64,000 bases of DNA, from assembly GCF_028389875.1 (NCBI RefSeq), contig NC_084668.1, positions 18,061,993 through 18,125,992 on the forward strand, written 5' to 3'. The stretch is from Rhea pennata. Lineage: Eukaryota > Chordata > Aves > Rheiformes > Rheidae. Both the position numbers and the translations under genes were made by a program. Each line of letters opens with the position of its first letter. Position 1 is the first letter of the stretch. Shown one piece after another: positions 1 to 64,000 of the stretch. The notes below the pieces were generated by a model. The model saw nothing but the letters and a program-made list of their open reading frames with translations. It was not told the DNA's origin and did not search any database.

Positions 1-163
1 GGTGCTTGAGGGCGGGAAGGATGCATGGCTGTGCACCCAGCTCAGCCTACCGGGGGTAGGATTTGCAGCATGGACACCTGCCTGCCATACTCTTCTACCT
101 TTCCCCTGGCTGGCCCAACCCCCCCAGCCCAGGTGTTCCTCACCTGATGGTGTTGGTTCACAG

Positions 164-3100
164 GAGACCCAATGCAGAGCAGACCCTGGAGCACCCCTGG
201 TTCAAGGTGAGTCTGGCCAGATATCTGGAGGCAGTGGGGTTCCTCTGAGGCAGCTGCACGGTCTGTGCAATAGTGCTCTCCTCTCTTCTTGTAGACGCTG
301 GCCAAGGGGAAAGTCATCAGCACTGACCACCTAAAGCTCTTCCTCTCCCGTCGGAAGTGGCAGGTAAAGGCAGGAGGAGGGCAAGGGCATGTAAAGGCAG
401 GGCTGTGAGCTGGGCAGGGTGAGGAGGGATGCTGGCTAGGGATGTGCCAGGTGCTGGGCTGGATGGGGTGCTGTGGAGGGCTAGGTGATGCTGTGCACTG
501 GACTATATGACGCTGGGCCATCTGCCTGGGCCTAATGTAGCCCTCATCACTCCGTGCAGCGCTCACAGATCAGCTACAAGTGCAACATGGTGCTGCGGCC
601 AATCCCTGAGTTGCTGGAGGACACATCCAACCACCTGTCCATCGCAGTGCCCCGGCACCTCAAGGAGTCCCCAGCTCTGTCGTCCTCCTCAGACTCAGAT
701 GACTTGGACGAGCTGCCCTTCATCCCCATGCCACACCAGGTGGAGTTCTCTGGCTCCCGCATGTCACTCAATGAGATCCCCACAGACGACGAGGCCATGG
801 GGCCAGCTGAGGGGCTACGGGAGGAGGCGGCCGTGTCAGGGGATGTATCTGCCATGGAGTGGCAGAGTGAAGATGCAGGGAGGCCAGCGGTGGCCCTGGG
901 GAAGAGGCCGAGGGCTGCACTGCCGCGGCGGCCCTGCGCAGAGGTGGAGGCACCTGGCTCCTCCGATGAGGAAGCCCCTGAGGCCCAGAAGCGGCCAGAG
1001 CATCCCCGCAAAGCCGTGAGAAAAGGCTCCAGCCTGGAGTCCCCTGAAAGCACCCGCAGGGCAGCCAAGAGGGGCGAGCTGAAGCGAGGCAGCTCTGCCG
1101 ACGGTGCCCTGCTGCTCAGCCGGCCCCTGGGGGCCGAGGAGGGAGGCGAGCTGGGCCGGGAGCCCCGCAAGACACTGGCCAAGGCGGCCTCCATGGAGCT
1201 TCCTCGCCGGAAGGGGGGCCTGGGCGAGGACGACCATGCCCAGCGCCTGGAGCTGATGCGCCAGCGCCTGCTGCGGGGAAGCCCCTTGGACGGCAAGGTC
1301 AGTGGTCTGCGGGGTCCCCTCCTGGAGACACTGGGTGTCAGCCCCGACAAGAAGGTGCTGCAGCCACCACGGCTGGAGCAGCCTGTGCCGGCAGGACCCC
1401 GGCTGGTGCGTGCGGCGTCCAGCGAGGCCACCTCGCCGCAGCTTTTCCCCCAGGAGCGCCTACTGCAAAAGAGCAGCTCCTTCAGCCACGGCGAAGCCGA
1501 ACCCGTCATCCGGCACCGCCGCTCTGGGGCACCCCTGGAGATCCCTGTGGCTCACATGGAGGTCCAGCGGCTCAAGGAGTCCCCATCACTCTCGGCCCTC
1601 TCCGACGCCCGACCCCACACACCACGGGATGCCAGCAGCCAACTACTGCCCCCTGCCCTGGAGACCACCTTCCCCTGGATCCTTCCAACCAAGGCTGCCC
1701 ATGAGAGAAGAAGTGTGCCAGATGAATGGGGCCAACCTGGAGCCAGGGTGGCTGTGGCTGCTGTGGGGAAGAAATCTGCGGCTGAGGGGCACGTGGAGAA
1801 GATGTCCACCAAGGCTGAAGCCACCAGAGCCAGCAAGGGGTCTGGGGAGAGGGCTGCCAGGACGAGAGCATCCACGCCACAGCAGACAGGGCCCTTGGCT
1901 CCCAGTGCCCAAACACCCAAGATGTCTTCCTACGCCGAGGTCATGCAAGCCATGGGAGCCAAGAGAATCGGGGAGTCAGCTGCCAAGGAAGCCCCCAAGC
2001 ACCCCACGCCTGTCCCTGCTGAGCTCCCAGTGCCAGCACCAGCAGAGAGGAGGGAGGCAAAGCCCACAGGTTCGTCCAGTTCCCTGCTCATCGAGGACAT
2101 TGATTCGGAGGAGGTCTTTGAGGCCAAGTTCAAGAGGAGCCGGGAATCATCCCTCAGCCGCGGGCTGAAACTCCTCACCCGATCACGGTCTGAGGACCGG
2201 CACTTGGCCAGCTCCTCATCTCGTGATGAGGGCATCTACCGGCCCACGCCAGCAGGTGTGCCCCTGGAGCTGCACAAGAGCCAGCCCACCATCCTGGCGG
2301 AGAAGTCCAAGTCAGTGCAGGACTTGCATGAGATGGAGAAGGATGGTGGCTTCATCCGGAGGATGAGCCTGCGCCTCAAGCGGACACCACCTGCAGAGAG
2401 GAAGAAGGCCAAGGGGGAAGAAGGAGGAGGAGAAACCCCGACACGTGGGCGCCGCTTCTCCTGGAGCCTTGGCTTGGGCAGCTCCAAGGAGCGGAGGGAC
2501 TCAGAAAGCCTCAAGTCGGAGCCAGGTGCTGGCGAGAGCGAGTCACCGGTAGTGGCTGTGCGGAGGAAGATCAGTGCGACCATGGATCGGGTCTCCTCAC
2601 GGCTGCGCAGCTTCTCAGATGAGCGGCCGGAGGATGAAGGGGCTAAGGAGCACCCAGAAAAGCTCCTCTCTCTGCTCCGCCGGGCCAATTCAGAAGGGGA
2701 GAGCCTGCGGCAGGTGGGCATCACGGCGCAGAACCGGGTGGGCCCCCACCCAGCGCTCGCACCCTCCTCTGAGTCCCTGCAGTCGGAGGGCAGCACCCGC
2801 TCCACTGCCTCTGCCAAAGGTGAGCTGGAGGGCTGCCGGCACCCCATGTTGAGTGGTGCTCACCCTGGTGTGAACCCTGCCCTGTCAGGGTCCTTGGACT
2901 GGGAGCAGTGGGGCATGGCCATCCTGGGCACCCCAGCTTGCCCTTGCCTCCAGCTCTCAACTGTCTCCGATGTGTGTGTTGGGTCTCCTGCAGGTGCTGG
3001 TGAGAGCCAGAAACGGTCCCGCTGGGAGCGCTGGGGGCTGTCCCGGCTCAAGAAGGAGAAGGTGGCCTCGCAGCCCAACATCCCATCCAGCGTGCTGCAG

Positions 3101-6100
3101 GAGGATGGCTCCATCGGGGGCCGGCAGCACGTGCACAGCGAGTCTGGTAGGCACAGCCCCGGTGGGGCTGTGAGGGTGTCCCGCCACCACTCGCAGCAGC
3201 AACTGGAGGAGCTGGGCTGGGACAGAGTGCGGGGGAGCAGGTGCAGGGGTCATGCTTGGGGCTCACAGCACCTCTCTGGAGCTCGGCTCCCCAGCTCAAG
3301 GGGCTCATGGCCAAGCTTAGGGACCCCAGGGCAATCTCTGAGGGTGAGGAGAGCCCTGAATGCTGCCTACAGCTGCAGAGGTGGGGACAGGGAGGGGGAC
3401 AGGCCAGGCTCTGCCTGCATGCCCCACTGATGCCCCAGCCTTAGTTTGCCCTTGTGCACCACTCTGCTCTCCAGATTTCCCCCCCGTTTTCCACATCAAG
3501 CTGAAGGACCAGGTGCTGCTGGAGGGCGACGCACTGACCCTCTGCTGCCTGCCTGCCGGCAGCCCGACCCCCAGGATTGTCTGGATGAAAGGTGGGGGCC
3601 CGCCGCGGCATGGCGTGGGCCCACGGCCCAGGGGCTGCCTGTGCTGCCTCAACGGGCACACACGCAGGGGGCCTGGCAATGCTCTCTCTGCTCCCCATGG
3701 CAGACAAGCGGTCGCTGCAGTCGGACAACGTGCTGGACATCGTCTCTTGCAAGGACGGCCGCCAAATGCTCACCATCTCCAAGGTCTCCCGGAAGGATGC
3801 AGGAATGTATGAGTGCGCAGCTGCCAACACCCTGGGCACAGCCATCAGCTCCTGCACCCTGGCTGTGGCACGTAAGTATGCTGGGGAGACCTCAAGGGAC
3901 AGAGATGCTGCCCCACAGGGGACAAAGCACGTCATAGGCTCTGGGGATTGCCTGCTCCAGCTGCTTGGGCCCGGCTCTGGCAGGAGGGGCATGCTCTGAG
4001 CAAGGCTGTCAACCGAGATACCAGTGGCATAGAGCCCCAACGCCGGGGGGCACCCATTGGTGCAAGTCACTTGGTCTTTTCTCTCCACATCCCCAAGGCA
4101 GTGCAGGGACCATCACAGCGGCCCCACGCCCTTCCCTCGCAAGCTCCTGGGATCTCCTGCTAATCGGAGCAAGGCTACTTTTGACCCTGCTGTGGCCATT
4201 TGCTGCAGTGGCCCCCAGCCCATCTGCTCACTCCAGCCCTGGCTTGCTCTTCCCTTGCTCCAGCCCCAGCTCTGAGCACCACCAGAGCCTCAAGCAGGAC
4301 TGAGACTGAGACTTTTAAAGAGGGGGGCAGGCTGTTTCTCATGGGCATCTCCAGCCATGCCCCGTACGTCTGAGCCCACGTGCTGTGCTGCCCTGGCTCT
4401 GCAGCCACTCTGCCCTGGCCCTGGCTGGGCACCCCAGCCTGCCCTGTCTGTCCCCTTGCAGGACTCCCTGGGAGGCCAGGCACCCCGGAGATCCCCCAGA
4501 AGTACAAGAACACGGTGCTGGTGCTCTGGAAGCCTGCGGAGAGCAAGGCCCCCTGCACCTACACACTGGAGCGCAAGCTAGATGGTACGTGGAGCTGGCC
4601 CCGGCCCTGCTCTGGCCTGCCGAATGCATCCAGCTCCTGGCCCACCCATCTCACCTGCTCTGGGGCATCTCCTCCCAGCTCGTCCCTGCTGGCCTAGCTA
4701 AAACCCATGGGTTTGGGGGGGCTCAGGCGCAGGATCTGGGCACAGGAGGGCAGAGCAGAGCCCCGCTGCCCCTTGCACTTGCAAACCGGCCTCTTGGGTC
4801 TGAAGGCTATGCTGGAAGGATGTGGGCTGGCTTGTGGTCGTGGGATGGCCTCTGGGAAACGTCTGCACGTTCAGCCTGCGTGCTGGCTTCTGCTAATGGG
4901 CAGCCCCACGGGGGAAAAACCCTGGGAGACTAAATGTCCCCGAGGGGCTGAGACATTTCACGCTTTCCTGGAAGCAACGCCTGGAAAAACAGCACCTGGT
5001 CTCACACAGTGACCCCAAGGAGAAAAAGTCCCCACTGTCCGACGTGCTGTGTTGCCCTGGCCTGGCCCTGCCTCTCTGCTCTCCCTTGCCGCCCTCCGGG
5101 GCTCGGCAGGGGGCTGGTGGCCCCGGGGAAGTGGCCCAGGGTGGGGGACAGGAGGCTGCGCTCCCACCTGACCCTCCCTCGCCTCTGCCCGCAGGAGAGC
5201 ACGAGTGGAAGATCGTCAGCACCGGCATCGCCGACTGCTACTTCAACGTGACGGAGCTGCCCCCCGGGAGCACCGCCAAGTTTCGGGTGGCCTGTGTCAA
5301 CAAGGCCGGGCAGGGCCCCTACAGCAGCCCCTCGGGCAAGGTGCACCTCGAGGCGGCAGGTGAGCAAGCGCCCCGCCGTGGGGCAGGGCCCGCGGCAGTG
5401 CCGCACCGTAGCCTGCGCCCCTGGGACCCGAGGTGTGGGGCAGCCGCGGGGTGGTGCGCGGGGCTGCTTTGGGGGTTCACGGCCACCTCTGAGACCTTCC
5501 CTGCCAGGGCCTCAGACAGGGAGGTGCTGCCTCCATCCGCCCCCTTTCCTCCCCGCAGACTCCCGAGCTGCCCCTGCCAAGAAGGACATCGCCGTCCCCG
5601 TCCCCGAGAAGGTGGCCTCCAGCCGGTCGACCCAGACGCCCCCAGGGCAGCCGGAGCCGCCGACGCCGGTGGGGCCACCCCCCACCACGCCGCCCCGCGA
5701 GCACCAGGGAGCTGTGCGCAAGCCGGGCCGGGCGCCGCAAGCGGGCGTCCCCGCGGGGGACCTGCAGCCGCCCGCGCCCCGCGAGCGGGGGCCGCCGCCG
5801 GCCCCGGAGCTGCCGCCCGACGTCACCGTGTGCGTGCCCCCCGAGCTGGTGTTCACCCCTCCTCGGACTGCCCCCTCGCCCCCCACGGAGCCCCCAGCCC
5901 ACGGCGCCCCCTCGGCTCCCACGGACACGTCCGCCCCGGCCCCCGCCCGGGGCTCCCCCCAGCGCCGCTCTCCGTCCCCTTCCAAATTTGCCCCCATTTC
6001 CCCAGCATCGACCGCTCCCGGCTCAGCCCCCGCGCTGGCTCCCACCCCCAACGCTGCTCCCAGTCGGAAAATGCCCCCCTACATGGTGACCTCCTTCGTC

Positions 6101-8212
6101 TCGACACCCCCGGCGTCGCCCGCCACGCAGGAGCCCCCCGCCACCACCCCGTCCTCCAAGGAGCCCCCTGCTCCCCGCGGGGCCCCGGGGGCCAAGGACA
6201 GCACGGCACTGCGGCAGGGCGTCCCCCAGAAGCCGTACACCTTTCTGGACGAGAAGGCGAGGTGAGGAGGAGGACGGACGGCGCCCGTCTGCCGCGGAGT
6301 GCCCCCGCTCGCCGGGAGCCCCGGCTCTGGGGGCTCCACCACCACGCGCCCCACGCTCGGCGGGGCTGAGCGCTGCGCTGTGCCGCAGGGGCCGGTTCGG
6401 GGTGATTCGGCTGTGCAGGGAGAACGCCACGGGGAGGCACTTCATGGCCAAGATCGTGCCCTACGAGGCGGAGAGGAAGCAGAGCGTGCTGCAGGAGTAC
6501 GAGATCCTCAAGGCGCTGCACCACGAGCGCATCATGGCCTTGCACGAGGCGTACATCACCCCCCGCTACCTGGTGCTCATCTGCGAGAACTGCGCGGGCA
6601 AGGAGCTCCTCTACAGCATCGTGGACAGGTACGGGAGGGCGCGGGGCCGCCGGGCGCGGGGCCGCCCGCTGACGGACGCTGCCTGCCCGCAGGTTTCGCT
6701 ACTCGGAGGACGACGTGGTGAGCTACGTGCTGCAGCTCCTGCAGGGCCTCGAGTACCTACACAGCCGCCGCGTCGTGCACCTCGACATCAAGCCGGACAA
6801 CGTCGTCGTCTCGGGCATGAATGCCCTCAAGATCATCGACTTCGGCAGCGCCCAGACCTACAACCCCCTCGTGCTGCGGCAGCTGGGGCGGCGCGTGGGC
6901 ACCCTGGAGTACATGTGTGAGTGGGGCACCGGGAGCGTGCATGCGATGGGGATGGAGCAGGGTGGGGATGGGACAGGATGGGGGTGGGAAGTTGGGAAGT
7001 CTCTGGGATGCTCGGGGTGTCCATGGTGGGGGGTCTTTAGGGTTGCTGGATTCTGTGGGAGGGTTGTGGTTTCGGTGGGACAGATGGTGTCCTTGGAGGT
7101 GGTGGGCTCTGTTGGGGCATTTGGGTGTCAGTTGGTGGTGATGAGGGTGTGAAGGTGGGGTGCCAGGGATACCGGGACCCTCCTACCTGTGTGACAGGCC
7201 TTCTCCCTTGCTCCCAGCGCCGGAAGTGGTGAAAGGCGACCCGGTGGGCTCCGCAGCGGATGTCTGGGGTGTCGGTGTCCTCACCTACATCATGTAAGAT
7301 GAGGAGATGGGGGGCGAGCACCCTAGTGCTCAGCGCCATGGGGAACCCCAGCCTTGGCGGTGGGCTGTGGGGAATGCCATAGCCCTTCGGGCCCTTCCTA
7401 CCCACGCATGGGGGTTGAGACACCCTGGGGAGCTATAGCTGACCAGGGGGAGGTGGGTGCTGGGTCCCAGGTGCCCACAGTGCTGTGGCGTGCAGGGGCA
7501 GAGCTGGGTGGGACAGGACCCCAGCACCCAGGCTGTGCCACTCTTCCACTCACCCAGGCTCAGCGGGCGGTCGCCGTTCTTTGAACTGGACCCAATCGAG
7601 ACGGAGAATCGCATCCTGGCAGGGCGCTTTGATGCCTTTAAGCTCTACCCCAACGTCTCGCAGAGTGCTGCCCTCTTCATCCGCAAGGTCCTCTCCATTC
7701 ATCCCTGGTGAGTGCCCAGCCCAGCTGGCATGCGTGCAGCTCCCTGTCCCACAGAGACCTCTCTGGGGTCATCAGTGGGACCCCGGGATCCATCTTTGTC
7801 CTGGGATCCACCGGGTACCAGGAACCGGGGATCCAACCCTGCTCTCGGAGACACCTGGGATCTCGAGGTCCTTAGGACCCCAGAACCCCTCCCTGCCCTG
7901 GAGAGAGCGGGGACTCACCGAGTCTCAGAGGGAAGAGGGGTAGCTGGGTTTGGGACAGTCTGGGGGGCTGACGCGCTGACGCGGCGCGGCCCGTGCCGCC
8001 GCAGGAGCCGCCCCACGGTGAAGGACTGCTTCGCCAACGCCTGGCTCCAGGACGCCTACCTGATGAAGCTGCGCCGCCAGACCCTCACCTTCACCACCAA
8101 CCGCCTCAAGGAGTTCCTGGTGGAGCACCAGCGGCGCCGCGGCGAGGCCGTCACCAAGCACAAGGTCTTACTGCGCTCCTACCAGGGCGGCCAGCCGCCG
8201 GGGCCACAGTAG
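164..8212 (+). CDS. SPEG: SPEG, 3' half (14 exons; 5' end outside window)
   Basis: Striated muscle preferentially expressed protein kinase, an obscurin/MLCK-family giant that acts at muscle triads and the sarcomere. Coding exons read with intact GT-AG borders and phases: 164-206, 295-363, 560-2819, 2994-3146, 3475-3591, 3704-3871, 4462-4584, 5195-5359, 5559-6261, 6389-6628, 6693-6916, 7218-7293, 7558-7707, 8005-8212 (stop TAG 8210-8212). The first two exons give the C-lobe end of kinase 1 (EHPWFK) and the conserved [13 protein letters not shown] tail. The 2.26-kb exon is a Ser/Pro/Arg-rich linker with repeated SRS/RSE and 'SSSF' phosphosite-like patches. Then come one Ig domain, one FN3 domain, a Pro-rich linker (exon 5559-6261) and kinase 2, ending in the SPEG-specific tail with [16 protein letters not shown] and HKVLLRSY. 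The family call rests on these signature stretches, which I recognise from mammalian SPEG. The gene runs head to tail into GMPPA, as in human 2q35. Everything N-terminal of kinase 1 lies upstream of the window. Confidence 0.96.
3475..5359 (+). other. SPEG: SPEG Ig domain and FN3 domain exons
   Basis: Two exons (3475-3591, 3704-3871) encode an I-set Ig fold: [17 protein letters not shown] opens it, the first core Cys lies in TLCCLPAG, the Trp in IVWMK, and the second Cys in [14 protein letters not shown]. The next two exons (4462-4584, 5195-5359) encode an FN3 fold: [21 protein letters not shown], then [26 protein letters not shown]. All four exons start and end in phase 1, the usual phase for exchangeable Ig and FN3 modules, so single-module skipping would keep the frame. 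Confidence 0.92.
6389..8212 (+). other. SPEG: SPEG kinase domain 2
   Basis: Complete C-terminal kinase domain over five exons. Visible catalytic features: glycine loop [11 protein letters not shown]-anchoring Lys in HFMAKIVPY, helix-C Glu in LQEYEIL, catalytic loop HLDIKPDN (Asp present), DFG in IIDFGSAQ, and C-lobe [12 protein letters not shown]. The APE motif reads SPE (GTLEYM|SPEVVKG), split by the intron at 6917-7217. All residues needed for phosphotransfer are present, so an active kinase is likely. In mammals this domain is reported to phosphorylate SERCA2a and junctophilin 2. Confidence 0.9.
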
Positions 8213-9173
8213 CCGGGCGCCCTCGCCGCGGCCGCGGAGGCGCCGAGGAGCCGAAGGAACATTCCAGGGGCCCCGGGACGGGGCGGCCGAGGAGCCGCGA
8301 CGAGCCCACGCACCTCGCGGACCGCCGCCGAGGACGCTGGTGGGAGGGATGGGGACGGGGCAGCCTCGTTGGCGAGGGGAGGCGCCGCCCGAGCCGGTCC
8401 GGGCTGCGGGCGGCCGGAGGGAAGCGGGAAGAGTAGACGGGAAGGACGGAGAACGTGGCCGAGGGACGGGGGAAGGAGGCGATGGAGACGGAGGCACCGA
8501 GGGAAGCCCCAGGCGGGAGCGGGAAAGTCGCCGGCGCGTTGGCCAGCCCTCGCCGCGCGGTCGGCCGCCGCGGCCCCCCGGAGCCGCCGCCGCCGCCACG
8601 CGCTGGGGGGCCGCCCGGCTCCGCACGTGAGCGCCCGGGCCTGGGGCCGCTGCCCCGGTTTCTGCAGAGAGGGGCCGGCCGGAGCCGCTCGCGCACGCGT
8701 GCACGTGCACGCACACGCCCGCCCCCGTCCCCGAACGCCCCCGCGCGGCACCCCCTGCCCGCACACGTGCCTTGCCGAGCCACGCACCTACCCTGCGCAC
8801 ACGCGTGCACCCCAGGGCTCTCCGCTTGCTCCGGGGCCGCGCAGGGCTCTGCAGCCCCCGTGGCCGCCGCCGCAACGGGGCCCCGCGCTGCTCTGCGCCC
8901 CCAGCCCCGGCTGCGCCCCCTCCCCGGCAGCCCCCCTTTGCCTCCCGGGTCTCGACCTGATGCACCAGCGTGGCCTGGGCACGGGGACAGGGGTAGCGTT
9001 TGGGCACCCGCCTCCCCGATGCTGCTGTAGCGACGGGGCTGTATTTATGGACTGTGGCGAGCAGGTTTCCGTGCTGCCTCTGGCCCTGTCCCCCCCTCCT
9101 GCCCCCTCCTCTCCGCTGGGCTCCGCGGTTGCCCACAGCCCGTGGTTTGGAGCAAGCACCGTGCCAGAGCAGC
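8213..9173 (+). other. SPEG: SPEG 3' untranslated region
   Basis: GC-rich stretch between the SPEG stop and its poly(A) signal. No other coding gene is supported here. It holds an alternating purine-pyrimidine tract at about 8690-8725 (CACGCGTGCACGTGCACGCA) and another near 8798-8808, both prone to Z-DNA. Confidence 0.75.
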
Positions 9174-9179
9174 AATAAA
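9174..9179 (+). terminator. SPEG: SPEG poly(A) signal AATAAA
   Basis: Canonical AATAAA about 960 bases after the SPEG stop, followed by a GT-rich stretch (ctggtggcgtct), so cleavage is expected near 9195. It is the only AATAAA between SPEG and GMPPA that I found. Confidence 0.8.
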
Positions 9180-9199
9180 AGCCCTGAGCAGCTGGTGGC

Positions 9200-9991
9200 G
9201 TCTCGGAGCCGTGCTTGGGGGGAGGACGGGGGCCGCCGGCGTGGGCCCGGCGGGGCGAGCCCGAGAGGAGTCCTCGCACCTCGTCCCTGCAGCGCCGGCG
9301 CCCCGCTCAGCCCTGTGGACGCCGGGCAGCGGGCAGGTGCTGCGCCACGGAGCCCGGGGCACCGGCGCACCGCAACGCCCGGCCAGGGAGAAGGGCCTCG
9401 CCGCCGCCCGCAAAGGCGCCCGCCGCCGGCTCGACCTCGCCCGGCTCCAGGGGCGTGCTGGACACGGGGGCGGGAGCCAGGAAAGCCACGGAGGGCTGCA
9501 GCACGCCGAGGGGCAGGCGCAGCCGGGACGCGCTCGCCGGGGCGCGAAAATACCGGCCGGGCGCGTGGGCGCTTTGCCGCCGCGGAAAAGTCGCAGCACG
9601 GGGGCGGAACCCACGCGGGTCCGCGACCCACGGACTCCGGCCTGGGGCTCACGCTGCCGCCAGGACACGCTCGGGGACCCACGGGAAGTGATGGTGGGGC
9701 GGTCCCCGCTTCCGCGCGCGCCCCAGCACCGCGCGGCAAACGCGCGTGGGCGCGCGCGCGCACCACCCGCGGGCGCCGCCGCCACGCGCATGCGCGCGCG
9801 CGCGCTCCCTCCCCCCCCCCCCGGCGCGCTCCTCCGCGGCGCCCTCTGGCGGGGCGGGCGGGAGCCCCGCCCCGCGGCGTGACGTCACGCGAATCCCCGC
9901 CCCCGGCGCGCCGCGCCGCCGGCGCGGGCGCGGCGCGCGCTGACGTGGCGGCCACGTGTGCGGAAGCGGCGCGCGGCGGCGGGCCGGGGCG
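9200..9991 (+). promoter_or_regulatory. GMPPA: GMPPA CpG-island promoter
   Basis: CpG-dense block between the SPEG poly(A) site and the GMPPA ATG, continuing to about 10300. There is no TATA box. Readable sites: NRF1 palindrome GCGCATGCGC at 9786-9795 inside a (GC)n Z-DNA-prone run (9785-9806); a perfect cAMP-response palindrome TGACGTCA at 9880-9887; an unfolded-protein-response type element TGACGTGG at 9941-9948; and an E-box CACGTG at 9953-9958. The last two lie about 35-50 bases before the start codon, so they may overlap the transcription start. Confidence 0.75.
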
Positions 9992-12900
9992 ATGCTGAAG
10001 GCGGTGATCCTCATCGGGGGCCCCCAGAAGGGTAAGGGGGCGCCGGGGCGCCGCGCGCCCGCCGCCGCCGCGCCCCGCCGACCCGCCGCTCCTCCGCAGG
10101 CACCCGCTTCCGGCCGCTGTCCTTCGAGGTGCCCAAGCCGCTCTTCCCGGTGGCCGGCGTGCCCATGGTGCAGCACCACATCGAGGCCTGCGCCAAGGTA
10201 GGCCGGGGGCCCGGGCCGCGGCGGCGGCGGCGGCGGGGCGGCCGGGGGCCGCGGCACTGCCCGCCCCTCTCCGCTCTCTCGCCAGGTGCCCGGCATGAAG
10301 GAGATCCTGCTCATGGGCTTCTACCAGCCCCACGAGGCCCTCAGCCGCTTCCTGGTGTCGGCGCAGCAGGAGTTCAAGATCCCCATCAGGTGGGCAGCCG
10401 CCCTGCCGCCCTCCGCGGCTCCGTCGGCGCCGAGGAGCCCGTGCCGCCCGGCCCGGCTCCGTCCCTCGCCTGACTTCCCCGGGAGGGAGCCCGCCGGGCA
10501 GGCCCCTCTCGTCCCACCGTCGATGGGCATCCTGGCCCCTGTTGCCAGCACTGACAGCCCTCAAGGCCACCCTCCGTCTGCTGTCCCGGGCCCTGCTCTG
10601 GCTGGATGCTGCTCTGCTCTCGCAGGGCACCAAGCTGCTGCTTCTGCCCACTTCACATGTGCCAGAGCCCCCGCTACCCGTCTCCTTGCCTGACAGGATC
10701 ATGTCTGCCCGGCCCTTTCAGCAACTCCCAGCCCTGCCTGCAGGCAGTGCTACCATATGCTGGCTTCCCTAAGCAATCACTCTTCCGCACTTGGCTTGCA
10801 GGTATCTCCAGGAGTACGCGGCACTGGGCACGGGTGGCGGCATCTATCACTTTCGGGACCAGATCCTGTCGGGTGGTCCTGAGGCCTTCTTTGTCCTCAA
10901 CGCAGATGTGTGCTCCGAGTTCCCCTTGCAGGAGATGCTGGACTTCCGGCAGCAGCACGGCGACGTGCACAGCTTTGTCATTCTGGGCACCACGGTGAGC
11001 AGCGGTGCTGGGCCCTGCTGGCAGTGGTGGGGAGTAGAGGAGCAGCATTGCTCTGGAACATGCTTGTCTAGAAGGCAAAGGCTCCTGCGGCAGATGGGTG
11101 CGAGCTCTGGGTCCCATCTGTCCCGTATCCACGTGCCTGCTGCTCTGCTGCTCTTGATACATCCCATCTTCACAGGCCAACAGGACACAGGCTCTGAACT
11201 ATGGCTGCATTGTGGCTAACACGGACACGCACGAGGTACTGGAGGGGTTAGGAGAGCTGGGCATGGTGCAGGCCGTGGTGCTGCGCTGCTTGTGTGGGTG
11301 CCTGTTCCCAGTGTGCTGTGATGGGGTAGAGGGTGTGGTGCTGGGCACGGGGCCAGCGCGGGGCCTGTGCCCTGGGACTCACGTTCCTCCCTTGCCTCCA
11401 GGTCCTGCACTATGTGGAGAAGCCCAGCACGTTTGTCAGTGAGATTATTAACTGTGGTATCTACCTGTTCACACCTGCCATCTTCCAGCACATCGGTGAT
11501 GTCTTCCAGAGAAACCAGCAGGAGCTAGTGCTGTGAGTGCCCCTGTCTGCCCTGTGTCCCTCCCACCCCACTGCTTCCCAGGGCTGCAGCAGCACACTCA
11601 TCTTCCATTCTTTCTCTATCTTCTCTCCTCTTCTGCCATCACTCACTTGTTTCCTGATTCTGCACCAGCTGTCCTTACCTTGGGTAAGTCTCCCTCTGTC
11701 TGTGCTGGCTGCTCTCAGCGCTGGGTTGTGCTAGCAATAACACATGCTTTCCTCCCTGCTCCAGGCTGCTCCGCGAGACTGTTGTTTGTGCATCTCCCCT
11801 GCTGTGCTGCTCCCCTTCTGGCTACCACAGCAGCCCCAGTCTGAGGCCAGGTTGGGGCTCCCCATCTCTGCCTTCCCTTCCCCCCCCCCCCCCCCCCCAT
11901 CCGCACACAGCTCAGGACAAAGGGGTGAGCAAGCCTTTCACTGGGGAATGCTCTGCTTCCCCTTCCAGCCCTCTCGGCTGGCCTGTCATCTGGCATCTCT
12001 GCCACCACTTCAGTGCAAATCCAGCTGTGCAGGGCTTACTGTGGCCATATCTGGAATCAGGGACAGGATCTGTAGCACATGCACCTTGGGCTGGGTGGTG
12101 CCCTCACACTGCAGTTTCTGGCTCAGAGCGTGTTTCAGCTCGCAAGGTCTTGTCTCTCTGCTGTTCTGGGCCTCAGCAGGGCTGGGCAGGCAGGGCTGGG
12201 CAGGCAGGCCTGGCCTGACAGCTGGGGCTGTCCCTCCTGTGGGGAGAGATGCATGGCTAGGAAGGAGTCCAGGAAGAACCCTATAGCCAAGGAGCCCCCC
12301 ACATCTGGAAGGGGTAGCAGTTGGGCCCCCTGGCCGAGGCACTGCTGGAGTGGGTGTCTAAAGGGTGTTTTGCTTGCAGAGAGGACAGCTCTAACGGCTG
12401 GCAGCGTGCAGAAGTGATCCGGCTGGAGCAGGATGTTTTCACGGCACTGGCTGGGAGTGGCAAACTCTATGTCTACAAAACTGATGGCTTCTGGAGCCAG
12501 ATCAAATCAGCGGGGTAAGGCCTGGAGTTGGGTTGGTTTAGCAGGAGTGCTGAGTGGTCCGCAGTGGAGCTGGGAGAGGAGGGTAACTAGGCAGGGCTTT
12601 CAGGCTGGGTGGGGGTGGCAATGCTAAGTTGAGACCCTTCTCTGTCCTCTCAGTGCCAGAAGAGCAATAGCAATTTCTTGCTTTTTCCTTCTCCAGCTCT
12701 GCCATCTATGCCAGCCGCCTTTACCTGAACCAGTACAGTCAGTGCCACCCAGAGAGGCTGGCCCAGAACAAACCGGGAGGCCCTATCATCCGAGGTATCC
12801 CTCTGACACCTTGAGTGGCCTTGGGTACTGCCTGGGAGCTGCCCAATGCAGGACAGGGCAGAGCGGAGTGGGGAGGAAGTAGGACCCATGGCAGGCCCTC

Positions 12901-13675
12901 CAGTCTGAGCGCGCGCTGCTCCTGCGAGCTGCTTCCCCTCATGCAGCTGTTTTGCATTGCAGGGAATGTGTACATCCACCCGACGGCCTCTATCAACAGC
13001 ACTGCAGTGGTGAGCGCAGGCCTGGGGGACCCTGCAGTCGGGTCACCTTGGGGTGATGTTACCTAGTGCTCAGTGTCTCCTGCTGTGGCAGGCTGAGCCC
13101 CCAAGCTCATCACATCTCTCTTTTCTCACAGCTGGGCCCCAACGTCTCTATTGGAAAGGGAGTGACGGTGGGAGCTGGTGTACGCGTGCGTGAGTCCATT
13201 GTCCTGCATGGGGCCTCACTGCACGTAAGTATGGTTGTCCTTACCCTGGCCTCTTGCCGTGGGGCAGCATCCCTCACCCGCCACTGCTCTCTCCTCCTCC
13301 TAGGATCACACCTGCGTTCTCAATACCATCGTGGGCTGGGACAGTACCATTGGGCGCTGGGCCCGGGTGGAGGGAACACCCAGTGACCCCAACCCCAACG
13401 ACCCCTATGCTAAGATTGACAGCGAGACCCTTTTCCGGGATGGACGGCTCACACCCTCCATCACAATTCTGGGTATGGCCTAGGTCCTTCTGCCTGCACC
13501 CAGCAGCTCTGGCCCTGCAGCGTAAGGCAGGGCTTTTTCCCCTCTTGCTGACCCCATTCATCCTCTCCCTGCAGGTTGCAGCGTCACCATCCCTGCTGAG
13601 GTTGTCATCCTCAATTCCATCGTCCTGCCCCACAAGGAGCTGAGCCGCAGCTACAAGAATCAGATTATCCTGTGA
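9992..13675 (+). CDS. GMPPA: GMPPA, mannose-1-phosphate guanylyltransferase alpha (regulatory subunit)
   Basis: Cytosolic partner and allosteric inhibitor of GMPPB in making GDP-mannose for glycosylation. Twelve exons, all in phase: 9992-10031, 10100-10197, 10286-10389, 10802-10994, 11176-11235, 11402-11532, 12380-12514, 12697-12794, 12963-13009, 13132-13224, 13304-13472, 13575-13675. Total 422 codons plus TGA, against about 420 in human. N-terminal nucleotidyltransferase fold (about 1-245): [15 protein letters not shown], then [16 protein letters not shown], the LNADVC metal-binding Asp region, and VLHYVEKP. C-terminal left-handed beta-helix (about 280-422) with hexapeptide turns such as [14 protein letters not shown] and [15 protein letters not shown]. 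The insertion [16 protein letters not shown]... (about 356-389) is the C-loop that separates GMPPA from GMPPB. The start ATG sits at the island edge and gives the expected [10 protein letters not shown]. Nothing is broken. Exons contrast with GC-rich flanks but remain conserved. Confidence 0.98.
11880..11898 (+). repeat. 19-base poly-C tract in GMPPA intron 6
   Basis: Uninterrupted C run following a CT-rich stretch. Length may be polymorphic or mis-called. It lies far from the splice sites of the 11533-12379 intron. Confidence 0.7.
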
Positions 13676-13826
13676 GTGAGCTGCTTGCCAGGTTGCCACT
13701 GCCAGTGTCAGCCCATGGCTCTCTGTCGTGCCCCACAGAAGAAGGTTTTGCCTCTTAAGAGATTACCAGCTCCTCAGGAGCAGGCCAGGAGTCTTCCAAG
13801 TGTCTTGATTCCTGCTCCAAATGGAC

Positions 13827-13832
13827 ATTAAA
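13827..13832 (+). terminator. GMPPA: GMPPA poly(A) signal ATTAAA
   Basis: Common variant signal ATTAAA about 150 bases after the GMPPA stop, followed by a GT-rich stretch (ctggtgc, tgtgctgc). Cleavage is expected near 13850. Confidence 0.7.
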
Positions 13833-13850
13833 GCTGGTGCACATCAGCCT

Positions 13851-16050
13851 CGTGTGCTGCTTCCCTCACAGCCAAGGGGCCTGCCCTGGGGCAGGGTTCA
13901 TGAAGGCTTTTGGGACAGCATGTTGCTCTGTAGGGCAGAGCAATGGTCCAGCTCCTATGCACCTGTAGAGGGAGCCCTGAGCTGAAACTGCTGGGCAGAG
14001 CCCTCGCTGCCTGTGGCAGCCCAGGCTCTATGAGTGTTGGCTGTTTCTCTGCCAAAAGGCACTGCCAGCACCTAGTTGCCTGGGAGGACTAAGTACTGCT
14101 GGCCTGGCTCTCTGTGTACTGTGCCGCTCGCTGTCTGCGAGCCTGTCCTCTCTCTGAGGCCCGAGGAGCTTTGGATCTGCCTACTCTTCTGTGTAGGCAG
14201 CCTTCCCTGCACGAGGCTGTCGTGAAGAGCCTGACTTCAGCAGCGTGATTGCGACAGCTCCAAGCTGGCTCTGGCCTATGCTTGGTCCTGGTGGCTCAGC
14301 GAAAACTGAGAGCAGGCCAAGGGTGTCCCAAGGGCACTGATGCAAGAGGGCCAAGTTGGACACGTGGGTGCTCTGAGAGCTCTGCTGGCCTTAGAGGGAG
14401 CTGCAAAGGCTCTGAGGGTTTAAGCACTTCTTTGTCCTAGCTGAGATGTCCTGGTAGCCACCTTCCTCCTGGGTGCTGGTATAGAGCACTCATTCTCCAG
14501 GAACACCCACATCCCAGAGAGCTGCCAGGAAAGCCACAAGTGCTACAGAGTGTATTCCCATAAGGCTCAGACCTGTGCAGAGCTCCGGATGATGGCAGGG
14601 TTGGAGCTTGGGTGCTTGCTGCATGTCTCTCCTCACACTAGCCCTGCTTTCAGTCGCCCCTATCCACAGGGCACCTGAGCAATTGTTTTGTGTGTGTGCT
14701 GGTGGCAGATATCTACTGCCATGCCTGTGTCCTGAAAAAAACCTGCTCTTTTAAATCAAAGGAAAGTCCCTGCTTAGCCTGGCACACTCCCAACTCCAGT
14801 AACCCATGCTGCTACTTAAATACGTATCTGCATCTTCTCCTGTCAGGAATATCTGTGCTAAAGCACTGTGCTCTGCTGAGAACCCCCGTCACGCCTCTCA
14901 CCTTAAACTAGGCACTGCATTAGGGATTTTGCATCCATCCAGTACCACCTCAGCTTGAGGGATTTGCAGTAAATCCTTGCTCCCAGCCCTGCACATTCCT
15001 TTGCCAGTTCTTCTGTGGTCCTGGGCAGGGATTAGCTATTCCCTGACTTTAAGCACATTAAACTCCTTCAGTTTTGCCTCTGCCTTGGATGTGCTAATTT
15101 CCTTGTCCTCTAGTGAACACCCCTGTCACTGGGTAAAACTGAGCCAAAGTTACTTGCTGGCTTTCAGGACTGTATGTGAATTCTCTCCTCTCTATATCCC
15201 ACATGTCCTGGGTTTTGGCACAGAGGTTGTTCAGCTGTGGACAACACATGGACATGGCCATTTTGGCTAAGCTCTGCTCTGGCTGCCCCACCTACTGAGA
15301 TATCTGGGGGACAAGCCCTTCCAGACTCTCACTCCATTCCAGTTAATCCAGCTTTCCCTGTCTTTGAGGGAGGGATGTATATCCCACTGCTGGTTAGGTC
15401 TCCTGGGGCTTGAGGGAAGGAAGGAGTTAAAGGGGCCTCAAATGAGGTGCCAGGAAGTCTGGAAATACTGAAGCTTGCCCTGCCCTTAGCAGCAGCTCTG
15501 ATTACTTGAGGCCAACATCTGGGCTGGAACAGGGGGCCTCTCACATCCAGGGCAAGGAGGGGGGGGGCTTCATCTGCAACCTGAATTCCCATCCAGATCA
15601 CTGACACAGGGCAACAGAAGCTTAGTTAGTCCTCTCCAACCCCTGCCTGACCCCCAGCAATCCAGCCCACCACCAAAAGCAGGGACTTGAGGGACCATTG
15701 CTCACTGTGGCTTTCACTACTGCTCTTGTCCAGTGTCTAGGAATGCAATAGCATGAGCACCCAAAGTCAGATCCTATCATGCCAGTGAGCCCCGAAACCT
15801 TGCCCCCACCCTAGTCCTTGAGCCTTGCACCCCTTTTGCAGAAAGGGGCAACTGGCCCCTGCTTTGAGTCTTTCCTCAGCCCTCATCTAGTCCAGGCATA
15901 GGGCCAGCTCTGAGCCTGCAGCACAGCATCAGTGCAGGGCAGTGCCTAGAAATACTGGCGAAGAAAGGGACCCTGCTCTTGCTCTGCACCCCTGGGAGCA
16001 GGGGAGAACTCCTCATGGTGGTGGAGAGGGATGGGCATCAGGCACAACCC
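13851..16050. other. Intergenic spacer between convergent GMPPA and RACGAP1-like
   Basis: About 2.2 kb between two 3' ends that face each other. Base composition is more moderate than the rest of the window. I see no coding exon, RNA gene or clear repeat in it. Confidence 0.6.
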
Positions 16051-16070
16051 AGCCTCTCTTGCTGCAAGCA

Positions 16071-16076
16071 TTTAAT
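16071..16076 (-). terminator. RACGAP1-like poly(A) signal ATTAAA
   Basis: TTTAAT on the + strand, so ATTAAA on the - strand, about 240 bases after the stop codon of the minus-strand gene. Cleavage is expected near 16050. Confidence 0.6.
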
Positions 16077-16312
16077 ACAAGTTAGCCTGTGGGTACAGAG
16101 CTCAGCCAGCACCCCACCACCCTGGGTGCACAAGAGCACTGGGCCCTTCCCCTCTCCCCAGGCACGGGGCATCAGGAGCAGCTGGGAAAGCAGAGCAGGG
16201 CCGGAGCGCAGCACCGCAGGCCCTGGAGCGGGCCCATGGCAGCTGCCTGGTCCCGCCGGCTTCGCTCCTCCTCCAGCGCTGCTCTGTGCCCCTGGGGAGC
16301 TGCTGCCAACCG

Positions 16313-19300
16313 CTACACCAGGGAAGGGAAGAACCGGCCCACTCTCTTCGGGGCAGGCTCCTGCCTGCGTGGGGAGAGGAGATGAGTCAGGGGTGCGCGG
16401 CACGCCGCCCGCCCACCCCTACCCCCCGGCTCTCCGGAGCACTCACGGCGGCTGGGGGGCTGTGCCCACGCAGCTCCGCAGCGCGCTGGGGAGGCAGCAG
16501 GTCCCAGCGGGGCTCAGCTGGCCGGAGTTGGGCTCGGCGGAGGCAACGGGGCAGAAGAGCTGCTCTGCAGGACGGGGGCCTGGGCAGGGCACGACGTGAG
16601 CCGTCACAGACCAGCCCCCTTTGGGCACCCAGGGCCCCTCAGCACCCGCTGCACGAGGGCGGCCGCCCCCCGGGGGCGCTCCTCTCGCACGCCCGGGCGC
16701 CTCACCGTGTTCGCTCTGCGGGGCCGGGGTGCTGGCCGGCACCAGCACCAGGTTCTCCTGCTCCGTCCCCACGAAGCGTCCCCAGAAGTCAGGCGGCAGC
16801 GAGAGGAGCCGGGCCACCACCTGGGCAGGGAGGGAGGGAGGATGCGGAGGTTTGGCAGCGCCTAGGGCGCAGCCCGCACCCCGGGGCCGGGCTCACCTTG
16901 CACTGCCGCGGCGTGTCCTCGATGATGGCGAGCGGCGTGGGGTTGGCCGAGCCGTGCCCCACCAGCGTGGGCCCGAACACGCGCGACAGGTTCGGCACGT
17001 CCATCCTGCAGTCGGGGCTGCGGGACACCCTGCGGGGAGGCGGGGGAGGGGGGGGGGCTGGGCAGCGGTGCGACCCCCTCGCCCTCAGCGCTGCCCCCCT
17101 GCTAGGGGGCACGGGGCCGGGGGGGGCTGGCTCGGACGGCAGCCGGGGGGCAGAGGGACCCTCACCGTTGCAGGTGCAGCATGAGGAAGGCCAGGGTGTC
17201 CCTGTTGGCGGGCGGCAGCTGGCTGACGAGGTGGCGCAGGGCCGCGCCGCAGGCGGCCTCGTCGGGGACGTCTGCGGCGGCACCGGGAGGGAAGGGGGCG
17301 TCATGGGCGGGCGGGCGGGGGCCGGGCGCCCCCCGCCTCCCCGCGCGGCCCCTCACCGGCGGCCTGCAGGAAGGCCGGGCGCAGGCGGAGGGTGAGCAGG
17401 GGCTCGCGGAGGCCACGCAGGAAGTCCTTGAGCACCCCGCAGAGCACGTGGACGTCGGCCACGGCGCCCGGCGCCTCCCCGGCGCGCAGCAGCCTCCGCT
17501 TCCACTCCCGCACCAGCTGCTCGGCGCCCGGCACGCGGTACAGCCCCGTCTGCGGGCCGAGAGGAGGGGGGGCTCAGCGCCGCCGCGCCGCGCGGCCCCC
17601 CGCCGCCGCCGACGCCGCCCCCGCCGCCGCCCCTACCTCGGCCAGGCCTCGCGCCTCCACCTCGGCCACGCAGCGCACCAGCAGCGCGGGCACCCGCGGC
17701 GGCGCGGCCGGCGCCAGGTCGGCCAGCACGCCCTGCGGACGACAAGGTGGGGGGGGGGCAGAGGGCGGCCCGGGCCCCCGCGCGCCCCCCGGCCCGGCCC
17801 GGCCCGCCGCCCCCCGCGCCGCGCTCACCTCGCGGGGCCGGCCGCGCCGGCGGGGCCGGGCCGCGCAGGGCCCGGGGCACCGCTGGCGGCACCGGGCGTG
17901 CACCAGCCACCGGCACCGGCGGCACTTGCAGGCGGCCGTGCCGAAGCGGAGGCGGGAGCCGCAGGCGGCGCACGGCTCCGGGCGGATGACCTGCCGGCAA
18001 CGCCGTGGGGGGGGGGGTCAGCGCCCCGGCACGCTGCCCCACGCTGCGCCCCCCCCTCCCCACGGGGCCACGCACCGTTTTGGAGCCGAACTGGTGCTGG
18101 AGCAGCGGGAGGCTGTGGGGAGGGGAGGGCAAGGGGGCTGCCTGCCCCACACCGCCCTCCTCCTCCTCCTCCTGCTCCGCACGGCTCTCCGGCCCTGCGG
18201 CCCGGCAGCCCCGATCCTCGCCGGCGCCCCACGCCGTGGTCAGCTCTGCCAGGAGATGAGACGCTGGAGGGGTCCCAAAATGCAAACCGACCCTCGGGGG
18301 AGGGGGGAGAACCCGGGGGGCAGGAGGGGGCTTCCTACCTCCCAGAATGGGGGCGGCGGGGGTCCCCGCAGCGCCCCGCCATGGGCGAGGATCTTCCGGG
18401 GGACCCGTGCCCTCCCGCACGCCCGGGCACCCCTCGGTGGGCACGCCGAGCCCCCCGGCCCCCCCGGGACCTGCGTGCGCAGAGGGGCGGCCTCCTCCCC
18501 GGCGAGAGCGGCGCGGCAGCACCGGGGGGCTGCCGGCGGCACCCGGCGCCTCGGCCGGAGCGGGCACGACGCTGGCCTGCAGAAGTGGGGGGAGAAGGAG
18601 GGTGAGGAAGCTGTGCCCCACAGCGCTGCAGCCTGTCCCCACATGCTCTGTGCAGCCCCCCACCCCACGGCGTCCTGCGCAGCCGGCGATGCCGCCTCCG
18701 CGGGGGACGCGCCGGTACCCAGAGTGGCACCCGCAAGCCCATGGGGTTGAAGGGTGCTGCGCTGCCCCCTGCTCCCCCCCACCACCCTGCCCCAGGCGCG
18801 CTGTGGGGCCAGGTCCCTACTCACAGCATTGGGGGGCACCACGGACGGACGGAGCCGCTTCGCTGCCAGCACGGGGCCGATCTGAGGGGCCAGGGACGTG
18901 CGCTGGGGACAGAGCGGATGGGGCGAGGGGTAGGCAGGGCTGCCCTCCACACCTCGGCCCCACAGGGCGCCCCGGTCTCGCTGCCCCTGCCAGCCACCGC
19001 GGGGGACCGAGGCGCCCTCCCCATGCCTGTGCCGGGCCGGGCCTGCAATGCAGAGGGGCGAGCGGAGCGGGGCGCGGGATGCCTGCGCGCGGGGATGAAT
19101 TATTGAGGAGCCCGGCCGGGCCACGGCGCGGGGTAATGGAGTTTCTATTGATCGCGGGAGCTTTGCTGAGACACGACGCTCCCAGCTCAGCATCAATAAA
19201 TTAAACCCCCTGCCAGGCTCTTTGCAGCCTCCCGTGCAGGGTCAGAGAAATATTCGGGTGCTGCATGGGCCCGGCCCTTGCACCGTAGGCTTGGGCTGCC

Positions 19301-20825
19301 CCCGGGCACCGTGGAGCCTGTACCGGGTGAAGGATCCCACGGCCATGGGGTGGGAGAGCAGAGCACACCTGGGGCCCCTCCCAGGACCTGCTCATCCGTG
19401 TTGGGGGCAGACCTCATCCCGGCGCTGGCCTCAGCGTGCGCAGGCCACCACATCCCAGCATTTCCCTCGTACCTGCCTCTCCTGAGTTCTGCGCTTCAGG
19501 GTCTTCACCACCGTCACATCAACATCCTGAAAGGCAGGAGAGAGCCTGGGGGCTGGCTGGGCAGCATGGGATACCCCCAGCATCCAGGCTCAGCAGCACC
19601 TGGGGGCATCCAGCCTCCTGCCTGCCCCGAGCGAAGGCAAAGCAGCTGCCCCACTGCAAGAGGGGGTCAAAACCGCTCCCTCGCTGCCAGGCTGCTGTTG
19701 GGATAGGAGTCGGGGGAAGAAGCCAGCCCTGGGACAAGCAGCGCGTCCTGCCTTACCACATCGTCCTCGGTGCGGTCATAGCTGATGTCCGAGTGGGACA
19801 GCAGGGAGTGGCACGACTCATCCACCACCGACGACCTGCTGGGCAAACCAGGGGGTCAGCACAGCCAGGGAATGCCCCCATCCCAGCCAGGGCATCTATT
19901 TGCATATATATTCCTACAAGCCCAAGGCCTGCGAGGACGAACACGTCCACAAGCCCAACCACCATTGCAGGACCAGCCCTGGCCCTATCCCTCCCTTGAA
20001 GCCCAGCAGCAGCAGGGAGGAGTCACAGCTGAGCCCAGGGCTGCTTAAGGGGCAGCAGCAAGGGTCACTGCCAGGATGCTCCTTCCCAAAGGGGCTGTAG
20101 CCCTATTGCACAGGCGATTGGTGCCCAGACAGACCCACTCACCTCCTGCCCGGTACCAGGGTGCCCCCGAGGCGCCGGCCCGCCAGGGCGCAGAGGACGG
20201 TGCGCTGCTCGCCTGTCAGGGCACTGCTGCCTGACGGCTCCTGCATCAGGAACTCAAATATCAGCTGAAGTTTGCGCTCCTGCGAGCAAAAACAGGCAGC
20301 ATCAAGGCCCATGGGACGGGCTCCCCGGTGTCACTGCACCCAGCCCCACAGCGTGCCCCCACAGCCTCTGCAGACCCCACAGACCTGCTTCTCCAGCTCA
20401 GCCTCTGCCCGGTGCCGTTTCTTCATCTCCACCTCCACCTGGTTGCGGGCGTGCTTGAGCTTCACCTCCAGCGCTGCCCGCTCGGCCTCGGCACGGGCCA
20501 GCTGCTCCCGGGCCCTGCGCCCATCCTGCTCCAAGCGGCAGCATTTCTGGCGCGTCACCTCAAAGCACCGGGCAATCTGGATGTAGTCTGGGTGGGACAC
20601 AAGTGGGTGGCCAGTCAGGACAGGGCTCCTGGTCCCGAGCTCCCCCAGTCCCATGCGCCTGGGAGCTGGTAGCTGAGCCGGGCACCTCCAGAGCAGGATC
20701 CCACAGGGTGCCCTTGCCCCGAGGGGCTGCACACACCCACCTTCCTCGACGCCACCGCTCAGCTCCAGCAGCCGCAGCACCCGCTCCAGCTGCGCCAGGA
20801 GGTGCCCGTAGCGCTGCCGCATCAT
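16313..20825 (-). CDS. RACGAP1-like: RACGAP1-like Rho GTPase-activating protein (MgcRacGAP/CYK-4 family)
   Basis: RACGAP1 pairs with the kinesin KIF23 as centralspindlin and acts on Rho GTPases in cytokinesis. Sixteen exons on the minus strand, all GT-AG and in phase: 20825-20741, 20587-20385, 20279-20143, 19835-19757, 19526-19473, 18902-18825, 18576-18339, 18263-18076, 17990-17829, 17732-17637, 17549-17357, 17271-17166, 17029-16897, 16820-16706, 16579-16447, 16364-16313. About 683 residues (human RACGAP1 632). Coiled coil about 5-115 with the signature LEVKLKHARNQVEVEMKKR. C1 finger 348-396 with perfect spacing: H348, C361, C364, C377, C380, H385, C388, C396. RhoGAP about 409-600 with arginine finger R445 in TGLYRVPG and K481 in VLKDFLRGLREPLL. 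C-terminus VGRFFPSLV matches the family's GNFFxSP end. An in-frame stop 24-26 bases before ATG 20825 and an adjacent cag|g suggest a separate 5' non-coding exon. Exons 7-8 (the linker before C1, with a poly-Glu tract) are GC-driven and poorly conserved, so their inner borders are the least certain. Confidence 0.9.
19080..19262. promoter_or_regulatory. AT-rich island in RACGAP1-like intron 5
   Basis: Sharp drop in GC inside an otherwise GC-rich intron, with TGAATTATTGAG, TAATGGAG, ATTGATCG and ATCAATAAATTAAACC. No coding signal. Its composition matches the other candidate conserved elements further right; regulation is inferred only. Confidence 0.35.
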
Positions 20826-21170
20826 CCTGCCGCGGAGAGATGGGGCACATCAGACGGTCCCCCCGCTCCAGCCCCCCACCAAGCCCGGGGAGACCCCCCC
20901 CCGCCCCCGCGCAGCTCCCGGCGGCGGCGGCGCGCCCATCCCCGGCCGCCGGGGCCCGGCCGCCGCCGCGCACCCCCGGGACGGCGCCGGCTCCGGGGCC
21001 GCGGGCCCTCCCGGCCGGCCTATGTGGGCCGGGGGCCGGGGTGGAGCCCGGCCCGGCTCCGCCTCCCCCCACCGCCCCGGCGGAGCCCTGCGCCCGCCCC
21101 CGCAGCGCCCCCCGGCTCCCCGGGCCCGGCCTGCCCGCGGCTGCCGCGCTGCGGGGCGGCAGCCTTGGGT
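20826..21170 (-). promoter_or_regulatory. CpG-island promoter of the RACGAP1-like gene
   Basis: Very CpG-dense block (runs of GGCGGCGGC, CCGCCGCGC) directly upstream of the minus-strand start exon. It should hold the transcription start and the non-coding first exon. No TATA box seen. Confidence 0.6.
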
Positions 21171-21585
21171 GCGGGGTGCCCCAGGGTGCAGGCAGCAGTG
21201 TGGGGTGCGGGGGTGCAGGGCAGGAGGGCTGGATTTGGGGTGCCTGGGCAGCCTGGGGTGCAGGGATGCAGGATGAGAGCGTTGAGTGAGGGGTGCTGTA
21301 GTGTGCTGGGTGCAGGAGTGCAGGGTGCAGGACAGGGTTTGGAGGGCAGAAGTCCTGCATGCTCAGAAGTCCTGGACACCCTGGGGTGCAGGAGTGTGGG
21401 ACGAGAGTGCTGGGTGTGGGGCCCTGCAAGGTGCTGCATGCAGGAGTGCAGGGTGCAGGGTGCAGGGATGCAGGACAAGAAAGCTGGGTGTAGGGTGCCG
21501 TAGGGTGCAGGACCGCTGGGTGCAGGGACGCAGGACAGCAATGCTGGGCACCTTAGGGGTGCTGGGTGCAGCAGTGCATGGCGGG
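21170..21585. repeat. Minisatellite built on 'gggtgcagg'
   Basis: About 415 bases of imperfect tandem copies of words such as ggtgcaggagtgcaggg, ggatgcaggac and gctgggtgcagg. It begins where the RACGAP1-like CpG island stops. Unit length is irregular (roughly 9-40), so it is an old, internally reshuffled array. Confidence 0.75.
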
Positions 21586-21589
21586 GCTG

Positions 21590-22970
21590 CCGGTGGGGTA
21601 CTCCCGCTTCCCCCAGCCCCCGGTTTCCCAGGAGAGGTACTGCTGCTGGCGTGGGTGCCGCGGGGAGAGCGGAGACAGACGCCCTTGGGCGGGAGCCGGA
21701 GGAGCCCATGTCCTTGGGGCTGAGCACAGTGTTGGCTGCCTTGCTGCGACAGCGCGTGCTGGCCCGCGGCGCGGCTCTCCGTGGCCCGCTGTCCCCCCAG
21801 ATCGCTGTGCCCGCGCATGCTAAGCGGCTGGCTGCGTGTGGCGACAACGGGTCCCGCTGTCTGTCTGGGATGGTCGGGACACCCTGCGCCCACTGCCTGA
21901 CGCACCCCGCTGCTGCGCGGCATCCGCGGCTGCTTGGGGCAGAAGGACCCCTGGGGACTGGGGGGCTGTAAAGCCCACAGACCCTCTGTGGCCTGGCAAG
22001 GGACCCCGAGCCCCCTTGAGCCTCGGGGCTCCTGGCCGGGCCGTGTCCTGCAGATGGAGCCATCTCCCTGCCTCAAAGCCCAGTGCAGCCCTGCTTCCTC
22101 CAGCGCGGGCCCCGGGCTGCGAGGAACCTCGGCCCCCAGCACCCTGCCAAGGGGCACCCTGGCACAGCCCTGCCGCACCCGGAGCAGCCCTGCTGGCGCA
22201 GCCCAGCCCCACGGCTGCCCTGCGGCGGGGCCCCCGCAGCCATGGGGTCCTGGGGGCGTGGGGCGGTCTGCAAGGGGAGGTGGGGACCACGGTGAGCGGT
22301 AGTGCACCAACCCTCCCCTGTGCCTGTCCCAGCCTGCTGCAAATACCTGGAATAGCAGCTGTGCTGGCGGCAGGGCTGGGCGCGCCAAGGGGGCCCCAGC
22401 ATGCAGGCACGGGCATGACATGCACGCATGAACGCAGCCCTCACCCGCTTCATGCATCCCTGGCCGTCTCTGGGCCCCTCTAATGGAGAAATGGGATTTT
22501 TGCACCCTGCAGGCATGCAGAAATGGGATCCCCACCTGCACCCAGGAGCGTGCTGGAGGAGGCTGCACATCAGACAGGCTCCCCTCGCCGTGTTGGTCCC
22601 ACACAGGCCCCAAGTGCTCAGACACGAGGGATGTAGAGGGTAGGGGTCTACCCATGGGGTAGACAGGGACAAATCCCAGGGACCCGCCTGAGAGACTTGG
22701 TGAGGCAACGGGTCAGTCGGGGCAGCCTGGGCTTGTCCTGGGCTGTAGGGTCGCAGCAGGATGGGGCCTGAGCCCCCCTCATCAGGGTCGCTGTGGGGTG
22801 TGTGGTGCTGGGGCTGCAGCCCGGGGGGTGCTGCATGCCTCGGGTGCCGGGGGTCACCCCCCGCAGAGCTGTGCCAGGGGGCAGAGCCCAGCGAGGGGCT
22901 GTGATGGGCAGGCAGCACCCCGGTGGTGCGGCACCCGGGGCTGAGCCCGCTGCGCTGGGCCGGCACGTGG
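21590..22970. other. GC-rich intergenic stretch, no gene seen
   Basis: Open frames here are all short or shadow-like, with no recognisable domain, RNA gene or repeat. Confidence 0.5.
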
Positions 22971-22974
22971 GGTG

Positions 22975-23065
22975 TTTCTCGGAGAAGCTCCTTCCTCCCA
23001 AGGTTGAATATGAGTCAGGTTTTGGAGCGACTTTAATTACTGCTGGATCGATAGGCTCGGCACGG
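22975..23065. promoter_or_regulatory. Candidate conserved element 1
   Basis: AT-richer island with TATGAGTCAG (AP-1-like), TTTAATTACTG (homeodomain) and ATCGATAGG in GC-rich surroundings. Non-coding. Confidence 0.35.
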
Positions 23066-23384
23066 CCAAGCAAAATCCAATCGCAGCCCCAGGGGCCTGC
23101 CTGCTCAGCCCGCTGCCGCGTGGCTGGGGGGACACGCGCTGCCCGTGCCGCCGCCTCCCCGCGGCTCGCCCCGCGCCCCCTCCGCAGCCAGGCCCCCCTG
23201 CCGCCGCTGCCGCCCGGGGCACGTCCCGGGGCCGCCCAGCCCACCAGCGGGCAGGGCGGGCGGGAGCTCCCTGCAGCCTGCTGCTCTGATGCCCCCGGAT
23301 GGGTGGGGGGCATTTGCCGCCCACCCTGCGCACCCCCTCTTCCCAGTCGGCCCTCCCCGGAGCTCGAGCCACCCCAGCTTGGCC

Positions 23385-23715
23385 AGGCGCTGCATAAGTA
23401 GCTGTTTGTGCCTCCGCTCGGCCCCTGCATGGGAAATAATATCGGCTGATGGAACATAATGCCCTGCTTCACATGTTCAATTTTATCATTTTCCGAGGCA
23501 GGCAATCTTCGTTTAAAGCTGAATGGGCTGGGGAATGTTAATGAAGCGCCGGCGCTGCTCTGCACCGCGCTTTATCTCTTCGAGAATAATTTGGGTGAGC
23601 TCGGAAATAGAGTTCCCAGTCCCAATTCAAGCGGCGGCAGCACCGCGTGCCGATAAAAGTGTAATTCCTGGCCAGCGCGTGGCCCTGAATACATGACAAC
23701 TTAACCCTTCGGGCC
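23385..23715. promoter_or_regulatory. Candidate conserved element 2
   Basis: 330-base AT-rich island flanked by over 65% GC. Contains GGAAATAATATCGG, CAATTTTATCATT, GTTTAAAGC, GTTAATGA, TTTATCTCTT and CGATAAAAG (GATA words), and AATAATTTGGG. The edges are abrupt, as in deeply conserved enhancers. No coding frame is conserved. Confidence 0.45.
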
Positions 23716-24419
23716 CCGCGGGGACCGCGCTGCCCAAGAGCTGCCTGCCGGCGGGCCCGGCAGCAGCCTCCGCGCAGGTCTGTCCTCCCTGCCCGCCTCC
23801 AGCTGGACCCCCCACCCCAGCCCAGCGCCGGCAAGGCTGGCCGCAGGAGCCGAGGGGAGGAGACGGAAGAGGGCAGGCGTGGAGCCTGAGGAGATCGGTC
23901 TCCCAGGCCAGGCAGGACCCCCAGGCCGCTCTCCAGCCGTGCCAGACTGTGGAGATGCCCAGGGACAGGGACTCTGCTGAGACACTGGCGTCCTGGGTGC
24001 TAGGATGCCCTGGGTGCTGAGATGCCCCCGGTGCTCGCATGAGGAGGGATGTCCCCAAAGCCCTGGAGGCCGTGGTGGGCTCGCAGCCATGACGGCTGGG
24101 TGCTGTCTGCCTTTCAAGCCCACGTCAGAGCTCGAGAGTGAGGAAGAGTGAGGAGCAAGGTCCTGTGTGCAGCACCCCTGGGCTCCGGCTGCAGCGGCCA
24201 GCTGTGCTGGGGCAGCGCAGCACCCTTTGCCCTGACGAGCCGCCCCACGTCCTGGGCCATCCCACCCCAAAGATGCTAAGAGAAGGACACCTTGCCCAGC
24301 AGGCAGTTGCAGCAGCAGGGCAGTGCAGCACCTCAGATGCCAGCCCGCCGTGGGTGCCAGGCCCCTCGGGTGGGGCAGCGAGTGGGTGCTGTGGCCAACC
24401 CCTTCCCCGGAGGACAAGT

Positions 24420-24600
24420 GGGGTAGGCACGTTAATCAGGGCTGTGAGAGCCGGGATTAATGTGCACTCCAAGGCTCTCCAGTCCCAGCTGTGATCCAGC
24501 CCTCTGCTCTCAGCCAGAGCCGCCTCCACGCGCTGAATTATCAGCCTGAGTAATTAAGTGGAGAGCTTTGTTTTAATGCAGACATCTGATGCCTTCGCAC
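24420..24600. promoter_or_regulatory. Candidate conserved element 3
   Basis: Contains GTTAATCAG, GGATTA (24454-24459, OTX/bicoid type), TGAATTATCAG and TAATTA (24551-24556). Non-coding. Confidence 0.4.
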
Positions 24601-24604
24601 CGCA

Positions 24605-25335
24605 GAGCACAACAACTGTCGCGGGTGTTTATGCTCCGTGCAGCACATCTGGCTCACGGGGAGAAAGCCCATCGCTGCTGCTGTGCGAGATTAAAGGGAA
24701 GGTGGCACGGGCACAGGGAGAGGAGGGAGGGCTCGCAGGCAGCAGCATGGCAGGACAGGGTCCCCCGCTGCCTCGCTGCCTCCTTAGCCAATCTGGCAGG
24801 AGGTCATGGCCCGGGGCTGCGAGCACCCGTCGTGGCGGGGTGGCCAAACTCTGCGCAGAGCCAGACGGGGAGCCGGAGGGTCGCGCAGGCGCTGTGCAGA
24901 CGTGGACAGGGCGCTGGTGCTGCCTCCAGGCCACCACAAGCCTGCGTGCGCCTGTGCGTGTGGCAAAGCGGGGGCATGCATGTGTGAGCAGGAGTCAGTG
25001 TGCTCACGCATGTGCAAGTCCTGAGCCACAGCTACGAGCTCGTGTGCGTGCTGGGTCCAGCTGATGCTTTCCAGAAAGGGAGAAACGCAGGGCATGGACC
25101 TCTTTCCTGCCCACTGCGTCCTGCCACCCCAAAGGACTTGCCCTGCGCCAGGAGAGTTTTGGTAGCCGCTTGCTGTGCTGCGAGCCAGCGCAGACAGGAC
25201 GGGACGGGCTGCAGCCCTGCGGCAGGCAGGGACTGGGGAGCAGCCTTGCTGCCTTGCACAGGGGCTCTCCTGCAGAGCTGGGCTGCAGCAAGAGGTGCTC
25301 CCCAGGCTTTCGCCTTGGTTTCACTGTTGTCCATC
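24605..25335. other. Intergenic stretch, no gene seen
   Basis: GC-rich sequence with a GT/CA-alternating segment near 24940-25015 (tgcgtgcgcctgtgcgtgtg). Nothing codes. Confidence 0.5.
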
Positions 25336-25339
25336 CTTG

Positions 25340-26660
25340 CACAGGTTTTGAAACGCATACTGTTTTTATTAAAATCTCCTCGGTTTTATGCTAAGCCACA
25401 ACAAGAGCATTCTTTGACCCCTGTCTGCCCGTCACCCTGCACGTACCTGCACACTGGCACCCTCCTTCCTCTCCTCCCATATCTCTCTAGACCCAGGTTT
25501 CCCCGGGCCCCGGAGCATCCATCTCCATCCCCACCACTTCACCACTGCCCACTGACCTCCCAACAGGACTCACCTGCCCAGCGAACCACCCGCGCACCTT
25601 GCTCCTGAGAGCACAAGGCTTGAGAACGTGCTGTGTGATGAAGGATAATTACAGGCTGTGAGATAAATGGAAATAGGACAAAATAAAACATAGCCTTATC
25701 AGAGGAAGATGGTGCCTGCTTCACCTGATACCTTCTGCTGATAAGAGAGCTGGTTTTCGGAAGAAGACGAATGCAGACCCCAGCTGTCTGGGCCTGGGAA
25801 GAACAGAGATGGTGCCACACAGGAAATTATTACTTTGCACAAATTAAGGGATTATCATGAGCACAAGGAGGTGGTAAGAGCCTGGTGAGGCAAGAAGATT
25901 GGCTGCAGGGAAAGAGGAGATACTAGGAAGGAGAGAAACTATTTCAGCCACCACTGGGGGTGTGCCTCATTTCATAGCTTCATCTTTCATCCCAAAAGTG
26001 GGGGCACCGGGAAAAATCTGCTGATGCCACAAGGATATGAATCATTCTCAGTTTGGGAAAGGCCTGAAAAAGGGTGAGATCCAAGAATGCATAAGCCTGG
26101 GGGTGGATGGAGGAGCCTGGTGTCAGCTATCATCATCCTGGACAGGACAGGTACTGCCCTGCCCACCATGGCCACCACCCTCGTCTGCAGGATCCTAGCA
26201 GACTCGGTCCCGGCTTCCCCAGCTCGGCCTGTAGCTCCAAGCACAGGGAGCCAGGAACCCTAATTAGCATCTGAGCGGATTTTGATGAAGACGAGTAGAG
26301 GCTGCCTACACACAGGCAGCTTTGCTAAGAATCTCCTGGACACCCAAAATGCGGTTGCCCCAGGGCATGGAGGAAGCAGGTCACCGGACAAGTTACCAGA
26401 AAAACTTACAGTATGACCAGACTGTGCAAAAATGGATAAGTTTCCTGTACAGCAAAATGCCCTAAAGCTCCACATGTGAGACGGTCTGGAAGCAGGGCTG
26501 TGCCACGATGCCGTGCGCCCTGGCAGCAATTGGATGGGAAGCTTGGCTGGAAATTAAGCTCACAGGTGTGTTTCTTGGGCCTTTTCTCTCTACTCAATCC
26601 CTGAACCATTGATGCTTTGCTAATGGCATCCATTTGGGTTGCCTGAATGGTCTCACAGAT
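25340..26660. other. Unassigned AT-moderate block, possibly old repeats
   Basis: 1.3 kb with lower GC than its flanks and no coding signal. It begins with TTTTTATTAAAATC. The 25,600-26,200 part has the even, purine-rich texture of decayed transposon sequence, but I cannot name a family. Confidence 0.35.
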
Positions 26661-26664
26661 ATTT

Positions 26665-27925
26665 AGTGCTTTACTAACTGAGCAGCTCAGCCAGGGAGCT
26701 CATGAGTTGCACCGGACAGCAGCTGGCTGGTGTTCAGGCGAGGAGCAGCGGCCTGCGCTGAGGCTGTGCCCCATCACAGCCTCCCCGAGCACACCGCCCC
26801 GACACCCCCAGCATCCACCGCAAGCCGTGCACGGCACTGCCCGTCTTCCCGGCTGGGCACCGGCGCAAGCTGTGCCTTCGTGAGCTCACTCTCGGCCGGC
26901 TTGGCCCACTGCTGCTCTCTTGCAGAAGCGGGTGACCTGCTCTGAGCTCCAGGAGAGCGTGGAGGGGCTGCCGGGGCTGGCCGGGGCGGCGGGAGCAACT
27001 CCTCAGGGAAGGTGCAGACCCAGGCCTGGAGAGAAACGTTTAACTGTAATCCCTGCCGGTGGGAGCGTCCAGGAAACCGTGCTGGGAGAAAGCGTTTTGG
27101 GCAGAAACGCTCCCTGGGCTTTCCAGGGAGCTCTGCGCTCTGCGGCCTGCTCCCCTGCTGAGAAAGATGTTTCTAAATTTGGCCTGGGATCTCCGACCCT
27201 GCGCTGATCTGGCGGAGGAGCGAGTGCCGTCGGCGTTGAGTAAAGCTGCCTTCCCGAGCCGCTGCGCTGCCTGGCTGCCCCCGGCCGGGGCAGTGCCCCG
27301 CGGCGGGGTCTGCTCCCCCGGGGCCGCCGGCGGGACCTCGCGCTGGGCACAGGGACCGGGACCGGTAAGAGCCTTTGGCAAAATCTAGTGGCAGAAACAA
27401 AGCTGGAGAAGCTCAAATGAGAGAGGCAAAATGACCCAGCCCTCAGCCGGCCGGGGGCGATTTGAGATGGAGTGGGTAACTCTAGCCGGAGCAGCAGGGT
27501 TCGCGCAGCCACCCTGGGCAAGCAGCCTGGTTTATTGCCTGCGCAGAGCCGAAATTGCCGCCCATGCTGGGCAGAGGCGCAGGACCAAATCCCTCACGTG
27601 GAGACGCTCGTGGCAGAGGATGAGAAAAGCCGTGCAAGGGAGACGCATGAGAACAGCTTGAGACATCCCCGGCAGTCGCGCCCCGCCGGGCGCGACGGCT
27701 GCCCGCACAAGACGCGGTTCCCCAGGCGGGGCCCAAAACACGGGCGACACGTCCCCGAACCGCGGGCGCTGCGCAGGGGCTGCAGGTGCGGAGGGGAGCC
27801 GGGTGCTCCCGGCGCAGACCCGCGGCGCTGCCCTCCGCGGGAGCCGCGGCGCGGGAAGGGGGCTGCGCCGCGGGCGCCGGGCGCGCTCCTGCCGGGCCAC
27901 GGCACCCGGCCCGAACGAAGGACGG
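26665..27925. other. CpG-rich block upstream of the LINE relic
   Basis: Two CpG-dense cores at about 27200-27370 and 27660-27920. No exon is recognisable. It could be a distal promoter or regulatory island for the ASIC gene 2.5 kb downstream; this is inference. Confidence 0.3.
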
Positions 27926-27929
27926 CCAA

Positions 27930-28290
27930 CAGGGATTAATTCCACCAGACACTATATCAAACGCTTTAATAAAAGCCAGATATATCACACCTCTTGTCTC
28001 CTCTCCATCGATTCATTTAGCAATTTTACCCAAAAAAGGCAATCAAGTCGGACTTGGCAGATTTATTCTGTGTGAGCTTCGAGCACATCTTTATTGCTCC
28101 CTGTTCCCCTGCCCTCAAGGTCTTTAGAAGCATTTTCCTCTTAATATTTGTTCTATTATTTTACTAGGGATGAAGCTCTGTTGATGGGCAGTAATTGCCT
28201 GGACTGCCCTGCCTTCTTCTGATAAAGATTGGTACCTTACTGGCTCCTGCCTCCCCCAGCCCTACTCTCCTGTCCTTCCTCAGCAATATT
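27930..28290 (-). mobile_element. Decayed CR1-superfamily (CR1/L3-type) LINE, reverse transcriptase fragment
   Basis: Read on the minus strand, broken frames show reverse transcriptase block words in the right order. First KVPIFIRRRQGSPGNYCP (about 28245-28190), the counterpart of the family's VPIFKKG...PGNYRP. Then, after further stops, GVIYLAFIKAFDIVSGG (about 27990-27940), the counterpart of VxYLDFxKAFDxVxH. Stop codons and frame changes show it is dead. The stretch is AT-rich and well preserved for its apparent age, which could mean later regulatory use. Confidence 0.7.
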
Positions 28291-28794
28291 ATTGACCAGG
28301 AAACTTCATTAACGATCCCCCTAATGACTGCAGCCACGCCAGCCCAGCCCACGACGCTAACCTTTCCTGGGCTCTCCCTCGGCGTCGGTTTGCAGGAGGA
28401 GACGTTGCAGGATGCTCCCCAGCATCTCCGGGGCCGTTTGGACGCTGAAGCTGCTTTTAAATCCCTGCTGACTCCCTGCCTGCCCCCCCCCCATGAAGGG
28501 ATACGACCTCCCGTGGGCTCTCACCCCCCCCCCCCGGCCTTGCCCCCATTTCCCCGCCCTCCCCACGGCCCAGTGACCAGGCAGGGCAGGGGAGGCGCCA
28601 GCCCGTCAGTCCCCGGTGGCGGGTGGGTTTCGGGGGGTGCCGGGAGCACAGGAAGCCGGCGCGGCCCTCGGGGCTGCCGGGCAGCCCGACACTGCTCCTC
28701 CGGCTGACCCTCGGCTCCGCCGCCCCCGATCCCAGCTCCCCGAGCCTTGCAAGCCAGGCTGGCACCGAGCCAAGCATGATGCCCGGATTAGGCA

Positions 28795-28880
28795 CTGCCT
28801 CCTGCAAATGAGCTGTTAATTATCATAATCTGGTAATTGAGAAAAATCTAATTATGCAAAGCTAATGGATTTAGACCCAC
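28795..28880. promoter_or_regulatory. Candidate conserved element 4 (POU/homeodomain cluster)
   Basis: Dense AT island with TAATTA at 28817-28822 and 28849-28854, TAATTG at 28834-28839, and ATGCAAA at 28854-28860 overlapping the second TAATTA, resembling a joined homeodomain-POU site. It lies 1.5 kb upstream of the ASIC start. Confidence 0.45.
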
Positions 28881-29369
28881 GCTGGGGAGCACAGGCCATG
28901 GGAGCACAGCTGGGCAGGGCCAGCATCACGGGCCCGTGGCCACAGACACGGTGGTCCCCCAGCAGTGCCTTTCGCTCTGCACCAGGACCTTGCTGGGCAC
29001 GAGGCCAGGTCTAAGCATCCCCAGGAGAGAGCGCAGCCCTCTCGCCTCCCTCCAGCTCCACTGAGCCTGGGCACCACCAGCCTGACCCCCCCGGCCACCT
29101 TCTTGCTCTGTTTTTCCCATCTCCCCTTCCCGGGAGCCCCTGCACCCAGCATGAGAAGCAGGGCTGGAGGACGCATGCGCGCCCCCCCCCTTGGGCGTGC
29201 TCCCAGATCCTGACCTGCCTCCCCGGCCCTGCTGCCCTGGCAGCGCCCCGGCCCCAGCAGGCACAGCTCCGACCCGAGCGTTCGCTCTGCGCTCCCTCTG
29301 CCAGGGTAAGAGCGCTGCTGGACCTGGCCAGGCGGAGGCCGCGTGCACGGCAAGCCTGGAAGGGAAAGG

Positions 29370-29502
29370 CAATATCTTTTATTAGACCAACTGGGACCGT
29401 TCGGAAAGGGAGATCAGCTTTTGAGCACGCAGATGCTTCTCCCAGTGCTCACAGGCAGCTCTGTTTTCATCAACTATATCCCCGGCCTCATAAAAGATAT
29501 TG
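29370..29502. mobile_element. Foldback (inverted-terminal) short interspersed element
   Basis: Left end 29370-29385 CAATATCTTTTATTAG and right end 29487-29502 CTCATAAAAGATATTG are inverted repeats matching 15 of 16 positions, enclosing about 100 bases. It resembles old non-autonomous foldback elements scattered in amniotes; I cannot name the family with certainty. Confidence 0.55.
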
Positions 29503-29504
29503 GC

Positions 29505-30392
29505 TCTTCCTGCGCGCCGGGGGGTGAGCGGTGCCAGGCTGTGCCAACCCCAGCCCCGTGCCAGAGCTCCCAGCCTCGTGGTGCCGGCCACACCGGGGAG
29601 CCTGGCAGCCCGCGCGCAGCAGCAGCAGCCGAGGGCTGGCCTGGGCTGAGCTCCCGCGGCGCAGCCCGTGCAGCACCCCTGCCAGCCCTCGCTGCCTGCC
29701 GCGGGCCCCTCGGCCCGCTGCTCTTTTGGGGAGCCCAGAGGAGGGGGTCAGCGCCGAAGCTGCAGGAGCTGTGACAAGAGTGACTCTCGACGCCTCGGCT
29801 CCTCGGCCAGCCTCAGGTCTCGTAGCTGTGCTCCCGTGAGGCTGGTGCTGGGGCTCCTGCGCAGCCGCGGGTGCCCACGACCGACTGCACGAACAGCTGC
29901 TGCTGCCGGGAGCGTATCTGCCCGAGCACCTCTCCGAGGCCTGGGAGCTCCTCCCAGCGCCGGCAGCGGGACTCGAGGAGCTTGCCCAGCTCTCCTTCCC
30001 CAGGGAGCCCGCACTAAGTGCCGCGAGATGGTTGAGGCAAGCAGGGCTAATTGCCTGCACCCCCAGGAGACAGGAGCTGAGAGCACCCTGCGGGTGGGTT
30101 TTAGCCTCTGGCTCGAGCTCCTGCAGGATGTGGCGATAGCTAAGTACTTCTGTGGTCTCAGCACTTAGCGTGCTTCCCGTTCCCCCGCTCGGGGCGGGAT
30201 GCGGGCAGGAGCACGGATGCTCTGATCCCGCCCTGCGGTGCTCCTCCCTGCACGCAGCCTGCCCGCGTTGCCTGCCCAGCGCTGCACCCGGTCCCAGCTC
30301 CGCGCACCCCCGGAGGCACCCTTGCTGCCCCCCAGGCCTCCTCCGAGGCCGCCGGCTCCCTTGCGAGCAGAGAGGCGGAGTGACGCCGCGAC
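29505..30392 (+). promoter_or_regulatory. 5' flank of the ASIC gene
   Basis: GC-rich sequence upstream of the ASIC start codon. No TATA box near the start. It should contain the 5' UTR and proximal promoter, but the start site cannot be placed from sequence. Confidence 0.35.
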
Positions 30393-31082
30393 ATGTGGCT
30401 CGAGGAGCCTCGGAGGATGCCCCCGCGCCCCTGGGCCACCCCCAGGCCCTCGGCAGCCCACCACCTTGGGAGCTGTCCCGCCGGGCGCCCGGTGCGCGAT
30501 CCCCACCGCGCCGAAACGGCGGCCTCGCCGGCCGTGGATGCCGCCCCCCGGCAGCGTCCCTGCACCCTGGAGGAGTTTGCCAGCCGCTCCACGCTCCACG
30601 GCATCCAGCACATCTTCCGGCACGAGCGCTACAGCGCCCGCAACCTGCTCTGGCTGCTGGCCTTCCTGGGCTCGCTCGCCCTCCTCCTGCACGTCTATAT
30701 CAAGTGTGTGGGCCTGTACTTCCAGTACCCCCACAACACCCAGCTGGAGGAGGAGACCACGCACGGCCTGGCCTTCCCCGCCGTCACGCTCTGCAACCTC
30801 AACCCGGCCCGCTTCTCGCAGCTCTCCAGCCACGACCTGTACTGGATGGGGGAGCTCCTGGGCCTCCTGGACGGGGCCGGCCGCATCCTGGCACCGGACA
30901 ACGTGGACCAGAGCATCCTGGATGCCCTGCAGAGGAAGATGGCCCTGAGCGAGGAGGAGAGGAGTCAGCCGTTCGACTTTGTCGAGTTCCTGGCGCGCGT
31001 GGGCCACCAGCTGGACCTGGGCGAGATGCTCGTCAGCTGCAAGTTCGGGGATGAGGAGTGCAACGGCAGCGACTTCCAGACC
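30393..31082 (+). CDS. Acid-sensing ion channel, first coding exon (rest outside window)
   Basis: ASICs are trimeric proton-gated sodium channels of the DEG/ENaC family in neuronal membranes. The exon codes 230 residues and ends at donor CAGACC|GTGAGT in phase 0, just before the family's (V)FT(R/K)YGKCY block. ATG 30393 is the first in frame; a stop lies 12 bases upstream. Residues 1-58 are a variable cytosolic tail. Then come FASRSTLHG with the gating HG motif (69-70), TM1 about 85-105 (LLWLLAFLGSLALLLHVYIK), FPAVTLCNLN (128-137), DLYWMGELLGLLD, GHQLDLGEMLVSCKF, and an N-glycosylation site NGS (224-226). By position next to SPEG-GMPPA it should be ASIC4. By sequence (CNLN, GELLxLLD, no ASIC4-type N-terminus) it looks closer to ASIC1/ASIC2. 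I am sure of the family, not the paralogue. Exon 2 and TM2 are not found in the window. Confidence 0.9.
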
Positions 31083-31880
31083 GTGAGTGCCCAATTCGCG
31101 GCAGAGGGTTTTGGGGGGGCAGGGCCGGCTGGGCTCCACTGGCACTGGGCACCTCCGGCAGCCGGCGTGGCTGCGTCCTGGTGACTGGGGATGGGGAAAG
31201 CTGCCACAAGCCGTTTTTTCCAGGCAGAAGCACATCCCTGGCTCTGCTACTGCCTGGTGTGACATGGGGTTTGGTGGGACTGGGGCTGAGCCCCTTGGCA
31301 GAGCAGGAGTGAAGCAGGAGAGGCTGGAGATGCTCTGGCAGGGCTTGGGCCACGAAGCTGGACCAAAACGTGCAGGGAAAGGATGGGGCAGGGGAGCACA
31401 GCCCCAGGAGTTGCCCAGCCTGGCTCAGCTCCCTGGGGAGACATGTGGGGACCCGCAGCCTTGTTCCAGCCCTACCAAGGAGCTGCACATGGGAGGTCTG
31501 GCTCCTTTCTCCTCTCTGTGGGTCTGGGGAAAGGCAGACTCCTGGGTGCCTGAAAAGCAAGGAGGTGTCTGGGGGGCTTCGGAAGGGAGCAAAGGACTTC
31601 CCATCCTAGCAGAGCTGCGGCTGGGGAGGCGAACAGGGTGCACTGCATCCCTGCAAGGGTGTGGAGGTGAGCTGGGAGGCACACCCGAGGTGAGCTGGGA
31701 GGCTGTCGGGGGGGGGGGGACCCCTCCCGAGCCACCAGGCCCCGCCGCACGCTGGCTCCTAAGGCAGGTGGGCACGGCGCACCTCCCTGCCTCGCCAGCC
31801 CCCGAGCCCCCGCCGCAGGGCCTGGGCGCACGTCACCCTGGCAGCGTGCAAGGGTGCAGGCAGGGCGGAGGCGGTGTCGT

Positions 31881-31910
31881 ACCCCCCCCGCCCCCCCCCC
31901 CCCCCCCCCG
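31881..31910 (+). repeat. Interrupted poly-C tract
   Basis: Nine C, one G, then nineteen C. A slippage-prone site and possible assembly error. Confidence 0.6.
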
Positions 31911-31944
31911 ACGTCCACGCCTGAGCCACCTCCGCCCCTCCTCT

Positions 31945-32055
31945 CCTCTTTGCTCCTGAGTCAACAGAGTGAGGATTACGGGGCTGTAAACAAGGGGATC
32001 AATGGTGCTGATGGGAACATTTCCTGTTAATAGCTGCGGCCTGTAAAACACGGCG
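31945..32055. promoter_or_regulatory. Candidate conserved element 5 (AP-1, forkhead)
   Basis: Consensus AP-1 site TGAGTCA at 31957-31963 and forkhead site TGTAAACA at 31985-31992, followed by GATCAATGG and CTGTTAATAG, in a short AT-rich island 870 bases into the intron. Confidence 0.45.
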
Positions 32056-33624
32056 CGGGGGGAGGTGGGGAGCCTCTGCTCTCAGACCTGTTAACTCTTC
32101 CCACCTGGAGCCGTGCCCCGGCTTTTCCAGGCAGGAGGGTGCCCAGGGGGCTGGGTGCTGCGCTGCAGCCGGGGTGCAGGCTCTGCCCGAGGGGCAGCGG
32201 AGCCAGCGCCAGGCGCCTCGGGCACGCAGCAAGGCGAACGTCTGCTCTCAGCGGTGGCGTGCTGAGCTGGCGGTGCCGGAGGAGGAGTGCCGGCCTCCGT
32301 GACCGTGACCGCTGGGCAGCTCTCAGAAGTGCCTGTGAAAGGGGCAAGCGTCATCCCAGCGAGGCGCTCCCAGCAGAGCCGGGAAACGCCAGCGCCGTTG
32401 CACGAGGCACGGAGAGCGGCGCGGTCAGCCCTGCTCGCCGGGGCCGGCGGGGCGCTTGGTCGGCTCCCGGTGCGGCCGCCTGCGTCGGGGAGCTGCTGCC
32501 TTGCGGGTGGGAGGGCTCCGCTCCCTGCCGTTGGGCTAGCGGGGAGCGGGGAGCTGCCCCGGGTGGAGCGGGAGCGGGAGCAGCCGCGGTGCCCTCCGAG
32601 CGGGGCGGTCCCTGCGCGGGGCCAAGCGGGGCTGCAGGCTGCTCCCCGCGTCGGGCAGCGCCACGGCCGCCGCCGCCCGCCCGCGTGCCGCCCCGGGTGC
32701 CGGCCGTGCCAGCGCGCGCCTCGCACGCTGTCCTGCCGCGCTGCAGCAGGGCAGCCGGCAGCAAGCGCCGGCGGCTCGTGCGGGTCCCCACGGCCCTCCG
32801 CAGGCATGGCCTGGCCCCGAGCCCGCCACTCACCCTGCTCGGGGCTCTCGGGTAAATGCCAGCCTATTTCCATCTGCTCCCTGCACGGGGCGGCTGTTCC
32901 TTCCATTCAGATGAGCAGATTCACCTCAATTTCCCACCCCGCTGAGGAGCAGGGTTAATCTCCCTGAAGTTAACCTTTCCTGCCTCCTGGAACAGCGCTC
33001 CCCGGGGCTGGGCAGCGTGCGATCACGGACCAACCCTCCCGAAACGGGCCGGGCCGCAGCGGGCCGCGGGTGCCGCGGCGCGGCGGCCCCCGAGAGCCCC
33101 CCGTCCAGGCCGGCGCAGGCCCGCGGCCGCGCTGGGCGGCAGCCGCCCCCTCCCAGCCGCCCTGCCGGGGGGCGCGCCATTCGGGCTCCCGGGGCTGAGG
33201 GGCGCGAGCTGGGCACGGGGCAACGCTGCGGCCAGGTCCAGGCGGCGGGCGCGGCGCGGCGGAGCCGGGAGCCCTCCGGCACCGCTGCGGCGGGCGGGCA
33301 GCACTCCGCCTCGGGCTCTGGGCACGCAGGTGGGCATTTTCCCCTCCAGGCAGGCAGGCAGTCTGCAAAGTCCTCCCCCAGCGTGGGAACAGCAGGAGGA
33401 GCTCCAAGGCCTGGATGCAAGTGCTTGTCCTCTCCCTTCCGGCCCGCTCCAGTGGTGGGGGCGGGCGGAGGAGCCCCTCGCACAGCACCCAGGCAGCGGA
33501 GCGCTGCGGGCCCTGCAAACGGGCATTCCCGCAGGCGGGCTGGTGCCTCAGCCCGGCCCTCCGGGACCGCGCCGAGGCGCGCGTCCGCCAGGCGCCGCGA
33601 CCTTCCCTCCGACCTTCGGGCCTC

Positions 33625-33735
33625 AGGCAAGAGTGGGCTTTTTAATGTTCTATTAATAGTTTTACCCCCTTAAATTATTGATCCAGATTTACAGCCAGAG
33701 CTGCCAGCTTAACAACAGGCTTCCTTGGGAGTCGG
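33625..33735. promoter_or_regulatory. Candidate conserved element 6 (perfect MEF2 site)
   Basis: CTATTAATAG at 33650-33659 is a perfect palindromic MEF2 consensus. It is followed by TTAAATTATTGATCC and TTAACAACAGG. Sharp AT-rich island. Confidence 0.45.
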
Positions 33736-35394
33736 CCTTGCGTCCCGCTGGGGGAGCAGCAGGCAAGGGGGCAGCGCGGGCCGGGCTGGGGCCGGGGGCA
33801 CGGCGCTGCCGAGGCGCCCCGGGCACCCTGCCGCTGCCTCCTGCGCCGGGCCGTCTCGGGCCAGTGCCATCAGCGTCCTTCCCCCGAGGACGCCGAGCCC
33901 GGGCATCTCCTTCCCGGCTGGGATGCGTGTGCAGGCCCCGGGAAGCGCTGCCGCCGGGCTGGCTCGTGGAGCGTGCCCAGCCTCGCCCCGGGGGGCTGCA
34001 CCGTGCCGGCCCCCAGCCCTGCTCCAAGCCCTGGAGAGGAGCCGGTGTGGGAACGCGACGCGCGGGAGCACCCGGGAGCTGGCAGGGACGCTGCAGCCGA
34101 CACAGGAGAGGAGCCCGACGTCCCTCCTGCCGGCCCCCCGCGGCGGCCCGCAACGGTGCCGCCGGGCAAGGTCGCTGCAGGGACGTCAGCGGGGGGCAGG
34201 AGGCGACGCCGGCGGGGCCGGACGAGGTGCCCCCTCGGCGGAGGGCTGGCGGGGGGGCGCGCAGGTGGGGGAGCGCCGGGCACTCTCGACGCTGATTGCG
34301 GATCCGCCTGGCAGGGGATGCGGAACCTGCCGAAATAGCGGATTTAATTATCTCCGCGGAGCAGCAGGAAACCAGCAGGCAGGGAGGGGGTGCGGGCGGC
34401 TGGGCTGGGGCACCTCGCCGGGGGGCAGGGGGGGCTTGTTTCAGCAGGGCTGTGCCCCACACGGCCCACAGCCTGGGGGTCCCCAGAGCACCCACCGCCT
34501 GCTCCCACGCCAGGAGCACCCCTCTGGCCTCCCTCGCGGAGGAGGGGCCAGCCCCAGGCTGCAGAGTGACCCCCCCCCAGGGTCCCCACGCAGCGTGGGG
34601 AGCCCCTCGGCCGTGCCCCCCTGCTGCGGCTCCCTCCCCGGGCCCGGGCCTGCTCAGTATGCCGCACGCTCCCTCTGGGCACTGGGCAGGAACTCTTCAT
34701 TTCACACATCATTTCCTGCTGCTGCTGCAGAGCCACCCGCAGTCCCCATCCCCATCCCCTCCCCATCCCCCCCCCCCAAGCTGCCCCATCCCCATCCCCT
34801 CGGCGCTGGCCCCTCCGCACACCTGGAACTCCCCGTGCACGCTGCACTGCGTGTGTGTCCACGCGCATACGGCCGTGCGCGTGCGTACGGCCATGGTGTG
34901 CCCTTGGCACTGCCCCGGCAGCATGCCCTGTGCCCGGTCGCTGCCCACCACCCCCCCGCCTCCCTCTGCCCCCTGCCCGCCGGCCCCCTCCATGCCTTGG
35001 GGCGCCCCGTCGCCTTGCTGGCTCTGCCTGCAGCGCAGCCCTTCTCTTAAGCGACGACAGCTCCTGGCATCCCATTTCCTCCAGCTCATTTCCCCGCGGG
35101 AGGGTGCTGCCCGCCAGCCCGGCTGCCCCGGCCCTTCCCGGAGACCCGCTCCCTCGGCCCCGCCGGCCCCAGCTGCCTGGCGCCCGTGGCACGGGTTAGG
35201 ACTCGCGCTGGGCATGAGCCTGCTGCTGCGGGCACGGGCGCCGGGGCCCCGGTGCAGGCGGTGCGCAGGAGGCCGCAAGCGAGCGGGGGGCCGCCCCGCT
35301 CCCCTCCGCAGCGGGGCCCGGGGCGCACTGCCCCGGGGCTCGGCGCGGCCCTGGGCCTGGGAGAGTTAACCGGCAGGGCCGGCTGGCGAGGGAG

Positions 35395-35485
35395 CAGCAG
35401 GAGCACCGGCACTGATCAATACCGTGTGCTTGAGCCGCGCACAAATCGCGGCTCGGAGCCATAAATCTCCCTGCCGTCACACACG
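35395..35485. promoter_or_regulatory. Candidate conserved element 7
   Basis: Short island with TGATCAATACCG, CACAAATCGCGGC and CCATAAATCTCC inside GC-rich DNA. Non-coding. Confidence 0.3.
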
Positions 35486-35989
35486 GCGAGGATGAGAGCG
35501 GAGCTTATCTCCCGGCTGCGGCGCTGCCAGCCGCTCCTGCCGCCCGCGCCCGGCCGCGCTGCCGAGCCCCCGCCAGGGGCTGCCGCCGCCTGCTGCCCCG
35601 GCACCGGCCCCACCGCGCTCGGAGAGGCCTGGCCGTGGGGCACGCGCTGCCCCACGGCACTGCTGCGCCCCAGCCCGGGCGCGCCGGCCAGCACGAGCCC
35701 AGCCCTGCCCAGGCAGCCCTGAAGCTGGCGGGACGGGACGCGGGGTGCCGGGATCCTGTGCCACTCCGGGATCTCCCCAGCAAGCCTGGGCTGAAGGGAG
35801 CCGGGATCGGTTCATTGAGCCGGCGTCAGTCCGGGCAGGGAGCTGGGAGGAGCTGCTGCGGCCACGCTTCCCGCAGGGCCCGGGGCAGGGTGCTGCCGGC
35901 TGAGGGCAGAGCGGCGCGGCCCCCCGGGCGAGGGCCCGGCAGGGCTCTGTCCCAGCTGCCAGCCCCGAAGGTCGGGGAGCGGCGGAGGT

Positions 35990-36150
35990 AAAACAAGTGG
36001 GGCAGATGCTAGTGCAGCTGCTAAGCAGGGGTGACAGGTGGGATAAACGAACCCGGGCTCCCCAGGGGCCGGCAAATTAGAATCAATAGGAAGCAGGAAT
36101 AATTTATTTGTTTGATATTGCATGTTAATTAACTGGGCTGATGTGCACGT
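35990..36150. promoter_or_regulatory. Candidate conserved element 8
   Basis: Strong island: CAAATTAGAATCAATAGG, AATAATTTATTTGTTTGATATTG and the palindrome TTAATTAA at 36125-36132. GATAAAC near 36040. Non-coding. Confidence 0.45.
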
Positions 36151-37009
36151 TGGGAGCGGCGGGGCAGAGACACCCCTCCGCCTGCTCAGCTGGGGCCCCC
36201 ACATGGGGGCCGGGAACAGGGGGCACGCGTGTCCCCCAATACTGCGCCTCCGTCCCCGCGCCGGCTCTCACTGCACGTGGGGCAGGGGCTCAGAGGAGGC
36301 GATGGGCTGTGGGGAGAGCAGGGAGCTCTCTGCAATGGACCGACCCCGCGGAAGGGAAGGCGCGTGCGCGGGGATGCTGCGTGGCCGGGAAGGGCCAGCA
36401 GCGCATGCAGTCCCCTCGATCCAGCCTCCTGTCCCCTCCCCGAGCAGGGGAGGCTCGGTGAGCCCCACGGGGAGCAGCAGGAGGAGGGGCTCAGGGCTGC
36501 CGGCACCCCGCACAGCAAGCGCAGGCAGATGCCGGTTCCCGCGCCCCCCCCGGGCGCCAGCACCAGCCCAGCCGAGCTCGCCTCCGTCCAGGGCCTTTTT
36601 TGCACTGCACAGCCTGGGCTCTGCAGGCTGCGTCTGCCTCAGCCTCGAGCAAGCTGCCTCGCGGGACCAGGAGAGCCCGTCCCCGCAGCGGTGCTCGGCC
36701 AGGCTTTTCGGGCCGGCTGGCTCAGAGCTCGCACACGTGCCGCCCGCTCCCTCTGCACGCGTCCCTGGCGCGGCCTCGGCTGCGTCCTGCCAGGCTCGCG
36801 TGAGCCCTGGGCAAATCCGAAGGAAACGGCTGTGAGCACAGCTGGCAGCAGACATATGCCTGAGAGATGGTCACCGTCGCTGGGGGCACGGGCGCAGAGC
36901 CGTCCCCGACCCCCTCGCCAGCGCTGTGCGAGCGCCCCACGCCTGCCGTCCGCAGCCCTGCCTCAGCCCCACTGAGCCCCCCAGCCTCGGGCAGCGCCAT
37001 CGCCTCCCT

Positions 37010-37245
37010 CTGTTTTTTTTTAAAGAATAACATTTCTGCTAAATACTTTAATCAGATTAGTAGCAGTGTGTCTGCAGTGCTGTTAAATCAATGCTCCCCA
37101 ACACATCTCGGCGGCTAGAAATCAATTACTGTTTAAGCCGTGCCTTGGTCCCTGGCCTGCGATCAATATGGGAGATGTATTACTCTCCCAGAGTCTTTCC
37201 CACTAAAAACCTTTCATTTGTATAACAGGAGCTCAGGCAAAATGC
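37010..37245. promoter_or_regulatory. Candidate conserved element 9
   Basis: 235-base AT-rich island starting with a T8 run: TAAATACTTTAATCAGATTAG, GTTAAATCAATGC, AAATCAATTACTG, GATCAATATGG and a closing TTTGTATAACAGG. GC-rich on both sides. Confidence 0.45.
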
Positions 37246-37539
37246 TGGTGCCCTTCCTTCCTGGCTGCTCCCCCCGGGGCCGGCAGCGCCCCATGCCCAG
37301 CCCCATGCCCAGCCCCATGCCCGGGGCGGCTGCCGGGGAATCGCTCGGTCGGGGTTTCCAAGCTGCCTAGGTTGGGAGGGTCCCTGCTCCCTGGGGAGCT
37401 GTGCGGCAGGGGCCCCGAACGCCCCGCAGAGGGTCCCCCCACACCCCCCATGCTCCTGCCCCAGAGCCTGGCCCCCTGTAGACCCCTCTGCCCCCAGGGC
37501 TGTGCACCCCTCCTCCATCCTGCTCCCATAACATGGAGT

Positions 37540-37625
37540 CTGAGCTCCATTATTCATGATAAGGATCTTTAATTAGCTGTGAATATTAATGACTTACTCT
37601 GTAATTAATCATGCTTTCCTTGCTG
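37540..37625. promoter_or_regulatory. Candidate conserved element 10 (TAATTA cluster)
   Basis: TAATTA at 37570-37575 and 37602-37607, with ATTATTCATGATAAGG and GAATATTAATGAC between and before them. Four TAAT cores within about 60 bases. Confidence 0.45.
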
Positions 37626-40189
37626 GGGAGGGGCGAGCTCCCACCGACACGGCAGCTCGGCGGCCGTGGTGGACGGGGAGCCCACTCTGCCGGGGGGCAG
37701 CCCCACCGCAGGCTGCAGCCCGAGCCCCAAGGTGTCTGGCGGGGGGGAGGGGGAGGGCGCACGGGGGGCCGGCCCCATCGCCCTGCCCGCCCCCCCACCC
37801 CACCCCGCCGCCCGCGCGGGCTGGCAAGGCTGGGCCGGGGGCCAGGCCCCGGCTGCAGAGGCAGCGGGGGGCACGGACGCCGCGGGGCGAGGCGGGATGC
37901 TGCCTGGAGCTGGGGGGTCCCTGGGCTGTGCCGGCTCCCCGGGCCCCCTGCGTGCCTCCGGGCCAGCCGGGGAGGGGTGACGAGCGGGTTTTCGAGGCAT
38001 CGTTTCCTCTTCTCCCCTTGGCACGGGGGCAGTCGGTGAGGTCGGGCTACGGGGCTCCTTGGGGTCTCCCGCAGCCCCGCGCTGCCCCCACCCCACGGCT
38101 GCATTTGCTGAACGCCAGCGCCGCCCCACGCGTGCTGGCGCCTCGCCGCCGGCAGCGCCGCGAGCTGAAGCCCCTCGTGGCTCCCTGTCCCCCCGCCCGC
38201 ACGCTCCCGGGAGCCTGGCGGGGAGCCTGGCCGGTCCCAAGCGCTGCCCGGCCGCCTAGGCGAGACCCTCCACCCGGGGGCGCAGAGGGGAGCGGGAAGC
38301 CCCCGGCCGCCCGCGCGGAGCCCCAGGCCCGCGCGGCACCGAGCGCTCCCGCGAGGGCAGAGTTTGCTTAAACAGAGACAGATTTAACTATTTCCATTAC
38401 AGCTAAATGATGAGGCCCATAAACTTTACGGCTCCGCGCGCGAGCGGCTCTAACGGCCTTCGCCATCTGGAGGCGGGGGCTCCGCGGGGCTCTGCCGCCT
38501 GCCCGCCGAGCCGGCGCGTCCCGCGCGGGGCAGGCTGCCGCGGCTGACCCCGCGCGCGGATGCGGCGGGCGCCAGCCGTCGCCCCTCGCTCTTTTGCGGC
38601 CCTCAGAGGCAGCATCCCGGCGGCACGGAGCATGCCCGCACCGCGGAGCATCCCGGCGCCCAGCTGGGCACCGGGGAGGGGGAGCAGGAGCCTGCGGCCC
38701 GGGCGGGGGGCGCGCGGCCGCGGGGAGCGGTGCTCCCCAGCCTGCCGGGCGGCTGGCACCACGCTGCAGCAGAGGATTAGGTTTGGTGCAGGGAGAGCTA
38801 CGGCAGCGCTTTGAAGTCTCATGAATATGGATCAGCGGCTCGGGGCAGGAACGGACGCTCTCCGGCTAATCTTTCTCCTGTCACGGTGGCAGGTGTGACA
38901 AACACGGGGGCCAGGACACCAGGGCAGGGGCCATGGCCCGTGCGCAGGCACCCTGGGGCTTCCAGCACCTGCGAGGGGGCAGGAGTGGTGCTTGCTGCCG
39001 CGGGGCGCCGCAGGGCTGGGAGTCGGGAGGAAGGTCTCCCTCGCTAGCCTGCTCCCCGGCTCCTCTCCCGGCTCCTGCCCGGGCAGGGGGCAGCCCCACG
39101 CCCCTCTGCAGCCCCCCTGGCCGGGGCCACATCACAGCCGCCGGCGCTGCCCATCCGGCACGGCGTGAAGGTTTCGGCAGCCGGCTGAGGGTGCCCAGGT
39201 CCGCTGCCAAGGCAGGAGCACAAAGCGGGCAGGATGCGGCCCCTTGCTGTCAGCGCAGCCCTGCTGGGTGCCAGGCGAGGGGCGCGGGTGGGCTGGGGCT
39301 GGTGCCCGCGGAAGCGGCCGTCCCCGTCGCCGGCAGCTATCCCACCGCCAGCCCGGGCCCCGTTCGTCTCGTTAGAGCTGCCGCCGGGCCGGGCGGGTCC
39401 TGCGGCCCCTATCGATCGAGGCCCAGCTGCCAGCCGCTCAGCGCACGGAGGCCCTGCCGGCTGTACCCGGGGCTCCACGGAGATGGCACGTTTGGGTCCG
39501 CTCCTCCTGCGATGGGCTGAAGTCCTCAGCGCTCTCCTAGGAGACAGTAACTAGAGCGGATGCTTGCTCCTGGCAGGACGTGACTGGGGCTTGCAAGAGA
39601 GCCTCGGAGATCAATTTGGAGGCTGTTTTGATGCTCTCCTGGCTGCAGGTTGGTGGTGGCAGCTGCTTGCTCAGCCCAGGGGATGCGAGCACGGACAAGC
39701 ACTGGCAGGCGGTGCCTGCTGGGGCCTGGCTCCATCCGGCATCACAGCCGGGACAGAGGCTTGGCAAGACCCGAGTTTTTGAAGAAGGCGGCCCGAGATG
39801 CTGCAGGGTGCTCAGGGGCTGCATGGGTCCTTGGCACAGGAGAGGTGACCCGAGCCACCCTTCCCATGACAGGGCGGGGGCCCTGGGTGCCAGCTGGTCC
39901 CGAGTGCTGACCTGGTGTGGAGGTTTGCCCCAGCCAGCCGCTGGCCGTTGCTTCGGCTGCTGCCACCTCCCCCGTGCGCGGGCCATCCCAGGGCTTGTCC
40001 CTCTGCGGGGGCAGTGCTTGAGCAAAGACTGCCCAGGCCGCCGGAGGCTCCTGCGAGCCACGGGGCAGACCGCCAGCTTCCCAGCCCTGCCAAGGCCAGG
40101 GGTGCTTTTGGTGGGTCTTTCAGACGTACCTGCTCCTTGGGGTGCCACCTATGTCACCAGTGCAGGAGAGCACCTGCAACAGGAGCACT

Positions 40190-40670
40190 CAGGAAAGCGA
40201 GTCTGAATTAACCTCCAACATAGCCTGATAGAGCTGCATCGTGCTCCTGGGTAGACACTTCCCGATGCAATTTGAAGTGGTCTTAATTAACTCCGGCAGT
40301 GACTCACGCTGCTCGTTAGTGCGGAACAGCTTTCAGGGGGTCCCAGTGTAAGCAGCCTTGGGGGTGCTGGGCCCTGCAGGATGAGCCCTTTCCAGGGCAG
40401 TGGCTGATGCTGGAGGATGCCCATCTCCTTGCTCTCCCAGCTCCCCGGGGCTGCTGGGGGGCAGGCGTGCAGTTGGTGTGATCGTCGTGCTTGCCTGAGG
40501 AAAGACCGGGCAGAGCGAGGGCTCTGCGCCCGCGGGCGAAGGGTGAGAGAGACTCGGCGGCAGGAGGACCGACAAATGCAGAACAGATGTTTAATTATCA
40601 GCGCAGTGTTCTGACATCCCTGGAAATCTTTGCGTCCAAATATAGCTATTTTACTAGAGCACAAGCTTGT
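40190..40670. promoter_or_regulatory. Two candidate elements (40190-40325, 40565-40670)
   Basis: The first has TGAATTAACC, CTTAATTAACTCC and TGACTCACG (AP-1-like). The second has TTTAATTATCAGCG and AAATATAGCTATTTTACTAG. About 240 GC-rich bases separate them. Confidence 0.35.
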
Positions 40671-42064
40671 GCTGGAAGTTGGAGCTGTAACACACTCGTG
40701 ACTTACCCACCACCCGTCTCCCCACCTTTCCCTGCCCTGTTTCTCACCAGGGCTGGCAGGGTCTGACTCCACTGCTAGATGAGGAAATAGAGAAATACGA
40801 ACTCAGAGCTGTGGCTGGGCTGGGAAGAGCCAGCGGGCGCCGGACGTGGCTCTGGGGGACAGAGCCCCGCCGCGGGCTGCGTGGCTGCCAGGAAGGCAGG
40901 GCCGGCAAGGCAAGCTCTCAGCTCGCGGCTCCGCAGGCGTCGCCCCCCGCGGCCCTTCTGCATCCCGCCCGGTACAGATTTGCTGGGGCGCAGCGGCCGT
41001 CCCCCAGCGCCGCAGTTGTCGCTCTGTCTCTCGGCACAGACCGGGTCCGTGCCCTTCGGATGCCTTCTCCAGGCGCTGCAACGGGGCTGCACAGCCTGCG
41101 AGCAAAGGGGGCAGTTGGGCTTAGGAGGAACAGGCTGCTCCCAACCCGTCGGAGGAGTGAGGGACATCGGGGCAGAACTGTTCCCTGGGAAAGCATTGGA
41201 GACTCCCCCCCCCCCGGGTCGCTAGTGAGACCTCTGAGCCCCGGGGAGACCCCCCAGGCCAGGGCTTTGCCACAGGAGCAGGCTCAGCGCGGAGGCGCGT
41301 GGTCCCCGCCGGGACCGCGGCGCTGCGGGGATGACTGGGGGAACGCAGCCGGCGAGGCAGGGATTCCCCAGCGCGCGTCAGGGACGTGCTGGTGGTCTCT
41401 CCCCGGCTCGGACGGCTCGTCCCCGGCGGCCCAGCCTGCCTTCCCGGCGGCCGTGGCGTCCCCTGAGGCTGTAAGCGCTCTGGATCCGCCGCTTCGCCTG
41501 CTCAGCCACCTTGCAGATTCAGGGCATGTTGCTGTCTTAAAACCTATCAGGTTTCCTGTCACCTCCCGGGGCCCATGAATCTCCGCGCAGGCTGGCTGGC
41601 TCCGAGCCGTAACTGAAATGACCCTGCAAGGCAAGGGCTCTGCGCGCCCCGAAGAGGCAGCGCCGCGCTCGCCGAGAGCGCCCTGGCAGCCGGCGGATTT
41701 ACAGCCGCCCCGGAGCCGCGGGAAGCTGCTCCGGCCCCGCGGGAGGCAGAGCGCTCCCCGGAGCCGCGCCGCGCGGCAGCTCCGGGGCTTGCCAGGCTCC
41801 GTCCGGGCCAGGGCGCCCCGGGCATCCCCCCTCTTCCCGGGGAGGCAGGAAAGCCCCCCTGCAGCAACGGGCCCGCTGCTCCTGCCAGCCTAACGAGCCG
41901 GGGCTTAGAGGCTGGGGCATTTTTCTTGCTGCTGTCAGGCTGGTCCATCGTTTGGACGCGAAGGCTGTACGGCCCCTGGGGAGGGGGAATTGGGGCGGCT
42001 GCGAGCGCCGGACACGGGCTGCAAGCAGCCGACGGCCCCGAACCCTCGTAAATCTGCCTGGCGT

Positions 42065-42545
42065 GGCCCGCGGCTCACCTAAGTAGATTTGATTTGTCAA
42101 ATATTAAAATTAATTTAGGATTGAGTGCTGGCCCGCGCGCGTGCCGCGCTCCCCCGCCTCCGCCGAGCCGCCACCTCTGCCCCTGCCCAATGCATCATCG
42201 CCGGGGCCGGCGCGCTCACCCCCCGCCGGGGCGCCCAGATAAATCATCCTGCCGCCGCGCGCCAGGACGAGCCGATTGCTTGCTCCGCAGCACGGGATCG
42301 CAGGGGAAATCACACTGCGTGCCCGCCTGCTCCTGCGCCGGGGGCGGGGGAGACGCCGCGCTTAGGCAGAGATTTATTTATTTGATTTTACTGGGCTTGG
42401 TTTCTTCCTTTCTTTTTTCTTTTCTTTTTTTTTTTTTTCATCTCTCAAACGCCCGCTAGGGAATTGCAGCCCCTGGAATATTAATGCCATGCAGGACGCT
42501 GCCTCGTTAAAATGTCACCTGGCTGTAATTTCTCCTGTGCTTATT
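42065..42545. promoter_or_regulatory. Candidate element complex with polypyrimidine run
   Basis: 42080-42125 carries ATTTGATTTGTCAAATATTAAAATTAATTTAGG-type sequence (an inverted ATTTG...CAAAT pair). 42370-42400 carries TTTATTTATTTGATTTT, followed by a TC-rich run ending in T14 (42400-42440) and AATATTAATGCC. Non-coding. Confidence 0.4.
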
Positions 42546-42644
42546 ATTCCCCGGGGAGCGCGGGCTCCCGTCGCTCCCCGCCCGCGGCAGCCCCCGCGCA
42601 CGGGGCAGCCCCGCTGTGCCCCCTGCCGCAGCAGGAGCATCGCC

Positions 42645-42680
42645 GCGCCGTGCCACGCCACGCCACGCCACGCCACCCAA
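42645..42680 (+). repeat. Short tandem 'acgcc' repeat
   Basis: Five consecutive copies of a 5-base unit (cacgc register) within GC-rich DNA. Confidence 0.6.
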
Positions 42681-42889
42681 AACGTTTCTGGGCTCCGGCG
42701 GCAGGCGGTCCCGAGCCTCTGCCAGCCGCGGTGCGCCTGCGGGGGGAAGCAGCGGGTGAGACGAGTTTGGCCGTCCTCCGCTCCCGCCGGCGGCCCGAGG
42801 CTGCGTGCCCCTCGCCTGCGGCGCACCCCGGGGTCGGCCAGCAAGCAGGGCCCTCGCGGGCTGCCGGCACCGTGGCGAAGGGAACAGCT

Positions 42890-43140
42890 GCCTTAAGGAA
42901 ACTTTGGCTCCATTCCTGCAAATTAATGTTTTTTTCCCAAACAGTTTCCCAGCGCTAAGCGCGACGCGGGGAGCAATTATCTTTAGTGTCGATGTTATTA
43001 CCATAAAAATTGCATTGAGGACTTTTCTCCTCCGATTAGAAAGTTAACGATCATCACTGCCTTCATTGTTCCCCGCACCGCGCCGGCGCTAATAAAGAGT
43101 CTGTGCACTTTACTTTTCACTTAGCAGCAAAATTACCCAG
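42890..43140. promoter_or_regulatory. Candidate conserved element 11
   Basis: AT-rich island with CAAATTAATG, GCAATTATC, GTTATTACCATAAAAATTGC, CGATTAGAAAGTTAACGATC and GCTAATAAAGAG. The longest uninterrupted low-GC stretch of this part of the window after 43415-43925. Confidence 0.45.
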
Positions 43141-43414
43141 CTGCTGCTGCGCAGCCCCCGCGCGCGGCGCCGGCCCCCGGGGCTCCGCGGGGCGGCAGAG
43201 CGGCCGCAGCCTGGCCCCGGCCCCGGGCTCGGTGCCTGCCTCGCCGGCAGGGCCGGGCCATGCCGAGCCGTGCTGTGCCAGGCCAGGCCGGGCCAGGCGC
43301 GGGCACCTCGGTGCTTTCCGCTCCCACCTGGGCACCCCCCGGGCCCCGGCGCCGCGCGGCGGCCGAGCCCCCTCCCTGGCGGCTGGGGGGCCTGGGCTCT
43401 GCCGCTTGCTGCCG

Positions 43415-43925
43415 CGAGTGATTTTCACAGGGAATGTTTGTATAATTTTACTTGATATCGGCGTAGCTCTTTACATTCCCGAAGCGCTGTAAAAACCTTA
43501 GCTAATCTTCACAGAGCTTCTTCTTCTTTTTTTTTTACTTTTCCTGAAGCTCTTCATTACTCCCTAATTGTTCAAACTTCTCTTCTTTTCCTTCTGATTA
43601 AAAGCAGATTTTAAAAGTGCAGTTCAGTTTCTCAGCTATTTTCAAGTCAAATGGATTCCATCCCCCTCTTCATGTATTAATAACCTGTTCTCGTGCATCC
43701 CCCAGTGAGCTAGTAAAAGCCCTTCTGAGCAGAGACAAGGTGACAGCAGCGCTCCGGAGGAAGCGATTGGAAGGGGGTTACAGCTTGGAGGGAGAGAGAT
43801 CCATCCATCCAGCTATCTATCATCCACCCCGCTATCATCTATCTACTGGAGAAATAACATTTGCAATTCTGCTTTAGCTTTTTGTAATAATCATTAATAT
43901 TTTTACCTTCCCAACCGGCAGCTGG
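43415..43925. promoter_or_regulatory. Candidate conserved element 12 (500-base AT-rich block)
   Basis: TTTGTATAATTTTACTTGATATCGG at the left edge, a T8 run, CTCCCTAATTG, GATTAAAAGCAG, ATGTATTAATAACC, then ATCC/ATCT-type tetranucleotides (43800-43850) and AATAATCATTAATATT. Coding is excluded by stops in all frames beyond short ones. Could also contain decayed repeat. Confidence 0.4.
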
Positions 43926-45959
43926 AGGAGATGCAGCGGTTTGGGGCGCCAAGAGCGCCTTGGGGCTGGGGGCGGCGCCGCTGGCTAGTGGGACCTGGGG
44001 CAAAGAGGACCCCGGGGCTGGCGGCCACGGCGGCCACACGCCTCTCCCCACCGCCTCCCGCAGCGGGAGAGAGCGCGCCGCCTCCCCGTGCCCGGGCGAG
44101 CTGGGCCGCGTTTGCAGGGAGGCGGAGGGCGGAGAAGCATCTTTCCGAGGCCCTTGCGCGGCTGGGACTGCGGGGACGTGGGGCTGGCGCAGCGCGGTGG
44201 CCCAAGGGGGCTGGCGGGTGAGCAGGGGGGTGGACGGGGCTGAGCCCCCCGCGAGCCGGGGGAGCCCGGCGCCGGCACGGCCGCCCCGTTGCAGACGGAG
44301 AGGAGGCGCGTCCCAGGCGGCTTTCGCCCCGCCGCCGATCCGCACCGCCAGCCCTCGCCCTGCCCCTGGGCAGCAGCCGTCCTGCCGGCTGCACGGCCAG
44401 GGCCCTCGCCGCAAATCCGCGGCCTCGAGTCGGCTCCTTTTCTTCTAGCATGACCTGTGTCCCTGCCATGGCAAAGGCAATAACCTCATGAAACGCTCAC
44501 GCTGGGCGTTTGAAGGTGCCTGGAGGAGACTCCAGCACAGCTCATGGGATGCAACGCAGCGGCTGTCCCACTCTCTCCACGTGCTTCAGGTGGAGCCCAG
44601 TTTGTTCTGCTCCGTCTCGGACCACTCCCTTCCCCACCAGTGCTGCCGAGGATAAAAGTTTTATAGCTTGTGGCGGCATCTCTTTGGTCAGCTGAACCCT
44701 CAGGCCCTCCAAGACACAGCCCTCGGCGAAGACGCACCTCTGCCTCTTTGAATTTCTGTGTCCTCCCAGAGGTGCGCTCTTCAGGCCCCTGTCCACATCC
44801 AGGTGTCCCCTCTGTCCTGCTTGAGAGCCCGCCCTCCCCGAGGGCCTCCCCATCCCCCTGGGCCACCACCTGGCAGGAGAGCCCAGGCCAGCCAGCCACC
44901 CGCCCATCCTGCCCGGTCCGGTGCCAGGATGATGTCCTCAGCCCTTGATGCCCCGGCGCCACCCCTTGCCCCGCGCTGCCAGCCTTTGCCCTGCTCCGCG
45001 TGCCATCTGCAAGCCATGCCCCTGCACCCTGGCTGTGTCGCGGTGCCGGTGGCCGGTGCCTGCAGCAGCTCCACGTGCTGAGTGCAGGGCTGGGACCTCC
45101 AGCCGTGCGTGGAGGAGTGTGTCCATGCAGCAACACAGGCAGCCTGTGGGGAGCCGTAGGACCGGGAAGTGGGAGAGCTGGCACTGGCACCCGTGCCTGT
45201 GAGATGCTGCACGCAGGGCGTCCCGCACTGCCGGGATGCCTGTGGCCGCGGCCAGCGCTGCGCGTGGAGCGGTGCCGGGGGCCGAGGCGCGCGGGGCGGC
45301 CGTGCGCCCGGGTGCTGGCGTCCCCTCGGCTGGCGTGTCCCGGCAGATGGCAGCAGGGAAGCGTCGCAGCCTGGCAGCGCGTGGGGACCTGCCTGGCGCC
45401 CCGACCTTGGAATAATCTTCAGCAGGATTAAGAGCTTAAACGTATCCGTGTAATTGCCAGGCCCCTGCTGAGCTGGAGAGAGCGCGAGTGCCAGCACGGG
45501 GAGGCAGCGCCCAGACGTGCCTCTCGCCGTCCCGCTGCCTGGCACAGCCTGCTCCGGCTGCCGCCGGCACGGGCGCCCGCGCGGCACCGCCGGCCCTCCC
45601 GCGGCGGGCGCTGGCAGCGTCCGGTCCCCTGCCGCAGGGCGGCCAGACGCGGGGCTGGCGGCGTCCAGCGTGGCTTCTCCGTGGCCACCAGCGATCCGAA
45701 GAGGCTTTTGGTTGTCCGAGATGCCCGGGGGTCTCGGACACCCCCAAGGAGCGCCCAGGCACCGTGCTAAGGGCACCCAGCGTACCAGGCCAAGCGCTGC
45801 CCAGCCGTGCCGTGTGCGGCCAGGCCCCGGGTGGATCCCGCAGGGATCCACAGACGCTCCGTGGTGCCCGGTCCTGCCCGGCGCCCCGGCCGAGCTGTCC
45901 AGCCGGCTCGCGCTCAGGGCTCGGCGCTGAGCGGGAAGCCGCCATCCCAGCCCCCTCTC

Positions 45960-46110
45960 TGTCTGGCTAATGGTCCCTGACATTTAAATGAGATTTAGTG
46001 CTCAGCCCGGTGCTGAATATTCATGAGCCCACGCGGCCCTGACAGCCCGGCTGGGGCTGCTCTCATGATTAATAATTTGTTTTTCCCTGTACTGTAAACC
46101 TCACCTGCAC
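45960..46110. promoter_or_regulatory. Candidate conserved element 13
   Basis: CATTTAAATGAG, TGAATATTCATGAG, CATGATTAATAATTTG and ACTGTAAACC (forkhead-like). Non-coding. Confidence 0.4.
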
Positions 46111-47199
46111 CGGCTGCTTGCTCCAGCACGGCCAGCCCCCTCGCGGGCAGGGAGCACCCCGGCCTCCCGCCCCGCGGGCCCTCCCGCAGCGCCCTTCAGC
46201 CCCGTTTCCACCGCGGGGCACCTGCGCGCGGAGCGCGGCGGCCGCGCTCCCTCGGGACAGCCACGGGGCGGGCGGTGTGTGGGCGCTGCGGGTGCCAAGG
46301 GGCACCCTGCCCGGCTCAGGGACTGCTGCTGCCCTGGGCGGGTGGGTGAGCGCGCGGCCTTGTGCGCCCAGGCTCGCGGCGAGCACCAGGCTGGGAGCTG
46401 GGACTGGGAGTGGCGGACAGACGGACGGACGCTTGCGGGTGCTCACTGTTTGCCGGGTTCGCAGTGGTTTGTCACCAGACTGTGGCCTTCTCGCAGCCTG
46501 CCAAGCACCGGGGAAGCCCACAGCCCGGCCCCTGCGCGGGAGCCCCGCGCCCCGCGTGCACCTGCAGCCCCCGCACCTCGGGGTGCTGCTGTCTCTGCCC
46601 GAGTGACCCGCAGGGCCCGGCACCCCCCGGCAGACACCCAGGGGCCGTCCGCACGGCCGCCTCCGCGCCGCGCACGGCACCAAGCGCGGAGGGGGCGGCG
46701 GCAGCAGCTGTTGCAGGTGCTTCTGCTGAGCCCCCACGTGTCCGCCGCGGTCTATCCACCTGCCTGCGCCAGCCCCCCTTGCAGACCGGGTGCCCTTCCC
46801 AGACCGCGTGCTCCGCTCCAGCCGTGCCCGAGGAGCTCTGCTCAGAGCGTCTCCCCCGGGCCTTGCCCACCCTCTCGTGCCGGGTGCGGACGCCCCGCTG
46901 CGGGGCATGCACTGGCAGCGCCCGGCACAGCCTTGGCCACGGCCGGCTCTTCTGTTCGACGGCAGGGGCCCGGTGCTGCCGAGGGCAGCTGCAATGGAAG
47001 GGGCTGAAGGGGCTGAGCTCAGCCTGCCGGACCCCCTGCCCTCCCCCCTCTCCATCCATCCCCCGGCTTGCCCTTCGTCCCGGGGAGCCTCGCCGTGCAG
47101 AGGCCGAGCGGGGCCAGCTCCAGAGGGGACCCGCAGGCCCTGGGAGGAGCCGGGGGCCCGGCTGACATTTCCCAACCAGCTCAGCAGCTTGGCTCCAGC

Positions 47200-47260
47200 A
47201 GCTCTGCGCAAATTGCATAAATATTCATGGCGAACGTAAAGAAATGTGACTGTCCCGGCT
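47200..47260. promoter_or_regulatory. Candidate conserved element 14
   Basis: AATTGCATAAATATTCATGG (47211 onward) contains a C/EBP-like TTGCATAA followed by an ATTCAT word. Very short island. Confidence 0.3.
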
Positions 47261-47819
47261 GATTACCCGCGCCCATCCTGAAGGCTGCGGCTGCTCCCCA
47301 GGTACTGCTGGCCGAGCACTTGCTGCATGGTGAAACAGAGAGGACAGCGGTGGCAGCCCGCACCGCGATGCCCACCCGCGGCGGGGGCAGGCTGCGCTGC
47401 GCACGACGCCCTCGCTCGCCCCGCGCAGCCGGAACAGGGGCTCTGCGCTGGGGAAGTGCTCATCCTCAGCCCTTCTGCAACCCTAAGCCACGGATGAGGC
47501 TTTTCCAGAGAAGGTCCCTAGACATCCGGCACTTCCCCTGGGTGCAGAGCCATAGCCCAGCCGCTTTGTCCCAGGGCTTGGGGACGGTCCTGAGCACAGG
47601 CAAAGGATGGCAGCTCCCTGCTGAGACCTGGTGATCCATCACGTGGCCACAGCCAGGGCCTTCAGAAACAAACTTGGGTGACGCTGGCACGTTCAGCGCT
47701 GCCTCCGCTCGCTAGCGCTTTGGCAGAGGCACGCAGGGAGCAGGACAGCGATCGCGAGAGGGAGGGCTGGGGAGGAGGTCCAGCTGTGTTCCCAGCTCCA
47801 TGTGGATCCCCGCATGCTG

Positions 47820-48135
47820 CAGAGATTAATCCCCTGCAAACCTGACCAAGGTGCTGGGCTAATAGCCTGATTTATTCCTTCCCGTCTCGCCGGAGCACGC
47901 GAGGTTCCCCACTGTGTCCTGAACGACCTCATGCATAATACCATGTGCAATCCTATTAACGCCGCCCCGCCACGCGCTCCCTGCTTAGCGCCGCCACTCG
48001 CCAATGCAATTTCCCCATGATATATGGGAAAAATAATTGAACTATATTTGAAAATATATTGAGAATTACGGCTCACACCCAGAAGGATTTATAGGGGCCA
48101 TATTTCATAAAACCAGAACCCAGCATGCTAAGGTG
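47820..48135. promoter_or_regulatory. Candidate conserved element 15
   Basis: GAGATTAATCCC, TAATAGCCTGATTTATTCC, CATGCATAATACC, CAATGCAATTTCCCC, then an AT-rich core at 48015-48065 (ATGATATATGG, AAATAATTGAAC, ATATTTGAAAATATATTG) and GGATTTATAGG. The core is among the lowest-GC sequence in the window. Confidence 0.45.
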
Positions 48136-49539
48136 CCCAAGGAACCCAAGGAACCCAAGGAGAAACCCATGGTCCCAGCGGTATGTGTGCCCAGGGTCGC
48201 ACAGCAGGGAATGTGCCCCCCCGCCTTTGCACGGCACGGGGACAGAGGGATGCATGAAAGCCTGCAGAGACACACCTGGCACTCCAGAGGAAGCAGGCGT
48301 GTGGGGAGCCACCTGCACACACGCGTCTCCCAGGAGGCACGTGCACAGGGCCGGAGGTGCACGCAGAGCAGCGGCCCTGCACGCCCGCGTGCGCGGATGG
48401 GGCTGTCTCCTCCTCCGCTCTGCCCCAGGCAGGCCAGGCCAGCGCCTCCCCCGGGAGCTGCTGCGGGGCTCCGGCTGAGGCTCCCCGGGCTGCTCCGCCT
48501 GGCCAGCCCCGGTGCTCGGCAGGGCGGAGGGTGCTGCGGTACGAGGGTGCCAGGCGAGCGCCCAGCTGCGCGCGGCGACGACGCGGCAGCTGCAGCAGAA
48601 GCTGCAGGTGTGCGGGCAGCCACGTGCTCCAAGCCAGAGATGGCTGAGCTCAACCCCTCCCCGCGCGAGGGATGAGTCACTGCTGGCAGCGCGCTGGCTG
48701 CTCCGCTGCGCAGCGCTGCTCGCCGTGCCAGGCGTTCAGCCAGCGGGGCGCTGGGGTCCCCGACCCGCCGCGAGCTCTCCCCGGAGCTCGCGGCCCCTCA
48801 GCCGTGCCGAAGGAGGTAGGGAAGCGGCTCAGGCTTTGCGCAGAGCTTTGAGGCCTGGCACTCTCCACGGCTGCATCTCCAGGCGCTGGCCTGGCGCTGG
48901 ACAGCCCTGGTGCGGTGACAGGGCTGTCAGCATCTCCCGTGGGCACCTCTGCCCCACGGCCAGCCCGGCCCCGGGCGCTGGGCCAGGTTATCATGCCAAG
49001 CACGTCCTCGGCAGCTGAGGGCTCTGGGTGAAGCTGCCAGTACAGGTGACGCTGAGAGCATTAATCTTTCATTTCCTGTCAATGCCTCTCACCAATATCG
49101 GCTGCGGAGCGCTGCGGGTGGCACGGCGGTGCTGCAGATGCCGGCTGCGACTGGGAGCTGGGAGCAGGCACCGCGTGGGACGCAGCAGGGCCCGGGGGGC
49201 GGGGGCGTGCGGCGCAGGGCGCTCCGGCCGGGGTGCTCAGCTCTGCGCTGCGTCCCTGCAGACGGGCAGCCTCGGGGTGCGACGCAGGGTCGGCGAGCTG
49301 CAGGCGTCCGAGCGGCGCTGCCCTGCCCGTGGGAGCCTTGCGCCGGCAAAGCGTCCGCGGCGCTGCGGCCCCTGCGGTGGGAGCCCGCGGGGACGGGGCG
49401 TCTGCGCAAGCAGCTCCCCGGGGCGGCGCAGCCGCGAGCCGCGCTGGAAAGCCTCCGCCGCCGCCCGCGGCCCATTAGCGGGATCCCGGGCGCGTAGCTG
49501 GCGGGAGGAAATTCCCGGCATGCCCTAGGGAAGGGTGGG

Positions 49540-49549
49540 CTATAAATAG
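49540..49549 (+). promoter_or_regulatory. TATA/MEF2 box CTATAAATAG
   Basis: Perfect MEF2 consensus that is also a strong TATA box, with a GC-rich flank downstream and no known gene. A start would be expected near 49570-49580. Orientation is ambiguous because the core is nearly palindromic. Confidence 0.35.
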
Positions 49550-50219
49550 CCGCCTGGAGCGGGGCGGTGGGGACTGTTTGGGAAGCCGCTTTGTGATCAG
49601 GACAAAGAGGAGGCAGCTTTGCGCTCGCTCGTCGTTAGCTGCATTCCTCCCGCCGGCCGGGCCAGGATGCGCTCACATGGATCGGCAGCGGGATGCGGCT
49701 GCCGGTGTCAAGGACGCTCACAATAAGGGCTTTAAATAGTAGCGCTGCCTTTGAAACCCGCTCGCCCGCACTGGCAGCGGGAAAATTGTGCCGTGCCGAG
49801 AAACGCGGGGCCGCGGCCGCGGGGAAGCCCCGCTCGGCGCTGCGTCCTGGGGACGGCTGGGACACGCGGACGCCTGCCAGGCGGAGGTGCCGGGATGCCC
49901 GCGAGCACGGGATGCCCGTCCCGCCGGCAGCTCCCCGAGAGGCAGAGTTCAGAGCGCCCAGCTGCAGAGCCGCCCGCAGCCTCGGGCTCGCGGTTAATTA
50001 GCAGTAATTCCCTGCGCTGCCAGGAACGTGCCCCTCGGTTTCGGTGGCACGGGACACGGACCCCAGCCGCCTCAGCACCCAGCTCCGAGCTGTGATGGCG
50101 CAGGATGGGTTAGCGGTCGAGGCAGCACTGAGGTGGCCCCGGCGGCAGGCCAGACCTTGCGTTTGGCACTCGGGCCACGGGGGCTGGACGCCAGGCTGAG
50201 GAAGGCAGGTCGGAGCCGG

Positions 50220-50560
50220 CGGGACACGTGTGCACATGTTAATGTGCGCACGTGTTAATGTGTGTGGAGGGGGGGCCGGCTGCGCATATTAGCAGGCCCT
50301 TAAATCAACACAGCACTTCAGACAGGAAGGAAATAGGCTTTGCCGACGGCAGGAGCGGCACTTGCTTTGTGCATATTACAGAACATCAGGAAAATGTCAA
50401 ATTTACATAAAAATGATACAAACTCATTGGAAAAAACATGCATCCAATTATCGGCCCCAGCGCTGGCACGGCTCTGCAGCCAGAGGCCGGCCGGCCGGCC
50501 GGCTGCAAGGGACGCAGCCCTGGGGCACGCATTTCATCTCTGGGTGTTTAACATCAAAGC
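50220..50560. promoter_or_regulatory. Candidate conserved element 16 with 16-base direct repeat
   Basis: Begins with tandem copies TGCACATGTTAATGTG (50231-50246) and CGCACGTGTTAATGTG (50247-50262). Then TGCGCATATTAGCAGG, CATATTACAGAAC, TTTACATAAAAATGATAC and CATCCAATTATCGG. Non-coding. Confidence 0.4.
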
Positions 50561-51079
50561 AGCAATCAGCCTCCGCTCTGCCGGCTCCGCGCCCTCCCGC
50601 CGGCCGGCTGCGGCGCTGCCGCCGCAGAGCCCCCGCCCGCGGGTGCCGGGGGCCCGCGGGCTCCGCGGCGGGGAGCGCCCGAGCCCGGCTGGGCGAAGCC
50701 GGGCACGACGGGAGAGGGGCCGCGCGGCTGGGCATCCCCGCGCGGCAGGGCCGGCCGGGGGCACGGAGCAGGCAGGAGGGGCGCCCGCGGCCCGTGCCCG
50801 CCCCGCACGGCGCGGTTATCGTTACGCTTCTGCCAGCGCCGCCGGCGGGACTGACGGCTCACCGAGCGCAGGCCGCGGCCGTACCCGCGGCGGCGAGCCG
50901 GGCTCCCGGGCCGGGCAGCGTCGCCCCGCGCGAGGGTCACGGCTCGGCCTCGCGCCCGGCGCTCGCGGGGGCGCGGCGGGGACGGGGCTGGCAGCACCGC
51001 CGGGCGGCCCCGCAGCCGGGGCTCCCCGCGCTGCGCTGCCGGCTGCGCCCGGGCTGCCCCGCGCCGGGGCGGCTGACGA

Positions 51080-51265
51080 GCTGTTAATTACAGGTGCCGC
51101 TTGGCTGGTGCGGCGCGGCGCTGCTGCTCGGCTGGCAGAGCCGTGCGGCGGGTGACACACTCCATGATAAATTGATATCCCGTTTAGCATCAATTTTCCC
51201 TTCTCTGGTGGCAGACAGCTGTGCTAATGGGATGGGACAAGTGAAAATGAAATAACAGGCCCTGA
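51080..51265. promoter_or_regulatory. Candidate conserved element 17 with inverted repeat
   Basis: TGTTAATTACAGG, then AAATTGAT (51169-51176) and ATCAATTT (51189-51196) as a perfect 8-base inverted repeat with a 12-base spacer. GTGCTAATGGG and GAAAATGAAATAAC follow. Confidence 0.4.
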
Positions 51266-51689
51266 GCACGCCGGCATGTGCCGCACCACCAGCCCTCCTG
51301 CACGGCTTTTGCTCCTGGAGAGACGAGCAGGGCCCACGCACCCAAGGGTGGGGAAGCCATGGGGCTGGAAACTCCAGCCCAACAGCTTCATCCAAGAGCG
51401 GCCAGGGGTTCCCCATCACACACCACAGCTGGAGATGCTGGAAAAGCAAATCCCACACGTCCAGCACTGCTGAGGCCTCTGCTGAGGCCAGTGCCTGCAG
51501 CCTGCTCAGCACCTTGGTGCAAATGGTTTGCTGGCACCTGCAGCGAGCTGCTGCTTGCCACCTGCGGCACGTCTGCTACACGCCGTGCACCCTGTGCTTG
51601 GTGCCCCTGGAGGAGCTGATCCTTGCAGAGCACTCGGTGCCTGAAGGGAGCTGCTCTTTGCCGCGGGCTCCGAGACGGTGACGGAAGAG

Positions 51690-53230
51690 GGCTGCTGTTT
51701 GCAGCACGCTCAGCTTTCGGCAGTCAGCATGGGATGCTTGTGCTCCACGCTCTGCAGCTGTGTCTGTTTGGTGTCTGCGGTGTACTTGGCGGTTGGTGCC
51801 CTGGCATGTTTCCTATTTACAGTGTAGCACATTACAGGGTGTGAGCAAAGCGTTTGTTTGGTATTCACCATGTCCATGCTGTGCTGAGTGTTTGGAGTAC
51901 CTCAGCGTCTGGGCTGGGTTTGGTAATGTGCAGCGTACTCAGTTTGCTATATGCAGTAGCCCATACCCACACTCTTGCATCTGGTTTTAGTGCATTCGGT
52001 GTTCGGCACTGGCCACGGACTTGTTACTGGGAGTGTATTAGTCCAGGTGGTGCCTGCAGTGTGTTTGCAATCACAGTGTGCATGGTGCTTGATGCCCATG
52101 GTTTGCTGATAATTACAGAGTGCTCAGCACTTAATACCTGTGGCATGTTTGCTATTTGCACAGCGCTTGTACTAAGTGTCTGCAGTGTTTGGTGAATGCA
52201 GTGACTTCGGGTTTGGTACCCACCATGTTTGCTGTTTGCAGCCTGCTCAGCATTTGGTGCCAGCTGTGGTTTCACATTTGCCAAGCGCTCAGTGCATGCA
52301 GTGTTTCATATTCCTGTGCCCAGAGCCTGTTATATTTGGCATTTGCAGTGTAGTCAGTGCTTACGCTGGCCTGCTATTTGCGGTGTGCTCTGCGCCTTTA
52401 GTGTTTTGGTCCCTGCAGTGTGATTAGTGTTCACAGCAGACTTCTGGCGCTTTGTCCAGTTCTCATGGCCACCGCCGCGTGTGGTGTTTGCAGCGGGCTT
52501 AGCCTGGGGAGCCTGCGGCTCGCTCCCGTTGACCGCTCGCTCCCTGCCCGCTCCTCGAGGTGCGCTTGCTGCTGGCGCTGCCTTCAGCGCGCAGTACCTG
52601 TGACTCGCGGCTCGCTCGCAGCGTGCTTTGCCGTCGCTGCCCGCAGCGTGGCTGGGACCTGGTTCACGGTGCCTTTGCTGTTTATGGTGCTCCGGCTGTT
52701 TAACCTGTGCGCAGCGCTAGACAGCAGCCTCTTTTGGGGCAGTCTGTCCGCTCTGCACTCCCTGGGCCCCGCGTTTGCAGTGCAGTCAGCCTGTGGTTTC
52801 CCTGCCGTGCCCTCAGGACTCAGCCCACAGCGCATGCTGTTTGCAGCGCGGTTTTCAGCGCCCGTGGCCGGTCTGGTAGTCGCAGTGTGCTCAGGGCTCA
52901 GTGTCAGCCACGCGCTCGCAGGGAGCTGGCGCTTGGGGTCTGAAGTGGGCTGTCCAGCGCACATTTGGGGTTGGCATTTCCAGGATGCTGAGCAGCCGGT
53001 TTCCCTAGTTGCAGTGTGTTCAGGATGGCTCCCAGCGAGGTGCTCGGGGCTTGCAGCAAGCTCCACACTGGCTGCCTGGTCCTCACAGCCCCCGGCACAG
53101 CACACAGGGCGCGTTTGCGGCTGCCATGTGCTCAGTAGCAGGCAGTATCCGCTGTGCAGTCGGCGCTCACGGCCCATGCTGGGGCTGATTGATGCAGCGC
53201 GCTCGGCAGCCGGCTGTGCTCCGCGGCTGC
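51690..53230. repeat. Decayed minisatellite: 'tttgcag' / 'tgctcag' array
   Basis: Across about 1.5 kb the pair of words (c/t)tgttTGCAGygyGCTCAGyrtTTGGTGcc recurs in altered form, e.g. near 51701, 51930, 52118, 52157, 52238, 52278, 52346, 52378, 52486, 52770, 52834 and 53010. Neighbouring copies sit about 32-60 bases apart where clear. The left part is AT/GT-rich and the right part has become GC-rich. No coding frame is credible. Confidence 0.65.
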
Positions 53231-53689
53231 AATGCACTCAGCCCCGGGGCCCGCGGTGCGCGCTCGCCGGCTTCGGGGTGTCCCCACCGCTGCAGCCCGA
53301 GGCCGGGTCAGATCTGAGCCCCCAGGAGCCGGTGTGCCGTGTTTGGACTGGGATTTCCCTGGGGTCTCCTCCAAATTGCCGCTCACTGTTGCAGACTCAC
53401 AACCTTGTCCAGCCATCGGCAGCTCTGCCAGCCGCTGAGGGACACGTGCAGCCCCACCTGGTCTCCCCTGGCAGGAGCTCAGGCCCTGGGATGGACGGGT
53501 TGTGGCCTGCAGCTCCGGGCCCCCTGTCCCTACCATCTGGGGGACAGGGATATGCATCCGTTGGGAACTGCTCTGATGCCGAGGACGTTGCTCTGGGGGA
53601 GAAGAGGAGAGATACAAAGCTCCCAGCTGCTTTACCCGGCCGCCCGGAGGCAGGCAGGATGCCCATGCTGCACATGCCGTCGATGGGGA

Positions 53690-53960
53690 TGTGGCATTAA
53701 GGTTGAGGTTTTAATCATACAGATGTCGGGAAATCTGGAGTGATGGTTCCCATGGTGATGCTAACTCTGCCCCTTGCCCGTGGCGTGGCAGCTGTGCACG
53801 CACAGGGCCGTAATGGGCACCATGTGGCTGAGCTACAGCTGCTCAGGGACCCATAACTTTGAATTTCCTGACTTGGGTGCATTTAAAATCTCAGCCATAA
53901 TGCTGCACTGAGGCAGCTTTGCTGGCAGTTTATGGCTCTGTTGTTTTAGGAAAAGCAAGC
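53690..53960. promoter_or_regulatory. Candidate conserved element 18
   Basis: Moderate-GC island with GTTTTAATCATACAG, TTTGAATTTCCTGAC, CATTTAAAATC and GTTGTTTTAGG. Non-coding. Confidence 0.3.
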
Positions 53961-55129
53961 GGGGGACAGGAGCCAGCTGGGCTAAGCGGTGCTGATGGAG
54001 CAGGACGAGCGGTCCAGGGAGCAGCAGGGTGCCCTGCGTGCGGCTTCGGGGCAGGAGCCCGGGGCTGAGGGTCATCAGGAGCAGGAAGGCTCTGCCCCAG
54101 GCCCCATCCTGCCACCGCTGGCACGGTCCCTGTCCCTGCAGGAGGAAGGGCAGGGCAGGGGCTTAGCCGAGCGCGAGGAAGCAGCTGAGCAATGTCTCCC
54201 AGAGCATGAAGAGCTGATCCGCACGCTCCGCTGCCTGGGCACGTTTCCTTCCAGCTCCTCACGTCCCTCGGGGCCAGGGCCAAGCCAGAGGAGCCGCGGC
54301 CCACCGGCACCAGCCCGCGCTGCCTCGCGTGGGCGCTGCTGGGATGCTGGCGAGGAGACTTACCGGGGCTGCCTGCAGGCCGTGCCTCTCCGGACTCGCC
54401 AGAGAGCGCGGTGCCGGGGGACGTGCCGCCCGGGCCCTCCTGCTCCGGGCAGCACCAGGGCCGCACGTGGCTGAGATCAGGCTCGCGGCCTCCCTGCTCG
54501 CCACCACAAGGTTGCACACCGCTGTGCGGTGCCCCTCCGGCGTCCCCTGGGCTACGCGCTGCCCCGTCGAGCTGCGCCAGCGCGGGAAGGCCCCTGCCCC
54601 CGTGTGCAGCTCTGCGCTGCTGGAAGCCCCCCGGGCAGCGCAGGGGGCTGGAGCTTTGGGGCAGGACAAGGACGCCCAGGCTCGGCTCAGGGGCTGCCTG
54701 CAGAGGTGGGGCTCATCCCAGGAGGGAGCCCAGTGCCACGAGTTCCCGTCACAGCCGGGAGCAAGCTGGTAACCCAGTCTCAGCCCAGCTCATCCACTGC
54801 AGCGTCCCCAGCCTGTGAGTCAGGAGCTGCCAGTGGGCTGCATTAAAGATCCATGCTGCTCCCCCCGACCTCTGCTCAGCTTTTGCGATCAAACTGGACT
54901 GCGGGCCAGCGTGGGCTACCTGCCCGCGAGCCACCTTTGCTGGGCTGTCGCTTGGAGGCGCTGGGAGCGAGCGGAGCGGGAGGCTCCCTGCTCGCAGCGG
55001 GGACCGGGGAGGCCTGGCATCGCGGCCCGCGCCGCGTGGCAGAGCGTGGCGCGGCTGGCCCGTCTCCCGCAGCGCCGGCTGGAGCGTCTCCCAGCCCCGG
55101 TGCCGCCCTCCCCGTCGTAGCTGCTGCGG

Positions 55130-55225
55130 CTCCGGTAATGTATTCATCCCAGGGTGCCCCGGTGCAGCTGCAATATCATTATTGGAGTTTATTACACCAT
55201 TAGCTTTAAAGTTTTATAAACCACC
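55130..55225. promoter_or_regulatory. Candidate conserved element 19
   Basis: TAATGTATTCATCC, CAATATCATTATTGG, TTTATTACACCATTAGC and TTTAAAGTTTTATAAACC. Sharp island 300 bases before the TAAT tandem array. Confidence 0.4.
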
Positions 55226-55533
55226 AGGCAGGTGACAAGTGGTGGATCGGGGAGGGTTCACGCTGCGGGCAGAGGCGCTGTGCGGGAATAGCACCAGGAC
55301 CGTCCCAGCAGGGTGCTGGGCCCAGCGTCGTCCCGGCCCGCGGGCGCGTGTCCTGCCGCGGAACTGCTCCGCGTGGTGCTGGCGCTGGCAGGCGCCAGAC
55401 CCTACCGAAACCCGCTCCCCAAGATCCTGGAGGCAGGGCCCAGCTGGCCGCGCCAGCCCAGCGCTGCTTGTCTGCTGACAGCAGAAGGTGTCCAGAGCAC
55501 CTTGTGACTGATAGAGCTCGTGCGCATAGCTCA

Positions 55534-55712
55534 CAAATTGAGGTTTTGTGCTTAATGAAGTAATGAATTGAATGGGAGTGTTGTCCTTAATTGGGGTGCT
55601 GCATTAATTAAGGTATTGCACTTAATTGGGGTAAAGCATTTAATGAAGTAGCACGTTTAATGGGGGTATTATATGTAATTGGTGTCACTGCATTAATGGG
55701 GCATCGCAGCTG
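55534..55712. repeat. Tandem array of TAAT boxes, 17-18 bp period
   Basis: About ten units of consensus TTAATTGGGGTATTGCA. The TTAAT or equivalent word starts at about 55552, 55568, 55587, 55604, 55622, 55640, 55657, 55675 and 55693, with an AATTG unit at 55536, so spacings are 16-19 and mostly 17-18. Almost every unit keeps a TAAT homeodomain core. The array is AT-rich within GC-rich DNA. Confidence 0.8.
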
Positions 55713-56314
55713 CGTTTGTGCGGCCCCGGCAGACGCGTCACCTGCCGCCGCGCCGCTCCGTGGGCCGAACCCAGGAACAGCTCCCCCGACATGGGAGGCG
55801 TCCAGCCCCACCACCGCCTGGCCCTGCGGGACCGGGGACACCAGTGAGGCCAGCTGTGCCGTGCCGGAGCTGCTCTCCTCCCCGTCCCCGCATCGCACGG
55901 CTCGTCACACTGCAGATCGCTCCAGCGCTGGCGCGGGCAGCTCCCCGCCTGCCGTTCCCAGTGCTGCCTGCTCCTGCTCTCGTGCCCTGCCCTGCCCAGC
56001 GCGGTGGGCCGGCGAGCACCGCGGCGGGAGAGCCTCGGGTTTGGCCAGGGCGAGGTTTGTCCCCGCTGCAGGAGCGCCCGCCTGCCGCCCGTGGAGGTGC
56101 CCGGCGTGCGCCCCGCGGCCGCGCTGCCGCCGCTCTGCTGCGATTGGGCTCGACGTCTTGTCATCCCGCACCTCCCGCGGTGGCGCCCGCGCTGCCTGCC
56201 GGCGCGCCAGGCGAGGGAGGGGGCCGCGCTCGTCGATCCGGCCCCTGGCCGGGGCTGCGGAGGATCTGGCCCGCACGCGGCAGAGGCGAGCGCCGCGGCC
56301 AGCTGGGCTCCACG

Positions 56315-56360
56315 GTCATGTTTCCTTCAATTAGATCAAAATTAATGATCATCCCAGACC
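56315..56360. promoter_or_regulatory. Short AT island
   Basis: TTCAATTAGATCAAAATTAATGATCATCCC; two TAAT-type cores beside an ATGATCAT palindrome. Confidence 0.3.
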
Positions 56361-57953
56361 CACGTCCCTCCCGGCGTCGGGCCGCGTCCAGCGCTGGCAA
56401 AGGAAGAGACAGCAGCAGAGCTGCTGGCCCGCCGGTAGGGCTTGGGTTGGTGGCACAAGTGCCTAGAAGGCAGGATTTGGGGCCAGGCCAGCTCCAAGCA
56501 GCAGGCACATGTGTCCCCTCGCCACTGGGGACAGCTCACAGGCACCTCCTGCTCCCCACCACTGTGGCACCAGCGCCAGGCGGGGTGGCAAAGCCGCTGC
56601 TTGAAGGGTGCTCCGTACGGACGAGCCTCTCCACTGTGCCTGCTCCCAGGGGTCCCGCAGCCCCCCGTGCACCCGCACGCACGCACTGCTCTGCGCCCAG
56701 GGGTGCCATCCGCAGGCAGCTGCCCAGTGGGATGCAGAGACCCAGCTCTGCTCGCAGGAGCCACGTGCTAGCTGAAAGCAGGCTGCAAACCCCCGGCCTG
56801 GCCCTGTTCCCAGAGCTATGGGGTTGGCGCTGCAAGGCACAGCCGGAGCTACTCCGTCGGCGCCCCTGTCCCAGACAGGTGGGGAGGGGACAGGCTGAGA
56901 CCCCAGGGGCCTCTCTTCATTCACAACTTTGCATAATCTGCCTGAATAATTTAGGCTGGCCTGGTTAAACAGTTCATGCCAATGCTGGCTGCACTGCACA
57001 GTCCCCAGAGCCCGGCGTGCCTGGGGCCATGCAGAGAGGGGTCGCAGCTCCGTAGCCACCCCATCACCTGTATCTCCCCATCCCACTGGCGGCCCATGCA
57101 CACGGGCTGGGACCACCCTGTGCCTGTCATTGCCACGTCGCCCTTCCTCTCCCCAGCCCTTTTCCTCGCTCCCAGGTCACCACAGCCCCACAGGGTGGCC
57201 AGGGGGATGTAGCTCTGGTGGCAGAGCCCAGTGGAAGGTCAGAGGATGGTACAGCAAATAATCAATCTGTTGGCTCAGAGAGGAAAGTCACAACTGGATC
57301 CTAGATTGACCTGAGAATAGAAACAGGCAGTGTCTGTTGTCTCAGAGGAATGAATCACGGCAACGGGGCTGGAGGGCATTGCGGCAGGACCAGTCCTACC
57401 CCTTCAGGCTGCGGGCCAGCGTCTCCCCGAGTGGAGACACCGCCTAACCCCTGCTACATTTTACAGTGCATCGGGACCCTCAGCACTAGAAAGGCTCCCG
57501 ATGTCTCATCCAAATCTCCTCCTGTGGTCACAGCATTTATTTTGTCGGACACAGCCTCTCAGCCTCCCCCAAAACCCCAGTGCCTACAGCTGGTCTCCAT
57601 CGCTGCTCTCTGTGCTCTTTCCAAAATCTTCACACAATCCTGAGCAACATCCCTGTTTCCACAGAGCTCAGAGATCCCACATTACACTGGCAAATCCCAC
57701 ATCCTGAGTAAACAAGGCATCTCTTGCTCTTTCATAGCTACCGGCTGCTTCTCCAAACAGATGCCTGACTGCTGGGCACGTGGAAGCAGAGCTCCTGCAT
57801 GCGCGGATAACCCACACCTGCCCGGCACCTCCTGCCTGGAGGGGCTTGACCCACCGCCCGTGCTGCGTGTTTGGCCGGGGCTGGCCTGGGTGCTGCTGTC
57901 TGACCGCTGGCAAGCTCGCAGGGCTGCCGGCTGCCAAGCCACCGCTCTGCCCG

Positions 57954-60900
57954 CGCCTCCCGCCCCGCTCCGCCGCCTCGCCCCCGGCCCCGGCCCCCGG
58001 CCCTGCCCTCGCCTCCCGCCCCGCTCCGCCGCCTCGCCCCCGGCCCCGGCCCTGCCCTCGCCTCCCGCCCCGCTCCGCCGCCTCGCCCCCGGCCGGGGCC
58101 CTGCCCTCGCCTCCCGCCCCGCTCCGCCGCCTCGCCCCCGGCCCCGGCCCTGCCCTCGCCTCCCGCCCCGCTCCGCCGCCTCGCCCCCGGCCGGGGCCCT
58201 GCCCTCGCCTCCCGCCCCGCTCCGCCGCCTCGCCCCCGGCCCCGGCCCTGCCCTCGCCTCCCGCCCCGCTCCGCCGCCTCGCCCCCGGCCGGGGCCCTGC
58301 CCTCGCCTCCCGCCCCGCTCCGCCGCCTCGCCCCCGGCCCCGGCCCTGCCCTCGCCTCCCGCCCCGCTCCGCCGCCTCGCCCCCGGCCCCGGCCCTGCCC
58401 TCGCCTCCCGCCCCGCTCCGCCGCCTCGCCCCCGGCCCCGGCCCTGCCCTCGCCTCCCGCCCCGCTCCGCCGCCTCGCCCCCGGCCCCGGCCCTGCCCTC
58501 GCCTCCCGCCCCGCTCCGCCGCCTCGCCCCCGGCCCCGGCCCTGCCCTCGCCTCCCGCCCCGCTCCGCCGCCTCGCCCCCGGCCGGGGCCCTGCCCTCGC
58601 CTCCCGCCCCGCTCCGCCGCCTCGCCCCCGGCCCCGGCCCTGCCCTCGCCTCCCGCCCCGCTCCGCCGCCTCGCCCCCGGCCCCGGCCCTGCCCTCGCCT
58701 CCCGCCCCGCTCCGCCGCCTCGCCCCCGGCCGGGGCCCTGCCCTCGCCTCCCGCCCCGCTCCGCCGCCTCGCCCCCGGCCGGGGCCCTGCCCTCGCCTCC
58801 CGCCCCGCTCCGCCGCCTCGCCCCCGGCCCCGGCCCTGCCCGCGCCTCCCGCCCCGCTCCGCCGCCTCGCCCCCGGCCGGGGCCCTGCCCTCGCCTCCCG
58901 CCCCGCTCCGCCGCCTCGCCCCCGGCCGGGGCCCTGCCCTCGCCTCCCGCCCCGCTCCGCCGCCTCGCCCCCGTCGGGGCCCTGCCCTCGCCTCCCGCCC
59001 CGCTCCGCCGCCTCGCCCCCGGCCGGGGCCCTGCCCTCGCCTCCCGCCCCGCTCCGCCGCCTCGCCCCCGGCCGGGGCCCTCCCCTCGCCTCCCGCCCCG
59101 CTCCGCCGCCTCGCCCCCGGCCGCGGCCCTGCCCTCGCCTCCCGCCCCGCTCCGCCGCCTCGCCCCCGGCCCCGGCCCTGCCCGCGCCTCCCGCCCCGCT
59201 CCGCCGCCTCGCCCCCGGCCCCGGCCCTGCCCTCGCCTCCCGCCCCGCTCCGCCGCCTCGCCCCCGGCCGGGGCCCTGCCCTCGCCTCCCGCCCCGCTCC
59301 GCCGCCTCGCCCCCGGCCCCGGCCCTGCCCTCGCCTCCCGCCCCGCTCCGCCGCCTCGCCCCCGGCCGGGGCCCTGCCCTCGCCTCCCGCCCCGCTCCGC
59401 CGCCTCGCCCCCGGCCCCGGCCCTGCCCTCGCCTCCCGCCCCGCTCCGCCGCCTCGCCCCCGGCCGGGGCCCTGCCCTCGCCTCCCGCCCCGCTCCGCCG
59501 CCTCGCCCCCGGCCCCGGCCCTGCCCTCGCCTCCCGCCCCGCTCCGCCGCCTCGCCCCCGGCCCCGGCCCTGCCCTCGCCTCCCGCCCCGCTCCGCCGCC
59601 TCGCCCCCGGCCCCGGCCCTGCCCTCGCCTCCCGCCCCGCTCCGCCGCCTCGCCCCCGGCCCCGGCCCTGCCCTCGCCTCCCGCCCCGCTCCGCCGCCTC
59701 GCCCCCGGCCCCGGCCCTGCCCTCGCCTCCCGCCCCGCTCCGCCGCCTCGCCCCCGGCCGGGGCCCTGCCCTCGCCTCCCGCCCCGCTCCGCCGCCTCGC
59801 CCCCGGCCCCGGCCCTGCCCTCGCCTCCCGCCCCGCTCCGCCGCCTCGCCCCCGGCCCCGGCCCTGCCCTCGCCTCCCGCCCCGCTCCGCCGCCTCGCCC
59901 CCGGCCGGGGCCCTGCCCTCGCCTCCCGCCCCGCTCCGCCGCCTCGCCCCCGGCCGGGGCCCTGCCCTCGCCTCCCGCCCCGCTCCGCCGCCTCGCCCCC
60001 GGCCCCGGCCCTGCCCGCGCCTCCCGCCCCGCTCCGCCGCCTCGCCCCCGGCCGGGGCCCTGCCCTCGCCTCCCGCCCCGCTCCGCCGCCTCGCCCCCGG
60101 CCGGGGCCCTGCCCTCGCCTCCCGCCCCGCTCCGCCGCCTCGCCCCCGTCGGGGCCCTGCCCTCGCCTCCCGCCCCGCTCCGCCGCCTCGCCCCCGGCCG
60201 GGGCCCTGCCCTCGCCTCCCGCCCCGCTCCGCCGCCTCGCCCCCGGCCGGGGCCCTCCCCTCGCCTCCCGCCCCGCTCCGCCGCCTCGCCCCCGGCCCCG
60301 GCCCTGCCCTCGCCTCCCGCCCCGCTCCGCCGCCTCGCCCCCGGCCCCGGCCCTGCCCTCGCCTCCCGCCCCGCTCCGCCGCCTCGCCCCCGGCCGGGGC
60401 CCTGCCCTCGCCTCCCGCCCCGCTCCGCCGCCTCGCCCCCGTCGGGGCCCTGCCCTCGCCTCCCGCCCCGCTCCGCCGCCTCGCCCCCGGCCCCGGCCCT
60501 GCCCTCGCCTCCCGCCCCGCTCCGCCGCCTCGCCCCCGGCCCCGGCCCTGCCCTCGCCTCCCGCCCCGCTCCGCCGCCTCGCCCCCGGCCCCGGCCCTGC
60601 CCTCGCCTCCCGCCCCGCTCCGCCGCCTCGCCCCCGGCCGGGGCCCTGCCCTCGCCTCCCGCCCCGCTCCGCCGCCTCGCCCCCGGCCGGGGCCCTGCCC
60701 TCGCCTCCCGCCCCGCTCCGCCGCCTCGCCCCCGGCCCCGGCCCTGCCCTCGCCTCCCGCCCCGCTCCGCCGCCTCGCCCCCGGCCCCGGCCCTGCCCTC
60801 GCCTCCCGCCCCGCTCCGCCGCCTCGCCCCCGGCCGGGGCCCTGCCCTCGCCTCCCGCCCCGCTCCGCCGCCTCGCCCCCGGCCCCGGCCCTGCCCTCGC

Positions 60901-60983
60901 CTCCCGCCCCGCTCCGCCGCCTCGCCCCCGGCCGGGGCCCTGCCCTCGCCTCCCGCCCCGCTCCGCCGCCTCGCCCCCGGCCG
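57954..60983. repeat. 49-bp GC-only minisatellite, 62 copies with higher-order duplication
   Basis: 62 units, each recognisable by GCTCCGCCGCCTCG. The first is at 57967, the next at 58023, the last at 60960. Units are 49 bases, except the first step (56, a 7-base insertion) and three 48-base units (at about 58973, 60148, 60440, with CGTCGGGG). Units differ mainly at a GGCC-NN-GGCC core: NN=CC (31 units) or GG (23 units); three are the 48-base type, two end in CCCTCCCCT and one has GGCCGCGGCC. The order of variants in units 2-23 is repeated exactly in units 26-47, an offset of 1175 bases. The minus strand is G-rich. Because 49 is not a multiple of 3 and the unit has no stop in any + frame, long open frames arise by chance. 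Confidence 0.97.
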
Positions 60984-61024
60984 CTCTCCCCCTCCGCGCG
61001 CTGGGCAGCCCTCGCTCCTGCCTG

Positions 61025-61180
61025 CGCCTCGATCTTTGCGCTTGTCCTTTTGAATCGTATCTAACTGCTTTCAGACCATTTCTCCGATTTGTCAACATCG
61101 TTCTGAATTCCAGCGCTGTCTCCCCCGGCGCTGGTGCCCCCCCCCCCGTCCCGCGTCATCTGTGAGCGCAATATGCAGCC
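61025..61180 (-). mobile_element. CR1/L3-type LINE relic, reverse transcriptase active-site region
   Basis: On the minus strand the relic reads IALTDDAGRGGG ... RQRWNSERC, stop, QIGEMV, stop, KQ. This is the degraded counterpart of the CR1-family FADDTKLGG...RIQNDLDKLEKWSE block. The + strand shows the typical TTTCAGACCATTTCTCC...TTTGTCAACATCGTTCTGAATTCC pattern. Stops and a C-run insertion show it is dead. It abuts the right end of the 49-bp array. Confidence 0.65.
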
Positions 61181-61184
61181 CTGC

Positions 61185-63555
61185 GCAGTGTGCCCCCAGC
61201 CGCTCGGCCGGCCCGGCTGCCCTGCGCGGGGCCAGCCCCGAGGAGCCCCGTCTCCCAGGCTGCCGGAGAGCCTGCAGCCGGCTCGCCTGTCCGTTCGCTT
61301 GCGCGGCGGCTAGTGAGGTCGGCAGAGCTGAGCTCGAAGCGCTGGGTTTTTCCTGGCTGTTGGTATTAAAACCGGGGGCTGGATCTGCAGAGCGGGGGGC
61401 GCTGCGCTGTCCCCGGCCGGGCTGAGACACACACCAGCCCCGCTGCGTTTTGCAGGGTTCCTTCTCGTGGCTCTTCATCCTCCCCGTGCACGTGGGCTGT
61501 GCTTCACCGCAGGTGCGTGGCTTCGGTGCGGAACTGCCTGAGACGCGCGACGTGCTGCCAAATTGTGGGAACGGCCTTTCCCAGCTCGTGCTTTGCTCAC
61601 TGTCCTGTCTGGTCCCAGGAGAAAGCGGTCCCTGAGTGGGGTGGCACTTACTTGGGCATGGCTTGAGCCCAGCCCCAGCCAGCCTGGCTGTGCTTTGGCC
61701 CTGGCACCTGGCTGGCATTGCACACAGACAGTGGGCCTGGCGGCAGGGCAGACTGTGGGCCTGGCGGAGAGGACACGTCCTTGGCTGCAGAGGACCAGGC
61801 CACGGTGTGGGGAGGATGCTAATGGGTGACCCGTGCTAAAGGGGCAGTTGCAAATGGAGCAAAGAACAGAGAGGACACGCGGAGAGGACAGGGGTCTGTG
61901 GTTTGTGCTCCATGCGGGGTGAGGCAGTGGAGGCTGAAAGGTGGCCCCGCAGCAAAGCTGCAGGTGACCCGGGAGAAGTGGCTCCCTGTGCAGCCCTGCT
62001 CACATCCGCCTGGCCTGGGAAGTGAGAAGAAGGGTTTGGGAGCAAAGTGCTGCCCGCGTGAGGCCAGGCTGGCAGGTCCTGGGCACCTCTTCCTGGTGCC
62101 AGTGTTGGGGGACCAGGCTGCAGTGTCCCTGAATCCTGCCCCTCACATGGCACCTCACCTCCCAGGCCTGGCATGGTGGCAGCCAGGGCCCTGCTCTGGG
62201 ACCGCAGCGGTGCCAAGGGCAGTCTCCATGACAGGGAGAGGCTGGACCTCTTCCTTGTGTGGGGCAAGTGGGGACCACCTGACCATCGCCCATGGGGCAG
62301 ACCCAGCTGCGTTGCTCTTGCTGTGCTGATGCCCTGGACCTGCCTGGCAGATCCTCGGTGCCCTCATGTCCCTCACCGCCACGGCACTGAGACACCAACG
62401 AGGACTCAGTGCCAGGCTCTGCAGACCAAGGACCCAGTGCAGGCCACTGCCTTGCACAGAGATCTCCTCATCACAGGATCAGGCACTTGCTGTCTCACCA
62501 AGCACCCCGGCCTTGCAGAAGTGGTTTGGGTCTGGTCACAACGTGGCTGGGGCCACACACACGTGGTGACAGTGTGGGGCTGCCTGCCCAGCGAGCTCCC
62601 TGTTGTGCATCTCCCTGTACCCCGGGTGAGTGGCAGAGCTGGTGACACGGGCTGGCACATGTTCTCCGCATCCCTTGGGCAGGGTGAAGCGTGCTCCCTG
62701 CCGGAGGCAGCCTATCATGCTGTATTGACCCGCATGGAGGCAGGAACATGTGTGCCATGCACGGATCGATGGGAAGATTGAAGATGTGTGTGCGCTTGCC
62801 GGACGACTGGGGAAAGCTTTGCCGTTGGCATCGGCAGCACAGTGAAGGTCATGCTGACCTGCGGTGCAGTCCCCGGGGGAGGCGAGGCATCTGCTGAGCT
62901 CACTGGGGGTGTTGTCTCACCGCTCGTCCTCCTAGGACCCCAGCTTCCCAGCCAGGCACGCGCCTCCTGGCAAGCGTTGCATCTCTAGGGGGGCTGCGTG
63001 GTGCTGGGCTTGTCCTGGGGAGGGAGGTGGTGCTTCCCCCCACGGCCACGCTGTTGGACGGAGTCGCAGAGGGTTGCTCCACTTGCAGGTCGGGGGCCCA
63101 TCTCAGCCCTCCTAGCAGAGCTGAGCCCTCTGCTGCCAGCTGGGGAAACTGAGGCAGGGAGCGGGAGGAGAGCATGACGTGCTGTGGACGGGGAGCAGTG
63201 GGCTCTGTCCTTGGTGCATGCTGTGGCTCTGCCGTTGGTGCTGCAGGGTGAACTCGCAGCCTCACGTGGGCACCAACGCCGCCGAGCAGCATAGGCAGAG
63301 CCCCTCGGCTGCAGGGGCAGCTGCGGGCAGGAGGGCGGGGGGCACCCCGCTTCCCGCGCTGCGTGCAGGGCCGTGCTGCTGGGCGGCTGGGGCAGTGCTC
63401 GAGGGCAGACGCGAGCGCTCCCTGGAGGGATCCCGGCAATGGGGCAGGGGCTGCCTGGGATGAACCGTGCCGCTTGCGCGCTGGCCCCGGGGAAGCGTCT
63501 GCCCAGAGCCCGGCCGCGTGGCACAGACGGGGGGCAGAAACGAGGCGAGGGGATC
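61185..63555. other. Stretch with no gene seen
   Basis: GC-moderate to GC-rich, with short imperfect repeats of gcctggcgg(c/a)...gtgggcctggcgg near 61720-61770. Open frames are short and lack recognisable domains. Confidence 0.45.
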
Positions 63556-63559
63556 CGGG

Positions 63560-64000
63560 CCTCGGCACCCGGCGCGTCCCGGCGGCAAGGGGGTGGCGAG
63601 CTCGGGGCGCGGGCGCGGGGCGGCTGAGGAGGCCGCGGGGCGCCGGGGGCCGCAAGCAGCAGCAGCAGCCCGGGGGCCGCTCCCCGCGGCGGGCCGGCCT
63701 CGGGCCGGCTCCCGGGGCGGCTGCCCGGCGGGGGCGCCGCGGCTCGGCGCCTCCCCGCTCCAGGAGCAGCGGGCCGCGGCAGGGAGGCGGTTAACGGCCA
63801 GGGAGCCGCCGAGGCAGGAGGAGTCCGCAGGCGGGCGAGCAGGAGGGGGCCGCCGGGCGAGCTGCCCGCCGGCTGCCCGCCCCCGCCGCGCCGCGCCGCG
63901 CCGCGCTGCCCCGGGCGCACGGGCCGGGCCACGGCGGGGCGAGGCGGCGGCGGCGGGGGCGGGGGCGGCGGGGCGGGGGGGGAGGCTCCGTGCCCCGCCC
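63560..64000. promoter_or_regulatory. CpG island running off the window end
   Basis: Extreme CpG density with GGGGCGGGG Sp1-type boxes near 63955-63980 and GGCGGCGGCGG runs. Probably a promoter of a gene starting near or beyond the window end, or an alternative ASIC promoter. Orientation cannot be told. Open frames across it are GC artefacts. Confidence 0.4.

Follow-up and report, generated by a model that had tools for sequence, protein, structure and literature searches.

Since vertebrates are, as far as we are aware, credited with one RACGAP1 gene only, a RACGAP1-type gene in the genome of Rhea pennata that is found next to unexpected neighbours raises the question of whether it is RACGAP1 itself or a second member of the family and, if latter applies, how it may have originated and what its product may do. 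The gene is contained in a 64-kb stretch of DNA, to which we refer as the window and whose first letter defines position 1 of our numbering. A preliminary description of the window had proposed a complete 16-exon gene of the RACGAP1 type, located adjacent to the divergently oriented first exon of an ASIC gene, and had interpreted the two as the 2q35-side twin of the pair RACGAP1-ASIC1.

We have rebuilt the gene from a spliced model and from matches to PDB and Pfam as a single open frame of 677 residues, encoded on the minus strand by 16 coding exons between positions 20825 and 16313, where the latter marks the end of the stop codon. Exons 1–6 span positions 20825-20741, 20587-20385, 20279-20143, 19835-19757, 19526-19473 and 18902-18825, exons 7–11 positions 18576-18339, 18245-18076, 17990-17829, 17732-17637 and 17549-17357 and exons 12–16 positions 17271-17166, 17029-16897, 16820-16706, 16579-16447 and 16364-16313. 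The 2034 coding bases are uninterrupted by internal stops or frameshifts and the introns, which range from 76 to 570 bases in size, all carry GT-AG borders (15/15). The proposed 16-exon organization was thus recovered, and both outer coordinates given for the pair, 16313 at the stop codon and 31082 at the donor of the ASIC exon, agree to the base. Exon edges are predicted from homology and consensus splice signals rather than from transcripts, with the linker exons 7 and 8, which are supported mainly by their open frame, being the least certain parts of the model. A chance open frame is ruled out, since the frame extends over many exons whose intron phases equal those of the canonical gene described below, and an origin as retrocopy is ruled out because 15 introns are present in canonical phases. 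In the 64-kb window as a whole, no RNA family reached its gathering score.

Whether the same genome also harbours a canonical RACGAP1 beside ASIC1, a question posed in the preliminary description, can be answered from a search with the window protein across 1.27 Gb in 180 contigs, in which 66 of 79 candidates were scored. This search returned 17 matches, 11 of which belong to the window gene, five to a locus on the contig C29 and a single weak one to the contig C2, where it reflects another RhoGAP protein instead of a third RACGAP. Among the 66 of 79 candidates scored, RACGAP-type loci are found at two places only, the window and C29, and a further, very divergent copy may exist elsewhere in the genome. 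The locus on C29 contains the canonical RACGAP1, which we have rebuilt at C29:3946133-3953124 on the minus strand with 16 coding exons and 631 residues. At a distance of about 6.7 kb and in divergent orientation, it is accompanied by ASIC1 (at about C29:3959834-3969912 on the plus strand), with two first exons, which we take to be of the 1a and 1b types, and a set of common exons. The layout is the same in the window, so that at both loci a RACGAP gene stands 7–10 kb from a divergently oriented ASIC gene. The presence of RACGAP1 on C29 rules out that the window gene is the sole RACGAP1 of this genome, and the window gene is a second, intact gene of the RACGAP1 type, new to a known family. Intron phases of the two genes are equal at all 15 positions, and 12 of the 15 introns fall into the same column of the alignment, with the others displaced by 2, 10 and 5 columns. 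The three shifted introns are located in poorly aligned stretches.

The neighbours of the window gene are those of a different chromosomal region. To its right, at a distance of about 9.6 kb, we find the ASIC-family first exon of the preliminary description at about 30393-31082 on the plus strand. This exon is recognized by the Pfam family ASC (E=3.6e-26) and by structures of ASIC1 and ASIC2 in the PDB, it is followed by a GTGAGT donor at 31083 and its start codon is uncertain, with an ATG at both 30393 and 30417. It is ASIC1a-like, constituting the best match of the ASIC1a exon of C29 (51% of 107 residues) on C6, the contig carrying the window. A genome-wide search for ASC domains yielded 43 matches. 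Those on C6 include three of the first-exon type, one at 30.6 kb of the window, one beginning 835 bases beyond its right-hand edge and one about 20 kb farther on, after which comes a single set of downstream exons. The second of these first exons begins with MPIEIVCKIKF, the start of human ASIC4, and corresponds to the conventional first exon of this gene. The gene on the right is therefore most likely ASIC4, and the exon in the window most likely serves as an additional, upstream first exon whose splicing to the downstream exons is predicted. On the left, GMPPA, delimited approximately to positions 9992..13672 on the plus strand from exon ORFs identified by eye, was recognized from joined pieces, taken from about 10.1–11.5 kb of the window, that match GMPP alpha (7d72, E=1.6e-99). 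It is preceded by exons encoding I-set and protein kinase domains (3589..7149, plus strand), to which the 3 matches among 20 ORFs of the left flank in a Pfam scan (I-set and Pkinase) correspond, and which, named from their position, probably constitute the 3' part of SPEG. The left flank matches the order SPEG-GMPPA-ASIC4 of human 2q35 and fits the proposed 2q35-side block, with the RACGAP gene located between GMPPA and ASIC4.

The membership of the window protein in the RACGAP1 family is manifested in its domains. A C1 domain (PF00130, residues 342-391, E=4.4e-7), encoded in exons 8 and 9 (17862..18096, minus strand), retains 8/8 zinc ligands in the spacing H-X12-C-X2-C-X12-C-X2-C-X4-H-X2-C-X7-C at residues 342-390 and aligns to the C1 domains of human and C29 RACGAP1 free of gaps. 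The RhoGAP domain (PF00620, residues 417-559, E=1.4e-35), encoded in exons 10–13 (16954..17690, minus strand), shares 101 of 189 residues with positions 349-539 of the human protein and contains, within an intact TGLYR motif, the arginine finger Arg439 (17535..17537, minus strand) that aligns with human R385, so that both the zinc-ligand spacing and the arginine finger are as intact as had been stated. Among 45 distinct solved sequences, the closest and all of the top six are GAP fragments of human RACGAP1 (E 1.1e-64 to 2.8e-63), and the protein also matches the structure of the RACGAP1 C1 domain (4b6d). One of the six GAP fragments is a fusion with RhoA. The chimaerins, which follow after these six entries and in which a C1 domain similarly precedes a RhoGAP domain, match much less strongly (E=2.8e-27 compared to 1.1e-64), whereas the N-terminal and Ect2 stretches of the window protein match RACGAP1. 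Its N-terminal segment (20385..20825, minus strand, with the region aligned to residues 1-130 reaching into exon 3) shows, in 128 aligned residues, 57 identities to the C29 protein and 62 to residues 1-130 of human RACGAP1. This part of RACGAP1 is the coiled coil that binds kinesin-6; the segment in the window protein is homologous to it, and its coil formation and kinesin binding are predicted from this homology. In its order of N-terminal segment, Plk1/Ect2 stretch, C1 domain, RhoGAP domain and short tail, and in its conservation of arginine finger, zinc ligands and the serine for Ect2 docking, the window gene resembles RACGAP1/MgcRacGAP/CYK-4, from which it differs by an overall identity of about 42%, by a longer GC-rich linker and by having ASIC4 and GMPPA, in place of ASIC1, as neighbours.

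Conservation is less uniform in the sites known for the regulation of RACGAP1. Ser160 (19781..19783, minus strand), in the context D-I-S-Y at residues 158-161, aligns with human S157, whose phosphorylation by Plk1 is described in PMC2680336 to generate a docking site for Ect2, with a consensus D/E-x-S/T-hydrophobic that is conserved from fly to human. A second Plk1 site, human S170, is replaced by Thr173 (19512..19514, minus strand) in the context D-V-T-V, and in the alignment an aspartate is found at the position of S164 and a serine at that of S214. Conversely, human S387, the Aurora B site in the GAP loop, is not kept but is replaced by Pro441 (17529..17531, minus strand). In PMC6784142 and PMC3656054, this serine is reported as a switch of GAP specificity, and the former describes it as not universally conserved and its phosphomimetic replacement as abolishing GAP activity instead of activating it; not being universal, it is therefore not a defining feature of the RACGAP1 family as a whole. 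Equivalents of S387, S410, S257 and T260 are lost, with the latter two located in a poorly aligned stretch. The PP2A-B' motif of RACGAP1, given as LSTIDESGS in PMC5586252, corresponds to S-S-V-V-D-E-S-C-H in the window protein, which places a serine first and lacks the leading hydrophobic residue.

We consider it probable that the window contains an intact second RACGAP1-type gene which descends from the duplication of a RACGAP-ASIC block early in vertebrates and which most likely encodes a GAP of the centralspindlin type. In the proposed course of events, a block in which a RACGAP and an ASIC gene stood in divergent orientation would have been duplicated to give rise to the regions now containing ASIC1 (12q13-like) and ASIC4 (2q35-like). 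In the mechanism that we envisage for its product, the N-terminal segment would pair with a kinesin-6, phosphorylation of Ser160 by Plk1 would provide the docking site for Ect2, the C1 domain would hold the protein to the membrane, and GTP hydrolysis on GTPases of the Rac/Cdc42 type would be stimulated by the arginine finger. With a proline in place of the Aurora B serine, the protein should lack the phospho-switch at the GAP loop. Judged from its sequence, we thus expect a protein that still joins kinesin-6 and recruits Ect2, while being unswitched at the GAP loop.

A serious, though less probable, alternative holds that the ancient duplicate has left cytokinesis and now acts as a tissue-specific GAP for Rac and Cdc42 that has no role at the midzone. 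Such a change of purpose would account for the loss of the residues equivalent to S387, S410, S257 and T260, for the serine with which the PP2A-B' motif opens and for the strong divergence of the linker and the C-terminus, where 23 of 91 and 25 of 83 residues are identical to human RACGAP1, and it would be facilitated by the canonical gene on C29, which is available for the essential work. It sits less well with the conservation of the N-terminal segment and of the Ect2-docking context around Ser160, and with the D-x-T-hydrophobic pattern and the serine that are kept at the positions of S170 and S214.

With respect to origin, the ASIC exons at both loci offer evidence. In a tree of six sequences, the second first exon on C6 groups with the 1b exon of C29 with a support of 80, whereas the window exon would belong near the 1a type, with low supports of 47 and 38. 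Matches to Wnt proteins are found at C6:17.648-17.682 Mb and C29:4.432-4.433 Mb, 0.4–0.5 Mb from the respective pairs, a proximity that is weak by itself since the 66 Wnt matches are spread over 11 contigs. A comparison of ORFs from about 109 kb of C6 with those from 80 kb of C29 (blastp, E up to 1e-4) detected no shared genes in the flanks besides RACGAP and ASIC exons, and the wider paralogy of the two regions thus rests on the Wnt genes and on the human map. Other matches between these flanks are antisense or out-of-frame shadows of RACGAP and ASIC exons or of low complexity. The paired ASIC first exons and the nearby Wnt genes fit an ancient duplication of a block, human 12q13 and 2q35 are paralogous and ASIC4 is old in vertebrates, so that the pair is most simply explained by the whole-genome duplications of early vertebrates (2R), a date that we infer from these relationships. 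The locus where racgap1 adjoins aquaporin genes in other vertebrates is presumably the 12q13 side. This arrangement is described in PMC4245216 for coelacanth, where racgap1 is located beside aquaporin genes and faim2, and for king cobra, where it is located beside AQP6.

It is far less probable that the RACGAP1-ASIC1 block was copied by segmental duplication at a later date, among sauropsids, and then changed fast. We have compared the window protein with its C29 counterpart and with a human RACGAP1 sequence whose GAP part (197 residues) and C1 part (52 residues) were confirmed by PDB entries. The window protein is not closer to the C29 protein (252/610 identities, 41%) than to the human one (264/610, 43%), whereas latter two share 535 of 631 residues (85%). 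The human and C29 proteins differ in 93 ungapped columns; among these, the window protein agrees with the human residue in 22, with C29 in 10 and with neither in 61, corresponding to a one-sided binomial probability of 0.025 for the excess towards human, which on domain columns only amounts to 12:6 and is not significant (P=0.12). A copy made in the bird lineage should lean towards C29, and the fact that the window gene does not argues against it, as does its neighbourhood of GMPPA and ASIC4, the latter being old in vertebrates. The comparison covers one genome, and fast evolution and high GC content can give a young copy the appearance of age: GC3 is 0.90 in the window gene compared to 0.52 in the C29 gene, which by itself raises differences at third positions and explains part of the divergence (0.47, 0.38 and 0.66 differences from the C29 gene per site at first, second and third codon positions, respectively). 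The recent copy of RACGAP1 that the preliminary description had named as contrary case is thus not seen, and the proposed twin of RACGAP1-ASIC1 is supported by the pair on C29, the shared phases of all introns and the low identity. Slightly less probable still is a decaying copy that is open by chance, as could be suspected from the strong divergence and the GC-driven composition, in view of the intact coding sequence of the model with its regular splice sites, the zinc ligands and arginine finger that are kept despite an overall identity of 41% and substitutions that are commonest at third codon positions.

The chicken annotation probably already contains the gene under a wrong name. Tables in PMC4835825 list RACGAP1 on chicken chromosome 7, together with ASIC4, SPEG, OBSL1, DES and TUBA4A, while more recent work on chicken assigns RACGAP1 to chromosome 33 (PMC10286233). 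As judged from the chromosome and the listed neighbours, the entry on chromosome 7 is very likely orthologous to the window gene, and that it bears the plain name RACGAP1 in error is the simplest reading. In the open-licence literature, within the portions of text that were accessible, we found no named second vertebrate RACGAP gene or ohnologue. Two apparent reports proved to be of a different kind, a run-together word in PMC12104089 and the phrase 'RACGAP1-like functions', applied to ARHGAP11A, ARHGAP11B and DEPDC1, in PMC12753894.

The window gene is easily mistaken for RACGAP1 itself, and in chicken data the name can refer to different loci on chromosomes 7 and 33, so that results on expression, variants and knockouts in birds may be credited to the wrong gene. 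As a tentative extension, which we regard as rather doubtful in its full form, birds and perhaps other non-mammalian vertebrates would possess two centralspindlin GAPs, with the second being linked to ASIC4, capable of docking Ect2, not switchable by Aurora B at the GAP loop, specific to certain cell types and lost in mammals. A second intact copy that retains the motifs for cell division and lacks the Aurora B serine would serve as a natural experiment on the regulatory inputs that are required, and a second centralspindlin GAP becomes testable in an easy cell line.

ASIC4 appears to possess three alternative first exons, with candidates located at positions 30393-31082 of the window and, on the contig of the Rhea pennata genome (G000) to which it belongs, at G000:C6:18126827-18127276 and G000:C6:18146616-18149860. 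The three, taken together with the common exons, extend over about 57 kb; they comprise an ASIC1a-like, an ASIC1b-like and a third, divergent type that is rich in Arg and Ala. Mammalian ASIC4 is not known to have the upstream 1a-like exon. The window also contains an extreme C-rich low-complexity tract (58001-60000), whose 2000 bases include 1314 C, 482 G, 204 T and no A on the + strand.

In the RACGAP1-like gene, exon 4 is preceded by a NAGNAG acceptor (CAGCAG, window 19836-19841), which could thus permit a one-codon splice variant immediately ahead of the Plk1/Ect2 stretch.

Human 12q13 carries WNT1 and WNT10B. On C29, the contig harboring canonical RACGAP1 beside ASIC1, only one Wnt gene was matched (G000:C29:4431648-4433029), and the second 12q13-type Wnt may either have been lost or be absent from the assembly.

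Numerous RhoGAP-domain matches, often of equal score, form clusters between 15 and 126 Mb of G000:C3, a single 130-Mb contig. A 1-kb sample (L042:1-1000) resembles an ARHGAP20/TAGAP-type GAP. The clustered matches look like a large lineage-specific amplification.
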